From a virus: a stretch of 40,302 nt of DNA. Every line of letters begins with the position of its first letter. Positions within the stretch are counted from its first letter, which is position 1. The stretch spans positions 1 to 40,302 of IMG/VR virus record IMGVR_UViG_3300005732_000015; one strand, 5' to 3'. The notes beneath the pieces are model-generated. The model worked only from the letters and a program-made list of their open reading frames with translations. It made no database searches and was not told the origin of the DNA. This document shows, piece by piece, positions 1-40,302 of this stretch. The position numbers were made by a program, and so were the translations under genes.

Positions 1-68
1 TATCCATAGTTTGTTTTTTGTTCACGGCTAAATTAGAAATAATTTCGAGAAATCAAAAGAAAATTATT
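1..68. repeat. Terminal direct repeat, left copy (circular junction)
   Basis: Bases 1-68 are identical to 40235-40302. One gene (39870-40241) starts inside the right copy and its 5' leader continues through it, so joining the ends gives a continuous map of about 40,234 bp. The simplest reading is assembly overlap of a circular or circularly permuted genome, which fits headful packaging by an Sf6-like terminase. A true short terminal redundancy is less likely but cannot be excluded. Confidence 0.9.
28..57 (-). promoter_or_regulatory. Candidate Bacteroidetes-type promoter with internal palindrome
   Basis: Read on the minus strand, TTTG is followed after 18 bases by TAATTTAG, one mismatch from the Bacteroidetes -7 box TAnnTTTG. 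The spacer contains the inverted repeat ATTTC-TC-GAAAT (plus 42-53), a possible operator. The site lies about 20 bases upstream of the gene starting at 40241 and is duplicated at 40262-40291 because it sits in the terminal repeat. It would drive the minus-strand genes from 40241 to 37806. Confidence 0.45.
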
Positions 69-300
69 CAAATTCATATGGTTGTGCTGCTTCTTCTTCT
101 GTTTGGATTATTTTAGACTCCTTGTATCCAAAGGAGTATAGGAGTAGATTGTTGATGTCCTGAACATCTTCTTTGAGTTGTTTTTGGATTTGATCGTTAC
201 CCTCAAACATTAGGTAGTTGCGTTCAATTTGGTTGCGAGTCATTCTAAGCGACTTGATTGTAAGAGCTTCGTCTTGCTCTGTTAGTTTAATTGTTTTCAT
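64..300 (-). CDS. Small helical protein of unknown function
   Basis: A 78-residue protein beginning MKTIKLTEQDEALTIKSLRM. I chose the ATG at 300 over an in-frame start at 327 because the longer version has a non-typical leader; the chosen start overlaps the upstream gene by 14 bases, as is usual in this block. The sequence is charged and probably helical (residues 5-60, with many Glu, Gln and Asn), and its C-terminus is acidic (EEEAAQPYEFE). There are no Cys pairs or membrane segments. It is the last minus-strand gene before the circular junction promoter. No family recognised. Confidence 0.6.
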   Translation of the reverse strand: MKTIKLTEQDEALTIKSLRMTRNQIERNYLMFEGNDQIQKQLKEDVQDINNLLLYSFGYKESKIIQTEEEAAQPYEFE

Positions 301-475
301 TTTGTCTTTTGTTTTTAAGTTCATCAACTTTTTCTTGAAATGTTTTTTTCATTTCATTACCAGCCTTTGAATTATCAGCAATTACAGAAAGTAATGCTTT
401 AAAAAAAGTAGTTACTATTGCATTGTATATGAACAAGGCAATCATCACGTTAAGTATTATTTCTAAGTTTATCAT
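287..475 (-). CDS. Small single-pass membrane protein
   Basis: A 62-residue protein. Residues 5-33 form one hydrophobic stretch (ILNVMIALFIYNAIVTTFF and following), then a Lys/Glu/Asn-rich tail from about 36 to 62. The expected topology is one inner-membrane helix with a soluble coiled tail. It overlaps the next gene downstream (ATG at 300). Its function is unknown; small membrane proteins of this kind in early phage operons are sometimes superinfection-exclusion or host-takeover factors, but nothing in the sequence shows that here. Confidence 0.55.
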   Translation of the reverse strand: MINLEIILNVMIALFIYNAIVTTFFKALLSVIADNSKAGNEMKKTFQEKVDELKNKRQNENN

Positions 476-499
476 AAGTATTCTTTTTGGTTAAAAGAA

Positions 500-585
500 C
501 AGTAGATACGGCTGCAAATGAACTTGGCTACCACCCAAGAGCGTTACTAACTCGTCAGCTTTCACGGATTGCTTTTTACCTACTG
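500..585 (-). other. Intergenic stretch with nested complementary segments
   Basis: The 124-base gap between the ssDNA-binding-like gene and the small membrane gene has no ORF. On the plus strand CAGTAG (500-505) can pair with CTACTG (580-585). Inside lie a GGCTG/CAGCT pairing and a CTTGG/CCAAG hairpin. Together these could make a branched RNA in the minus-strand transcript. It also contains GTAACGC followed by CTTGG, loosely like the boundary elements seen elsewhere in this block. No family recognised; chance pairing is possible. Confidence 0.25.
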
Positions 586-599
586 CATTTTTTTAGTGA

Positions 600-881
600 T
601 TAAAATGGAAGTGAATCACTTGGAGTATCTTCGTAATTCGGTTGTGCTTGTTGTTTCGGTTGTGCCTGACCAATAATCTTAGCGTTGCCCAAAATAGCAC
701 CTTTAACGCCTTTTTCACGTTCCTCTTTGCTGATGCTTTGGGTTATCATACCATTGTTGTCATACTGGTCTTTTTCATCCTTTAGAAACAAAACTGCGTC
801 CAAGTAATTTCCTTTTTTCCCTTCGTAAACTTTTGCCATGTCGATGTTTGACAGGTTGATTCTTAGTGATACTGTTTTCAT
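600..881 (-). CDS. Putative small ssDNA-binding protein with acidic C-terminal tail
   Basis: A 93-residue protein. The N-terminal 70 residues look like a short beta-rich domain (MKTVSLRINLSNIDMAKVYE, then KGNYLDAVLFLKDEKDQYDN), of the type seen in small Bacteroidetes phage and mobile-element ssDNA-binding-like proteins. A Gln/Pro-rich linker follows (residues 73-83), then an acidic tail ending DTPSDSLPF. A tail ending in acidic residues and PF is the hallmark by which SSB proteins recruit replication and repair partners. It is shorter than a full SSB, so this may be a minimal version. It lies downstream of helicase and nuclease genes in the replication block. Confidence 0.55.
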   Translation of the reverse strand: MKTVSLRINLSNIDMAKVYEGKKGNYLDAVLFLKDEKDQYDNNGMITQSISKEEREKGVKGAILGNAKIIGQAQPKQQAQPNYEDTPSDSLPF

Positions 882-935
882 GATTATTTGTTTTTGTTGT
901 TAATTAAAATCTATACGTTAATGTTAGTTGTTTTG

Positions 936-979
936 GGTGTTTGTCGTATAGGTAAATGTACACATAGCCGCTTGTTACC
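936..979 (-). repeat. TAAC...GGCTATGTG boundary element, copy 1
   Basis: In minus orientation this reads GGTAACAAGCGGCTATGTGT followed by ACATTTACCTATACGACAAACACC. It is about 85 percent identical over 40 bases to the copy at 38023-38063 and shares GGCTATGTG with 2037-2070. It lies between the stop of the gene at 985 and the start of the ssDNA-binding-like gene at 881. Its GTG would open a 19-codon frame (MYIYLYDK...) that resembles the first codons after the matching GTG in copy 4, but the frame stops soon after. Confidence 0.55.
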
Positions 980-984
980 ATTAA

Positions 985-1266
985 TTAGGCAGTAACTTCT
1001 ATTTGTGTAGTTTTATAATAAAGAATAACCGCTTTTTGGTCTATTTCTTTAATCATTTCTACGTACTTCATTGGGTTATCGGTTTGTCTCGCTATTTCAA
1101 TGGTTTGCCTACCGCACAAAGTTTCCCTAAAATATAAGTCAAAATAACCATCTTCATCACTTCCATAGAAAGTGCAATATGCTTTCCATTTTTTATAATC
1201 CGAATACTCGCGAGTATCTTTAGGTAACAGTTTTTTAATTTCTTTGATTATTAAAGGTATATTCAT
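985..1266 (-). CDS. Small protein of unknown function
   Basis: A 93-residue protein, acidic with a Lys-rich N-terminal helix (MNIPLIIKEIKKLLPKDTRE) and an aromatic middle (YKKWKAYCTFYGSDEDGYFD). The ATG at 1266 is preceded by an A-rich stretch, the usual start context here. It has two single cysteines and no zinc pattern or membrane segment. A boundary element follows the stop. The N-terminal part, with Asp/Tyr repeats, could be a nucleic-acid- or protein-binding fold, but I cannot place it in a family. Confidence 0.55.
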   Translation of the reverse strand: MNIPLIIKEIKKLLPKDTREYSDYKKWKAYCTFYGSDEDGYFDLYFRETLCGRQTIEIARQTDNPMKYVEMIKEIDQKAVILYYKTTQIEVTA

Positions 1267-1379
1267 TTTTGTTTGTGATTTATCGAAAAAACTAATGGTA
1301 ACACCATATAAAATTAAAAGCGGTGTAATTGCTTTTTCATTGGTTAATATTATTTATTTAATTCTGTTTTTAATCGTTT

Positions 1380-1422
1380 GGTTCGTGCGTTTAATCCGCT
1401 TCAAATCTTATACAAACCGTTA
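1380..1422 (-). repeat. TAACGG boundary element, copy 2 (diverged)
   Basis: In minus orientation it starts TAACGGTTTGTATAAGATTT and continues GAAGCGGATTAAACGCACGAACC. The first TAA is the stop codon of the gene at 1420-1728. The 110 bases between this element and the next start (1266) have no ORF. They contain a weak hairpin, ACACC/GGTGT (about 1305-1330), with a T-rich run after it in the minus direction, possibly a weak terminator. Confidence 0.4.
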
Positions 1423-1728
1423 GCGAGAATACGCCTGTAGTTTTAGCTGATATACATTGCATATATCTAGAATGAAATCCATTTTATCTTCTTCACTATC
1501 GAACGAGTGCATCAGTTCTTTTAGAGTTTCTTTTAATAATACCACCTGTGTAGGTATGAGTAATGTACTCTCGCTAACGCGAGATATAGGCAAATTTTCA
1601 GCCTCACGGTCAATGTAAGTTTGAATCATTCCTATAGCTGTACTCAATGGTATCGTAAATTCACTATGGTCTGCTCCTACGTCAGTACCCCACATTTTAC
1701 AAGCAAATTCTTCTGGTGTCTGTTTCAT
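1420..1728 (-). CDS. Small helical protein of unknown function
   Basis: A 102-residue protein starting MKQTPEEFACKMWG. It is predicted mostly helical, with a central segment TQVVLLKETLKELMHSFDSE and a C-terminal helix. No catalytic or metal motif is seen. The start ATG at 1728 follows a poly-A leader (AGAAAAAAA). Its stop codon forms the first three bases of a boundary element. It sits in a run of single small genes that each have their own intergenic leader, unlike the tightly overlapping genes on either side. Confidence 0.55.
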   Translation of the reverse strand: MKQTPEEFACKMWGTDVGADHSEFTIPLSTAIGMIQTYIDREAENLPISRVSESTLLIPTQVVLLKETLKELMHSFDSEEDKMDFILDICNVYQLKLQAYSR

Positions 1729-1790
1729 TTTTTTTCTGTTTTAGTCGGCTAAAAATCAGCCCATATCAATATCGTTGTAGGTAATTGGAA

Positions 1791-2024
1791 TTAATATTCC
1801 TTACCACAACTGCTACATATCTTACTAATCTCAATTTCTCCATTATCGCAATTAGAACAACTACCTACAACATTGGCTATATGGCAGTTTTTTACTTGCT
1901 CTAAGGCTTCATTTATAGCGTTAATAGCATCATCGTAGCTTATTAATATCTGCCCGTCATCATCATATTTACTTACTGTTGTAATATTAGTGCTTAGTAT
2001 TTCTCTTGCTGTTTTCATAATCAT
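1791..2024 (-). CDS. Small zinc-ribbon protein
   Basis: A 77-residue protein from the ATG at 2024 (the ATG at 2018 is an equally good alternative). The frame stays open upstream to 2129, but that part overlaps the preceding gene and a boundary element, so I exclude it. The C-terminus has two CxxC pairs in CSNCDNGEIEISKICSSCGK, a short zinc ribbon. The N-terminal part is helical (MKTAREILSTN). Phages often encode such small zinc proteins as nucleic-acid or host-protein binders; the target is unknown. Confidence 0.55.
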   Translation of the reverse strand: MIMKTAREILSTNITTVSKYDDDGQILISYDDAINAINEALEQVKNCHIANVVGSCSNCDNGEIEISKICSSCGKEY

Positions 2025-2036
2025 TTCGTGTTTTTT

Positions 2037-2070
2037 CCGTAAAAATCCGACCACATAGCCGTTTCCGTTA
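2037..2070 (-). repeat. TAACGG...GGCTATGTG boundary element, copy 3
   Basis: In minus orientation it reads TAACGGAAACGGCTATGTGG followed by TCGGATTTTTACGG. The first TAA is the stop codon of the gene at 2068-2310, and the element ends 12 bases before the ATG at 2024. It shares CGGCTATGTG with copy 1 and the CGGATT...ACG segment with copy 2. Confidence 0.45.
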
Positions 2071-2310
2071 TAGGGAAGTGAAATGTTTCTCCCATTCACC
2101 AAATGAGTGTTCTGTTCCTGTATCGTCATTTACAATCAAACAACCTCTCATAGTCTGCTTATATTCTTTTCCTTTCGTAAACACCCTTTCTTTTGTGTCT
2201 TTCATATAAAGGTTCTTATTACATATCCATATAACAAAAGGTGTATTTAATTGATCTTCATACTGCGCCACAATCTTTTTTGCCTCTAAATAATCTTCTA
2301 CGTTTATCAT
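2068..2310 (-). CDS. Small phage protein with SH3-like beta C-terminal half
   Basis: An 80-residue protein from ATG 2310, preceded by AAAAACAACAGAAGT. A longer frame from TTG 2331 would overlap the nuclease gene and is unlikely. The N-terminal helix is MINVEDYLEAKKIVAQYEDQ. The C-terminal half (VFTKGKEY, then GCLIVNDDTGTEHSFGEW) resembles the small SH3-like beta domain common in short phage proteins of unknown role. The stop codon lies inside a boundary element. Function unknown. Confidence 0.55.
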   Translation of the reverse strand: MINVEDYLEAKKIVAQYEDQLNTPFVIWICNKNLYMKDTKERVFTKGKEYKQTMRGCLIVNDDTGTEHSFGEWEKHFTSL

Positions 2311-2323
2311 ACTTCTGTTGTTT

Positions 2324-2653
2324 TTAAACAATAACTATCTCATTCCTAAACTCATCCAAACTCCTAACCAAAATATATTTGTAACCTAAGTTTTCGATTG
2401 TCTTTTGGAAGTCCTTTTGCTTTTGACTTTGGTATCCTTTATCTGTTTTTACCTCAACAAATATTACCCTATCAGTTTCAACAACTATCATATCTGAAAC
2501 CCCTGGCATCATACCAGTTGCCATTTTCTTTCTAATTTCTTCTTTCGATTTAGATTCATTAGGTACTGAAAATATAATTCCTTTGCCTTTTATAGTAAAG
2601 TTGTTGTGGTAATACATGAATATTTCCTGCTGAATTTTCGATTCTGTTTTCAT
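2324..2653 (-). CDS. VRR-NUC domain nuclease
   Basis: A 109-residue protein starting MKTESKIQQEIFMYY. ATG 2653 overlaps the helicase stop in an ATGA arrangement, which fixes the start; an upstream in-frame start at 2683 lies inside the helicase gene. VRR-NUC hallmarks are visible: E7-containing N-terminal helix, MMPGVSDMIV (the G-x-x-D element) and FVEVKTDKGYQSQKQKDF (E-x-K plus Q-x3-Q). The family is PD-(D/E)XK-like and includes structure-specific or Holliday-junction nucleases. It is directly coupled to the SF2 helicase, suggesting a helicase-nuclease pair in phage recombination or replication. Confidence 0.85.
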   Translation of the reverse strand: MKTESKIQQEIFMYYHNNFTIKGKGIIFSVPNESKSKEEIRKKMATGMMPGVSDMIVVETDRVIFVEVKTDKGYQSQKQKDFQKTIENLGYKYILVRSLDEFRNEIVIV

Positions 2654-4056
2654 CTCATTTGTTTTAGCTGATACATTACCCATCCTCTTTTATACCCCAT
2701 GTATTTTGCATAAGACTCAAGGTCTTGTTTTGTTTTAAGCTGATGAACAATCCATTGTTTTTTATATCCCCTTGCTTCAGATATAAGTAGCAATTCTTCA
2801 AATGTTGCTGCTTTGGCTTTCTCGGCCACTTCCTTTGATGTTAACTCTTTTAAGTATGCTATTTTAGCTTCTTTCTTAGACTTCTTTTTTTGGTGGCCAC
2901 AAGACGGACAAATCTGCATTTGCGCTGGCATAACGAAATTGCACATTTCACAATATCTAATCGCTGCTTCTCCCTCTTTCTTTGTTCGTGTTTCTTCCTT
3001 TATCAAAGACCATGTTCGAGAATCTTCCCACATTCCAAAACGCTTTATATTCATTCCAAAATCAAGTATTTTAAAATGGTCTTTATTTTCTGCTAATCGT
3101 GAACCACGTCCACACATTTGCAAGAACAAAGGCAGTGAAGAAGTGGCTCGGTAAAGTATCACAGTCTTAATATCTGCTTGGTCAAACCCAGCGGTTAAAA
3201 TACCGCAATTGGAAATTATAGCATTTGGAGTTTCGTCAAACCATTTTAGTATCTCTTCTCTTTTTTTAGTTGGTGTTTTACCATCTAAATGTCGGCAATC
3301 ATACCCATTAGAAATAAACTCGTTACATACTTCTCTTGAGGATTTTACATTGGAAGTAAATATTATTGTCTTTTCATTTTCTGACAACCTTTTCCAATTT
3401 ACAAAAACTCCTTTGTAAATCTGATTGTCCTCATAGATTTGTGAAGTATCCCAACCATCAGCAGTTTTCTTGGCCGATGTTAAGTCTATCTCTACTCCAA
3501 ACGATTTTGCAGGAGTTATAAAGGATCGCTTAATCAAGTCAGGAGTATCTACTTTCTGAACCAATGAAGTATAAAAAGCATCTAAACTCGGTACAGATTT
3601 GCCTTTGCGGAATGGCGTGGCCGTTGCTCCAATTACAATAGTATCGTCAGATATGTATTCAAATAGCTTTGTGAAGTTGTTAATGTGTGCTTCATCAATA
3701 ATGATTAGCGTTTTCTGCTGCAAAAACAATTGATAATCCTCAATTCTCTTGTATAGCGTTTCCACCATACCAACGTGCAGACTTTCGGTTAAGTCAGGAG
3801 TAGAATTAGCATTGATAAACTCAGGGTTTAAGCCGAATTTATCAAAAGAACCGCCAGCTTGTTTAAGTAACTCCCCTCTATGGGTAAGAACTAATACTCT
3901 ACCGCCTTTGTCAATATGATTTTTAGCCAAGTAAGTGAATACAATGGTCTTGCCAGCACCAGTAGGAGCGCAAAGGATTAGCCTCTTATGTCCTTTGGAT
4001 ATTTCTTCTCTTAATGAGTTTACTATTTCCTCTTGATAATCTCTTAATTGAATCAA
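2650..4056 (-). CDS. SF2 DEAH-box DNA helicase with C-terminal zinc ribbon
   Basis: A 468-residue superfamily 2 helicase. Visible motifs are Q-like RDYQEE (5-10), motif I APTGAGKT (30-37), DEAH (121-124), motif III ATATPFR (144-150) and motif VI QMCGRGSR (313-320). A zinc ribbon follows (C369, C372, C383, C386), then a Lys-rich helical tail. The start is TTG at 4056, overlapping the primase-helicase stop (TTGA); the next in-frame ATG would remove the Walker A motif. It resembles phage and type III restriction-like helicases that unwind branched DNA. It is coupled to the primase-helicase upstream and the VRR nuclease downstream. Confidence 0.9.
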   Translation of the reverse strand: MIQLRDYQEEIVNSLREEISKGHKRLILCAPTGAGKTIVFTYLAKNHIDKGGRVLVLTHRGELLKQAGGSFDKFGLNPEFINANSTPDLTESLHVGMVETLYKRIEDYQLFLQQKTLIIIDEAHINNFTKLFEYISDDTIVIGATATPFRKGKSVPSLDAFYTSLVQKVDTPDLIKRSFITPAKSFGVEIDLTSAKKTADGWDTSQIYEDNQIYKGVFVNWKRLSENEKTIIFTSNVKSSREVCNEFISNGYDCRHLDGKTPTKKREEILKWFDETPNAIISNCGILTAGFDQADIKTVILYRATSSLPLFLQMCGRGSRLAENKDHFKILDFGMNIKRFGMWEDSRTWSLIKEETRTKKEGEAAIRYCEMCNFVMPAQMQICPSCGHQKKKSKKEAKIAYLKELTSKEVAEKAKAATFEELLLISEARGYKKQWIVHQLKTKQDLESYAKYMGYKRGWVMYQLKQMR

Positions 4057-6407
4057 AATGGGTACTCCCCCTCAGCATCTTCTGTTATTTGCCCATCAGG
4101 TGTTTCAATCATAAACCATCTATGAACTGATACTCCCTCAGAATAGGTGTAATTATAATATTTTGCATAAGATTCAAGCCATTTTTTAAACCTCTTTTGG
4201 GTAAGCCATTTCTTATAATCTTGATATTCTTCTATGAACTGGTTATAAACTAAACCTTTCTCTTGCCTTTCATTTAGTTTAAATGCTTCGTTGGCTTTTT
4301 CCGTCCACTCATTAAACTCGAATGATGTTTCTTTGATGAACTTCCTTTGCTTCAAATTCTTGAAATCGTGATTTACTAAGCCTTTTTCTAAGTAAAACTC
4401 AACGCAGTTAATCATGTAGTTATCAAACCTCTGCCACTCATCTTCATCCCAGTCATCAAAAAGCATATGCCCAAACTCTTGCTCAGGAGTATAGTGCGCT
4501 CCAAAGTATGAACTAAACTCAACCTCAAATTTTCTCCTCTCAAAAGAACCGCCAACACCTCCAACAGTATAATTGGTAGTAATAAGTATTTTAGGACTAT
4601 CCTCTACCGGTATTTTTAAAGCTGGTTGATTCTTATATTCCAATGTGATACCCTCAGTAATAACGCTAAATAATGCTTCAAAGTTGAAATTCTTCTTTAC
4701 ATCATCAAATGCTAAGATTTGAGTATCTGCGGATACTGTTTGGTAGGGAAATGACTTCTGAAAGTCAAACGTCTTACCATCAATAGTAGATACCTTTTTC
4801 AGCTTGGCCAAAGCATTTGTGAATAGTCCTTTACCACTACCTCCATTGGGGTTTTCTGATATTACCTCATCATTTAAAATGATAGCTTTATTCTTGCTCG
4901 ATGTCTTGTAAGAATGTAGCAAGTACCCTATAATTGATTTTAGAGAATCATATCTCTTTTCATCTTCCCCAGCAACAAGCCAAAGAAATCTCCTATACTC
5001 TGCTTCATGGTGGTCTGCTTCTTTGTAGTCACGATCAATTACTCTATTCCTCCACACATAACCATCTAAGTCAATGTAGTCTATTATATTTCTCTTATCC
5101 TTAGTTACCTCAACAACACAATTTCTGTAATACAAATAGCACTTATCTTGTGTATCTCTCTTTATAGTTACATCCGCAGTTCCAATCAAAGAAAGGTATT
5201 GTGGAGTAAAAAATTGAACCTTATTGGCCATGAAGTTATAAGGCGCAAATCCTATCCCATCCCTATTCAATAAATCATCCAACACAAAGTCTTTGATGTG
5301 TTTTTCATTTGTTTCGTCAATTAGGCTGCCATCCCTTCTTATGAATGTATAGGTGTCTGTGCCAGTAGGAAAGAACTTATGGTAATTATTCTGCTCCAAA
5401 TAGGTTTTAAATTCATTCGGAACAATAGAAAGACTTCCGCTTTGGCTATACCTCCAAAACTCACCACTATCATTTTTCTCTCTTATTCGCAATAATGCTT
5501 CGTCAGATACTTCAGGAAATTCATTCTCGATGTCTTTCTTTGACCGACCTAAAAAAACCTTTTTCTCTACTTCTTTCTTCTTCTTATAATCCTCGAACTT
5601 CTTAGTATCAAAAGTAGATACTCCTTGAGAGTAAGCAGATTTTACAATTGCTTGAATTTCTCTATCTCCAAAGCCTTGTTGTGAATATTTAATTAAATGA
5701 GATTCAGATACATTCTTTGAAACTCCAAAGTCATTTAACGCTATGGCAAATTTGAATATACTGTTGTTTCTACTCCCCTCTGTTATGCTATACTTTTTGT
5801 CAAACCATATCTGAAGCCTCTGAATTATCTCATGGTCAGAAGTCAGCGGAATGGTAACATCTTCTGAATTATACCCAATATCCTCAATGTCTAAAGATTC
5901 CATCTTTTTGAAAACCTTAGCGTTTTCATTTATGAAGATGTCAGGGTCATAAGACTCAAAGCAAAAACGGCTAATATCCTTACCGCTTTCGTCAAGATGA
6001 GGTGAGTTTATTTCCTTAACCAAAGCCAAATACTGCATTTTGTGGTTTTCAGAAGAATTTAGGCATCTAACCAGCACCTTTAAACCATCTCCGCTTGGTG
6101 ATGTGAATGCTGCAAATACATAAGGCAAAACACATATTTCTGCTTTTAAATCAGTAGGGTCACCAACCTTATCAAAGTCTAGTATGATTAAACCTGAGTG
6201 TTCAATTAAATCTTTATCGGATCGTCTTTTGAATTTTCCGCTGAAGCATACTCCAGGAAGTTGTTGTTTGATTTCTTTGTTGCCTTTACGAAGCTGCTCA
6301 ATCTTATCTTTCTGCGCTCCGTTCTTGATTCGGTTAAGGAAAATCATTACATCCCTATTGACTGGGTTGTTTACGTCCTTAACGTTTTTAAAAGCTGATA
6401 CTATCAT
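4053..6407 (-). CDS. VirE-N/BT4734-type primase-helicase (SF3-like ATPase)
   Basis: A 784-residue protein from ATG 6407, after TTTTATTTTAAT. The N-terminal 50-165 region (SGLIILDFDK; AAFTSPSGDGLKVLVR) matches VirE_N/BT4734-like domains that replace the polymerase part of phage primases in Bacteroidetes elements. Residues 205-262 (GSRNNSIFKFA...) look like a primase C-terminal helical domain. An SF3-like ATPase follows: Walker A NPNGGSGKG (519-527), Walker B ILAFDDV (564-570), motif C KILITTN (606-612) and Arg finger RRK (624-626). It is probably the replicative helicase/primase and origin-opening factor. I see no DNA polymerase in the window. Confidence 0.85.
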   Translation of the reverse strand: MIVSAFKNVKDVNNPVNRDVMIFLNRIKNGAQKDKIEQLRKGNKEIKQQLPGVCFSGKFKRRSDKDLIEHSGLIILDFDKVGDPTDLKAEICVLPYVFAAFTSPSGDGLKVLVRCLNSSENHKMQYLALVKEINSPHLDESGKDISRFCFESYDPDIFINENAKVFKKMESLDIEDIGYNSEDVTIPLTSDHEIIQRLQIWFDKKYSITEGSRNNSIFKFAIALNDFGVSKNVSESHLIKYSQQGFGDREIQAIVKSAYSQGVSTFDTKKFEDYKKKKEVEKKVFLGRSKKDIENEFPEVSDEALLRIREKNDSGEFWRYSQSGSLSIVPNEFKTYLEQNNYHKFFPTGTDTYTFIRRDGSLIDETNEKHIKDFVLDDLLNRDGIGFAPYNFMANKVQFFTPQYLSLIGTADVTIKRDTQDKCYLYYRNCVVEVTKDKRNIIDYIDLDGYVWRNRVIDRDYKEADHHEAEYRRFLWLVAGEDEKRYDSLKSIIGYLLHSYKTSSKNKAIILNDEVISENPNGGSGKGLFTNALAKLKKVSTIDGKTFDFQKSFPYQTVSADTQILAFDDVKKNFNFEALFSVITEGITLEYKNQPALKIPVEDSPKILITTNYTVGGVGGSFERRKFEVEFSSYFGAHYTPEQEFGHMLFDDWDEDEWQRFDNYMINCVEFYLEKGLVNHDFKNLKQRKFIKETSFEFNEWTEKANEAFKLNERQEKGLVYNQFIEEYQDYKKWLTQKRFKKWLESYAKYYNYTYSEGVSVHRWFMIETPDGQITEDAEGEYPF

Positions 6408-6410
6408 ATT

Positions 6411-6460
6411 AAAATAAAAAAGGGAACGCCTCCAGCAATGCAGTGCCTTTGGCAATTCCC
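6411..6460 (-). terminator. Terminator-like hairpin in the primase-helicase leader
   Basis: On the minus strand GGGAATTGCC and GGCGTTCCC can pair (plus 6451-6460 with 6422-6430) and are followed by TTTTTTATTTT. The hairpin lies only 4 bases upstream of the primase-helicase ATG and downstream of a candidate promoter. It is either a partial terminator for the upstream operon or an attenuator in the primase-helicase leader. Confidence 0.5.
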
Positions 6461-6508
6461 TTAAATTTCGCGTTAATCATCAACGGCTGCATCCGTCTAT
6501 AACTTTGT

Positions 6509-6541
6509 CAAAGGTAAGTAATTTATTTCAAATGAAAACAA
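6509..6541 (-). promoter_or_regulatory. Candidate promoter for primase-helicase transcript
   Basis: The minus strand carries TACCTTTG (plus 6509-6516), a full match to TAnnTTTG. A TTG lies 22 bases upstream (plus 6539-6541), longer than the usual 19. A GTGTAGA motif (plus 6542-6548) adjoins the -33 element. The 266-base gap from 6408 to 6673 otherwise holds the leader hairpin, a second GTGTAGA at 6665-6671, and GGTCTGCGA (6568-6576), whose complement also occurs at 9676-9684. I see no gene in it. Confidence 0.4.
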
Positions 6542-6673
6542 GTGTAGAATCTCCATAGTATTCATGCGGTCTGCGACGCATCTGCGCATTGAAACTGGTT
6601 TTCTCTGAAAAAATTTTCACTTTCATTTTTTTAAATAGATAAGAGTAAAGGTGATTTTGAAAACGTGTAGAAA

Positions 6674-6952
6674 TCAAATCTGATGCGGAAACCCATCCAA
6701 GTTATTGCCAATGATATACCCGTTCTCTGGAAGATGCTTACGGATATTATACTCCCTCCTTTTCAAAGAGTACAAATCAGCACTCTTGTTTTGAAGTTCG
6801 TTAGCTATCTTATTGAACGTCTTTATATCGGAAGATACATTCTTAGTCAATTCCTCTGTTAAACGCTTTATATCGACTTCTAAAACACCTATTTTGTGGC
6901 GAATCTTTCTTAGTCTACTTCGTCTCGTTTGTGTAATTAGATTTATCCCCAT
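6674..6952 (-). CDS. Small coiled-coil protein
   Basis: A 92-residue basic protein. The N-terminus is Arg-rich (TRRSRLRKIRHKIG), followed by a heptad-like helix (residues 20-60: LEVDIKRLTEELTKN; ANELQNKSADLYSLKRRE). The start ATG overlaps the upstream stop as TAATG. No enzyme motif. The basic N-terminus and coiled coil suggest a DNA- or protein-binding accessory factor within the recombination operon, but no family is recognised. Confidence 0.55.
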   Translation of the reverse strand: MGINLITQTRRSRLRKIRHKIGVLEVDIKRLTEELTKNVSSDIKTFNKIANELQNKSADLYSLKRREYNIRKHLPENGYIIGNNLDGFPHQI

Positions 6953-7371
6953 TACTTTTTGATTTTAGTTACTCTTAAACTGTCTTTTGCATAAGTTACT
7001 TGTGCCGCTTCCAGGAGTTCGCCACCTTCAGCCACCGCCATTATGTTTTTGGCGTTAAGGTTAGCCGCTTCTTTGGCTTTATCCTCAATCTCTTTAACCG
7101 CTTCTTTGGCTTCTTTGTAACCTTCAATGTGATCAAACTTGTAAGACTTTCGCCCGTTTACTTTGGTAACTAAAAAGCCGTGAATTTCCACCTCTTTACC
7201 TCCATGTGCTTCAATCTCTTCTAATGCTTGTTCCTGAATATCAGCCTTAAATGCCTTAAATGCTTTCTCAATTTCTTGTGACTTTAGGTAGGCTTCAGCA
7301 GCGGATATATTCCCCTCTGCTATTTCTGCCTTAATTCTGTCAAGTTCGTTTACTATTGCTATTTCTTTCAT
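6952..7371 (-). CDS. Phage protein of the recombination operon, helical with beta hairpin
   Basis: A 139-residue protein. Residues 1-55 are helical (DRIKAEIAEGNISAAEAYLK). A short beta segment follows (GKEVEIHGFLVTKVNGRKSY), then KFDHIEGYKEAKEAVKEIED and a C-terminal strand with AKDSLRVTKIKK. This arrangement (helix, GRKxYxF, helix with a KEIED-like segment, final strand) is one I associate with widespread siphovirus proteins found beside annealing or recombinase genes. Their role is not established. It is located between the Rad52-like annealase and the primase-helicase. Confidence 0.55.
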   Translation of the reverse strand: MKEIAIVNELDRIKAEIAEGNISAAEAYLKSQEIEKAFKAFKADIQEQALEEIEAHGGKEVEIHGFLVTKVNGRKSYKFDHIEGYKEAKEAVKEIEDKAKEAANLNAKNIMAVAEGGELLEAAQVTYAKDSLRVTKIKK

Positions 7372-7382
7372 GTTCTTTTTTT

Positions 7383-7571
7383 TTATAAATACACATTACA
7401 TTTTACGTCATAGTAGGTGCAATTACCACTACAACCACTTTCTACTTCTTCTCTAATTACTTGAACTGAATGTACCTTAAGTCCAGTTTCAACATTGAAA
7501 TTAGAAATGGCATCACATATCAAATTCTCTAATTCTTCTTTCTTCTTTTTTGCTTCTATCAAATCTTCCAT
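7383..7571 (-). CDS. Small Cys-containing protein of unknown function
   Basis: A 62-residue protein. The N-terminal helix is Lys/Glu-rich (MEDLIEAKKKKEELENLICD) and the C-terminal half is probably beta (LKVHSVQVIREEVESG, then CSGNCTYYDVKCNVYL). The three C-terminal cysteines could bind a metal, but the spacing is not a standard zinc knuckle. It lies 4 bases after the Rad52-like gene, so it is cotranscribed. Function unknown. Confidence 0.5.
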   Translation of the reverse strand: MEDLIEAKKKKEELENLICDAISNFNVETGLKVHSVQVIREEVESGCSGNCTYYDVKCNVYL

Positions 7572-7575
7572 ATCC

Positions 7576-8250
7576 TTAAATTGAATCGTTTAATAATTTG
7601 GTTTTGTTTGCTTCGCTAAGTGAATAGGCTCTTTCAATTGCCGCCATGTTGCCTTTCTCGGACTTCAAAAACTCTATTGCCTTAGTCCATTTGTCGGTGT
7701 TTGGTATCAATTCTTCCTTATCACTTGGCTTTACTGGTGCTGCCTTTTGCGGAGTTCCTTTCTCTAAGTCAATAAAAATAAAGTCTTGCTTGTTATCCCC
7801 TTTAAATATGGCTTTGGCTATGTTGCACAACTTGTTCAGGTGCTTTTCCTCTAAACGCTTGTGAACGCCTTTAAACATCACTCTTGGGTAATCGTACAAA
7901 TCCCTTCCTAAACCCCATTGCGTTGCGGCTCTCTTCATGCTATCGCTAAAACCTCCTTTAGTTGGCTCTATTTGCGTTTCATCTGCTCCATCAAATTTTG
8001 TAACCCATTCGTTACCTATGCACAAAGAAATACCACATTTAACGCCTTTGTCGCTTCCCCATCTTTGGAAGTCATTACGCCAGTTCTCTGCTCCGAATGA
8101 ATCGTCTAACCTTTGCATTACGGCTCTGTTGTCGATGTAAGGAACAACAGTTGTATGCGTTTTGGATGCTTGTATCTTCCAAACTATTTCGCTTGGTGAT
8201 AGCGGCTTGGTAAATACCTCCAAGCCTTTTTTAAATTCTGCTTTCGTCAT
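7576..8250 (-). CDS. Rad52/Rad22-family single-strand annealing protein
   Basis: A 224-residue protein. The family core is visible: LSPSEIVWKIQ (17-27), an acidic/aromatic RLDDSFGAENWRNDFQ (47-62), KCGISLCIGNEWVTKFDGA (71-89) and the signature KGGFSDSMKRAATQWGLGR (98-116) followed by LYDYP. Rad52-family proteins form rings that anneal complementary ssDNA in phage recombination, here probably with the ssDNA-binding-like protein, SF2 helicase and VRR nuclease of the same block. The C-terminal third (about 150-224) is less conserved and likely interacts with partners. It is tightly spaced with the genes on both sides. Confidence 0.85.
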   Translation of the reverse strand: MTKAEFKKGLEVFTKPLSPSEIVWKIQASKTHTTVVPYIDNRAVMQRLDDSFGAENWRNDFQRWGSDKGVKCGISLCIGNEWVTKFDGADETQIEPTKGGFSDSMKRAATQWGLGRDLYDYPRVMFKGVHKRLEEKHLNKLCNIAKAIFKGDNKQDFIFIDLEKGTPQKAAPVKPSDKEELIPNTDKWTKAIEFLKSEKGNMAAIERAYSLSEANKTKLLNDSI

Positions 8251-8262
8251 TGTTTTGTGTTT

Positions 8263-8790
8263 TTAGTCTAAAGTATAGTGGTCAGGGAATGGCTCATACT
8301 CTCCTACGTCTTTCCCTTTTCCTAAATAACTTGCTTTAAATTCATCAAATGTTTCATATTTCCATTCCCCACCAGGATTTGAACTTTTGTAAGTTATTGT
8401 TCCGTCAAGATGTAAGTAAATATTGTAGATTTCAGTAATCTGTTTTTCAATCCTAATGGAAGTGTCGCCTATTGATGTTTCCCTAGATTCTAATTCCTTC
8501 ACCTTATCAACCACCCTGCAAAATTCCATCGCCCCATCAATATGAGTAATCTTGAATGACTTAAATTTGCTCTTGATATAGTCAATAGTCATGATTTCTC
8601 TATTCACTAAATAACAGCCTGATACTATACTATCATCCTCAAACTCAACTTCCAAGAAGTGTTCTTTGTGAAAAAACGTGTATTTATCCCCAACCTTCGT
8701 TAGAAATTTAAAGTAAGGATGCGGCTCTTTTGTTAGTTGCTTGTAATCTTCGATCCTCTGATTTGCGCTTGTTGCTAAATGATATTCCAT
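8263..8790 (-). CDS. Hypothetical early protein
   Basis: A 175-residue soluble protein, acidic overall and rich in aromatic residues. Segments such as KYTFFHKEHFLEVEFEDDSI and TEIYNIYLHLDGTITYKSS suggest beta strands, with a helix at VVDKVKELESRE. No catalytic motif or known domain is apparent. It sits between the annealase and a small unknown gene, 12 bases upstream of the annealase. Its position suggests an early role; nothing more can be read from it. Confidence 0.55.
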   Translation of the reverse strand: MEYHLATSANQRIEDYKQLTKEPHPYFKFLTKVGDKYTFFHKEHFLEVEFEDDSIVSGCYLVNREIMTIDYIKSKFKSFKITHIDGAMEFCRVVDKVKELESRETSIGDTSIRIEKQITEIYNIYLHLDGTITYKSSNPGGEWKYETFDEFKASYLGKGKDVGEYEPFPDHYTLD

Positions 8791-8808
8791 TGTTATTGTG
8801 TTTTTTGT

Positions 8809-9108
8809 TTAAAAATCGTTTAATACTTCCTCTTGAATCCTGCTCCAGTACATCTTGCAATACCTATCTGCTATCTGCCAAACCTCATTTTGATTTAAGT
8901 CAAGTGCATGAACATCTAACACCTCACAATCAACATCATTGTTAATGGCCTCGGCAATGAAAATAGGATGGTCTGCTTCAGGTGACACGTCAACATAATC
9001 ACACTTAAAGTAAAATCTTATCCTACCTAAGTTAAAATTGACAACCAGTTCTGCAATACCATGATTGATAGAAGATGACTCTATCTCCGCTGATTTATTT
9101 CGTTTCAT
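8809..9108 (-). CDS. Hypothetical early protein
   Basis: A 99-residue protein starting MKRNKSAEIESSSINHG. ATG 9108 overlaps the end of the HTH regulator gene by 14 bases; the longer frame to 9153 would overlap more deeply and is less likely. The middle looks beta-rich (AELVVNFNLGRIRFYFKCDY) and is followed by an acidic helical part. It is the second gene of the early operon, which in phages often holds anti-host or regulatory proteins. No family recognised. Confidence 0.5.
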   Translation of the reverse strand: MKRNKSAEIESSSINHGIAELVVNFNLGRIRFYFKCDYVDVSPEADHPIFIAEAINNDVDCEVLDVHALDLNQNEVWQIADRYCKMYWSRIQEEVLNDF

Positions 9109-9505
9109 GTTCAATAATTTCGTCAATCTTTCTAAAATACTCCTGAAGTTCAATGGACTTATCCTTAATCAAGGTTGTGTGAAATAAACTCCCTCGGTTA
9201 AAAATCTTTGTCTCCCACTTTTTCAAGTCCAAATGAATCTCAAAACCATCTTTCCTAAACACCATCGGCTTATTAGCCTTATTCGGGACACTTACCCATC
9301 TACCCAAGTTAAACAACTCCTCTACTGGTATATCCAACAAGGCTGACAACTTAGATAGTTGAGGGGTGTTCAAATATGCCTTTCCCTTTAATATCCTATC
9401 CAATGCGTCAACCGGGTAATTGTTCTCAGGAAATAAATGCTCGGCCAAATCCCGTTTGCTGAAAAATCCCTTTTGGATCAAATGATTCAAATTCACTTCT
9501 GCCAT
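9095..9505 (-). CDS. XRE-like HTH regulator, first gene of the minus-strand operon
   Basis: A 136-residue protein. Residues 12-68 look like a Cro/CI-type HTH: KRDLAEHLF, ALDRILKGKAYLNTPQLSKL and a typical LLDIPVEELFNL end. The C-terminal half (70-136) is probably beta plus a final helix (IELQEYFRKIDEIIEHETK) and may dimerise. It starts 22 bases downstream of the strongest promoter in the window and faces the virion block across a 258-base divergent region, so it is the best candidate for the regulator reading the repeated GYGTAGA sites. No peptidase/self-cleavage domain is visible, so it is not a LexA-like repressor. Confidence 0.7.
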   Translation of the reverse strand: MAEVNLNHLIQKGFFSKRDLAEHLFPENNYPVDALDRILKGKAYLNTPQLSKLSALLDIPVEELFNLGRWVSVPNKANKPMVFRKDGFEIHLDLKKWETKIFNRGSLFHTTLIKDKSIELQEYFRKIDEIIEHETK

Positions 9506-9526
9506 AATTCAATTGTTTTGTTTGAG

Positions 9527-9556
9527 CAAATATACAACCTTTGAAGATAATTCCAA
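9527..9556 (-). promoter_or_regulatory. Strong Bacteroidetes-type promoter, early operon
   Basis: Read on the minus strand: TTG (plus 9554-9556), a 19-base spacer, then TATATTTG (plus 9527-9534). This is the canonical Bacteroidetes -33/-7 arrangement with ideal spacing, 22 bases upstream of the HTH gene start at 9505. It is the main support for assigning the host to Bacteroidetes. Confidence 0.8.
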
Positions 9557-9578
9557 GAAATAAATGAAAAAAGTTCAT

Positions 9579-9743
9579 TCTACGCTTTTTTGATATTCCC
9601 TATACTCTCTTATATTTTAAAAAACAGGAAATGAAAAAATTACTCGGCAAAAACCCATTTCAATGTGTAGAAGCATCGCAGACCCCGTAAATGCTAAAAA
9701 AAACCGTAGAAAAATAGTCGAAAATGCGTAGATAGTGTGTAGA
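9579..9743. promoter_or_regulatory. Divergent control region with five GYGTAGA sites
   Basis: The 258-base gap 9506-9763 between the two gene blocks contains GYGTAGA or near copies at 9579-9585 (minus), 9665-9671, 9704-9710 (CCGTAGA), 9726-9732 and 9737-9743. Two further copies occur in the other large regulatory gap (6542-6548, 6665-6671). TCGCAGACC (9676-9684) is also shared with that gap, in the opposite orientation. A weak -7-like TACATTTA lies just before the ATG at 9764. Likely operators or iterons; no gene here. Confidence 0.5.
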
Positions 9744-9763
9744 TTTATAATTACATTTAGCAA

Positions 9764-10084
9764 ATGAGCGCAGCATTTAAAATCAATCCTACTTACTCCA
9801 AGATTATAAAATCACTACTCGAATATGATGTGTTGAAAGAAACAACCCATTTCAAGTGCTTTAACGAACACCTTTTTATCTATCAACTAAACCAAGAGAA
9901 TAGAATGTTCAGCTTTGAGTTCTTATGTGAGGATTCCTTAGTCTATGAAATGACTATTGAGCAATTGCTACTTTTGGATAAAATAGAGTACTTTGAATAT
10001 TGCCTCTATGAGAAAATTGGTGACGACTGGATGGTGATAGAACATGAAATTTATGACACTTTTTCTGACGAAATGTTAAACTAA
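9764..10084 (+). CDS. Hypothetical protein, first plus-strand gene
   Basis: A 106-residue acidic protein starting MSAAFKINPTYSKIIKSLLE. It is rich in Glu, Phe and Tyr (FECLYEK-like segments; LVYEMTIEQLLLLDKIEYFE) and likely mixed alpha/beta. It has no metal or membrane motif. It starts 20 bases after the last GYGTAGA site and so is likely under the same control as the divergent early operon. DNA-mimic-like acidity is possible but not demonstrated. No family recognised. Confidence 0.55.
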   Translation: MSAAFKINPTYSKIIKSLLEYDVLKETTHFKCFNEHLFIYQLNQENRMFSFEFLCEDSLVYEMTIEQLLLLDKIEYFEYCLYEKIGDDWMVIEHEIYDTFSDEMLN

Positions 10085-10086
10085 AT

Positions 10087-10230
10087 ATGGATATTTGCCA
10101 CGCGATTGAATTACTCGAACTTCATAACAAATGGAGAAGAGGAGAAGAAAACTCGGAAATGGTTAATCCTAATTACTTAGGCGTGGCCATTGATACTATC
10201 ATAAAGCACCACAAGAAAAAAAATAAGTAG
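10087..10230 (+). CDS. Short conserved phage-type protein (47 aa)
   Basis: An ORF of 47 residues: an amphipathic helix with AIELLELHNKWRRGEENS, then MVNPNYLGVAIDTIIKHHKK. This pattern (helix, HNKWRRG, N/P-x-x-LG-x-AID) recurs in tiny phage proteins of unknown function, which supports it as a real gene despite its size. It starts 2 bases after the preceding stop and is followed directly by a terminator. Confidence 0.55.
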   Translation: MDICHAIELLELHNKWRRGEENSEMVNPNYLGVAIDTIIKHHKKKNK

Positions 10231-10252
10231 GATTTCCATTGTTTGCCTACTT

Positions 10253-10288
10253 CCCCCTTTCCCTCACAGGTTAGGGGGTTTCTTTTTC
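10253..10288 (+). terminator. Rho-independent terminator
   Basis: CCCCCT (10253-10258) pairs with AGGGGG (10273-10278) around a 14-base loop, followed by TTTCTTTTTC. It closes the two-gene unit starting at 9764 and separates it from the terminase region. Confidence 0.65.
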
Positions 10289-10290
10289 TA

Positions 10291-10298
10291 TACCTTTG
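10291..10298 (+). promoter_or_regulatory. Candidate -7 box for the small membrane gene
   Basis: TACCTTTG matches TAnnTTTG and stands 12 bases before the ATG at 10311, directly after the terminator. No clear -33 TTG is visible at the normal spacing, so an activator or a weak promoter is possible. Confidence 0.4.
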
Positions 10299-10310
10299 CA
10301 AGAAAAGGTC

Positions 10311-10526
10311 ATGGAACAGATTAAGGCTCTTGTATCAAACAATGTAATACCACTTATTACGTTCATTTTCGTTTGTGGATCATTCTATAATGAAATGAAA
10401 ACGCTAACTAACAACCAGAAGATTCTTGACCAAAGGCTCGATAAGAAAATCAAAATCATTAACGAATTGCAAGACAAAATAGTTGACCTTGAGAAAAAAG
10501 TCTATGCTATGAATAACTGTAAATAA
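10311..10526 (+). CDS. Small membrane/coiled-coil protein
   Basis: A 71-residue protein from ATG 10311 (a TTG frame 15 bases upstream would overlap the -7 box). Residues 8-26 are hydrophobic (VSNNVIPLITFIFVCGSF), then a coiled-coil tail with Lys/Asn/Leu/Ile heptads (NNQKILDQRLDKKIKIINEL to the end). The topology is N-terminal membrane anchor plus cytoplasmic or periplasmic coil. Such a small protein immediately before the terminase genes is often unannotated; role unknown. Confidence 0.55.
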   Translation: MEQIKALVSNNVIPLITFIFVCGSFYNEMKTLTNNQKILDQRLDKKIKIINELQDKIVDLEKKVYAMNNCK

Positions 10527-10533
10527 ACTTTAG

Positions 10534-10541
10534 TAATTTTG
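10534..10541 (+). promoter_or_regulatory. Candidate -7 box upstream of the terminase genes
   Basis: TAATTTTG fits TAnnTTTG and lies 36 bases before the small terminase ATG at 10578. The -33 element is not clear, so the call is tentative. Confidence 0.35.
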
Positions 10542-10577
10542 CTATAATTGATGTTTGTAATCTAATTACAAGAAGTA

Positions 10578-10997
10578 ATGGCATATAGTAAAGAAGATAG
10601 GGATAGGCTTGTTGAAGAAGTCTGCTCAAGAATAGAAGAAGGGAAGTCTCTAAATAGCATTTTACCCAATAAGGATAGAGAAGAAGGATTACCTTCTAAA
10701 AAGGCGTTTGAATTGTGGTTAGACAAAGACCAAAAATACTTACGCAGATACATTCGCGCGACTAATAAGCGTGCCGATGCACTCTTTGAGGAGATATTAG
10801 ATATTGCAGAGGATCAGTCCAGAGATATTATGCAAGGAAAGGAAAGTCCAATGTCAAATCATGCTGCCATAGCAAGGGATAGATTGAGGATTGATACTCG
10901 TAAATGGATGATGGGTAAAATGAACCCTAAAAAGTATAACGACAAGTATCAAGAGCCTGAAGAGGAGAATAACGAACAACCCTTATTTCCTGATTAA
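10578..10997 (+). CDS. terS: Terminase small subunit (Sf6/P22-type)
   Basis: A 139-residue protein. The N-terminal helical region (DRLVEEVCSRIEEGKSLNSI; AFELWLDKDQKYLRRYIRAT) resembles the HTH-like DNA-binding part. Residues 95-118 carry the family signature AIARDRLRIDTRKWMMGKM followed by NPKKYNDK. It recognises the pac/cos region and assembles as a ring that activates the large subunit. The stop codon TAA shares its last A with the ATG of the large subunit. The headful-packaging type inferred from this family agrees with a circular contig. Confidence 0.8.
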   Translation: MAYSKEDRDRLVEEVCSRIEEGKSLNSILPNKDREEGLPSKKAFELWLDKDQKYLRRYIRATNKRADALFEEILDIAEDQSRDIMQGKESPMSNHAAIARDRLRIDTRKWMMGKMNPKKYNDKYQEPEEENNEQPLFPD

Positions 10998-12211
10998 TGA
11001 AGTTCAAAAGAACCAAAGCCATTAACAAGATATTGGCAATGGATAAGAGGATTCGTATAGTCCCTGGAGGTACTTCTGCTGGTAAGACTTATGCTATTAT
11101 TCCTATTATTATTGACTATGCTGCTAAAAATCCAAGTAGGACAATAACAGTAGTAGCATCTACTATTCCATCAGTTAAGCGTGGTGCAATGAAGATATTT
11201 GTTGACACTATGACCGAAACTAATCGTTGGAATCGCAAGAGATGGCACGCAACCGATAGGCGTTACACATTCGGCAATGGCACAACGATAGAATTTACAT
11301 CATTTGACAATGCACATACTGCTCACGAAGCAGGTAAGAGGTCAATGCTATTCATAAACGAGTGTAATGGTGTTCCGTGGCAAATAGCAGATACCTTGAT
11401 AGCAAGAACAGTAGAGGATGAATCTATTGTCTATTTGGACTACAACCCATCTGAGGAGTTTTGGGTTGATACTGAAATAATGTCGATGGAATCTTCCGAG
11501 GTATGCTTACTCACATACCTTGACAATGATGCACTTCCAAAACACGCTCTTGAGTATCTAATGCACCGTAAAGATTTAGCCGAAAAAGAAGAGAAAGAAA
11601 ACCGACAAAGCAATAAGCACCGAAATTGGTGGAATGTGTACGGACTCGGAAAGAAAGGTAAAATAGAGGGGTTATGCTTTCCTGATATTGAGGTAGTAGA
11701 TTCTATCCCAAGAGAAGCGCAATTGCTTGGATATGGTATGGACTTTGGATATTCGACTACTCCTGGAGCAGACCCTAATACCTTAGTTGCTATGTATAAG
11801 CAAGGGAATAAACTCTTTTTAGACGAACTACTATACAGAGGAGGGATAAGGCACAAAGAGATATTTGACACGGCAAAGTCAGAAAGGATAGATTTTGACG
11901 CTCCTACCATTTGCGATAATGACGACTCCAAGCGAGATGAACTTAGATTCTTTGATAATGTGATATACTGGAATATCATTTGCACCAAAAAGACTCACAA
12001 CATCGTACCTGCCACGATCAATTTGTTGAATGAATATGACCTGCATTTGACAAGACGCTCGGTAAATGGCTTACGAGAATCAAAAGCACTAAAATGGGAT
12101 AAGACTAAAGAGGGAGTTCCTATGAATAAGCCAGTGCCGGGGAATGACCATTTTTGGGATGCAGCGAGATATATTGGTCAATATGCTTTGCCTAATAAGT
12201 ATCAGTATTAA
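10997..12211 (+). CDS. terL: Terminase large subunit (ATPase-nuclease)
   Basis: A 404-residue packaging motor. The ATPase domain has Walker A PGGTSAGKT (23-31), Walker B SMLFINE (116-122) and a coupling segment YLDYNPSEEF (146-155). The RNase H-like nuclease domain has acidic residues in GMDFGYS (D249), CDNDD (D307) and DHFWDAARY (D388). Length is normal for a siphovirus TerL. It translocates DNA into the prohead and cuts it at the end of packaging. A terminator follows 67 bases after the stop. Confidence 0.95.
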   Translation: MKFKRTKAINKILAMDKRIRIVPGGTSAGKTYAIIPIIIDYAAKNPSRTITVVASTIPSVKRGAMKIFVDTMTETNRWNRKRWHATDRRYTFGNGTTIEFTSFDNAHTAHEAGKRSMLFINECNGVPWQIADTLIARTVEDESIVYLDYNPSEEFWVDTEIMSMESSEVCLLTYLDNDALPKHALEYLMHRKDLAEKEEKENRQSNKHRNWWNVYGLGKKGKIEGLCFPDIEVVDSIPREAQLLGYGMDFGYSTTPGADPNTLVAMYKQGNKLFLDELLYRGGIRHKEIFDTAKSERIDFDAPTICDNDDSKRDELRFFDNVIYWNIICTKKTHNIVPATINLLNEYDLHLTRRSVNGLRESKALKWDKTKEGVPMNKPVPGNDHFWDAARYIGQYALPNKYQY

Positions 12212-12277
12212 GATTTTTAACTATATTCGCTATGACTTTTTCTTGGTAGAGAAGTTTTAGTCGTTACACAATGTTTA

Positions 12278-12310
12278 AACGCACTCTCAATAGGGGGTGC
12301 GTTTTTATTT
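12278..12310 (+). terminator. Rho-independent terminator after terminase
   Basis: AACGCAC (12278-12284) pairs with GTGCGTT (12297-12303), with a short loop and then TTTTTATTT. The rest of the 214-base gap to 12426 is AT-rich, with TACTTTCG near 12335 as a possible weak -7 element and a small GCC-GAAA-GGC stem near 12367 in the presumptive leader. I see no gene there. Confidence 0.75.
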
Positions 12311-12425
12311 GCAAAAAAATCATTACTTTCGTAAAGAGATTTTATCTCATCCCCATTTCAGAAGTGCCGAAAGGCGAAGTTGTTTACATTATTTCATATT
12401 ACTAACAATTTAAAATTCACACAAA

Positions 12426-13034
12426 ATGGGAATTTGCACAACTTGCGACGCAGAAATTCAAGGCGTAAGTTCTGAGGCTTGTGACCAAGTGGACTACGGA
12501 AACCAAATTGTTAAGATTTTCTTTCAAAAGGAAGAGGGTACTAACTTTGATGGTGGAGTAGGAAACGACGTTAACGAAGAAGCTGACTGGGCTACCAAAC
12601 TTGTCGCAGTAGGTGACGATAAAATCGTACAACTACCAAACATCGCGGCTACAATGCCATCCGTTGAACCAGCTATTGAAGAGGGTAATGATATTCCTTA
12701 CGGGGGTAGAGAAGCCATCGACTATACTGTTACTATTGACGGAATAATTAGATACATTCAAAAAGAGACTTTTTCGGAAGTTGAAACTAAAACTTTCTGT
12801 GAGGGTTCTACTCGTATTTGGGTACTAACTAACAAACTTTGGCTATTCGGTTCAGAGGTACAAGCAGATGCAGATTTAGGGGCAGGATTCGACGGAGCAT
12901 ACTTTACTGCCAACTCAATGGAAATCGCAGGAATTGGTTCTAAAACCAAAATCCCTTTTAACCTTGTTTGGACTAAGCAATGTATGTTGAAGCCAGTGGC
13001 ACAACTGCCATTTTTAAGAACAATCTCAGCTTAA
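12426..13034 (+). CDS. Virion structural protein, possible major tail (tube) or head decoration protein
   Basis: A 202-residue protein with no membrane segment and a beta-rich profile (residues 90-200), ending CMLKPVAQLPFLRTISA. The N-terminus has CTTC (4-7) plus C18. It is set off from terminase by a terminator and a long leader, as expected for an abundantly made virion protein. No other tail-tube candidate lies between the neck genes and the tape measure, so I favour tail tube. Its position between terminase and portal is unusual, and a head decoration or stabilising protein is the alternative. Confidence 0.45.
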   Translation: MGICTTCDAEIQGVSSEACDQVDYGNQIVKIFFQKEEGTNFDGGVGNDVNEEADWATKLVAVGDDKIVQLPNIAATMPSVEPAIEEGNDIPYGGREAIDYTVTIDGIIRYIQKETFSEVETKTFCEGSTRIWVLTNKLWLFGSEVQADADLGAGFDGAYFTANSMEIAGIGSKTKIPFNLVWTKQCMLKPVAQLPFLRTISA

Positions 13035-13038
13035 AAAT

Positions 13039-14805
13039 ATGATTCTGTCTTTCACGGAAGTACTAAATCTACTGAAAAATAAGACTAATAAAGTGGCTGC
13101 CGACTTGGCGGCCACTAAGTCTTATCACGAACTATGCGATAAGCACGTCAGCGGCATCAAATGGCTCGAAACGATTAAGAAAATAGAGTACCTCAACAAC
13201 GCGGAGGACATAGAGATTCTCAAAGAAATTGCAAGTCCGCAAACACCAGGACTGTTTGAGAAGTTTAGAAAGCAATATTCAAAGATATTCAGAGCCGAGG
13301 GGTTTTATCAAAAGGTTATATTTTCAGAAACTTACAATAACCAAAAACAAGATGCTACCACTTGGTTAAACCAAGAGTTTATGGGTAAAGGTATTAGAGC
13401 CTTTATGCAGACAAAATGGGATCAGTGGAACGCAGAAAGACCAGGGGATTTGCTCTTAGTTGATTTGCCACAAGAGCCATCAACACAACCCAATCCAATC
13501 GTTAACCTTATCGCATTAGAGCGAATACACGCCATTAAGCAGGTTGGTAAAAAGGTTATTTGGGTAATCATCAAAACAGAAAAGAAAGTAGGTGACGAGA
13601 AGTTTACCGAATACAGATATATTGATAGCACTAAGGATATGGTGCTAATTGAGCGTAATGGAAACGTTACAATCAAAGTAAACGCCAATGGAGAGCCTGA
13701 CATCATCCCCAATAGATTAGGCTATGTTCCTGCAATTAGAGTTGGACAGGTTTCAAGAGATACTTATTCTGAAACAGTAATAGTCAATCATTACTATCAT
13801 GGGTTAATGCAAGCGGATAAGATGCAAGACCGATGTAATGACCATGACTTAACTGCTAAAAAGCACAACTTCCCATTATTTTACTCTTACCCTGTTGTTT
13901 GTGGCACTTGTAAGGGTAAGAAAGAAGTCCTACATGGCGAGGATATGAGAAAATGCCGTAAGTGCAATGGCACTGGAGAGATGGAGTATAGCGTTAAAGA
14001 TTCAGCATCAGGTATCAGAATCAAGATGCCAAGAGATGCAGGTATTGCGCAGCCTATTCCAAATATTCCTACTCCTGCTGGTTATGTTACAAGGGATAAT
14101 GGAACTATTGAACTGCAAAGGGAACTCAAGCAAGATGTAAGGGAAGAGATTGAGATGTCAGTAATGGGTGTAATTGGCTTGATAGATAGGAATGTTCAAA
14201 GCACTGCCACAGAGGAACTAATAAATTACCAACCCGTTTTAGATAGGCTATATTCTTACTCAAAATCAGCAGAGTATGTTGAGTACTTCCTGAGCAAAGC
14301 AGCGTTAGATTATAGATATAATACTACCCTACAAACTATTGATGGATTCGTCAAGAGATTTGAAGACATAATAGTAAAATACGGAACTACTTACAATCTA
14401 AAGACTGAAAACGAGTGGATGTTGGAGTTTGCCGATGGTAAGAAGAATGGAGTTATTGATTCGGAGTTAAAGGAGACTCTTAAAATGGCAATTGTAGCCA
14501 AGTATGACAACCATCCTGAAGAAAAGGAAAGGCAGTTATTGCTATTGGAGTTGACACCATTCCCAACGTACACAGTTAGGGAGTTACAAGAGTTGCAGAT
14601 TGGTACGAGTGACCAGTTAGGGATAAAGGTATATTTCAATGATATTATTGAGGAAATAGAGAGGGAGTTAGAAGCACCAATTACTTCAATGGGTGATGAC
14701 ATTAGTGCTATCAGAGCCAAGATGTTAGAAACCTATAAAAAACTTATATTTGTAGAAGCACCAATAAATACACAACCAAATGGCAGCGAAGTTCAAAATC
14801 AATAG
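13039..14805 (+). CDS. Portal protein with internal zinc knuckle
   Basis: A 588-residue protein in the portal position, between terminase and the scaffold/capsid genes, of normal portal length. The C-terminal half is helical (IEEIERELEAPIT; IRAKMLETYKKLIF). Around residues 287-318 there are paired motifs CGTCKGKK and CRKCNGTGE, a DnaJ-like CxxCxG pair that should bind one zinc ion. The portal forms the dodecameric vertex ring through which DNA enters and the tail attaches. Domain identity is inferred from context and size; no short unique portal motif is available to confirm it. Confidence 0.7.
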   Translation: MILSFTEVLNLLKNKTNKVAADLAATKSYHELCDKHVSGIKWLETIKKIEYLNNAEDIEILKEIASPQTPGLFEKFRKQYSKIFRAEGFYQKVIFSETYNNQKQDATTWLNQEFMGKGIRAFMQTKWDQWNAERPGDLLLVDLPQEPSTQPNPIVNLIALERIHAIKQVGKKVIWVIIKTEKKVGDEKFTEYRYIDSTKDMVLIERNGNVTIKVNANGEPDIIPNRLGYVPAIRVGQVSRDTYSETVIVNHYYHGLMQADKMQDRCNDHDLTAKKHNFPLFYSYPVVCGTCKGKKEVLHGEDMRKCRKCNGTGEMEYSVKDSASGIRIKMPRDAGIAQPIPNIPTPAGYVTRDNGTIELQRELKQDVREEIEMSVMGVIGLIDRNVQSTATEELINYQPVLDRLYSYSKSAEYVEYFLSKAALDYRYNTTLQTIDGFVKRFEDIIVKYGTTYNLKTENEWMLEFADGKKNGVIDSELKETLKMAIVAKYDNHPEEKERQLLLLELTPFPTYTVRELQELQIGTSDQLGIKVYFNDIIEEIERELEAPITSMGDDISAIRAKMLETYKKLIFVEAPINTQPNGSEVQNQ

Positions 14806-14989
14806 AATAAATGGGCAAGGTCAAGTAATCGGAGAGTACATTGGTACTGAAGCCGAGATAAACCAAATCCTGAAATACAAACAAAACCGCGTTAAATTTG
14901 ACGCTAAGAGTCTTGCACCATTAGAAGCACCAAAAAAGGCGGCTACTAAGAAAGCAGCACCAAAGAAAGAGGAGGAGAACAATGGTTAA
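14780..14989 (+). CDS. Small Lys/Ala-rich protein
   Basis: A 69-residue protein whose ATG lies inside the end of the portal gene (26-base overlap). It has an N-terminal beta-like part (MAAKFKINRINGQGQVIGEY) and a tail rich in Lys/Ala/Pro/Glu (PKKAATKKAAPKKEEENNG). The basic tail recalls histone-like or capsid-associated peptides. It is followed within a few bases by another small gene with a similar Lys/Pro/Ala tail. Head-assembly context; function not known. Confidence 0.55.
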   Translation: MAAKFKINRINGQGQVIGEYIGTEAEINQILKYKQNRVKFDAKSLAPLEAPKKAATKKAAPKKEEENNG

Positions 14990-15179
14990 GTTAGAGAAAT
15001 TACAGAATGACGGGAAGCCGTATGACGAACCCGTTTACCAATCCTTTAAAAAGGAAATCGCAGATAAGTTATTGGGGATGAAACGCTCTAAGTGGAGAGC
15101 AGTACCTGAGAAGGTATCACCGCCAAAGCCAACACGCGAAAAAGCAGCAAAACCGTCTGAGGAATCGGACAAAAAATAA
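14982..15179 (+). CDS. Small basic protein, companion of the preceding gene
   Basis: A 65-residue protein, start overlapping the previous stop. N-terminus MVKLEKLQNDGKPYDEPVYQ, then a basic helix (KKEIADKLLGMKRSKWRAV) and a Lys/Pro/Ala/Glu tail (PPKPTREKAAKPSEESDKK). Similar tail composition to the preceding gene suggests the two work in the same process, possibly interior head proteins or scaffold accessories. No homology is claimed. Confidence 0.5.
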   Translation: MVKLEKLQNDGKPYDEPVYQSFKKEIADKLLGMKRSKWRAVPEKVSPPKPTREKAAKPSEESDKK

Positions 15180-15184
15180 ATATA

Positions 15185-16060
15185 ATGAACGAGAAGTTTA
15201 TTAAAAGTTTGGGGAATCTCTTAGGGATGAGCCAAGAAGAGTTACAAAAACAGTTGGAGTCATCTCCAGAAGAGTTAGCGAACAAGGTGGAGTCAATCAA
15301 GGTGTTTGATCCTAATGAAGCCGATGAGGTTTTCAATAATCGTTTAAAGTCTTTGACCGCAGACGACGTGAACAAACTACCTCAACACTTGACGAAATCT
15401 ATTTTCGATAACAACAAAGCGTCAGTAATGGAATCTTTCGAGAGGAAGTTACAACAAGAGCGCGGAACGTCCTTTGAGCATGGGAAAGACTATAAAAATG
15501 CCTTTGAGTTAGTTGGACTAATCGCAGAAACCCCGAAAGAGGTAAATGTTGATTACAAGAATATGCTTAACGAGGCAACGACAAAGCACGAAGATGAACT
15601 CAAAAGAGTGAGAGAAGAGGGTAAAGCCACTTTAACAAATCACATCTTAGGGGCAACCATCAACGGAGTTAGGTCTAAAGTCCAAGAACCCGAAAAGCAC
15701 GAAGCGAAGTTCAAGTTCTTAGAATCTCAGTTCACTAATAATTACGAACTAAGAATCGAGGACAACAAAGTAATCCCTTATGAAAAGCAGTCAGGTAAGC
15801 CAGTAATGGATTCAGACTACAAAGTAAAAGGGGTGGATAGCATTATTGGCGAATTAGCGTCAACATTGTTGCCAATTACACAACAAGTCCCGAATGGCGG
15901 CAGGGGAAGCGAGAGCGAGCCACCAGCGACACCAAGCGCAACAGGTAAATACAAATCAGTTGACGAATTTATCGAAAAGGGGTTACCTGAAATGGGGATT
16001 TCACATGATGACCCTCGATACTATGAGGAAATTGAGAAGTTTGAAGCCGAGAACGCTTAA
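15185..16060 (+). CDS. Probable scaffolding protein
   Basis: A 291-residue acidic, Glu/Lys-rich helical protein between the portal region and the major capsid gene, the classic scaffold position. It starts MNEKFIKSLGNLLGMSQEEL. The middle has long charged helices (HEDELKRVREEGKATLTNHI), and an extended Ser/Pro/Thr-rich linker is present at about 237-255. The last part ends EKFEAENA. No protease motif (Ser-His-Asp/Lys arrangement) is visible, so an embedded prohead protease is not supported. Confidence 0.6.
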   Translation: MNEKFIKSLGNLLGMSQEELQKQLESSPEELANKVESIKVFDPNEADEVFNNRLKSLTADDVNKLPQHLTKSIFDNNKASVMESFERKLQQERGTSFEHGKDYKNAFELVGLIAETPKEVNVDYKNMLNEATTKHEDELKRVREEGKATLTNHILGATINGVRSKVQEPEKHEAKFKFLESQFTNNYELRIEDNKVIPYEKQSGKPVMDSDYKVKGVDSIIGELASTLLPITQQVPNGGRGSESEPPATPSATGKYKSVDEFIEKGLPEMGISHDDPRYYEEIEKFEAENA

Positions 16061-16074
16061 TAACTTTTTAAAAA

Positions 16075-17106
16075 ATGGCTTATTCAGATACTATTCTACG
16101 CAAGGCGGTTGCCAAGAGTAGAGGTAAAGTACAACAAAACGAGACTCGTAAGCAACTTACGGGTGCTTTAGACTCTTCTTTTAGAGGGCAAAGCGAAATG
16201 GTTGCTCAGTCAGAGTTGAACAGAATCAAACAATCTGTTAACCAACCGAGTGAAATTTACTTATTAAGCAAAAATGAGACGGCAGTTGGTACTGCTCGCG
16301 CTTGTTCTGCGACAGGAAACGGAGGTAGCCGTAAAATTGCTACTACTTATGATACTGTTGCTGCTGGTTTCCAAATTTCACATGATGAGATTGCGGAAAA
16401 CGAGTTTGCACATGAGGAAATCTTAGCACACGAATTAAGTGAGGCTTTCAGACGTATTGATGAAGCGTTAGACGTTGCAGCTATTGCAGCTTTAGAAGCG
16501 GCTATCACATCAGGAACGGCTACTGCTCCTTATACACCTGCTGCTGGGGTTATTTCTGTACCATTAATAGACCACACAGTTGATGGTTCTAACCTATTAG
16601 CACCATACCTTTCAAAGTTGAAAGCGCAAATGGCGTTTGATAAGTACATGGGACTTCAATTGATTGGAGACACTATCTCAATGGACTTATTAGATAGAAT
16701 CTTGAATCAAGGAAATGCGAACAGTTTGAACAACCAATTCCAAGCGAATGGTTATGACTTGTCATTCTCAAACAACATCGTTCCTACTGGTACTCCTGAG
16801 TACTCAAGGTCTTACCTTTTACCAATGGGGCATTTTGCTATCTCTACTTGGTCTAAGAACCTGAACTCAGGTAAGTCTAATATCGACATCGGAGCAGATA
16901 GATGGACTACTATTCAGCACCCAACAAGAGGTTATATGCTTGACGTTAAATACAACGCAGGTTGTGTTGACAATAGCGGAACTACTGCCGGTGCAGAAGA
17001 TGATTTCTCAGAATCATGGTTAATCTCAGTTGACTATTCATTCTTAACTGCTGGTGAAGGTCTTGCCGATACAGGAGTAAGAAGATTGTCTCTTTTAGAC
17101 TCATAA
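16075..17106 (+). CDS. Major capsid protein
   Basis: A 343-residue protein in the capsid position directly after the scaffold candidate and followed by a strong terminator. The N-terminal arm is polar and Gln/Arg-rich (ILRKAVAKSRGKVQQNETRK), and the body is Ala-rich with alternating strands and helices (DEALDVAAIAALEAAITS; LLAPYLSKLKAQMAFDKYMG), consistent with an HK97-type fold. The C-terminus ends in a strand (SWLISVDYSFLTAGEGLADT). No Lys/Asn crosslink assignment can be made from the sequence alone. A cleaved N-terminal delta domain is not evident, in line with a separate scaffold gene. Confidence 0.8.
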   Translation: MAYSDTILRKAVAKSRGKVQQNETRKQLTGALDSSFRGQSEMVAQSELNRIKQSVNQPSEIYLLSKNETAVGTARACSATGNGGSRKIATTYDTVAAGFQISHDEIAENEFAHEEILAHELSEAFRRIDEALDVAAIAALEAAITSGTATAPYTPAAGVISVPLIDHTVDGSNLLAPYLSKLKAQMAFDKYMGLQLIGDTISMDLLDRILNQGNANSLNNQFQANGYDLSFSNNIVPTGTPEYSRSYLLPMGHFAISTWSKNLNSGKSNIDIGADRWTTIQHPTRGYMLDVKYNAGCVDNSGTTAGAEDDFSESWLISVDYSFLTAGEGLADTGVRRLSLLDS

Positions 17107-17118
17107 TCAACCAAACCA

Positions 17119-17146
17119 AAGGGGAGCGATTAAACTCCCCTTTTAT
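17119..17146 (+). terminator. Strong Rho-independent terminator after the capsid gene
   Basis: AAGGGGAG (17119-17126) pairs with CTCCCCTT (17135-17142) as an 8-bp stem with an 8-base loop, followed by TTATTC. It terminates the portal-capsid unit; the next gene starts 12 bases downstream, so some read-through or a nearby promoter is required. Confidence 0.85.
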
Positions 17147-17157
17147 TCATTTATTCA

Positions 17158-18264
17158 ATGGTCAATTTAGCTACTCTTTACGATTGTTTTACTCCGCAAG
17201 TAGGTTGGAAGCCAACCCAAGACGCTTGTGCGGTTGTGGACTTAACCGACTATGACCAAAGCGATAGTGGTCTTTGGTATAATGATGTCCCGGGGGTTAC
17301 ATTATCCCTAATCAATGCGTCCATAGATAAGGACTCCGCAGACCTTAGAGAGTGGATAGTTAATAGCCAACAGAGCGTAGTTCGTGAGGTTATCTTAGAC
17401 TATTTGAAAATCCATAAAATGAGACTCGATGCAAAGGCATTGATTAAGCATTTAGACTTTGGAATGAAACCGAGTGCGAGCATTCGTGATACAGTAGCCA
17501 AATTCGGACGTTTTGTTGGAGTTCGTATAAAACCACAAACAAATGTTAACCTTGCTTTTATCATAGAGGATTTGTCCTTTGGGGCGGTCTTAGATATGGG
17601 AGGTTCAACAGACTTAAAGTTGTACCTATACACAGGTACACAATTAGAAAAGATTGATGAAATAGACGTTACCATAGTTGATAAAACGATCAAGTGGCAA
17701 GGCGTTAAAAAGAATATAAATTACGCGGCTTTCGATTTAACCGAGGGAGACGAATATTTCTTAGGTTATTACGAGGACGAGTTAGAAGGTAATGCGATTA
17801 GAACACAAAAGGCTTGCGGTTCATGTGGCAGTTCTCCAGTAAGAAAGTATGGTCAGCACGTTAGAGTGGATGGGTTCTCTATCCCTTCAGCACATACCTA
17901 CGGAGACAAATCACTTCCTGACATTGAACACGCAGGGTTTACTACTGAGACATTTGGAATCAACTTGAGAGCCTCTTTAGGTTGTGAGTTGACTACCCTA
18001 TTTTGCGACAATGCAAATCTATTCGCTAAGGCTATGCAGTTGAAAATGGCTATTAAATTCAATTGGGACGTATTCAGCAATGCGAACAAAAGCCAGTTTA
18101 TTCATGCAGATGCGGTAACAAGCAAAGACGATGCTCAGTTATTAGCAGAAAAATATGAGATTGATTATGGCAACGAAGTGAAAAGCATTTCTTTAGACTT
18201 TGAAAGTCTTGAATGCAATTGCAGTGGAACGCCAAACAACATACTTACAAGCATGGGGTTATGA
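17158..18264 (+). CDS. Virion protein after the capsid gene, possible neck/adaptor protein
   Basis: A 368-residue protein with several Cys pairs (KACGSCGSSP; LECNCSG) and otherwise beta-rich sequence. It occupies the slot between capsid and head-completion genes and overlaps the next gene in an ATGA arrangement, so it is part of the neck operon. The first 90 residues contain a Leu/Val segment (SVVREVILDYLKIHKMRLDA) that may be helical. I cannot assign a known fold; adaptor, neck or outer head protein are all possible. Confidence 0.5.
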   Translation: MVNLATLYDCFTPQVGWKPTQDACAVVDLTDYDQSDSGLWYNDVPGVTLSLINASIDKDSADLREWIVNSQQSVVREVILDYLKIHKMRLDAKALIKHLDFGMKPSASIRDTVAKFGRFVGVRIKPQTNVNLAFIIEDLSFGAVLDMGGSTDLKLYLYTGTQLEKIDEIDVTIVDKTIKWQGVKKNINYAAFDLTEGDEYFLGYYEDELEGNAIRTQKACGSCGSSPVRKYGQHVRVDGFSIPSAHTYGDKSLPDIEHAGFTTETFGINLRASLGCELTTLFCDNANLFAKAMQLKMAIKFNWDVFSNANKSQFIHADAVTSKDDAQLLAEKYEIDYGNEVKSISLDFESLECNCSGTPNNILTSMGL

Positions 18265-18737
18265 ACATATCCGTTAAGCAGTTTGAAGAAAGATTGAGAG
18301 GCTTAGAGCCTAATCTCCAAGCGGCAACGGCTATGGTATTAGAACCATCAAAAGATTACTTTGTAGCCATCCAAAGAGATAGAATCTTAAAAGGAGACAC
18401 TCACAATGGGGATAAGATACGCTACAATAAGCCAAGAAAAGACACTCCTGCCAATCAAGCCTATACGAGAAGATATGTAAAGTTTAAGGATAAGCGCGGT
18501 GGTCAAACAAACCACGTTGACTTAAAATTAGACGGCACATTCTTAAAGAGTATGGAAGCACTACCTGAAGGGACTGCATTTGTAGTAACCTTTACGGATA
18601 GTAATAAAGGGAAAGTAAGTGGAGTGTTGGCAAGATATGATGATATTATAGGGATAACTCAACCCGAAATGATTAAATTTAACGAACTGATTACTCCAAC
18701 CGCGATAGACTCAGTTCAAAAAATACTATTAGGCTAA
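18261..18737 (+). CDS. Head-tail connector/tail-completion-like protein
   Basis: A 158-residue protein from ATG 18261 (stop/start overlap ATGA); an in-frame upstream start at 18213 would overlap the preceding gene. It begins MNISVKQFEERLRGLEPNLQ and has basic segments (KDKRGGQTNHVDLKLDGTF). The pattern of an N-terminal helix, a basic loop and a strand-rich C-terminal half resembles HK97 gp10-type tail-completion proteins, but motif evidence is weak. It is followed immediately by the next gene, whose ATG overlaps its stop by one base. Confidence 0.5.
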   Translation: MNISVKQFEERLRGLEPNLQAATAMVLEPSKDYFVAIQRDRILKGDTHNGDKIRYNKPRKDTPANQAYTRRYVKFKDKRGGQTNHVDLKLDGTFLKSMEALPEGTAFVVTFTDSNKGKVSGVLARYDDIIGITQPEMIKFNELITPTAIDSVQKILLG

Positions 18738-21442
18738 TGGCTTGTGAAATTATCATACCCGATCAAAGTTGTCCAACTATCTACCAATCGGCAATAAGCG
18801 AGATTGCGGCTAATTTTTCAGCAAATTTAATTTGGTTGGATAAGGTTTACTCACTTGCAGAAGTAGGAGAAAAGCCAAAAGGGGCAAGCAAAATCATATA
18901 TCCAAGAGTTAATGTAGGTAAAAACGATTATAAAGACTTATTTCCCAAGCCTGAAAATGGAGATTCATATTGCTTCTTTGAGTTAGTTGGTAGTCCTGCG
19001 TTTGACTTAGAAGAAAAGACTGTTTCATTTAGCCTGAACGTAGTTTTTTGGGTTAAGTATGATGAGGCTTGTGGGGATGAGTTAGACCCTACTCACAACT
19101 TGGTGCAGCAAATCATGTATTTGACTGACAAGAATTTGACTCATTTTGTAGAGGGAACAGTTACAAGCAATATCAACAAAGAGCAGGTTTGGGGGAAGTA
19201 TGGATATACCTTTGAAGAGTTGAGGCAGGTAGAGCATCCTTATACGACTTTTTCAATAGGGTATCAGATAACTATGCAAGATGGCATAGAGTGCTTTGAT
19301 TGTTCTGGAGGTTTTAATCCTGACATTGTATTGAAGCCTATCCCAAGTGGAGATTTCATTAGAAACCAAGATGCGGTGGTTCAAACTCCTGGGAGGTTTG
19401 ATATTGAGGGCAAAGGAAAAGCCGAGGGATTCCATTCAAGAAGTTTTTACAATTTGGATGTGCCTACTGAATACGATGGGGAGTTTGAATTGATTGCCGT
19501 TTATAACCCTACTGCAAAGGCTATAGAGTTTAAGAATAAATACGAAATAACAGAGGGCGCGCCTTTCATTTTTACAATCGACACTACTAATTCGGGAACG
19601 CCTGACTATCAATTTCAGTTACCTTTCGAGGCATCTGGGACTTACGATTGTTATGTAAGTAAAGGAGACGGGTCAAATGCAGTGCATATCACATCTTGGA
19701 ATCAAGCAGAAACACTGTTGGACTATGGAGTAGGTAATGGAGGTGTTTATACAGTTAGGATTTATGGTCAATGTTGGGGTTGGAGATTTAATAATACTGG
19801 GGATAAAGAAAAGATTACATCTGTTATACAAACAGGTAGTGGATTAAGATTAGGTAATAATAATGGGTATTTTTATGGTTGTTCTAATTTAGAGTCTGTT
19901 AATTTACAAGGCTTAGATTTAACTGGCACAAATACACTAACAAGAGCCTTTATACTATGCACATCTTTAATTGAATTAGATGTTAGCGTACTAAATTTAG
20001 AAAATATAATAGCCATGAACTTATTTGTTTATGGGTGTAGTTCTCTTACAACATTGAACATGGAGAATCTTAATTCTTCAAGTTGCACCAATTTCACAGA
20101 TATGGCGATGCTATGTACATCTCTCACTGATTTCAATGTTAGTGGTATGGATGTATCAAGCGCAAATACTATTCAAGGATTTATACGCTCTTGTTCATCA
20201 TTAACGACACTTGATGTTAGTAATTGGGATGTTTCAAGTTTACAAAATGCTGAATCATTTGCTAATGGTTGTTCATCATTAATTACACTTGATGTTAGTA
20301 ATTGGAATACTTCAAGCCTTATTAACGCTCGTAGTTTTATTCAATCTTGTATATTGTTAACTACTATTGATGTAAGCAATTGGAATACTGAAAATTTAGA
20401 AAATATAAATAGATTTGTTCAAAGTGCTAAATCTGATATTTTATTAACTGGAATAGAAGATATATCAATTGATTCATTGACTACGGCATTAGAAATGGCT
20501 TTTGGTATAACTATACCAACCCAACAATGTACTGACCTTCTTGTAAATTGGGCAGCACAAGCACCAAACATTCAGAGTAATGTTCCTTTACATTTAGGTA
20601 ACTCAAAATATTTCTGTGAAGCTATACCTGCTATAACTCTTTTAACAGAAGATTATGGATGGACTATCTCAAGTGCAGGAAGTGAGGGTACTTGTCCTGT
20701 TGCATCTTTTTCAGTAAGAAAGACTAATGATTACTATACAGGAAGTGCTTTAAGAGTAAGAAGAAGTAGTGATGATACTGAAATGGATATTGGATTTGTT
20801 GGAGAGGATTTAGATACTGCTACATTATTATCATTTGTAGGTGCTAATGATGGATTTGTTACTGATTGGTATGATCAAAGTGGTTATAGGAATCATTTAG
20901 CATCTACTTTTCAACCTAAAATAGTTGATAGCGGAACTTTAATTGAAGAAAATTCGCTGCCAGCAATAGAGTTTGATGGTGTTGATGATATAATGGATGG
21001 TATAAGAATAAATTTTTTAACCCAAATATTCTCAATGACATTCGTTCATAGATTTTATGATTATACTGATGCCAATAAGAGTAATGTTTTCGACTCAAGA
21101 ATTAATTTAAATAGATGTTTACTTGATACTAATAGTGGTAATTATAGACTGAGAGCAGGTAATAACGTAACACTATCTACTTCACCTGATAATAACCAAA
21201 ATGTAACGTCTATAATATTTGACAGTTCCTCATCAAAATTTTACAAAAATGGAGTTGTTGAGAATGTAGTTGGTGACATTGGAAGTTTAGGAGGTTTTAG
21301 CGGTGGTGTTACTTTAGGTAAGCAGCTGGACGCAGGTTTTTATGAAGGAAATTTTCAAGAGATAGTTTTCTATGATAATGATATAGAGGGTGATGTAGCT
21401 GATTTTACAGATATAATAAATGACTATTTTAATATTTTTTAA
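18737..21442 (+). CDS. Tail-terminator-position protein fused to BspA/DUF285 repeats and arabinofuranosidase-like lectin domain
   Basis: A 901-residue mosaic. Residues 1-200 are a compact domain in the tail-terminator slot (PTIYQSAISEIAANF; RQVEHPYTTFSIGYQITMQD). Residues 275-350 look like a PKD-like beta module (GVYTVRIYGQCWGWRFNN). Residues 376-555 hold seven repeats of about 26 residues with CSSLTTLDVSNWDVSS-type motifs, characteristic of BspA-like/DUF285 leucine-rich surface repeats. From about 656 to 901 comes a domain with VRRSSDD, DIGFVGEDLDTATLLSF and WYDQSG, typical of the AbfB-type arabinofuranosidase catalytic/LamG-like fold. The catalytic competence is unknown. The DNA after about 19.8 kb is markedly AT-richer, indicating an acquired appendage. 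Confidence 0.75.
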   Translation: MACEIIIPDQSCPTIYQSAISEIAANFSANLIWLDKVYSLAEVGEKPKGASKIIYPRVNVGKNDYKDLFPKPENGDSYCFFELVGSPAFDLEEKTVSFSLNVVFWVKYDEACGDELDPTHNLVQQIMYLTDKNLTHFVEGTVTSNINKEQVWGKYGYTFEELRQVEHPYTTFSIGYQITMQDGIECFDCSGGFNPDIVLKPIPSGDFIRNQDAVVQTPGRFDIEGKGKAEGFHSRSFYNLDVPTEYDGEFELIAVYNPTAKAIEFKNKYEITEGAPFIFTIDTTNSGTPDYQFQLPFEASGTYDCYVSKGDGSNAVHITSWNQAETLLDYGVGNGGVYTVRIYGQCWGWRFNNTGDKEKITSVIQTGSGLRLGNNNGYFYGCSNLESVNLQGLDLTGTNTLTRAFILCTSLIELDVSVLNLENIIAMNLFVYGCSSLTTLNMENLNSSSCTNFTDMAMLCTSLTDFNVSGMDVSSANTIQGFIRSCSSLTTLDVSNWDVSSLQNAESFANGCSSLITLDVSNWNTSSLINARSFIQSCILLTTIDVSNWNTENLENINRFVQSAKSDILLTGIEDISIDSLTTALEMAFGITIPTQQCTDLLVNWAAQAPNIQSNVPLHLGNSKYFCEAIPAITLLTEDYGWTISSAGSEGTCPVASFSVRKTNDYYTGSALRVRRSSDDTEMDIGFVGEDLDTATLLSFVGANDGFVTDWYDQSGYRNHLASTFQPKIVDSGTLIEENSLPAIEFDGVDDIMDGIRINFLTQIFSMTFVHRFYDYTDANKSNVFDSRINLNRCLLDTNSGNYRLRAGNNVTLSTSPDNNQNVTSIIFDSSSSKFYKNGVVENVVGDIGSLGGFSGGVTLGKQLDAGFYEGNFQEIVFYDNDIEGDVADFTDIINDYFNIF

Positions 21443-21651
21443 TGGGAACTTTTAGAGTATATAACGCAACACAGAACACCTACTACATCATTTTCAAATG
21501 TGAGGGGGTAATTCATAACGGAGTACTAAACGAGGGATTAACATTAACGGCAGGATATGATGATGCTTGCCCGCTTCCTGAAACATTTACAGTTGAAAGC
21601 GAGTATTTAAGTAGATGTGAAGAATTAGAAATTGAACCGAATATAGAATGA
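21442..21651 (+). CDS. Small beta-rich protein, unknown
   Basis: A 69-residue protein whose ATG overlaps the preceding stop (TAATG). It has a beta-like profile (TFRVYNATQNTYYIIFKCEG; GLTLTAGYDDACPLPETFTV) with two Cys in the second half. It may be a small virion decoration or tail subunit. Nothing in it matches a known family, and its position between the fused neck protein and the lysis genes gives no firm clue. Confidence 0.45.
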   Translation: MGTFRVYNATQNTYYIIFKCEGVIHNGVLNEGLTLTAGYDDACPLPETFTVESEYLSRCEELEIEPNIE

Positions 21652-21863
21652 TAATAGAACAGTTAAAAAAATGGATAGGAGATGCAGTACACGCAATTAC
21701 AGTGGCTATTGCCTACGCTACTGACAATGGTATATTTCAATTCATCATGACTGTTTTAGCGATTGTTTACGCTTATTACCGAGTGGTTAAGATGCGTACC
21801 GAAAAGGAGAATGAAAAACTACGTCAAGAACTACTAAAGAGGAAAGTACATGGAGAAGATTAG
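21648..21863 (+). CDS. Holin-like small membrane protein
   Basis: A 71-residue protein. It has a short N-terminal amphipathic part (MIIEQLKKWIGDAVHAITVA), a hydrophobic helix (residues 30-48, FQFIMTVLAIVYAYYRVV) and a charged coiled-coil tail (RTEKENEKLRQELLKRKV). It overlaps the endolysin start by 14 bases. Single-TM holins with a charged tail immediately upstream of an endolysin are common; an anchor for another lysis component is the alternative. Confidence 0.55.
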   Translation: MIIEQLKKWIGDAVHAITVAIAYATDNGIFQFIMTVLAIVYAYYRVVKMRTEKENEKLRQELLKRKVHGED

Positions 21864-22314
21864 TAAACATATCACTTACAAAGAGGCTACCAAAAGCAGA
21901 ACGGCTCAAAAGCGTGGGATAGACAACACTCCAAATGAGGAGCAGTTAGACTCTATGAAGCGAATTGCCGAGAAGATATTTGAACCTTTGAGAGAGGGAT
22001 TAGGTGGTAATCCAATCGCAATTACATCTTTCTTTAGAGGAAAAACACTCAATAGCGTTATTGGTGGTTCAAATACAAGCCAGCACGTTAGGGGCGAGGC
22101 TATGGATATTGATGCAGATGTTTTTGGCTATTCTTCAAATAAAGAGATATTCAACTACATACGAGAGAATTTAACATTCGATCAATTGTTGTGGGAATTT
22201 GGAGACGATAATAATCCTGCTTGGGTTCATGTATCATTGAAAGAGAATCACAATAGAGGTATGTGCTTGAAAGTAACACGCAATAATGGTAAAACTAATT
22301 ACACATTGATATGA
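21850..22314 (+). CDS. Peptidase M15-family endolysin
   Basis: A 154-residue protein with the M15A zinc-peptidase pattern: SQHVRGEAMDID (77-88), giving zinc ligands H79 and D86, and WVHVSL (125-130), giving the third ligand H127. FFRGKTLN just before it is the usual preceding strand. Such enzymes cut peptidoglycan cross-bridges (L,D or D,D peptide bonds), releasing the phage at lysis. The start overlaps the holin-like gene, and the next membrane gene overlaps its stop (ATGA). No signal peptide, so export relies on the holin. Confidence 0.9.
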   Translation: MEKISKHITYKEATKSRTAQKRGIDNTPNEEQLDSMKRIAEKIFEPLREGLGGNPIAITSFFRGKTLNSVIGGSNTSQHVRGEAMDIDADVFGYSSNKEIFNYIRENLTFDQLLWEFGDDNNPAWVHVSLKENHNRGMCLKVTRNNGKTNYTLI

Positions 22315-22607
22315 CACCAATAATGATTTTGTTCTTAGGGTGCTTTGTCGGGGCAATTTTATTCGCCATGAATCCTGAAAAGGGTTTTTTAAGAAGATTG
22401 AGAAAGCATTTGCAACCTTGCAACCCATGCGCATTGTTTAGCCTATCAGTAATAGCAATAGCAGGAGTGTATATTTATGAATTCATTTCAGCACTATACT
22501 TTGGCGGTTTAACAGGATTGGCATTTGAGAACTTTAGCAACTATGTAAAGGAGTTGTTTGTTATTTGGGGAATCAGCAACGTAGTATTCAGATTTACTGG
22601 AGGGTAA
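22311..22607 (+). CDS. Membrane protein in the lysis cassette, second holin candidate
   Basis: A 98-residue protein with two to three hydrophobic segments: MILFLGCFVGAILFAM (5-20), ALFSLSVIAIAGVYIYEFIS (41-60) and a weaker one near 80-95. A basic loop between them (GFLRRLRKHLQ) would be cytoplasmic. It overlaps the endolysin stop, supporting a lysis function. With 21648-21863 it may form a holin/antiholin pair; this is inference. Confidence 0.55.
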   Translation: MTPIMILFLGCFVGAILFAMNPEKGFLRRLRKHLQPCNPCALFSLSVIAIAGVYIYEFISALYFGGLTGLAFENFSNYVKELFVIWGISNVVFRFTGG

Positions 22608-22610
22608 ATA

Positions 22611-23483
22611 ATGGGAGTAGGTAATTACAACGACATAATAAGGTCAAATATTCTAAGGTTTCCAAGCCAAGATATTCAAGGCGAAAAGGCGGTAATGCTT
22701 GGTGATGATGGCTTATTGGAGTTGTTTGACACTACCCAATTTGACAACCTAAAAAGATATTTAGGCGTTACCCAAAGGAGTGTTGGTCAGGGCGTTGATG
22801 TTGTTCGTGCAGGAGTGTTTAGAACCACTTTAGCCAATGGGTTTTACTATTCAGATGAGTTTGGGAACTTGGTAAACTTGCTACCTCCTACATCCGTTAC
22901 CCACTTAATTGGAGAGGTTAGAGATGGTTGGTTTGTGCTTAATGACAGTAAAGATAGCCTTGTAATCAACAACACTTTTTCCAACATCATAGGAGAGCCA
23001 CAAGTCTTTAATCCAACTGAATTAGTAAGCGATGTGTTTAGTCTATCAGGAAGCGGTTTAATAGCCTTTGTCGCTATCAATGGTCAATCACTAAAGCCAA
23101 GTGAATATAACTTAGTAGGAAGTGATTTAACTATCACTCCTGAAAATGGGTTTTTCTCATTGCTTGATGAGGTGTTAGTATTGCAGCAAACAACCAGTGT
23201 TGCAATTGTAGGTTTCAATTTTGAGTATGTATCTAAAACCGCCAACTACTCAATGGATGGTAGTGAATATACAGTTGACTGTACTGATAACACATTTACA
23301 GTAACGACTCCCGATGCTGCCACCAATACTGGCAAGGTATTCAATATAAAAAATAGTGGCTTTGGAATCATATCGGTAACGGCTTTTGGAGCGCAAGATA
23401 TTGATGGACAAACAACGATAATATTAACTAACGGAGAGAGTTTAAATATTCAATCCACGGGAGTAAACTTCATTATACTATGA
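22611..23483 (+). CDS. Tail appendage/fibre protein
   Basis: A 290-residue protein, beta-rich and with no membrane segment. Its C-terminal 75 residues (YTVDCTDNTFTVTTPDA, then GKVFNIKNSGFGIISV and DIDGQTTIILTNGESLNIQS) match a beta motif common in phage tail-fibre and baseplate appendage proteins that end in a short knob. The N-terminal 100 residues (MGVGNYNDIIRSNILRFPSQ) probably attach to the virion. It overlaps the next appendage gene at its stop. Confidence 0.6.
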   Translation: MGVGNYNDIIRSNILRFPSQDIQGEKAVMLGDDGLLELFDTTQFDNLKRYLGVTQRSVGQGVDVVRAGVFRTTLANGFYYSDEFGNLVNLLPPTSVTHLIGEVRDGWFVLNDSKDSLVINNTFSNIIGEPQVFNPTELVSDVFSLSGSGLIAFVAINGQSLKPSEYNLVGSDLTITPENGFFSLLDEVLVLQQTTSVAIVGFNFEYVSKTANYSMDGSEYTVDCTDNTFTVTTPDAATNTGKVFNIKNSGFGIISVTAFGAQDIDGQTTIILTNGESLNIQSTGVNFIIL

Positions 23484-24247
23484 GCAACTTAACCGACAAT
23501 TGGGCAATCAAACAAGCCATATTGCAAATACAAGGTGATTATGGGGACATTGTTAGTGTTGATGCTAAGAAGAAACGACTGTTGAAATTTGGCAGGAATC
23601 CCGACATTGATACTACTAACTTTGAAACTATTTGGTATATTGGAGGAATTGAAACCTACCCAACGGCAAACACTATTGATGAGTTTAGGAGCGATAGCGG
23701 TTCAGATACCCAATCGATAACAATTGAAGGCCATACGATTGACGGCAGCGGAGATTTTACATTTGTAGTTCAAACAGTAACTTTAAACGGCACATCTTGG
23801 GAATCATTAACAACCCCATTAGCAAGAGCGTCAAGGTTATATAATAACGATTCTGTTGACTTTAATGGTAATGTTCAAGTTAGGGATAATAGCACTGGGG
23901 ATATTCATTTAAGCGCACCTTCAGGAATAGCGAACAACCAGTCTTTAAAGTGCAGCACAACTATTTCCAAAGACGACTATTACATAATCACTCAAGTAGG
24001 CGGTGGTGCATTAAAGTCAAGTGCAACGGAGGTAGAGTTTAGGCTAAAAGTCAGATTGAAAGGCAAGGTTTTCAGAACATATTTCCCATTTTCGTCAAGC
24101 ACAAGCGGAAGTGGTAGGGCAATAACTTTAGACCCTCCAATCATTATTCCTAAAAATTCAGATGTTAGGATAGATGCCTTAGCGAATAATAACAACACTC
24201 CCGTAGAAGCCTTTTTTAATGGGTATTTAGCAAGTATAGTAGGATGA
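23480..24247 (+). CDS. Virion surface/appendage protein
   Basis: A 255-residue protein of the type seen in many marine tailed phages. Visible pattern: FETIWYIGGIETYPTANT (about 50-68), TVTLNGTSWESLTTPLARAS (about 106-125), an RDNSTGDIHL stretch and a C-terminal PPIIIPKNSDVRIDAL. I recognise the arrangement as an abundant marine phage structural family but cannot give its exact role; tail-side decoration or fibre is likely. It overlaps both neighbouring appendage genes. Confidence 0.5.
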   Translation: MSNLTDNWAIKQAILQIQGDYGDIVSVDAKKKRLLKFGRNPDIDTTNFETIWYIGGIETYPTANTIDEFRSDSGSDTQSITIEGHTIDGSGDFTFVVQTVTLNGTSWESLTTPLARASRLYNNDSVDFNGNVQVRDNSTGDIHLSAPSGIANNQSLKCSTTISKDDYYIITQVGGGALKSSATEVEFRLKVRLKGKVFRTYFPFSSSTSGSGRAITLDPPIIIPKNSDVRIDALANNNNTPVEAFFNGYLASIVG

Positions 24248-24924
24248 AACCAATAGAAGAGAATCAAATAGAAAGGGGATTAGTTCCTTTGGGTAGCATA
24301 TTACCTTATAGATTCAGTGTAATACCTGCTAAATTTCTATTGCTTGACGGCTCTACTTATAATGTTGATGACTACCCTTTACTTGGCGCTTTGTATGGTG
24401 GCTCTCCAGGGGGGACATTTGACGTTGACGATTACCGAGACTTGCCTATTTGGGGAGCAGGATCAAATGCCGTTGGAGATGTAGTTGGTAGTGATACAGT
24501 TGATTTATCGCATACACATTCAACAAGTGGCAGCACCTCTACCGATGGGGAGCATGGGCATACTACTTCAGGTACTACCTCAACCGATGGCGACCACAAC
24601 CATACAACAAGCGGCACAACGTCCACCGATGGTGACCATAACCATGATACAACAGTTCCGTCAAGAAACGCATCTTTAATAGGTATTGGATTAGGGGCGG
24701 TTGGTCAAAACGGAACATTTACATCAACAACAGACGGCGACCATTCTCATACAACATCGGGAACAACATCCACAGATGGCGACCACTCGCACACAACAAC
24801 TGGAACGGCTGCTGACAATGGCGACCATTCGCATACTACATCAGGGACAACAGATAGCCAATTAGGTTCAACCGATAAAAGACCAAGAAGAGGACACGTT
24901 AACTGGATAATTAGAGCGTTATGA
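24244..24924 (+). CDS. Tail-collar fibre with HxH metal-binding repeats
   Basis: A 226-residue protein. The N-terminal 80 residues form a phage tail-collar domain (LGSILPYRFSVIPAKFLLLD; DYPLLGALYGGSPGGTFDVDDYRDLP). Residues 85-200 contain seven HxH motifs (HTH, HGH, HNH, HNH, HSH, HSH, HSH), most set in a repeated DG-[DE]-H-x-H-T-T-[ST]-GT unit. These resemble the metal-coordinating HxH turns in the tip of T4 gp37. The C-terminus ends RRGHVNWIIRAL. Likely a trimeric fibre with a row of bound Fe or Zn ions, acting in adsorption. An insertion of about 25 residues interrupts the array. Confidence 0.75.
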   Translation: MKPIEENQIERGLVPLGSILPYRFSVIPAKFLLLDGSTYNVDDYPLLGALYGGSPGGTFDVDDYRDLPIWGAGSNAVGDVVGSDTVDLSHTHSTSGSTSTDGEHGHTTSGTTSTDGDHNHTTSGTTSTDGDHNHDTTVPSRNASLIGIGLGAVGQNGTFTSTTDGDHSHTTSGTTSTDGDHSHTTTGTAADNGDHSHTTSGTTDSQLGSTDKRPRRGHVNWIIRAL

Positions 24925-25097
24925 TGAAGCAAATAGCAATTATTAGGGATTCAAATAATAAATCTTTAGCATCTCCAAAATGGATATATTCTATGACTGA
25001 CGCAGAAGAAGTGACCTCTGTTAATGCCGAAATTGAACAATATTTAAAAGCAAACCCAACGCATTATGTTATCTTTGGGAATATATGGGTTGAGTAA
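24921..25097 (+). CDS. Small protein of the tail operon (58 aa)
   Basis: An ORF of 58 residues starting MMKQIAIIRDSNNKSLASPK and ending THYVIFGNIWVE. Its ATG overlaps the preceding stop (ATGA; the second ATG at 24924 is an alternative start), and its own stop TAA overlaps the next ATG as TAATG. That tight coupling on both sides strongly supports a translated gene. No motif recognised; a small tail or chaperone accessory is possible. Confidence 0.65.
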   Translation: MMKQIAIIRDSNNKSLASPKWIYSMTDAEEVTSVNAEIEQYLKANPTHYVIFGNIWVE

Positions 25098-25723
25098 TGA
25101 TAAAAGTTGACGGGAAATATCATATTTGCGAGAATATAGAGGACTTGAATATTTGCAGATTTATAGAAATGCAGGTTTATTCAAAACTCGAAAGGCATTA
25201 TAATGACATTTTCTCACTACTTATTTACATTGAAGGGGAAGATGCAAGCCGAACAGATGAAAGCCGCTTAAAAGAGCGTCAAAACCGATTTGAAGTGATG
25301 GGGCATTACCGAATGAACCCCGTACAAAAGGCGAAAGAGTTTTTAAAAGAATCTCAAAAGCAATTACAACACATTTTTCCTACTGATTTTCAAACGGATG
25401 ACTTCCTTACTGACCAAATTAGGCAGTATTTAATCGCCAAATTAGAGGTGTTTAGTTTAGACTCCTTTTTGAGTGAGGAAAGCATAGCCAAATTGCAAGA
25501 GATTTCAGATATTCTAAATGCTGAATTGGACGAAACCCAAGACCCAAGTGTAAAGGAAATTTATCAATCATTTGAAAGCCTTTGCTTTTTTGTGAGCCAA
25601 GCAGATAGCACCATAACCACTCCCGAATTAAAGAAACTAAGCGTTTACGACTTCTATACTTACAAGATGAACGTCATGGAGAAGATAAAAACGCAGCAAA
25701 AACAACTAAAGAAACATGGCTGA
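25097..25723 (+). CDS. Tail assembly chaperone candidate
   Basis: A 208-residue acidic/helical protein directly upstream of the tape-measure gene, with the two genes overlapping by 8 bases. That slot usually belongs to the tail assembly chaperone. It begins MIKVDGKYHICENIEDLNIC and has a charged central region (RNRFEVMGHYR-like segments; DEFLTDQ-type helices). I looked at its 3' end for the slippery heptamer of the classic gpG/gpGT frameshift and found no convincing one, so the assignment rests on position. Confidence 0.5.
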   Translation: MIKVDGKYHICENIEDLNICRFIEMQVYSKLERHYNDIFSLLIYIEGEDASRTDESRLKERQNRFEVMGHYRMNPVQKAKEFLKESQKQLQHIFPTDFQTDDFLTDQIRQYLIAKLEVFSLDSFLSEESIAKLQEISDILNAELDETQDPSVKEIYQSFESLCFFVSQADSTITTPELKKLSVYDFYTYKMNVMEKIKTQQKQLKKHG

Positions 25724-28700
25724 TAAGGTAATAGTTCCCGTTGTCCTCGACCTTGACCAGCAGAGCGTCAACGATGTCATAAAGAAATTAGCTTCAATCG
25801 GATCAAGTAGCGATGCCTTTGGTGGTTTGGCTAATGAGGCAAAGAAAGGGATTGAGGAATTAGAGGAAGAAATTAAGCGGCTCAAGAAAGAGTTAAACAC
25901 GGCTTTTGATACGTCAAAAATCGGGGCTTATTCTGATATGGTTGATGGCTTAACCGACTCACAAAAGGAGAACGTAAAGCAAGCGCAAAAGGTTGTTGAT
26001 AGTTATGACACTCAACAAGAAGCGGTATCTGCATTAGATGCTGAGATAAGGCAACTTCAAAACGATATAAAGGCAGGTAAGAAAGCGCAGGACACGCTGA
26101 TAGACTTGAATCAAAAGGGAACGGACTCTTATGAGCAGTTAAATAAGGAGATTGCCGATAATATTGTAAAGCAGAAATTACTAAGAGAGGAAAAGAAGCG
26201 TCTTGAGAAGTCAGTCAATAGAGAGATAAAAGCGGCAACATCTTTAAAGGGTAGTTATAATGATTTAGTAGCGCAGACTAATGTACTAAGGAATACAGTA
26301 AAGGATTTCAGGGTTGGAGTAGATGGAACAGAGGAAGATTTACGAAGCCTACAACAACAGATTCGAGAAAACAATACTGAGTTAAAGGAATTTGATAAGC
26401 AGTTAGGCGACAACTTTAGGAATGTTGGTAATTATTCGGATGGGATAAAGACGGCTATTTTAGAAAGTGAGGGATTTGGAGAGGTTACTGGTGTACTTGG
26501 TGGGGTATTGACAAAGGTTTCTTTGATTTACGGAACACTTAAAGACAACTTAGAAAACGCTAAGAATGAAGCAGCAGCATCAGCAAAGACATTTAAGATA
26601 TTTGGCAAGTCCGTAAACGTAAGCACAAAGGCGGTTAAGGTTTTAAATGTAGCGTTAAAGGCAAGTATTATAGGTGCTATTATTGCAGCGGTTACATTGC
26701 TTGGTAGGGCATTCTCAACAAGTTCAGATGGCGCGTCAAGGTTAGAGGCTATCATGCTTAGTGCAGGAGATGCTTTTACCATAGTATCTAATGCCTTTAC
26801 AGAATTTGCCACCAACATATTCAACGTAATCCCTGCTATAATTGAGGGGTTCAAATCAATATCGGTAACAGTTAATCAATTTGGAATACCTAATGGGGTA
26901 ACCTCAGACTTTAGCAAGTTAAAAGAAGCTATTAGCGGAATAACGAACCCAACCAAAAAAGCAAGAGAGCAGCTTAATGGATTGTACGATGCGAATATTG
27001 ACTTTATCAATTCCCAAAAAGCACTCCAACAAGAGATAGCGAGGTCAGCAGTTGAGATTGCTAAACTTGGAAAGATAGAGGAGGAACTTGCGGAACTTGC
27101 AGGGGATGCCACCATAGCACTTGACGAGCAAAGAAAGTTTGCAATGCTATCCATCAAAGCCAGTCAAGACAGACTTAACGAAGAGATTAGAATTGCCCAA
27201 AAGGAAAAGGATTTAATTTCTGAACGTAGGAAAGATAGAGAGGCAAGGCTTGGAGCAGATAATGTTGAGGTAAAGGAACTCGTTAAGCAGGAAAATGAAT
27301 TGCTCGCAGTAGTAATTGAGAAGCAACAAGAAAGGTCAGTTCTTGAGTTGCAAAGGGCAAGGGAACTAAGACAGATCAACCAAGATATATTTGAGCAAGA
27401 TTTAGACTTCTTATTAGACTTCTTTGATAAACGTAAGGGGATAATTGAGAACTCCATTGCAGATGAAACAAAGTCATTTGCAGAAAGAAATGCCCTACTT
27501 CAAAAACTAAGAGAGGATAACGATAAGAACTTCCAAAAGGAAACAGAATTATTCGTTAAGCTTGCGAATGAGCAAATAGATTCAAGTGAGGAAGTATTAG
27601 CCGCGGCAAGAAAAAGAGTTGCCGAGTCTAAGAACAGGTCAGCAGAAGAACAACAAATTGCAAAGGATGAACTCAAACAAGTGCAGGGGGTTATTGCAGC
27701 GCAAAAGAAAGTCCAAGACCAATTTGCAACCTTAGACTTTGAAGCCTTAGTAAAAGAGGAAGATGCAGAGCAATTAAGGGAGTTTATAAGGCTATTAGGG
27801 CAAGCAGAAATACCAACCGCACGTCTTAGCGAAGTTATCCGGGAGCAACAACAAATCAGGTTAGACAACGAGGTAACACAAAAGGAATTAAACGCAGAGC
27901 AAATTGAAATCCGTAAGCAACTAACAGAAAAGATAGAGGACTTACTTGCTGAAAATATTGAGGATGAAACCGATGCTGCCACCGCAGTTGAGAAGATCAG
28001 ATTCGAGAGAGCCAAAAAGGAAATTGAAATTGAATATGGTAAACTTGGAGATTTAGAAGCGGTCCAAAAGGCAATAGAGGAACTCGAAAAGCAGCACGTT
28101 AGGAACTTAGAAGAAATACAAATAGATGCCATTGCAAGGCGAGAGGATAGAGCCGATTCTGAGGAAGAGTTGGAAATATTACGAGCCAAAAACGCAGTAA
28201 ATGCCAACATCAAAAGCGCAAAGAAACGTGAGGAAGCCATTGCAGCCATTGAAGAGAAAGCACTTGCCGACAAGATAAAACGTAAAGAGGAAGAGATTGA
28301 AGCCTTGATTAAGGTTGCAGGCGAGGGTAGTGATGAGGTGTTACAAGCCGAAATAGAGTTGGAAAAACTAAAGCAAACTCAACTACTCGAAGAACAAAAG
28401 AAAGGTCAAAATAACCGATTAGCAGAGGGAGCGCAATTTGCCGCTGATGCTTTAGGTATTGCAGCCGAACTAAGCCGAAAGGAACAAGAAAGGCTACAAA
28501 AAGAACTGGATGTCCAAAAGGAAAACGTAGAAGCACAGAGAAAACTTGCTCAAGAAGGTGCTGCGAATACTCTTGCCTTTGAAGAAGCAGAAGCAGATAA
28601 GAGAGCGCAAAGGTTATTGGAGGAACAAAAGCGAGAGCAAAGGATTCTAAAAGCCAAAGCCATATTTGAGTTATTCAATTCATTTGTTTCACAAGGGGAT

Positions 28701-29195
28701 GGAGCAGCCACTGCCACGGCAAAAGCAATAGCAGGAACGGCAATAGTAGAAGCAGCCGCAAAACTTGGAGAAGGTACACATGGAACAGTTGCAGATGAGG
28801 TTGCTCGCCAACAAGGTCACATAGATAGCCGAGGGATTTCCAAAGGGCGTAAGCACTCGCAAGGCGGTTTCTTAGTTGAGTTTGAGGGAAGTGAGGGAGT
28901 TCTTTCAGGTCAAGAAATGGCAAACTTGGGACTTAAAAACTTCATGGCTATTAAGAAATTAGCCAATAGAGGGCGAATAGGATTGGATATTTTAGACCAA
29001 GAGAGTAACATTAAGAATGAAAGCCGTAAGGCAGATGTTGCCATGCGTAGTTATGATTTAAAGGGAGTGTTCCAACAAGCACAAGCACCGGTCATTCACA
29101 AGTCAGAAATTACCGCAGCAGGAGACTACATCGACACGAAAATTGAGAAAGGATTTAAGAAGATAACGGCTAAAAAGAGAACTAACCTAAGATGA
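25716..29195 (+). CDS. Tape-measure protein
   Basis: A 1,159-residue protein dominated by long Glu/Lys/Gln/Leu coiled coils (for example about 15-260 and 440-940), with an Ala/Gly-rich hydrophobic block around residues 311-335 (KASIIGAIIAAVTLLGRAFS), as is usual for the membrane-inserting part of tape measures. It sets tail length and guides DNA entry; by the usual rule of about 0.15 nm per residue it implies a tail of roughly 170 nm, typical of a siphovirus. No lysozyme or peptidase motif is visible. It overlaps both the chaperone-position gene and the first tip gene. Confidence 0.85.
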   Translation: MADKVIVPVVLDLDQQSVNDVIKKLASIGSSSDAFGGLANEAKKGIEELEEEIKRLKKELNTAFDTSKIGAYSDMVDGLTDSQKENVKQAQKVVDSYDTQQEAVSALDAEIRQLQNDIKAGKKAQDTLIDLNQKGTDSYEQLNKEIADNIVKQKLLREEKKRLEKSVNREIKAATSLKGSYNDLVAQTNVLRNTVKDFRVGVDGTEEDLRSLQQQIRENNTELKEFDKQLGDNFRNVGNYSDGIKTAILESEGFGEVTGVLGGVLTKVSLIYGTLKDNLENAKNEAAASAKTFKIFGKSVNVSTKAVKVLNVALKASIIGAIIAAVTLLGRAFSTSSDGASRLEAIMLSAGDAFTIVSNAFTEFATNIFNVIPAIIEGFKSISVTVNQFGIPNGVTSDFSKLKEAISGITNPTKKAREQLNGLYDANIDFINSQKALQQEIARSAVEIAKLGKIEEELAELAGDATIALDEQRKFAMLSIKASQDRLNEEIRIAQKEKDLISERRKDREARLGADNVEVKELVKQENELLAVVIEKQQERSVLELQRARELRQINQDIFEQDLDFLLDFFDKRKGIIENSIADETKSFAERNALLQKLREDNDKNFQKETELFVKLANEQIDSSEEVLAAARKRVAESKNRSAEEQQIAKDELKQVQGVIAAQKKVQDQFATLDFEALVKEEDAEQLREFIRLLGQAEIPTARLSEVIREQQQIRLDNEVTQKELNAEQIEIRKQLTEKIEDLLAENIEDETDAATAVEKIRFERAKKEIEIEYGKLGDLEAVQKAIEELEKQHVRNLEEIQIDAIARREDRADSEEELEILRAKNAVNANIKSAKKREEAIAAIEEKALADKIKRKEEEIEALIKVAGEGSDEVLQAEIELEKLKQTQLLEEQKKGQNNRLAEGAQFAADALGIAAELSRKEQERLQKELDVQKENVEAQRKLAQEGAANTLAFEEAEADKRAQRLLEEQKREQRILKAKAIFELFNSFVSQGDGAATATAKAIAGTAIVEAAAKLGEGTHGTVADEVARQQGHIDSRGISKGRKHSQGGFLVEFEGSEGVLSGQEMANLGLKNFMAIKKLANRGRIGLDILDQESNIKNESRKADVAMRSYDLKGVFQQAQAPVIHKSEITAAGDYIDTKIEKGFKKITAKKRTNLR

Positions 29196-30913
29196 AAATA
29201 GAGGCTTTTATAGACAATCAGTTCGCACAACCGCAAGAGGAGTGGCGTGCTATGACCTTAGTAGCCGACTTTCAAACGGGTGAAAAGTCAATATCAGTAG
29301 AACAGATAGTTCTTGCAGGGGAAAACGCAAAGATTGCTAACCAATGGAGAGCCGATGGACTTGCACAAACCCGCCCCGGTATATTAGAGGGTATTCCTTT
29401 TAGATTAAAAATAGACGGCACAGAAGTCTTTAACGGCTGCTTTGATACATCAACTGCAACGTGGGAATGTGACGAAGTAAGCGGTGGTACTATTGCAAGA
29501 AAAGGATTTGATTTCTTAACCAAACGTGGAGAGAGTTTTAGATTTCCTTACCTAAGAAGTATTGGGACTATTACCCCTGATATGTACGTTCCAAAGAACT
29601 ATGTTGTAGGGCAATATCCAAAGGTTATCGAAATTCTATTTGCAGCCTTTACAATCTACTCTTTGACTCTTGAAATAATCAAGACAGTTAAGGAAGTTAT
29701 AAATGTTATATCCGCAACTTTTGGAGGTCAGTTAGGTATCTTCGAAGCCATTGCCCAGGGGGTTGCTTTAATAGCATACTTGGTTGGTTTGGTTGCAGCA
29801 ATTTCAGAGTTCATTAAGCAACTGATAGAACTTATATTCCCATTCGTTTACTATCACTATGCCATGAGAGTTAAGCAGCAGCTTGAACTTGGTTGTCAGC
29901 ATTTACAGTTAGGGTTTTCGAGTACCATTTTAGATGAATTTCCTAATTTATGTATAGAGCCTGCAAAAAATGTAGAGGGTGTTAAATTCGGCTTACAAAG
30001 TGACGATAGAGGCGAGTATGATGGAACACTATCAGAGTTGTTAAGATTAATGGCAGATATGTTTACTGCTGAAATTCAGGTAATAGATGGGGTGGTTTAC
30101 TTTGAGCAATGGCCATTCTATCAAAGCCTTTCGACTTACACACTACCACCAGTAAGAATAAGGTCAGATGAAACTAATGCTGATGAGATTCAAAGCAACT
30201 ACTTATTCTCATGGTCAAGAGACGCAGCCGACTTATGGAGTTATGAGGTAGTAGATGGCGTTAGGGTACAAGTAACGAGAGAACCGATAATAGTAGAGGA
30301 TCAAGCCAATGTGTTATTGGATGGATTGGATGAGAAAAGGATGCCTCTTGTATTGCCAAACGTAGTTAAGCAGGAGACTGAGTTAGATAAGATAATGCGT
30401 AAGGTATGGAACACGCTAAACAACGTAGTCAGCACAATCAAAGGAGTGATTAATACTATTGGCAAAGCCTTTGGCGGTGGAGGTAAGACATCGGAAGTTC
30501 CGAGGATACCAAACTTTGGAAGCATTGGAGCAGATAGGCAAGACACTCATTTCACTTCATTACCTCGTATCTTTATTGCAGGAGAAGAGGGACAAATAGA
30601 TTTGTCGAGTAACGATATACTGGCGGCAACACAACTGTATCAAGATTGGAATAGTATAAATTCACCTGTAACGTCAAAAGCCTTAAATTTGGGGAATCAA
30701 TGGGTGAGATATAGTCAGGTTGAAATAGAGATGTGTGCTGAGGACTTTTTTAAGTTATGCGACAACCACTATACAACTTATTTAGGTCAGCCAGCGAGAG
30801 TATTAAAAATAGATTGGAGTCCTTTTGAATATACTGCCAAAGTAGATTTTGAAGTAAATCAGAAGTACACGCACAATCTCAAAGAAACAATAAAAGCCAA
30901 TGGACAACTTTAA
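29192..30913 (+). CDS. Tail-tip/distal tail protein with hydrophobic centre
   Basis: A 573-residue protein just after the tape measure, the place of distal-tail and tail-hub proteins. The N-terminal 130 residues are beta-rich and likely attach to the tail tube (MKIEAFIDNQFAQPQEEWRA). Residues about 143-228 form an unusual hydrophobic/amphipathic segment (VIEILFAAFTIYSLTLEI; AQGVALIAYLVGLVAAISEF). A long C-terminal region includes a Gly-rich turn (KAFGGGGKTSEVPRIP). The hydrophobic stretch is atypical for a hub protein and may act in membrane contact during infection. Confidence 0.6.
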   Translation: MKIEAFIDNQFAQPQEEWRAMTLVADFQTGEKSISVEQIVLAGENAKIANQWRADGLAQTRPGILEGIPFRLKIDGTEVFNGCFDTSTATWECDEVSGGTIARKGFDFLTKRGESFRFPYLRSIGTITPDMYVPKNYVVGQYPKVIEILFAAFTIYSLTLEIIKTVKEVINVISATFGGQLGIFEAIAQGVALIAYLVGLVAAISEFIKQLIELIFPFVYYHYAMRVKQQLELGCQHLQLGFSSTILDEFPNLCIEPAKNVEGVKFGLQSDDRGEYDGTLSELLRLMADMFTAEIQVIDGVVYFEQWPFYQSLSTYTLPPVRIRSDETNADEIQSNYLFSWSRDAADLWSYEVVDGVRVQVTREPIIVEDQANVLLDGLDEKRMPLVLPNVVKQETELDKIMRKVWNTLNNVVSTIKGVINTIGKAFGGGGKTSEVPRIPNFGSIGADRQDTHFTSLPRIFIAGEEGQIDLSSNDILAATQLYQDWNSINSPVTSKALNLGNQWVRYSQVEIEMCAEDFFKLCDNHYTTYLGQPARVLKIDWSPFEYTAKVDFEVNQKYTHNLKETIKANGQL

Positions 30914-31136
30914 TAGCCAAAATGAGGTGCTTAACAAAGCATTAGAAGATTTGAAGAATGCGTCAAATCAATTAGGTAGCACATTAGATTCTGCATTAGA
31001 AGAGGCAGGAGTTTTAAAAATGGCAGGCGTTAAAGCCAAGTTCTACAACTTGAAAGATGGTTCAGTAATGATTACTTTTGATGGGCAAGCACCCAAAAAA
31101 GCGGCTCAGAAAATAATTAAAAAGCTAAAGCAATGA
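30900..31136 (+). CDS. Small tail-tip operon protein
   Basis: A 78-residue protein whose ATG lies 14 bases before the end of the tip gene, with its stop overlapping the next ATG. The N-terminal half is a Asn/Leu/Glu helix (NEVLNKALEDLKNASNQLGS) and the C-terminal half is a short beta segment plus a Lys-rich end (AAQKIIKKLKQ). Position suggests a small tail-tip assembly protein or chaperone for the giant downstream gene. No family recognised. Confidence 0.5.
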   Translation: MDNFNSQNEVLNKALEDLKNASNQLGSTLDSALEEAGVLKMAGVKAKFYNLKDGSVMITFDGQAPKKAAQKIIKKLKQ

Positions 31137-34100
31137 TTGACATTCTAAGTATAAAGTTCTTTGACGATGACTTTAACCAAATAGACGCGAATAACCTTGT
31201 TGCGAATGTTGGTTGCTATTGTAGAGCCGAGATAGAGGCTTATGTGCATTGGGAAGTATTAGGAATCACAGTATCAGTTGACGGCTCACAGAATCGTATA
31301 AATTGGGATAGCGGAGACTTCTTTGGTGCAGGTTTTCAGATTGGAGACACGATTAACTTAGAAAATTTCGATGTAGGCGGTAACAACGGAGACGCTACCA
31401 TCTTACAAATATCAAAAGAGTCTATTCACGTTGACAAATCTTTAACGTCAACCGCTACGGACATCGTAAATATTTATGGGATTACACCTCAAACCAAATT
31501 AGACTACTATTTTGGACTTCCTGAGAATGGGGATGCGGAAACCTACCTCACAAAATTAGACGATAACTCAGAGCAAAGGTATTCAGCAGCACCAGTTGAC
31601 CATACCGACTCAAATCCAGTTATTTTACAACCATTTAGCGGTAAAAAGCATTGGGTTACGGGTAACATTGCAGAGCAACAAGCCACCGCAGTAAGTGGAG
31701 AGGGGTTTGGAACTACCAATATCAGTACAGGTAGGGAACAAGTGTTTAAGATTAACCATATTTTCTACATACCAACGTATTTGCAAAGGCAATTCAATGG
31801 GGGTGTTTTAACAAAGGATTTAGTAGAGTATTTTAACGACACTTTTAGTCCTAAATATGTACTCAAGATAGAGACTTCAGGGGATGGGCAAATAACCAAA
31901 CAAACTACTGATGATGGTAACGTAATAGACTTCCTATTTAATGGTAATTGCGGTTGGTTTGGTGAGAACAAAAACGGAGGTGCTGCAAGATTTACGCTAA
32001 GTCAAACAAGATATATTGATATTGCCAGCGGTGCAGAGATTTCAGGTTTAAACATCAATGGAGACACTCGTATTGAGATGGATATTACCGCAATCAATGG
32101 CGGTCAGTTTGTAAATACTCCATTAGATAACAATTGTGCGGTTCAATTCCAAAGGGTAGTGCCAAGAACTACTTACCGCGATCCTCTTAAAACCTATAAT
32201 GAAAATACTTTCTTTGATAGGTCAGTAATTAAGCAAGGGGCAACTAACGAGGATGGTGTTTACCTTAAAAACGGAGTGTTTCAATTCAATTCTTCAACGT
32301 CAGTAACCATTAAAGTTGATTTTAAAAAGCAAGATTTCCAAGAAGAGGGGCAAGAATACTTGATATGGCCTGAAATTCAGAGTACACAATATGACGATTT
32401 AAGGCAAACAGATAAAATGGCATTGCTAATACAAGGGCAAATGCTTGATTTTATAGACTTAACTGGCATACTTGAGGAAGAAATTAGGGTAAATGAGCAT
32501 CCTTTCAACATTCCTGACGCTGGATTTACCGATTATAAAGGTTGGGTAAATGACGATTTAGTAGTACATGACTCAATTATTGTTCAGAAATTCAATGCCG
32601 CAGGGCAAATATGTGTGTTACAGAATACGCAACTATCTGTTGAGGTTGAAAACGATGTAACAGGACAAAGGTTTACGCTTGAGGAATACACCGCTTTAAA
32701 TATTGGAGACACGATAGACACGGGACACAACCTAATTGCAGCAGATGAAAAGAATGTAGGGAAGTTAGTTGAAAACCCATTGACATCGGACGCTAATCAA
32801 AATGGTTATTTGTTCCAATATGGTATCAAAGCAAGATTTGAAGAGTGGTTATTCCAAGCGAATGCGATTATAGGTAATGGCAACACAAAGAAGTGGAGTA
32901 ACTTCAATGGCATAGATGGTTGGCAAATGTATATTGTTGTCAATAATGAACTATCAATAGGCGGTAACAACGTAAGTAATAGGCATCGTTCTAAATTATA
33001 TGTAATCGACTATGAAGAGTTTGACGATTGCGAAGTATTTGGAGAGATAACCACAGAAGGAGAGACAACGGGCATCGACTATGGGGGTAAATTAGCAGCC
33101 ACAGAGGACACTATTGTAACGGCAACATTCACAGGAGATGGATTAGATTGCCATGATTTTGATACAACCGATTTTTGGGGCGTTTTACATTGGTATTATG
33201 GTGGAGAGGATACAATCTATTCGGAAAACGAAATATCCTCTATTTTCCCTCCTAAACCATCAAACGGATGGATAGGATTAGTGGGTGGACTTACGGAAGT
33301 AGTTAAATCAGCTGCACCAAATACAGTTACTTTAAGAGCAGTATTGGAGACGACAGGATTAGACCAAGAGAAAACTAATTATACGCTCGAGGGTAGGCTT
33401 GGAAAGATTACATTTCCTGTTCCTGTTGGATTTCCATTGGTGCAATGTGATTACTCGATGCCTGATGCAGATGGTTTTTATACGGAGGGGTTAGTTACTC
33501 CGATTCAATTCCAAGCGACAAAGTTAAATTTCTACGATAAGACGGGCGCGAGTGTTGTTAAGACCGATGTGTTACCTCTACTCACAACCGACACTTTTAC
33601 TGTTGATATTTCCACGATAGTTTACAATGGTAGTGGTTATGAGATGAACTTCTTGAATGCATTTGCCGATTTCTTGAATCAAAACGCAAGTACAGAGGCA
33701 CTATTTTCATCATTTGTTTTTAGCCGTGAGGATGATAATTTATTCATCATGAAATACTCAAGCGGTTATGGATTTGAGATTGTGTTGGATAGGTTACACG
33801 CTCCAAATGAGAATACATTTAATTCTCAAGAGTTTGGTTTTCAGAATCTAATTAACGGCTCAGAACTTGACGGTTATACACCTAACAATTGTGGTACTCC
33901 ACAATGTATATCCTTTGTAATGCCTCATACAAATCAGTTCATTATTGATAATGATGGGGTTGATATTGACTACTTTATGACGTTTTTATCCATAAATGGA
34001 AACGATGTTACAGGAGATATTTCAAACGAAAACTTCTCTATTCCTTCAGGGGCAAGAACAATAGATGGAAGCGGTTGCGAACAAGACTTTGCATCGGTTT

Positions 34101-36322
34101 TAAAGGCATATCTAACTAATGAGAGTGCAGTTATAGGGATAGACGATTTCTACAACTTTAACGTGGTTAAGGATAGTTCTTTGAGTGGTTCGAGTTGTGA
34201 CCAATTCACTGTAATTTTCCCTCAAACTACTTCTTTTGAAATGCACATTAGAAGATTAGACACGGGAGACACTTACGAATACTCTTGGGATGCCGATACA
34301 ATGGCTGCTGACTTTGAAACCGATGGCGAAAATCCTTGCGGTTGTCCTGATGGATTTGATTTGAATGCAGATGGGGTATGTGAAAAAGTGACATCAGTAG
34401 ATGCTACTTATAATGGCGTAGATTTTCTTGTTGCGGCAGGTGCTACTAATTCTGAATACGGGAAATATGGTGCTAATTTTTACGATAATATTACAAACAA
34501 GCCTTTCCCTTTAAAGGAGGTTTCAAATACTATAAAGTATGATGACAATAGTGATGTTCTGTTAATTGAAAATATTCAAAATGCTCTTTGGGGGCAAGAT
34601 GACAGTACTGTAAACGGAAGGTTGAATGCGGTTGGAGTTTGGAAAGATGGGGAAACAGACCCGTTTAATGAGTGGATTGGATTCAGTGCTTGTTTTAATT
34701 TAGATGAGGGGAAGACATATTCTATTGGATTGGCGGCAGATAATATGTGTAGGTTCACTATTGATGGGATAAGAATTGCGGAATTTGAAACTGGCGCACA
34801 ATATACTTTTCGATATTGGAAAATATTTGAAATAGATTTAGATGCAGGAACTCATATAATCGAGATGGAGGGGTTAAATAATGCAGCAGTTGCAGCATTC
34901 GGAGCAGAGGTTTACGATGCTACTGTTAACGAACTTCGTGTGATTACTGATGTTCCTACTTTAGAAACGAAAGTATTATTCTCAACTGGAGATGAAGTAG
35001 GGCAAAATTTTGACTTAGGTGAGACGGGTGCTTATAGTTGCCCTGATGGATATGCACTTGACCTTTGTGATGGGCCACCAAAATGTTCTATTTACCAACA
35101 ATCAGATCCAATTACTTGTATAGGTTTAGGGTGTGATACAGTAGATTCAGTTTTCATTCAAGATTGCTCAAGCACTTTTATTCCGAATAATGGAGATGGG
35201 ATAGAACAGATAAATTCATCAGCAGTTTATTCAGATAGCGGCTTAAACGTTAATACTGGTAGCGGTAATTTCTCTATCAAGTTGACTGACCAAAGCAACC
35301 CTGCTACTATCTTCTTTGATATTAAGTTCCAAATCGGGCAAAACATAAACACGGCTACTGCTTTAGCTTTTAACTCAACAGAGGGATTCACAGAAGCACA
35401 AATAAAAGACTACTTAGAGGGAATGCCATTTCAAAACCCTAATTGGAAATTTTACAGAGAGAGATTCGCAAAAGAAAACGGATACATTGACGATGGCAAC
35501 ACAGATAACACAGTAGATTTTAGATTCGAGTTTGAGTATAATGAAACGGGTTATAATTCAGGAGACTGCTTGAATGACCTTAGTAGTGAAGTAGTAATCG
35601 GAGAGCAGGGTATATTGTATTTGTCTGCAATAAGTTTAAGTGCTACTGCTGGGGACGATGACGAATATGAAATGGGGGTAATTAGCACTAACCCACAACC
35701 ATTAGACACTTTCTTTGAGCATACAGGAGCATCTTACGGAACGGATACAAGTTCAGATGATTTTGAAAGTGGAGATTCAAGCACATCAGCAAGCAATACA
35801 TCATCTTTGATTACGGCAATTGGCGCATCAGATAGAAATATATTCGCACGAATGACATCAGAAGAAAGCGGTTCAAATACATTGCAAGCGAGTGGTGTTT
35901 TACAGTCTTATTTTGATTTCAATTTAGTGGGTGATGATACTGTTAACGGAAGTATGAGCGCAGCAACAACAGTTAACGTGGCTGCGAATAGTTTAGGCTT
36001 AGAACACTACATAAATTTTAATGCTGCTACTCCTGGAATAGATACTGACATAGAGTCAATAGATGTGAGGGCAGGTAGAGGCGCAGGAGTTACCATTGAG
36101 ACGGACGCAGTAGGGCAACAATTTTACACGATTACGTTTCCTAATGGCCTAATCTTGAATGATTCAATTACTGGACTAACGGGTAATCTTTCCTACTCGT
36201 CCTCCTCTTTGGTTTTCCATGCAAGTGAGGGAGCAGGGGTTTATACCATATTCTTTGAGCCTGAAAATGCAAGTGGCGATAGATTTCCGAGTTTTGCTCA
36301 GTATGAAATAGTAAAGATTTAA
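31133..36322 (+). CDS. Giant tail-tip/receptor-binding protein with PA14-like module and Cys-rich linkers
   Basis: A 1,729-residue, beta-rich, multi-domain protein, the longest in the window. Residues about 1060-1082 and 1300-1322 hold related Cys-rich motifs (CGCPDGFDLNADGVC and YSCPDGYALDLC). Between them lies a module with YSIGLAADNMCRFTIDGIRI and a GTHIIEMEGLNN-type strand, which resembles PA14/jelly-roll carbohydrate-binding modules. The remainder has many extended beta and Gly/Asn/Thr-rich segments and no clear protease motif. Giant proteins after the tape measure usually form the tail tip and bind the receptor. Confidence 0.7.
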   Translation: MIDILSIKFFDDDFNQIDANNLVANVGCYCRAEIEAYVHWEVLGITVSVDGSQNRINWDSGDFFGAGFQIGDTINLENFDVGGNNGDATILQISKESIHVDKSLTSTATDIVNIYGITPQTKLDYYFGLPENGDAETYLTKLDDNSEQRYSAAPVDHTDSNPVILQPFSGKKHWVTGNIAEQQATAVSGEGFGTTNISTGREQVFKINHIFYIPTYLQRQFNGGVLTKDLVEYFNDTFSPKYVLKIETSGDGQITKQTTDDGNVIDFLFNGNCGWFGENKNGGAARFTLSQTRYIDIASGAEISGLNINGDTRIEMDITAINGGQFVNTPLDNNCAVQFQRVVPRTTYRDPLKTYNENTFFDRSVIKQGATNEDGVYLKNGVFQFNSSTSVTIKVDFKKQDFQEEGQEYLIWPEIQSTQYDDLRQTDKMALLIQGQMLDFIDLTGILEEEIRVNEHPFNIPDAGFTDYKGWVNDDLVVHDSIIVQKFNAAGQICVLQNTQLSVEVENDVTGQRFTLEEYTALNIGDTIDTGHNLIAADEKNVGKLVENPLTSDANQNGYLFQYGIKARFEEWLFQANAIIGNGNTKKWSNFNGIDGWQMYIVVNNELSIGGNNVSNRHRSKLYVIDYEEFDDCEVFGEITTEGETTGIDYGGKLAATEDTIVTATFTGDGLDCHDFDTTDFWGVLHWYYGGEDTIYSENEISSIFPPKPSNGWIGLVGGLTEVVKSAAPNTVTLRAVLETTGLDQEKTNYTLEGRLGKITFPVPVGFPLVQCDYSMPDADGFYTEGLVTPIQFQATKLNFYDKTGASVVKTDVLPLLTTDTFTVDISTIVYNGSGYEMNFLNAFADFLNQNASTEALFSSFVFSREDDNLFIMKYSSGYGFEIVLDRLHAPNENTFNSQEFGFQNLINGSELDGYTPNNCGTPQCISFVMPHTNQFIIDNDGVDIDYFMTFLSINGNDVTGDISNENFSIPSGARTIDGSGCEQDFASVLKAYLTNESAVIGIDDFYNFNVVKDSSLSGSSCDQFTVIFPQTTSFEMHIRRLDTGDTYEYSWDADTMAADFETDGENPCGCPDGFDLNADGVCEKVTSVDATYNGVDFLVAAGATNSEYGKYGANFYDNITNKPFPLKEVSNTIKYDDNSDVLLIENIQNALWGQDDSTVNGRLNAVGVWKDGETDPFNEWIGFSACFNLDEGKTYSIGLAADNMCRFTIDGIRIAEFETGAQYTFRYWKIFEIDLDAGTHIIEMEGLNNAAVAAFGAEVYDATVNELRVITDVPTLETKVLFSTGDEVGQNFDLGETGAYSCPDGYALDLCDGPPKCSIYQQSDPITCIGLGCDTVDSVFIQDCSSTFIPNNGDGIEQINSSAVYSDSGLNVNTGSGNFSIKLTDQSNPATIFFDIKFQIGQNINTATALAFNSTEGFTEAQIKDYLEGMPFQNPNWKFYRERFAKENGYIDDGNTDNTVDFRFEFEYNETGYNSGDCLNDLSSEVVIGEQGILYLSAISLSATAGDDDEYEMGVISTNPQPLDTFFEHTGASYGTDTSSDDFESGDSSTSASNTSSLITAIGASDRNIFARMTSEESGSNTLQASGVLQSYFDFNLVGDDTVNGSMSAATTVNVAANSLGLEHYINFNAATPGIDTDIESIDVRAGRGAGVTIETDAVGQQFYTITFPNGLILNDSITGLTGNLSYSSSSLVFHASEGAGVYTIFFEPENASGDRFPSFAQYEIVKI

Positions 36323-36326
36323 GACA

Positions 36327-36683
36327 ATGGCAAGAGTAGATTTTTCAGGAAGTAGGCAAAAAGGCAAACCCGAAAATATCATTAAGAGATATGAAAGGCG
36401 AGAGGCTATAAGTGAAGATGTCATAAACACGGCCTTGCTATTTGCGAATGACCTTAATGCCGTAATAGGAGAGTTTAATTTATACCTATTTGGCGGCCAT
36501 GTTCATGGTAGGCATAAAAGTCTGCATCCTGATATTGATTTATTCGTGCAAAGGGATTATTTAACACAAATGGACAAGGTTAATATTCGTAGAGTGGCTG
36601 CTAAGTATAAAATAATAGATTGTAAATTTGGGGAAACACCTCCAAACCCCTCTAAATTGATTGTAGATTATGCCAACGACTGA
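36327..36683 (+). CDS. Minimal nucleotidyltransferase (MNT-like, pol-beta fold)
   Basis: A 118-residue protein. The pol-beta nucleotidyltransferase signature is visible: FGGHVHGRHKSLHPDIDLFV, with Gly-Gly at 56-57, G61, and catalytic Asp pair D69/D71; a third acid, D98 (KIIDCKF), fits the expected position. In known families the motif binds NTP and two metal ions. Length and layout fit minimal nucleotidyltransferases (for example MntA-type AMP transferases). It has GG in place of the usual GS. It lies in the tail operon, 5 bases after the giant tip gene, so it is late-expressed; its substrate is unknown. Confidence 0.7.
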   Translation: MARVDFSGSRQKGKPENIIKRYERREAISEDVINTALLFANDLNAVIGEFNLYLFGGHVHGRHKSLHPDIDLFVQRDYLTQMDKVNIRRVAAKYKIIDCKFGETPPNPSKLIVDYAND

Positions 36684-37617
36684 CCAAAATAATAATTTCC
36701 CGCACTTCTTTTTTGCTCTTAGAACAAAATTAGAGACTGAGTTTATCGGTAAAACTGGAGGTGGTAATCCACCGCCAAATGTGCCAGGTTGTTGTGTGCC
36801 TTGCACCATATTACCAGCATTGGCTCAAACTGTTGGCTCTGATCCTTTGAAAAATGATTATTATACCGCAGTTCACAAGAGGTTAGTAGCAAGTGATGCG
36901 TTTACTTATGAGATAGAGAAGTCAACAGGAGGAGTTTTTGGAGCAGGAGTTACTTTAGTTGATGGTGTTCATGGTACTGCAATAGCAATAGACGAGCCAA
37001 GCAAGGATGCTTATATTCATGGCTTTACAGTTGAATGGCAAAAGATATTAAACCTATTTGGAGAGGGGAATTATAGGATAAAAGCAACGGGGACTGGACT
37101 TGTAGCCTATGAGCATTATTCATTTATATTTTGTTTGAAAGAATACACAGATGGACTTGCTGATAAGACTTGCCGATTCGATTGGACTTTGAACGGAGAG
37201 CAACCCGATGTTAACTCTTGGAGATTTAAAGCGCAATACACTCAGGCTAATATCCCTTGTTCTTTGAGAGTGGTTGGATTGTTTGGTTATCCTACTGCTG
37301 AATACACCGAAAAGCAGACCGACTATGTGAATGGCCAAACAGTAAGGCATAGAGTAGAGACTGCTCCGAGTTACACATTTAAAAGTGGTAGGTATTGGTA
37401 CATATTGCATAATATTTTGATGTTTAACGCAGTTCCGAGTGACTCCTTGAAGATAACAGACTATTGTAAATTAAATAAGAACCAAGACCTTAAACAAATA
37501 CCAGTACTGGCATCAAGTGGCTATGCTCCAAACTATGAGGCAAATCAGAGCCTATTGAGCAGGGTAACGCTTGAGTTTAGAGATAAGCAATGGGATTTTG
37601 AAAGACATAATTGTTAG
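36670..37617 (+). CDS. Virion/tail-associated protein, unknown
   Basis: A 315-residue protein, beta-rich with a Cys-rich/Pro-rich stretch near the N-terminus (GGGNPPPNVPGCCVPCTI, about 30-47). Later segments look like jelly-roll strands (KSGRYWYILHNILMFNAV). It overlaps the nucleotidyltransferase gene by 14 bases. The CCxxC cluster could bind zinc or form disulphides outside the cell. It is the last large gene of the plus block; a tail-tip or adsorption accessory role is plausible but not shown. Confidence 0.5.
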   Translation: MPTTDQNNNFPHFFFALRTKLETEFIGKTGGGNPPPNVPGCCVPCTILPALAQTVGSDPLKNDYYTAVHKRLVASDAFTYEIEKSTGGVFGAGVTLVDGVHGTAIAIDEPSKDAYIHGFTVEWQKILNLFGEGNYRIKATGTGLVAYEHYSFIFCLKEYTDGLADKTCRFDWTLNGEQPDVNSWRFKAQYTQANIPCSLRVVGLFGYPTAEYTEKQTDYVNGQTVRHRVETAPSYTFKSGRYWYILHNILMFNAVPSDSLKITDYCKLNKNQDLKQIPVLASSGYAPNYEANQSLLSRVTLEFRDKQWDFERHNC

Positions 37618-37620
37618 GAT

Positions 37621-37809
37621 ATGAATATAATAGAGAGAATAAAAAGTCCAACGCCAAAGATGGCAAAGAGGTTAGGCGATGCAATGTTGGCTGCTGGACT
37701 ATCTGCAACCCCTTTTTTAGCTTATTTTGAGCATGAGTATTGGGCGATTGCCGTTGCTGCGGTATCTGTGGTAGGAAAGTTTATAAGTGTGTTGTTTACG
37801 GTAGATTAA
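37621..37809 (+). CDS. Small two-helix membrane protein (holin-like)
   Basis: A 62-residue protein: basic N-terminus (MNIIERIKSPTPKMAKRLGD), then a hydrophobic hairpin AMLAAGLSATPFLAYF (21-36) and EYWAIAVAAVSVVGKFISVL (39-58). Two short helices joined by a tight turn fit a small holin or pinholin. It is the last plus-strand gene; its TAA overlaps the stop of the convergent minus-strand gene (TTAA at 37806-37809). No terminator hairpin is visible at this convergence. Confidence 0.5.
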   Translation: MNIIERIKSPTPKMAKRLGDAMLAAGLSATPFLAYFEHEYWAIAVAAVSVVGKFISVLFTVD

Positions 37810-38021
37810 AAAGGTAATTGTGATTTGCGAACCTTTTGGCAATTCCTTTTGATCCATGAAAGCGTTCTAAACTTCCCATTTAGATAATAGCCTATTGAGT
37901 AATTAACCATTGATTGCTTCAATTCCCTTCCATTTTTAGGATTGAAAATCTTATTGCACTCAGATATTGAATAACCTTCTACTTTCCACTTAATTCTATA
38001 TTGCTTTTGTAGTGTTTCCAT
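37806..38021 (-). CDS. Small basic protein of unknown function
   Basis: A 71-residue basic protein from ATG 38021, preceded by CTATACGACAAACCA. A longer GTG start at 38048 lies inside the boundary element and would add MYNHLYDKP, residues resembling a noncoding frame in the copy at 936-979, so I prefer the ATG. The sequence has a compact core (VEGYSISECNKIFNPKNGRE) and many Lys/Arg/Tyr residues, suggesting nucleic-acid binding. It is the end of the minus block. Confidence 0.5.
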   Translation of the reverse strand: METLQKQYRIKWKVEGYSISECNKIFNPKNGRELKQSMVNYSIGYYLNGKFRTLSWIKRNCQKVRKSQLPF

Positions 38022-38022
38022 T

Positions 38023-38063
38023 GGTTTGTCGTATAGGTGATTGTACACTTAGCCGAGTCGTTA
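38023..38063 (-). repeat. TAACG...GGCTAAGTG boundary element, copy 4
   Basis: In minus orientation it starts TAACGACTCGGCTAAGTGTA and continues CAATCACCTATACGACAAACC. TAA is the stop codon of the gene at 38061-38300. It is about 85 percent identical over 40 bases to the copy at 936-979, which lies about 3.1 kb away across the circular junction. Confidence 0.55.
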
Positions 38064-38300
38064 CCCCTTAACCCTAAACTGAGTAGGAGTCTTTTCTGTT
38101 TGGTCAATGTTTTCCGCGATCAATTTTAACCCTTCAAGATGGGTTTTTGCGTTGTCAATGATATTCTTTGAGACACCATTAACCGCTTTGGCTCTTGAAA
38201 TCTCTCTTTTCAAATTTTCATCAGATATACATTCTTCTGTTAATCGCTCCATTTGGGCGAATAGGTGGTTATTCAAATCCTCTAGTGTATTATTTGCCAT
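38061..38300 (-). CDS. Widespread small helical phage protein
   Basis: A 79-residue helical protein with NTLEDLNNHLFAQMERL near the start, then AKAVNGVSKNIIDNAKTHLE. I recognise this pattern (LN-x2-LF-x2-L, then ISRAKA-x3-S/A-x2-IIDNA) as a common small phage and prophage protein of unknown function, often located near replication genes or HNH nucleases, as here. Its start overlaps the HNH gene end by 11 bases. The stop codon begins boundary element copy 4. Confidence 0.65.
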   Translation of the reverse strand: MANNTLEDLNNHLFAQMERLTEECISDENLKREISRAKAVNGVSKNIIDNAKTHLEGLKLIAENIDQTEKTPTQFRVKG

Positions 38301-38919
38301 TTTCTAACTGGTTTATTTTAGTTTCAATTTGATTATTTAAGACAAGTGATGGTATTATTTCTTCGGGATACTTTGCATGAGAATTTCGGTACATATTTTC
38401 AACCCTACTTATCATTTTAAGGTTAGAAATATTTACGTTAGTAGTATCTCCATCTATAAAGGTTATAACGTAGCCATCTTTGATTTTTCCATGATGTGTT
38501 TCCCAAACATAGCGTTGCAATAGTTCCCAAACTCCCTTACCAGTTCTGATATATTGGTAAGTTTTTCCGCAATTATCAGTTCTTGAGACTATTTCTCCGT
38601 TATTTTTGGAGTTCATAGCCTCTTGTCCCTTTTTAAATCGTGTGTTTTTTGTTTTTTCTATTGATTCAGGAGTCATGTATTCAGATTGTTTCAAACCTTT
38701 ATTAAAAGGCTCTTGTCCTTTCTTTCTATAGCTATCTTTAATCCTTTTTTGAATGACGTCTTTAGGTATCTCCAAATTATTTTTGGCTAAAAACCTCATC
38801 ACTCTTCCAAATGAAATTCCTAATTCAGATGAAAGCCTTTTTACTGGCTTTTCTAAATACTCATTTTTAATCCTTTCCTCTTGCGATGGCGTAAGTGGAT
38901 TCCAGTGTCCTTTAGGCAT
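38290..38919 (-). CDS. HNH endonuclease with N-terminal HTH
   Basis: A 209-residue protein. Residues 8-60 form an HTH-like N-terminus (EERIKNEYLEKPVKRLSSEL; GISFGRVMRFLAKNNLEIP). From about 110 to 180 there is an HNH_3-type module: GKTYQYIRTGKG, RYVWETHHGKIKDGYVITFI and DGDTTNVNISNLKMISRVEN, with the His-His-Gly, Asp-Gly and Asn-x3-Asn-Leu positions expected of the beta-beta-alpha metal fold. These are usually selfish homing endonucleases that spread between phages and cleave at a target site. It is coupled to the membrane gene upstream and a small conserved gene downstream. Confidence 0.8.
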   Translation of the reverse strand: MPKGHWNPLTPSQEERIKNEYLEKPVKRLSSELGISFGRVMRFLAKNNLEIPKDVIQKRIKDSYRKKGQEPFNKGLKQSEYMTPESIEKTKNTRFKKGQEAMNSKNNGEIVSRTDNCGKTYQYIRTGKGVWELLQRYVWETHHGKIKDGYVITFIDGDTTNVNISNLKMISRVENMYRNSHAKYPEEIIPSLVLNNQIETKINQLENGK

Positions 38920-39265
38920 GGCTATTATCGTTTAAAATGCTATCTAACTGCCTTACTTCATACTCGCTAATATCATTGTAAAATAAGTCTCCTACTGCTA
39001 GAATGATGCTATCTAAACCATTTACATCATAAGTAAACTCTACCTCTAAATTTCCTTTAACAAAACGATGAGTTGTAAATCCATCGTGAGCATAGCTTTT
39101 GTTGTGTGTAAAGCCTAATTTCATAATGCGCTCAATGGTTAATGACTTTTTACCTGATTTCATGGCTTTGAATAGGTAGCACCAAAACCATATCGCTACT
39201 CCAAATAGGATGAACATGATTAAAAATACAGTTGTTGCGCTTTGTATTAGTTCTGATTGACTCAT
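38912..39265 (-). CDS. Membrane-anchored small protein
   Basis: A 117-residue protein. Residues 10-33 form one hydrophobic helix (TTVFLIMFILFGVAIWFWCY), followed by a basic stretch (KAMKSGKKSLTIERIMK) and a soluble, partly beta domain ending QLDSILNDNSHA. The expected topology is N-terminal membrane anchor, C-terminal domain cytoplasmic. It overlaps the HNH gene by 8 bases and the preceding gene by 4. The role is unknown; envelope association suggests lysis or exclusion. Confidence 0.5.
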   Translation of the reverse strand: MSQSELIQSATTVFLIMFILFGVAIWFWCYLFKAMKSGKKSLTIERIMKLGFTHNKSYAHDGFTTHRFVKGNLEVEFTYDVNGLDSIILAVGDLFYNDISEYEVRQLDSILNDNSHA

Positions 39266-39639
39266 AGTAAAATGATTAAAGTGATTAGTAATAGTAAGGT
39301 AGCACCAGCACCTTGTTTACGTCCTTTATTTCGCTCTTGCTTTACCTCTAATTCTTTGACTTTGATGTTGCTCTTGCAAGCCATAAAGTCTTTTGTGAGG
39401 ATGGTATTTAGCTTCTGCTCTTTAGCGGCTAAAGAATTAAATTGAGCCGCTTGGTTCTTCCAGTGTGCGTTGGTTGTTCTGAGAATCTCTAATTCTTTCT
39501 CATTCGCTTCGCCCAATGCTATGAGGCTTAAAAATGATTGTTTCTCCACCTTTAGCGTTTGCGACTGACTTTCGAGCGTCAGAAAAGTTGCCAGTAATGA
39601 CAATAATACTATCCGCAATGACTTGAAGTTCTTTTGCAT
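39262..39639 (-). CDS. Exported coiled-coil protein, spanin candidate
   Basis: A 125-residue protein with a signal-peptide-like N-terminus (FKSLRIVLLSLLATFLTLES, then QSQT cleavage-like site), a helical/coiled middle (residues 40-105) and a C-terminal hydrophobic end GAGATLLLLITLIILL that could be a membrane anchor. It overlaps the upstream gene by 140 bases in a different frame. A signal sequence, periplasmic coil and terminal TM resemble a unimolecular spanin, but there is no lipobox Cys, so this is tentative. Confidence 0.5.
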   Translation of the reverse strand: MQKNFKSLRIVLLSLLATFLTLESQSQTLKVEKQSFLSLIALGEANEKELEILRTTNAHWKNQAAQFNSLAAKEQKLNTILTKDFMACKSNIKVKELEVKQERNKGRKQGAGATLLLLITLIILL

Positions 39640-39877
39640 CTTGATCCTTTTTATTGATTTCCTTGTTTAGTTTCAACCCTGCTTCTATGCTATCTCTAAG
39701 AATTTGGATTTCTTCACGCATGGCATTTATAAGGGTTGTATCTGTAAAGTCTCCCTCTTTTTCTATTCTGCTTGGAGTGTCTTGTTTCCCATGGAATACT
39801 GAATATCCGAGAGAGATTACAAAGCCTATTGAAAGGCATAGCATGAAAATAAATACTGTTTTATCGACTTTAATCAT
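39500..39877 (-). CDS. Membrane-anchored coiled-coil protein, i-spanin candidate
   Basis: A 125-residue protein from ATG 39877; this ATG overlaps the upstream stop (ATGATTAA), and a longer frame to 39952 would overlap that gene by 80 bases. An N-terminal hydrophobic helix (about 8-27: VFIFMLCLSIGFVISLGY) is followed by a charged helical periplasmic part (INAMREEIQILRDSIEAGLK). This is the layout of an inner-membrane spanin (Rz-like). The next gene is exported and nested out of frame within its 3' end, as in Rz/Rz1 pairs. The lysis enzyme itself is in the other block. Confidence 0.5.
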   Translation of the reverse strand: MIKVDKTVFIFMLCLSIGFVISLGYSVFHGKQDTPSRIEKEGDFTDTTLINAMREEIQILRDSIEAGLKLNKEINKKDQDAKELQVIADSIIVITGNFSDARKSVANAKGGETIIFKPHSIGRSE

Positions 39878-40241
39878 GGTTGACCATTTTAGATAATACT
39901 TCTTGCATAAGTTCCTCACGCTTTTCTTGAGGTAATTCACGAGTGCCAACAAAGGCGGCCACTAAATCTAAGTGAACTCCAAAATCGTCAGGGTGCATGG
40001 TGGCTACAAGTTTAGCAGATTTCTCAAAGTAATCGGTAAGCACTACAAATGTATCAGCTTCCATTTCATAGCACTTTTTCAGATGCTTCTTAGTGTGTTT
40101 TTCAAGTTCCTTATGTGCCGTAAAAAGTAGGAACTGTAATTTAGGGTCAAAGGCTTGCGTGCCTCTTAAATCGTCATAAGCCTCAATCTGCGACTGCGAG
40201 AATACTAAGAAGTTTAGTAGGCTGGTTGTCTTGTTATCCAT
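39870..40241 (-). CDS. Hypothetical early protein, first gene after the circular junction
   Basis: A 123-residue protein from ATG 40241 (a GTG at 40259 would add six residues). It starts MDNKTTSLLNFLVFSQSQIE and has helical character with an acidic centre (MEADTFVVLTDYFEKSAKLV) and a Glu/Lys C-terminus. No known motif. Its promoter and leader lie in the 68-base terminal repeat. It heads the operon of spanin-like and HNH genes. Confidence 0.55.
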   Translation of the reverse strand: MDNKTTSLLNFLVFSQSQIEAYDDLRGTQAFDPKLQFLLFTAHKELEKHTKKHLKKCYEMEADTFVVLTDYFEKSAKLVATMHPDDFGVHLDLVAAFVGTRELPQEKREELMQEVLSKMVNHD

Positions 40242-40302
40242 AGTTTGTTTTTTGTTCACGGCTAAATTAGAAATAATTTCGAGAAATCAAAAGAAAATTA
40301 TT
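40235..40302. repeat. Terminal direct repeat, right copy
   Basis: Identical to 1-68. It contains the start codon region of the gene at 39870-40241 and a second copy of the candidate promoter (40262-40291). Joined to the left end it completes the circular map. Confidence 0.9.

Follow-up and report, generated by a model that had tools for sequence, protein, structure and literature searches.

The window analysed here, which is the whole 40,302-base IMG/VR virus record IMGVR_UViG_3300005732_000015, encodes a siphophage tail terminator that continues, in frame, for 711 residues beyond its terminator domain. The 56 homologous terminators found, all of them from distant relatives, are 177-244 amino acids long (median 191), and the window protein alone has 901. 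Most of the extension consists of BspA-type leucine-rich repeats (LRR) and a lectin-like domain, and we think it likely that this protein is the phage's only terminator and that it also serves as an accessory adhesin, with arms on the neck ring that would help adsorption. The first-pass annotation had described a large ORF with a BspA/DUF285 array and an arabinofuranosidase-like lectin domain; this description holds, as the ORF has no internal stops and both Pfam domains score above their cut-offs. The features are listed in Table 1.

Table 1. Features of the adhesin-bearing terminator gene, of the surrounding phage genes and of a contig with a related junction
Feature	Positions	Strand	Evidence or content
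Terminase large subunit	10997..12211	+	phrog_2, E 2.5e-18
Probable tail tube protein	12426..13034	+	Position equals that of PDS1 gp47 (9wwa_N, 'tube protein'); weak pairwise E 0.002
Portal	13039..14805	+	phrog_7376, E 6.5e-31
Major capsid protein	16075..17106	+	phrog_7231, E 1.2e-41; Flavobacterium/Polaribacter phage matches
Adaptor	17158..18264	+	phrog_8189; PDS1 gp52 (9wwa_I, 'adaptor protein')
Head-tail/neck morphogenesis protein, just before the terminator	18213..18737	+	phrog_6195 tail protein, E 5.5e-9
Terminator with extension, 901 aa	18737..21442	+	Intact ORF
Tail terminator domain, residues 1-190	18737..19306	+	phrog_8145, PDB 9wwa_h, 56 homologues, AlphaFold2/Foldseek
Linker, residues 191-270	19307..19546	+	GC3 0.35, z 0.25, phage-native codon use
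PKD-like cap ahead of the LRR, residues 271-355	19547..19801	+	tblastn to phage BspA caps; invariant G-D-G
Composition break after codon 329	19724	.	GC3 shift; support interval 303-336
Seven 26-residue BspA/DUF285/TIGR02167 repeats, residues 371-552	19847..20392	+	Pfam, NCBIfam, self-similarity
LRR C-terminal end and cap, residues 553-645	20393..20671	+	Aligned with the LRR-cap-LamG junction of L032
Predicted LamG/ConA-like jelly roll with GH54-like start, residues 646-901	20672..21439	+	PF09206 at 650-726, phrog_10356 at 661-884, Foldseek
Cassette	21442..24924		Small ORFs, Peptidase M15 endolysin (21850-22314), 290-aa orphan, 255-aa protein, collar-domain fibre (24244-24924)
Probable tail assembly protein before the tape measure, PDS1 gp56-like	25097..25723	+	Pairwise E 9e-5, position
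Tape measure protein	25716..29195	+	Position, length, phmmer to relatives' tape measure ORFs
L032 ORF (separate phage contig, 5' end open)	3-4466		BspA LRR, then five tandem copies of the lectin-like domain

The Phage and Its Gene Order

Both ends of the window carry an exact 68-base direct terminal repeat, which makes it very likely that the phage genome is complete. The portal, capsid, adaptor and terminase all match phage families. The capsid homologues belong to Flavobacterium and Polaribacter siphophages, those of the terminator to Parabacteroides and Alistipes phages, and a replication protein has a BT4734-like domain; therefore, the host probably belongs to the Bacteroidota. Since gp52 and gp47 of the Parabacteroides phage PDS1 have been deposited in PDB entry 9wwa as adaptor and tube protein, the order of the window genes can be read as tube, portal, capsid, adaptor, neck protein, terminator and tape measure. 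The probable tube gene sits between the terminase and portal genes, as it does in PDS1, which is an odd location for a tube gene.

The Tail Terminator Domain

Homology, gene order and fold all identify residues 1-190 as a siphophage tail terminator. The phrog_8145 family matches residues 13-183 (E 2e-9), and the best PDB match of the whole protein searched alone is chain h of 9wwa, labelled 'terminator protein' (E 0.0024). Using phmmer against a small set, PDS1 gp54 (189 amino acids) is matched with E-values of 1.8e-7 and 7.5e-8. A profile match to PDS1 gp54 in the PDB (E 1.3e-89) is circular, gp54 being in the profile, and the terminator HMM matches the window protein with E 1.1e-38 as a model that was iterated with the window row in it. 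The near-invariant residues Trp33, Pro56, Tyr65, Phe80, Phe81, Pro168 and Cys186 are kept in the window domain. The gene order adaptor, neck protein, terminator is conserved, and the window terminator likewise follows a neck morphogenesis gene.

An AlphaFold2 model of the domain, built from 40 homologues, has a pLDDT of 80.9. A Foldseek search of the PDB with this model found the terminators of lambda (gpU), Mu, E217, Pa193, T5 (p142), Chi, R4C and T4; the upper part of the list consists mostly of terminators and neck caps, with individual E-values and TM-scores that are modest (TM about 0.2-0.58). The first-pass annotation had put the N-terminal 200 or so residues in the tail-terminator slot and had proposed comparing a model of this part with known terminators. 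Homology (phrog_8145, 9wwa_h), gene order and fold agree on this placement, and the fold search, led by terminators, does not speak against a neck protein.

The survey of homologues began from an adaptor-based scan of IMG/VR, which gave 44 loci, to which earlier loci and isolate phages were added; the set has 47 distinct terminator proteins, the window's counted. Nearly all of the homologues stop a few residues from the conserved Cys (window residue 186). The next longest terminator (244 amino acids, contig L038) has about 50 extra residues without a recognised domain. Thus, the expectation that homologues would end near residue 240 was borne out by all 56, and the opposite case, in which every relative has the same full length and uniform composition, is not what the short homologues and the composition break described below present. 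The sampled relatives are distant ones, at most 24% identical to the window terminator. In the terminator tree, the window forms a long branch, and its placement is therefore unsafe. IMG/VR scans that used a single sequence (the N-terminal domain, the adaptor, the terminase or the LRR region) found no relatives, and for the phage itself only queries built on alignments succeeded. A genome scan with residues 201-901 had one Bacillales BspA protein as its sole match.

A divergent N-terminal domain is what might be seen if the protein were essentially a fibre whose decayed terminator-like domain served as its neck anchor, with another protein terminating the tail. However, no second terminator was found among the window ORFs with the HMM filters off, and the position, the fold and the near-invariant residues listed above are all retained; we consider this explanation very improbable. 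The gene is most likely the phage's only tail terminator. Two ways of separating the domain from its extension were considered and rejected. A programmed frameshift could yield a short terminator, but the slippery heptamers in the right frame that come closest to codon 190 are at codons 29 and 419. For an internal start giving a free extension, the ATG at codon 180 is without an evident ribosome site.

The Cap and the BspA-Type Repeats

The linker has no family matches in Pfam and PHROG searches. The predicted model of residues 191-901 is weak (mean pLDDT 57); a full-length mixed alignment was left out of the folding because its terminator rows fell on the lectin domain.

Seven full repeats, each exactly 26 residues long, run from residue 371. 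The DUF285 match has an E-value of 2.9e-17, above the Pfam cut-off, and TIGR02167, the NCBIfam family for 26-residue repeats, matches with E 1.9e-17. At lag 26, the BLOSUM self-similarity reaches 1.55, compared with a maximum of 0.01 in 2000 shuffles at lags 20-33. The seven DUF285 repeats of about 26 residues that had been picked out at first sight are thus confirmed. Residues 271-355 and the LRR align as a single unit with phage BspA-type proteins, including those of LR756500 (by tblastn, over residues 271-648), KZY1 (277-536), Sphingomonas phage PAU and Synechococcus phage S-CBWM1. The label 'PKD-like' for residues 271-355 is a provisional one taken from the G-D-G motif, which is invariant in the alignment, and from the homologous phage BspA caps; no Pfam model confirmed a PKD identity for this segment. 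BspA-type repeats are common in phages and poorly understood. By analogy, those of the window protein would be a surface-exposed adhesin.

The C-Terminal Domain

The match of residues 650-726 to ArabFuran-catal (PF09206) has an E-value of 4.1e-7, above the Pfam cut-off, and spans only positions 8-87 of the 315 in the profile. The phrog_10356 family, which covers residues 661-884, is annotated as 'virion structural protein', and the matches to residues 646-901 are virion or tail proteins from Synechococcus, Arthrobacter, Gordonia and Aphanizomenon phages. The core of the lectin domain is modelled with pLDDT above 90 and the remainder poorly. In the Foldseek search, GH54 arabinofuranosidase is best (E 1.5e-7), followed by lectin-type jelly rolls, and the viral fold matches are ConA/LamG proteins. 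Judged by the model, residues 646-901 are a LamG/ConA-like jelly roll, which may have a carbohydrate or a protein as its ligand.

The Pfam score and the GH54 enzymes at the head of the fold search would also suit a working GH54-type glycosidase, that is, a neck-borne depolymerase that trims the host capsule. However, the sequence match to AkAbfB is limited to residues 15-87 of its chain, and E221, the residue mutated in 6sxr that we take to be the AkAbfB nucleophile, is outside the aligned stretch; furthermore, the lectin-type jelly rolls come next in the fold search. Because the sequence likeness to GH54 is limited to the first 80 or so residues, enzymatic activity is not supported, and we regard a depolymerase as improbable. 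The AbfB/LamG-like fold that was originally proposed therefore stands as a jelly roll with a PF09206 match above the cut-off, but not as a GH54 catalytic domain recognisable by sequence beyond the first 80 or so positions.

In the phage contig L032, the LRR end, the cap and the lectin domain are joined in the same way, with five lectin domain copies in total. Therefore, the LRR-cap-lectin junction is not unique to the window phage.

A Composition Break inside the Gene

Third-position GC (GC3) is 0.36 up to about codon 329 and 0.16 beyond it (LLR 24.3 against a permutation maximum of 8.5). With adjustment for amino acids, the break stays at codon 329 (chi2 54 vs 25). The LRR and lectin parts are each more than 6 standard deviations off the phage's own third-position usage, and the terminator, the linker and the PKD-like part do not deviate from it. 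Native composition flanks the odd stretch on both sides, the downstream genes being back to native values. The GC contents that the first-pass annotation had counted by hand on 60-base lines (38, 30, 22 and 32%) were all correct on recount. The shift that they suggested is far above chance, but it lies near codon 329 and not at residues 200-240.

A sharp break inside an ORF could also mean that the fibre gene of some other phage was wrongly joined to the terminator during assembly. This is the least probable of the explanations that we considered. The genome closes with its terminal repeat, the native composition on both sides would require two misjoins, the first of them in frame, and the break is inside a domain that continues across it and not between unrelated reading frames.

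Given the drop in GC3 at about codon 329 and the native usage of residues 191-329, the LRR-LamG tip (residues ~330-901) seems to have been acquired recently as a module. The extension had been described as grafted onto a neck/tail protein. The 56 short homologues support a graft, which apparently took place in two steps, and the simplest reading is that an older extension reached as far as the cap and that its tip was recently replaced by recombination inside the cap.

Proposed Role of the Extension

Where the tail tube ends at its top, terminators assemble as hexamers (PMC11784142, PMC10276861), and so if the fold behaves as usual, there would be six arms at the neck. Residues 1-190 would assemble into a hexameric ring, which closes off the tail tube and docks to the head, and the extension of each subunit would run through the linker, the PKD-like cap and the BspA-type LRR solenoid to the LamG-like lectin at its tip. 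The roughly six long arms around the virion neck would bind glycans or surface proteins and so promote reversible adsorption to the host, probably one of the Bacteroidota, or to the host's matrix, with the tail tip making the committed contact. This agrees with the surface-adhesion or polysaccharide-binding appendage that was first suggested, in that the extension is built of adhesion and lectin modules also present in virion and tail proteins of other phages. The hexamer, the surface display, the ligand binding and the role in adsorption are all things that we infer. As for the ligand, we would put a host surface glycan first, an environmental matrix second and enzymatic trimming third.

The second of these would have the arms bind animal mucus or algal or exopolysaccharide, concentrating the phage near its hosts without touching a bacterial receptor. 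Polymeric ligands are bound by LamG and BspA-type domains elsewhere, and candidate fibre genes are present separately in the window, among them the one for the 226-amino-acid collar-domain protein. Mucus binding is documented for a Flavobacterium phage (PMC6867891). However, lactococcal neck carbohydrate-binding modules at a comparable position bind host cells, and we consider purely matrix-binding arms unlikely.

A fusion of adhesin and terminator would fix the number of copies at that of the ring and make the adhesin an unavoidable part of every virion. It would show that very large extensions can project outward from the joint of head and tail, offer a natural design for neck-displayed binding domains and put BspA-type repeats at a defined point of the virion. 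More tentatively, the obligatory terminator ring may have been turned into a six-armed, exchangeable adhesion collar, whose LRR-lectin tip can be swapped by recombination inside the PKD-like cap, shifting the host or niche range at the neck and leaving the tail tip untouched. C-terminal extensions of a terminator are not always tolerated; the T5 terminator polymerised aberrantly when it was given a C-terminal His tag (PMC11784142).

Comparison with Known Systems

The window protein is like other siphophage terminators (lambda gpU, T5 p142, PDS1 gp54/9wwa_h, phrog_8145) in its 190-residue domain, its fold, its gene position and its single copy, whereas the sampled homologues, at 177-244 amino acids, are without its 711 added residues of LRR and lectin-like domains. 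To have little beyond the domain is a usual, although not strictly defining, trait of terminators that a 901-amino-acid protein does not share. Neck fibres are known but are usually separate proteins, and we found no report of a tail terminator bearing an adhesin in the literature searched, the coverage of which was incomplete. Myophages and PVC16 are described as having larger terminators, with additional domains that serve the sheath or are a duplicate of the fold (PMC11784142).

The nearest parallels may be the neck passage structure (NPS) proteins of the lactococcal 936 and P335 phages, which are large (~500-900 amino acids), are located at the neck and carry carbohydrate-binding modules at the C-terminus; in a GFP assay, weak binding to host cells was seen for one such module (PMC6669499). 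Phages exchange these C-terminal modules among themselves (PMC10684548). The domain order of the window protein fits a large neck arm ending in a glycan-binding module, with the location and the binding being presumptive. However, the NPS proteins have a BppU-like collar domain of their own where the window protein has a terminator, and their middle is a coiled coil instead of a BspA LRR solenoid. The TP901-1 collar has been reported to be non-essential; a tail terminator is normally essential.

With the BspA family of LRR surface proteins (PF03382, TIGR02167/PARCEL), the window protein shares its seven 26-residue repeats, well above the family cut-offs, and with other phage BspA proteins the PKD-like cap as well. 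Unlike the BspA surface proteins, it is neither secreted separately nor held by a surface anchor, but is fused to a virion neck protein. The lectin-like domain resembles GH54 alpha-L-arabinofuranosidase B in its jelly-roll fold and in how it begins (VRRSSDD, WYDQSG), but the catalytic part of the enzyme is unrecognisable in it. Evolved Dit, Tal and MTP proteins with carbohydrate-binding modules likewise join a core virion protein to a glycan-binding module, but they are at the tail tip or along the tube, whereas the window protein would be at the tail-head joint.

Neighbouring Genes

A 3.5-kb cassette (21442-24924) lies between the terminator and the gene before the tape measure; in most relatives, the entire gap from terminator to tape measure is ~1.1 kb. 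Lysis genes within the neck-tail block look unusual for this phage group. The 255-amino-acid protein (23480-24247, phrog_8198) matches cyanomyovirus proteins, and in Syn1 and S-RIM44 the phrog_8198 homologue is two genes behind gp13-gp14-gp15-gp16, near the T4-type neck and terminator genes, hinting at a further neck or fibre decoration. A 1729-amino-acid tail-region protein (31133-36322) has no Pfam or PHROG match. In the collar-domain protein, TSGTTSTDGDHNH-type repeats occur several times in nearly perfect form, and their His-rich pattern recalls metal-binding fibre tips.
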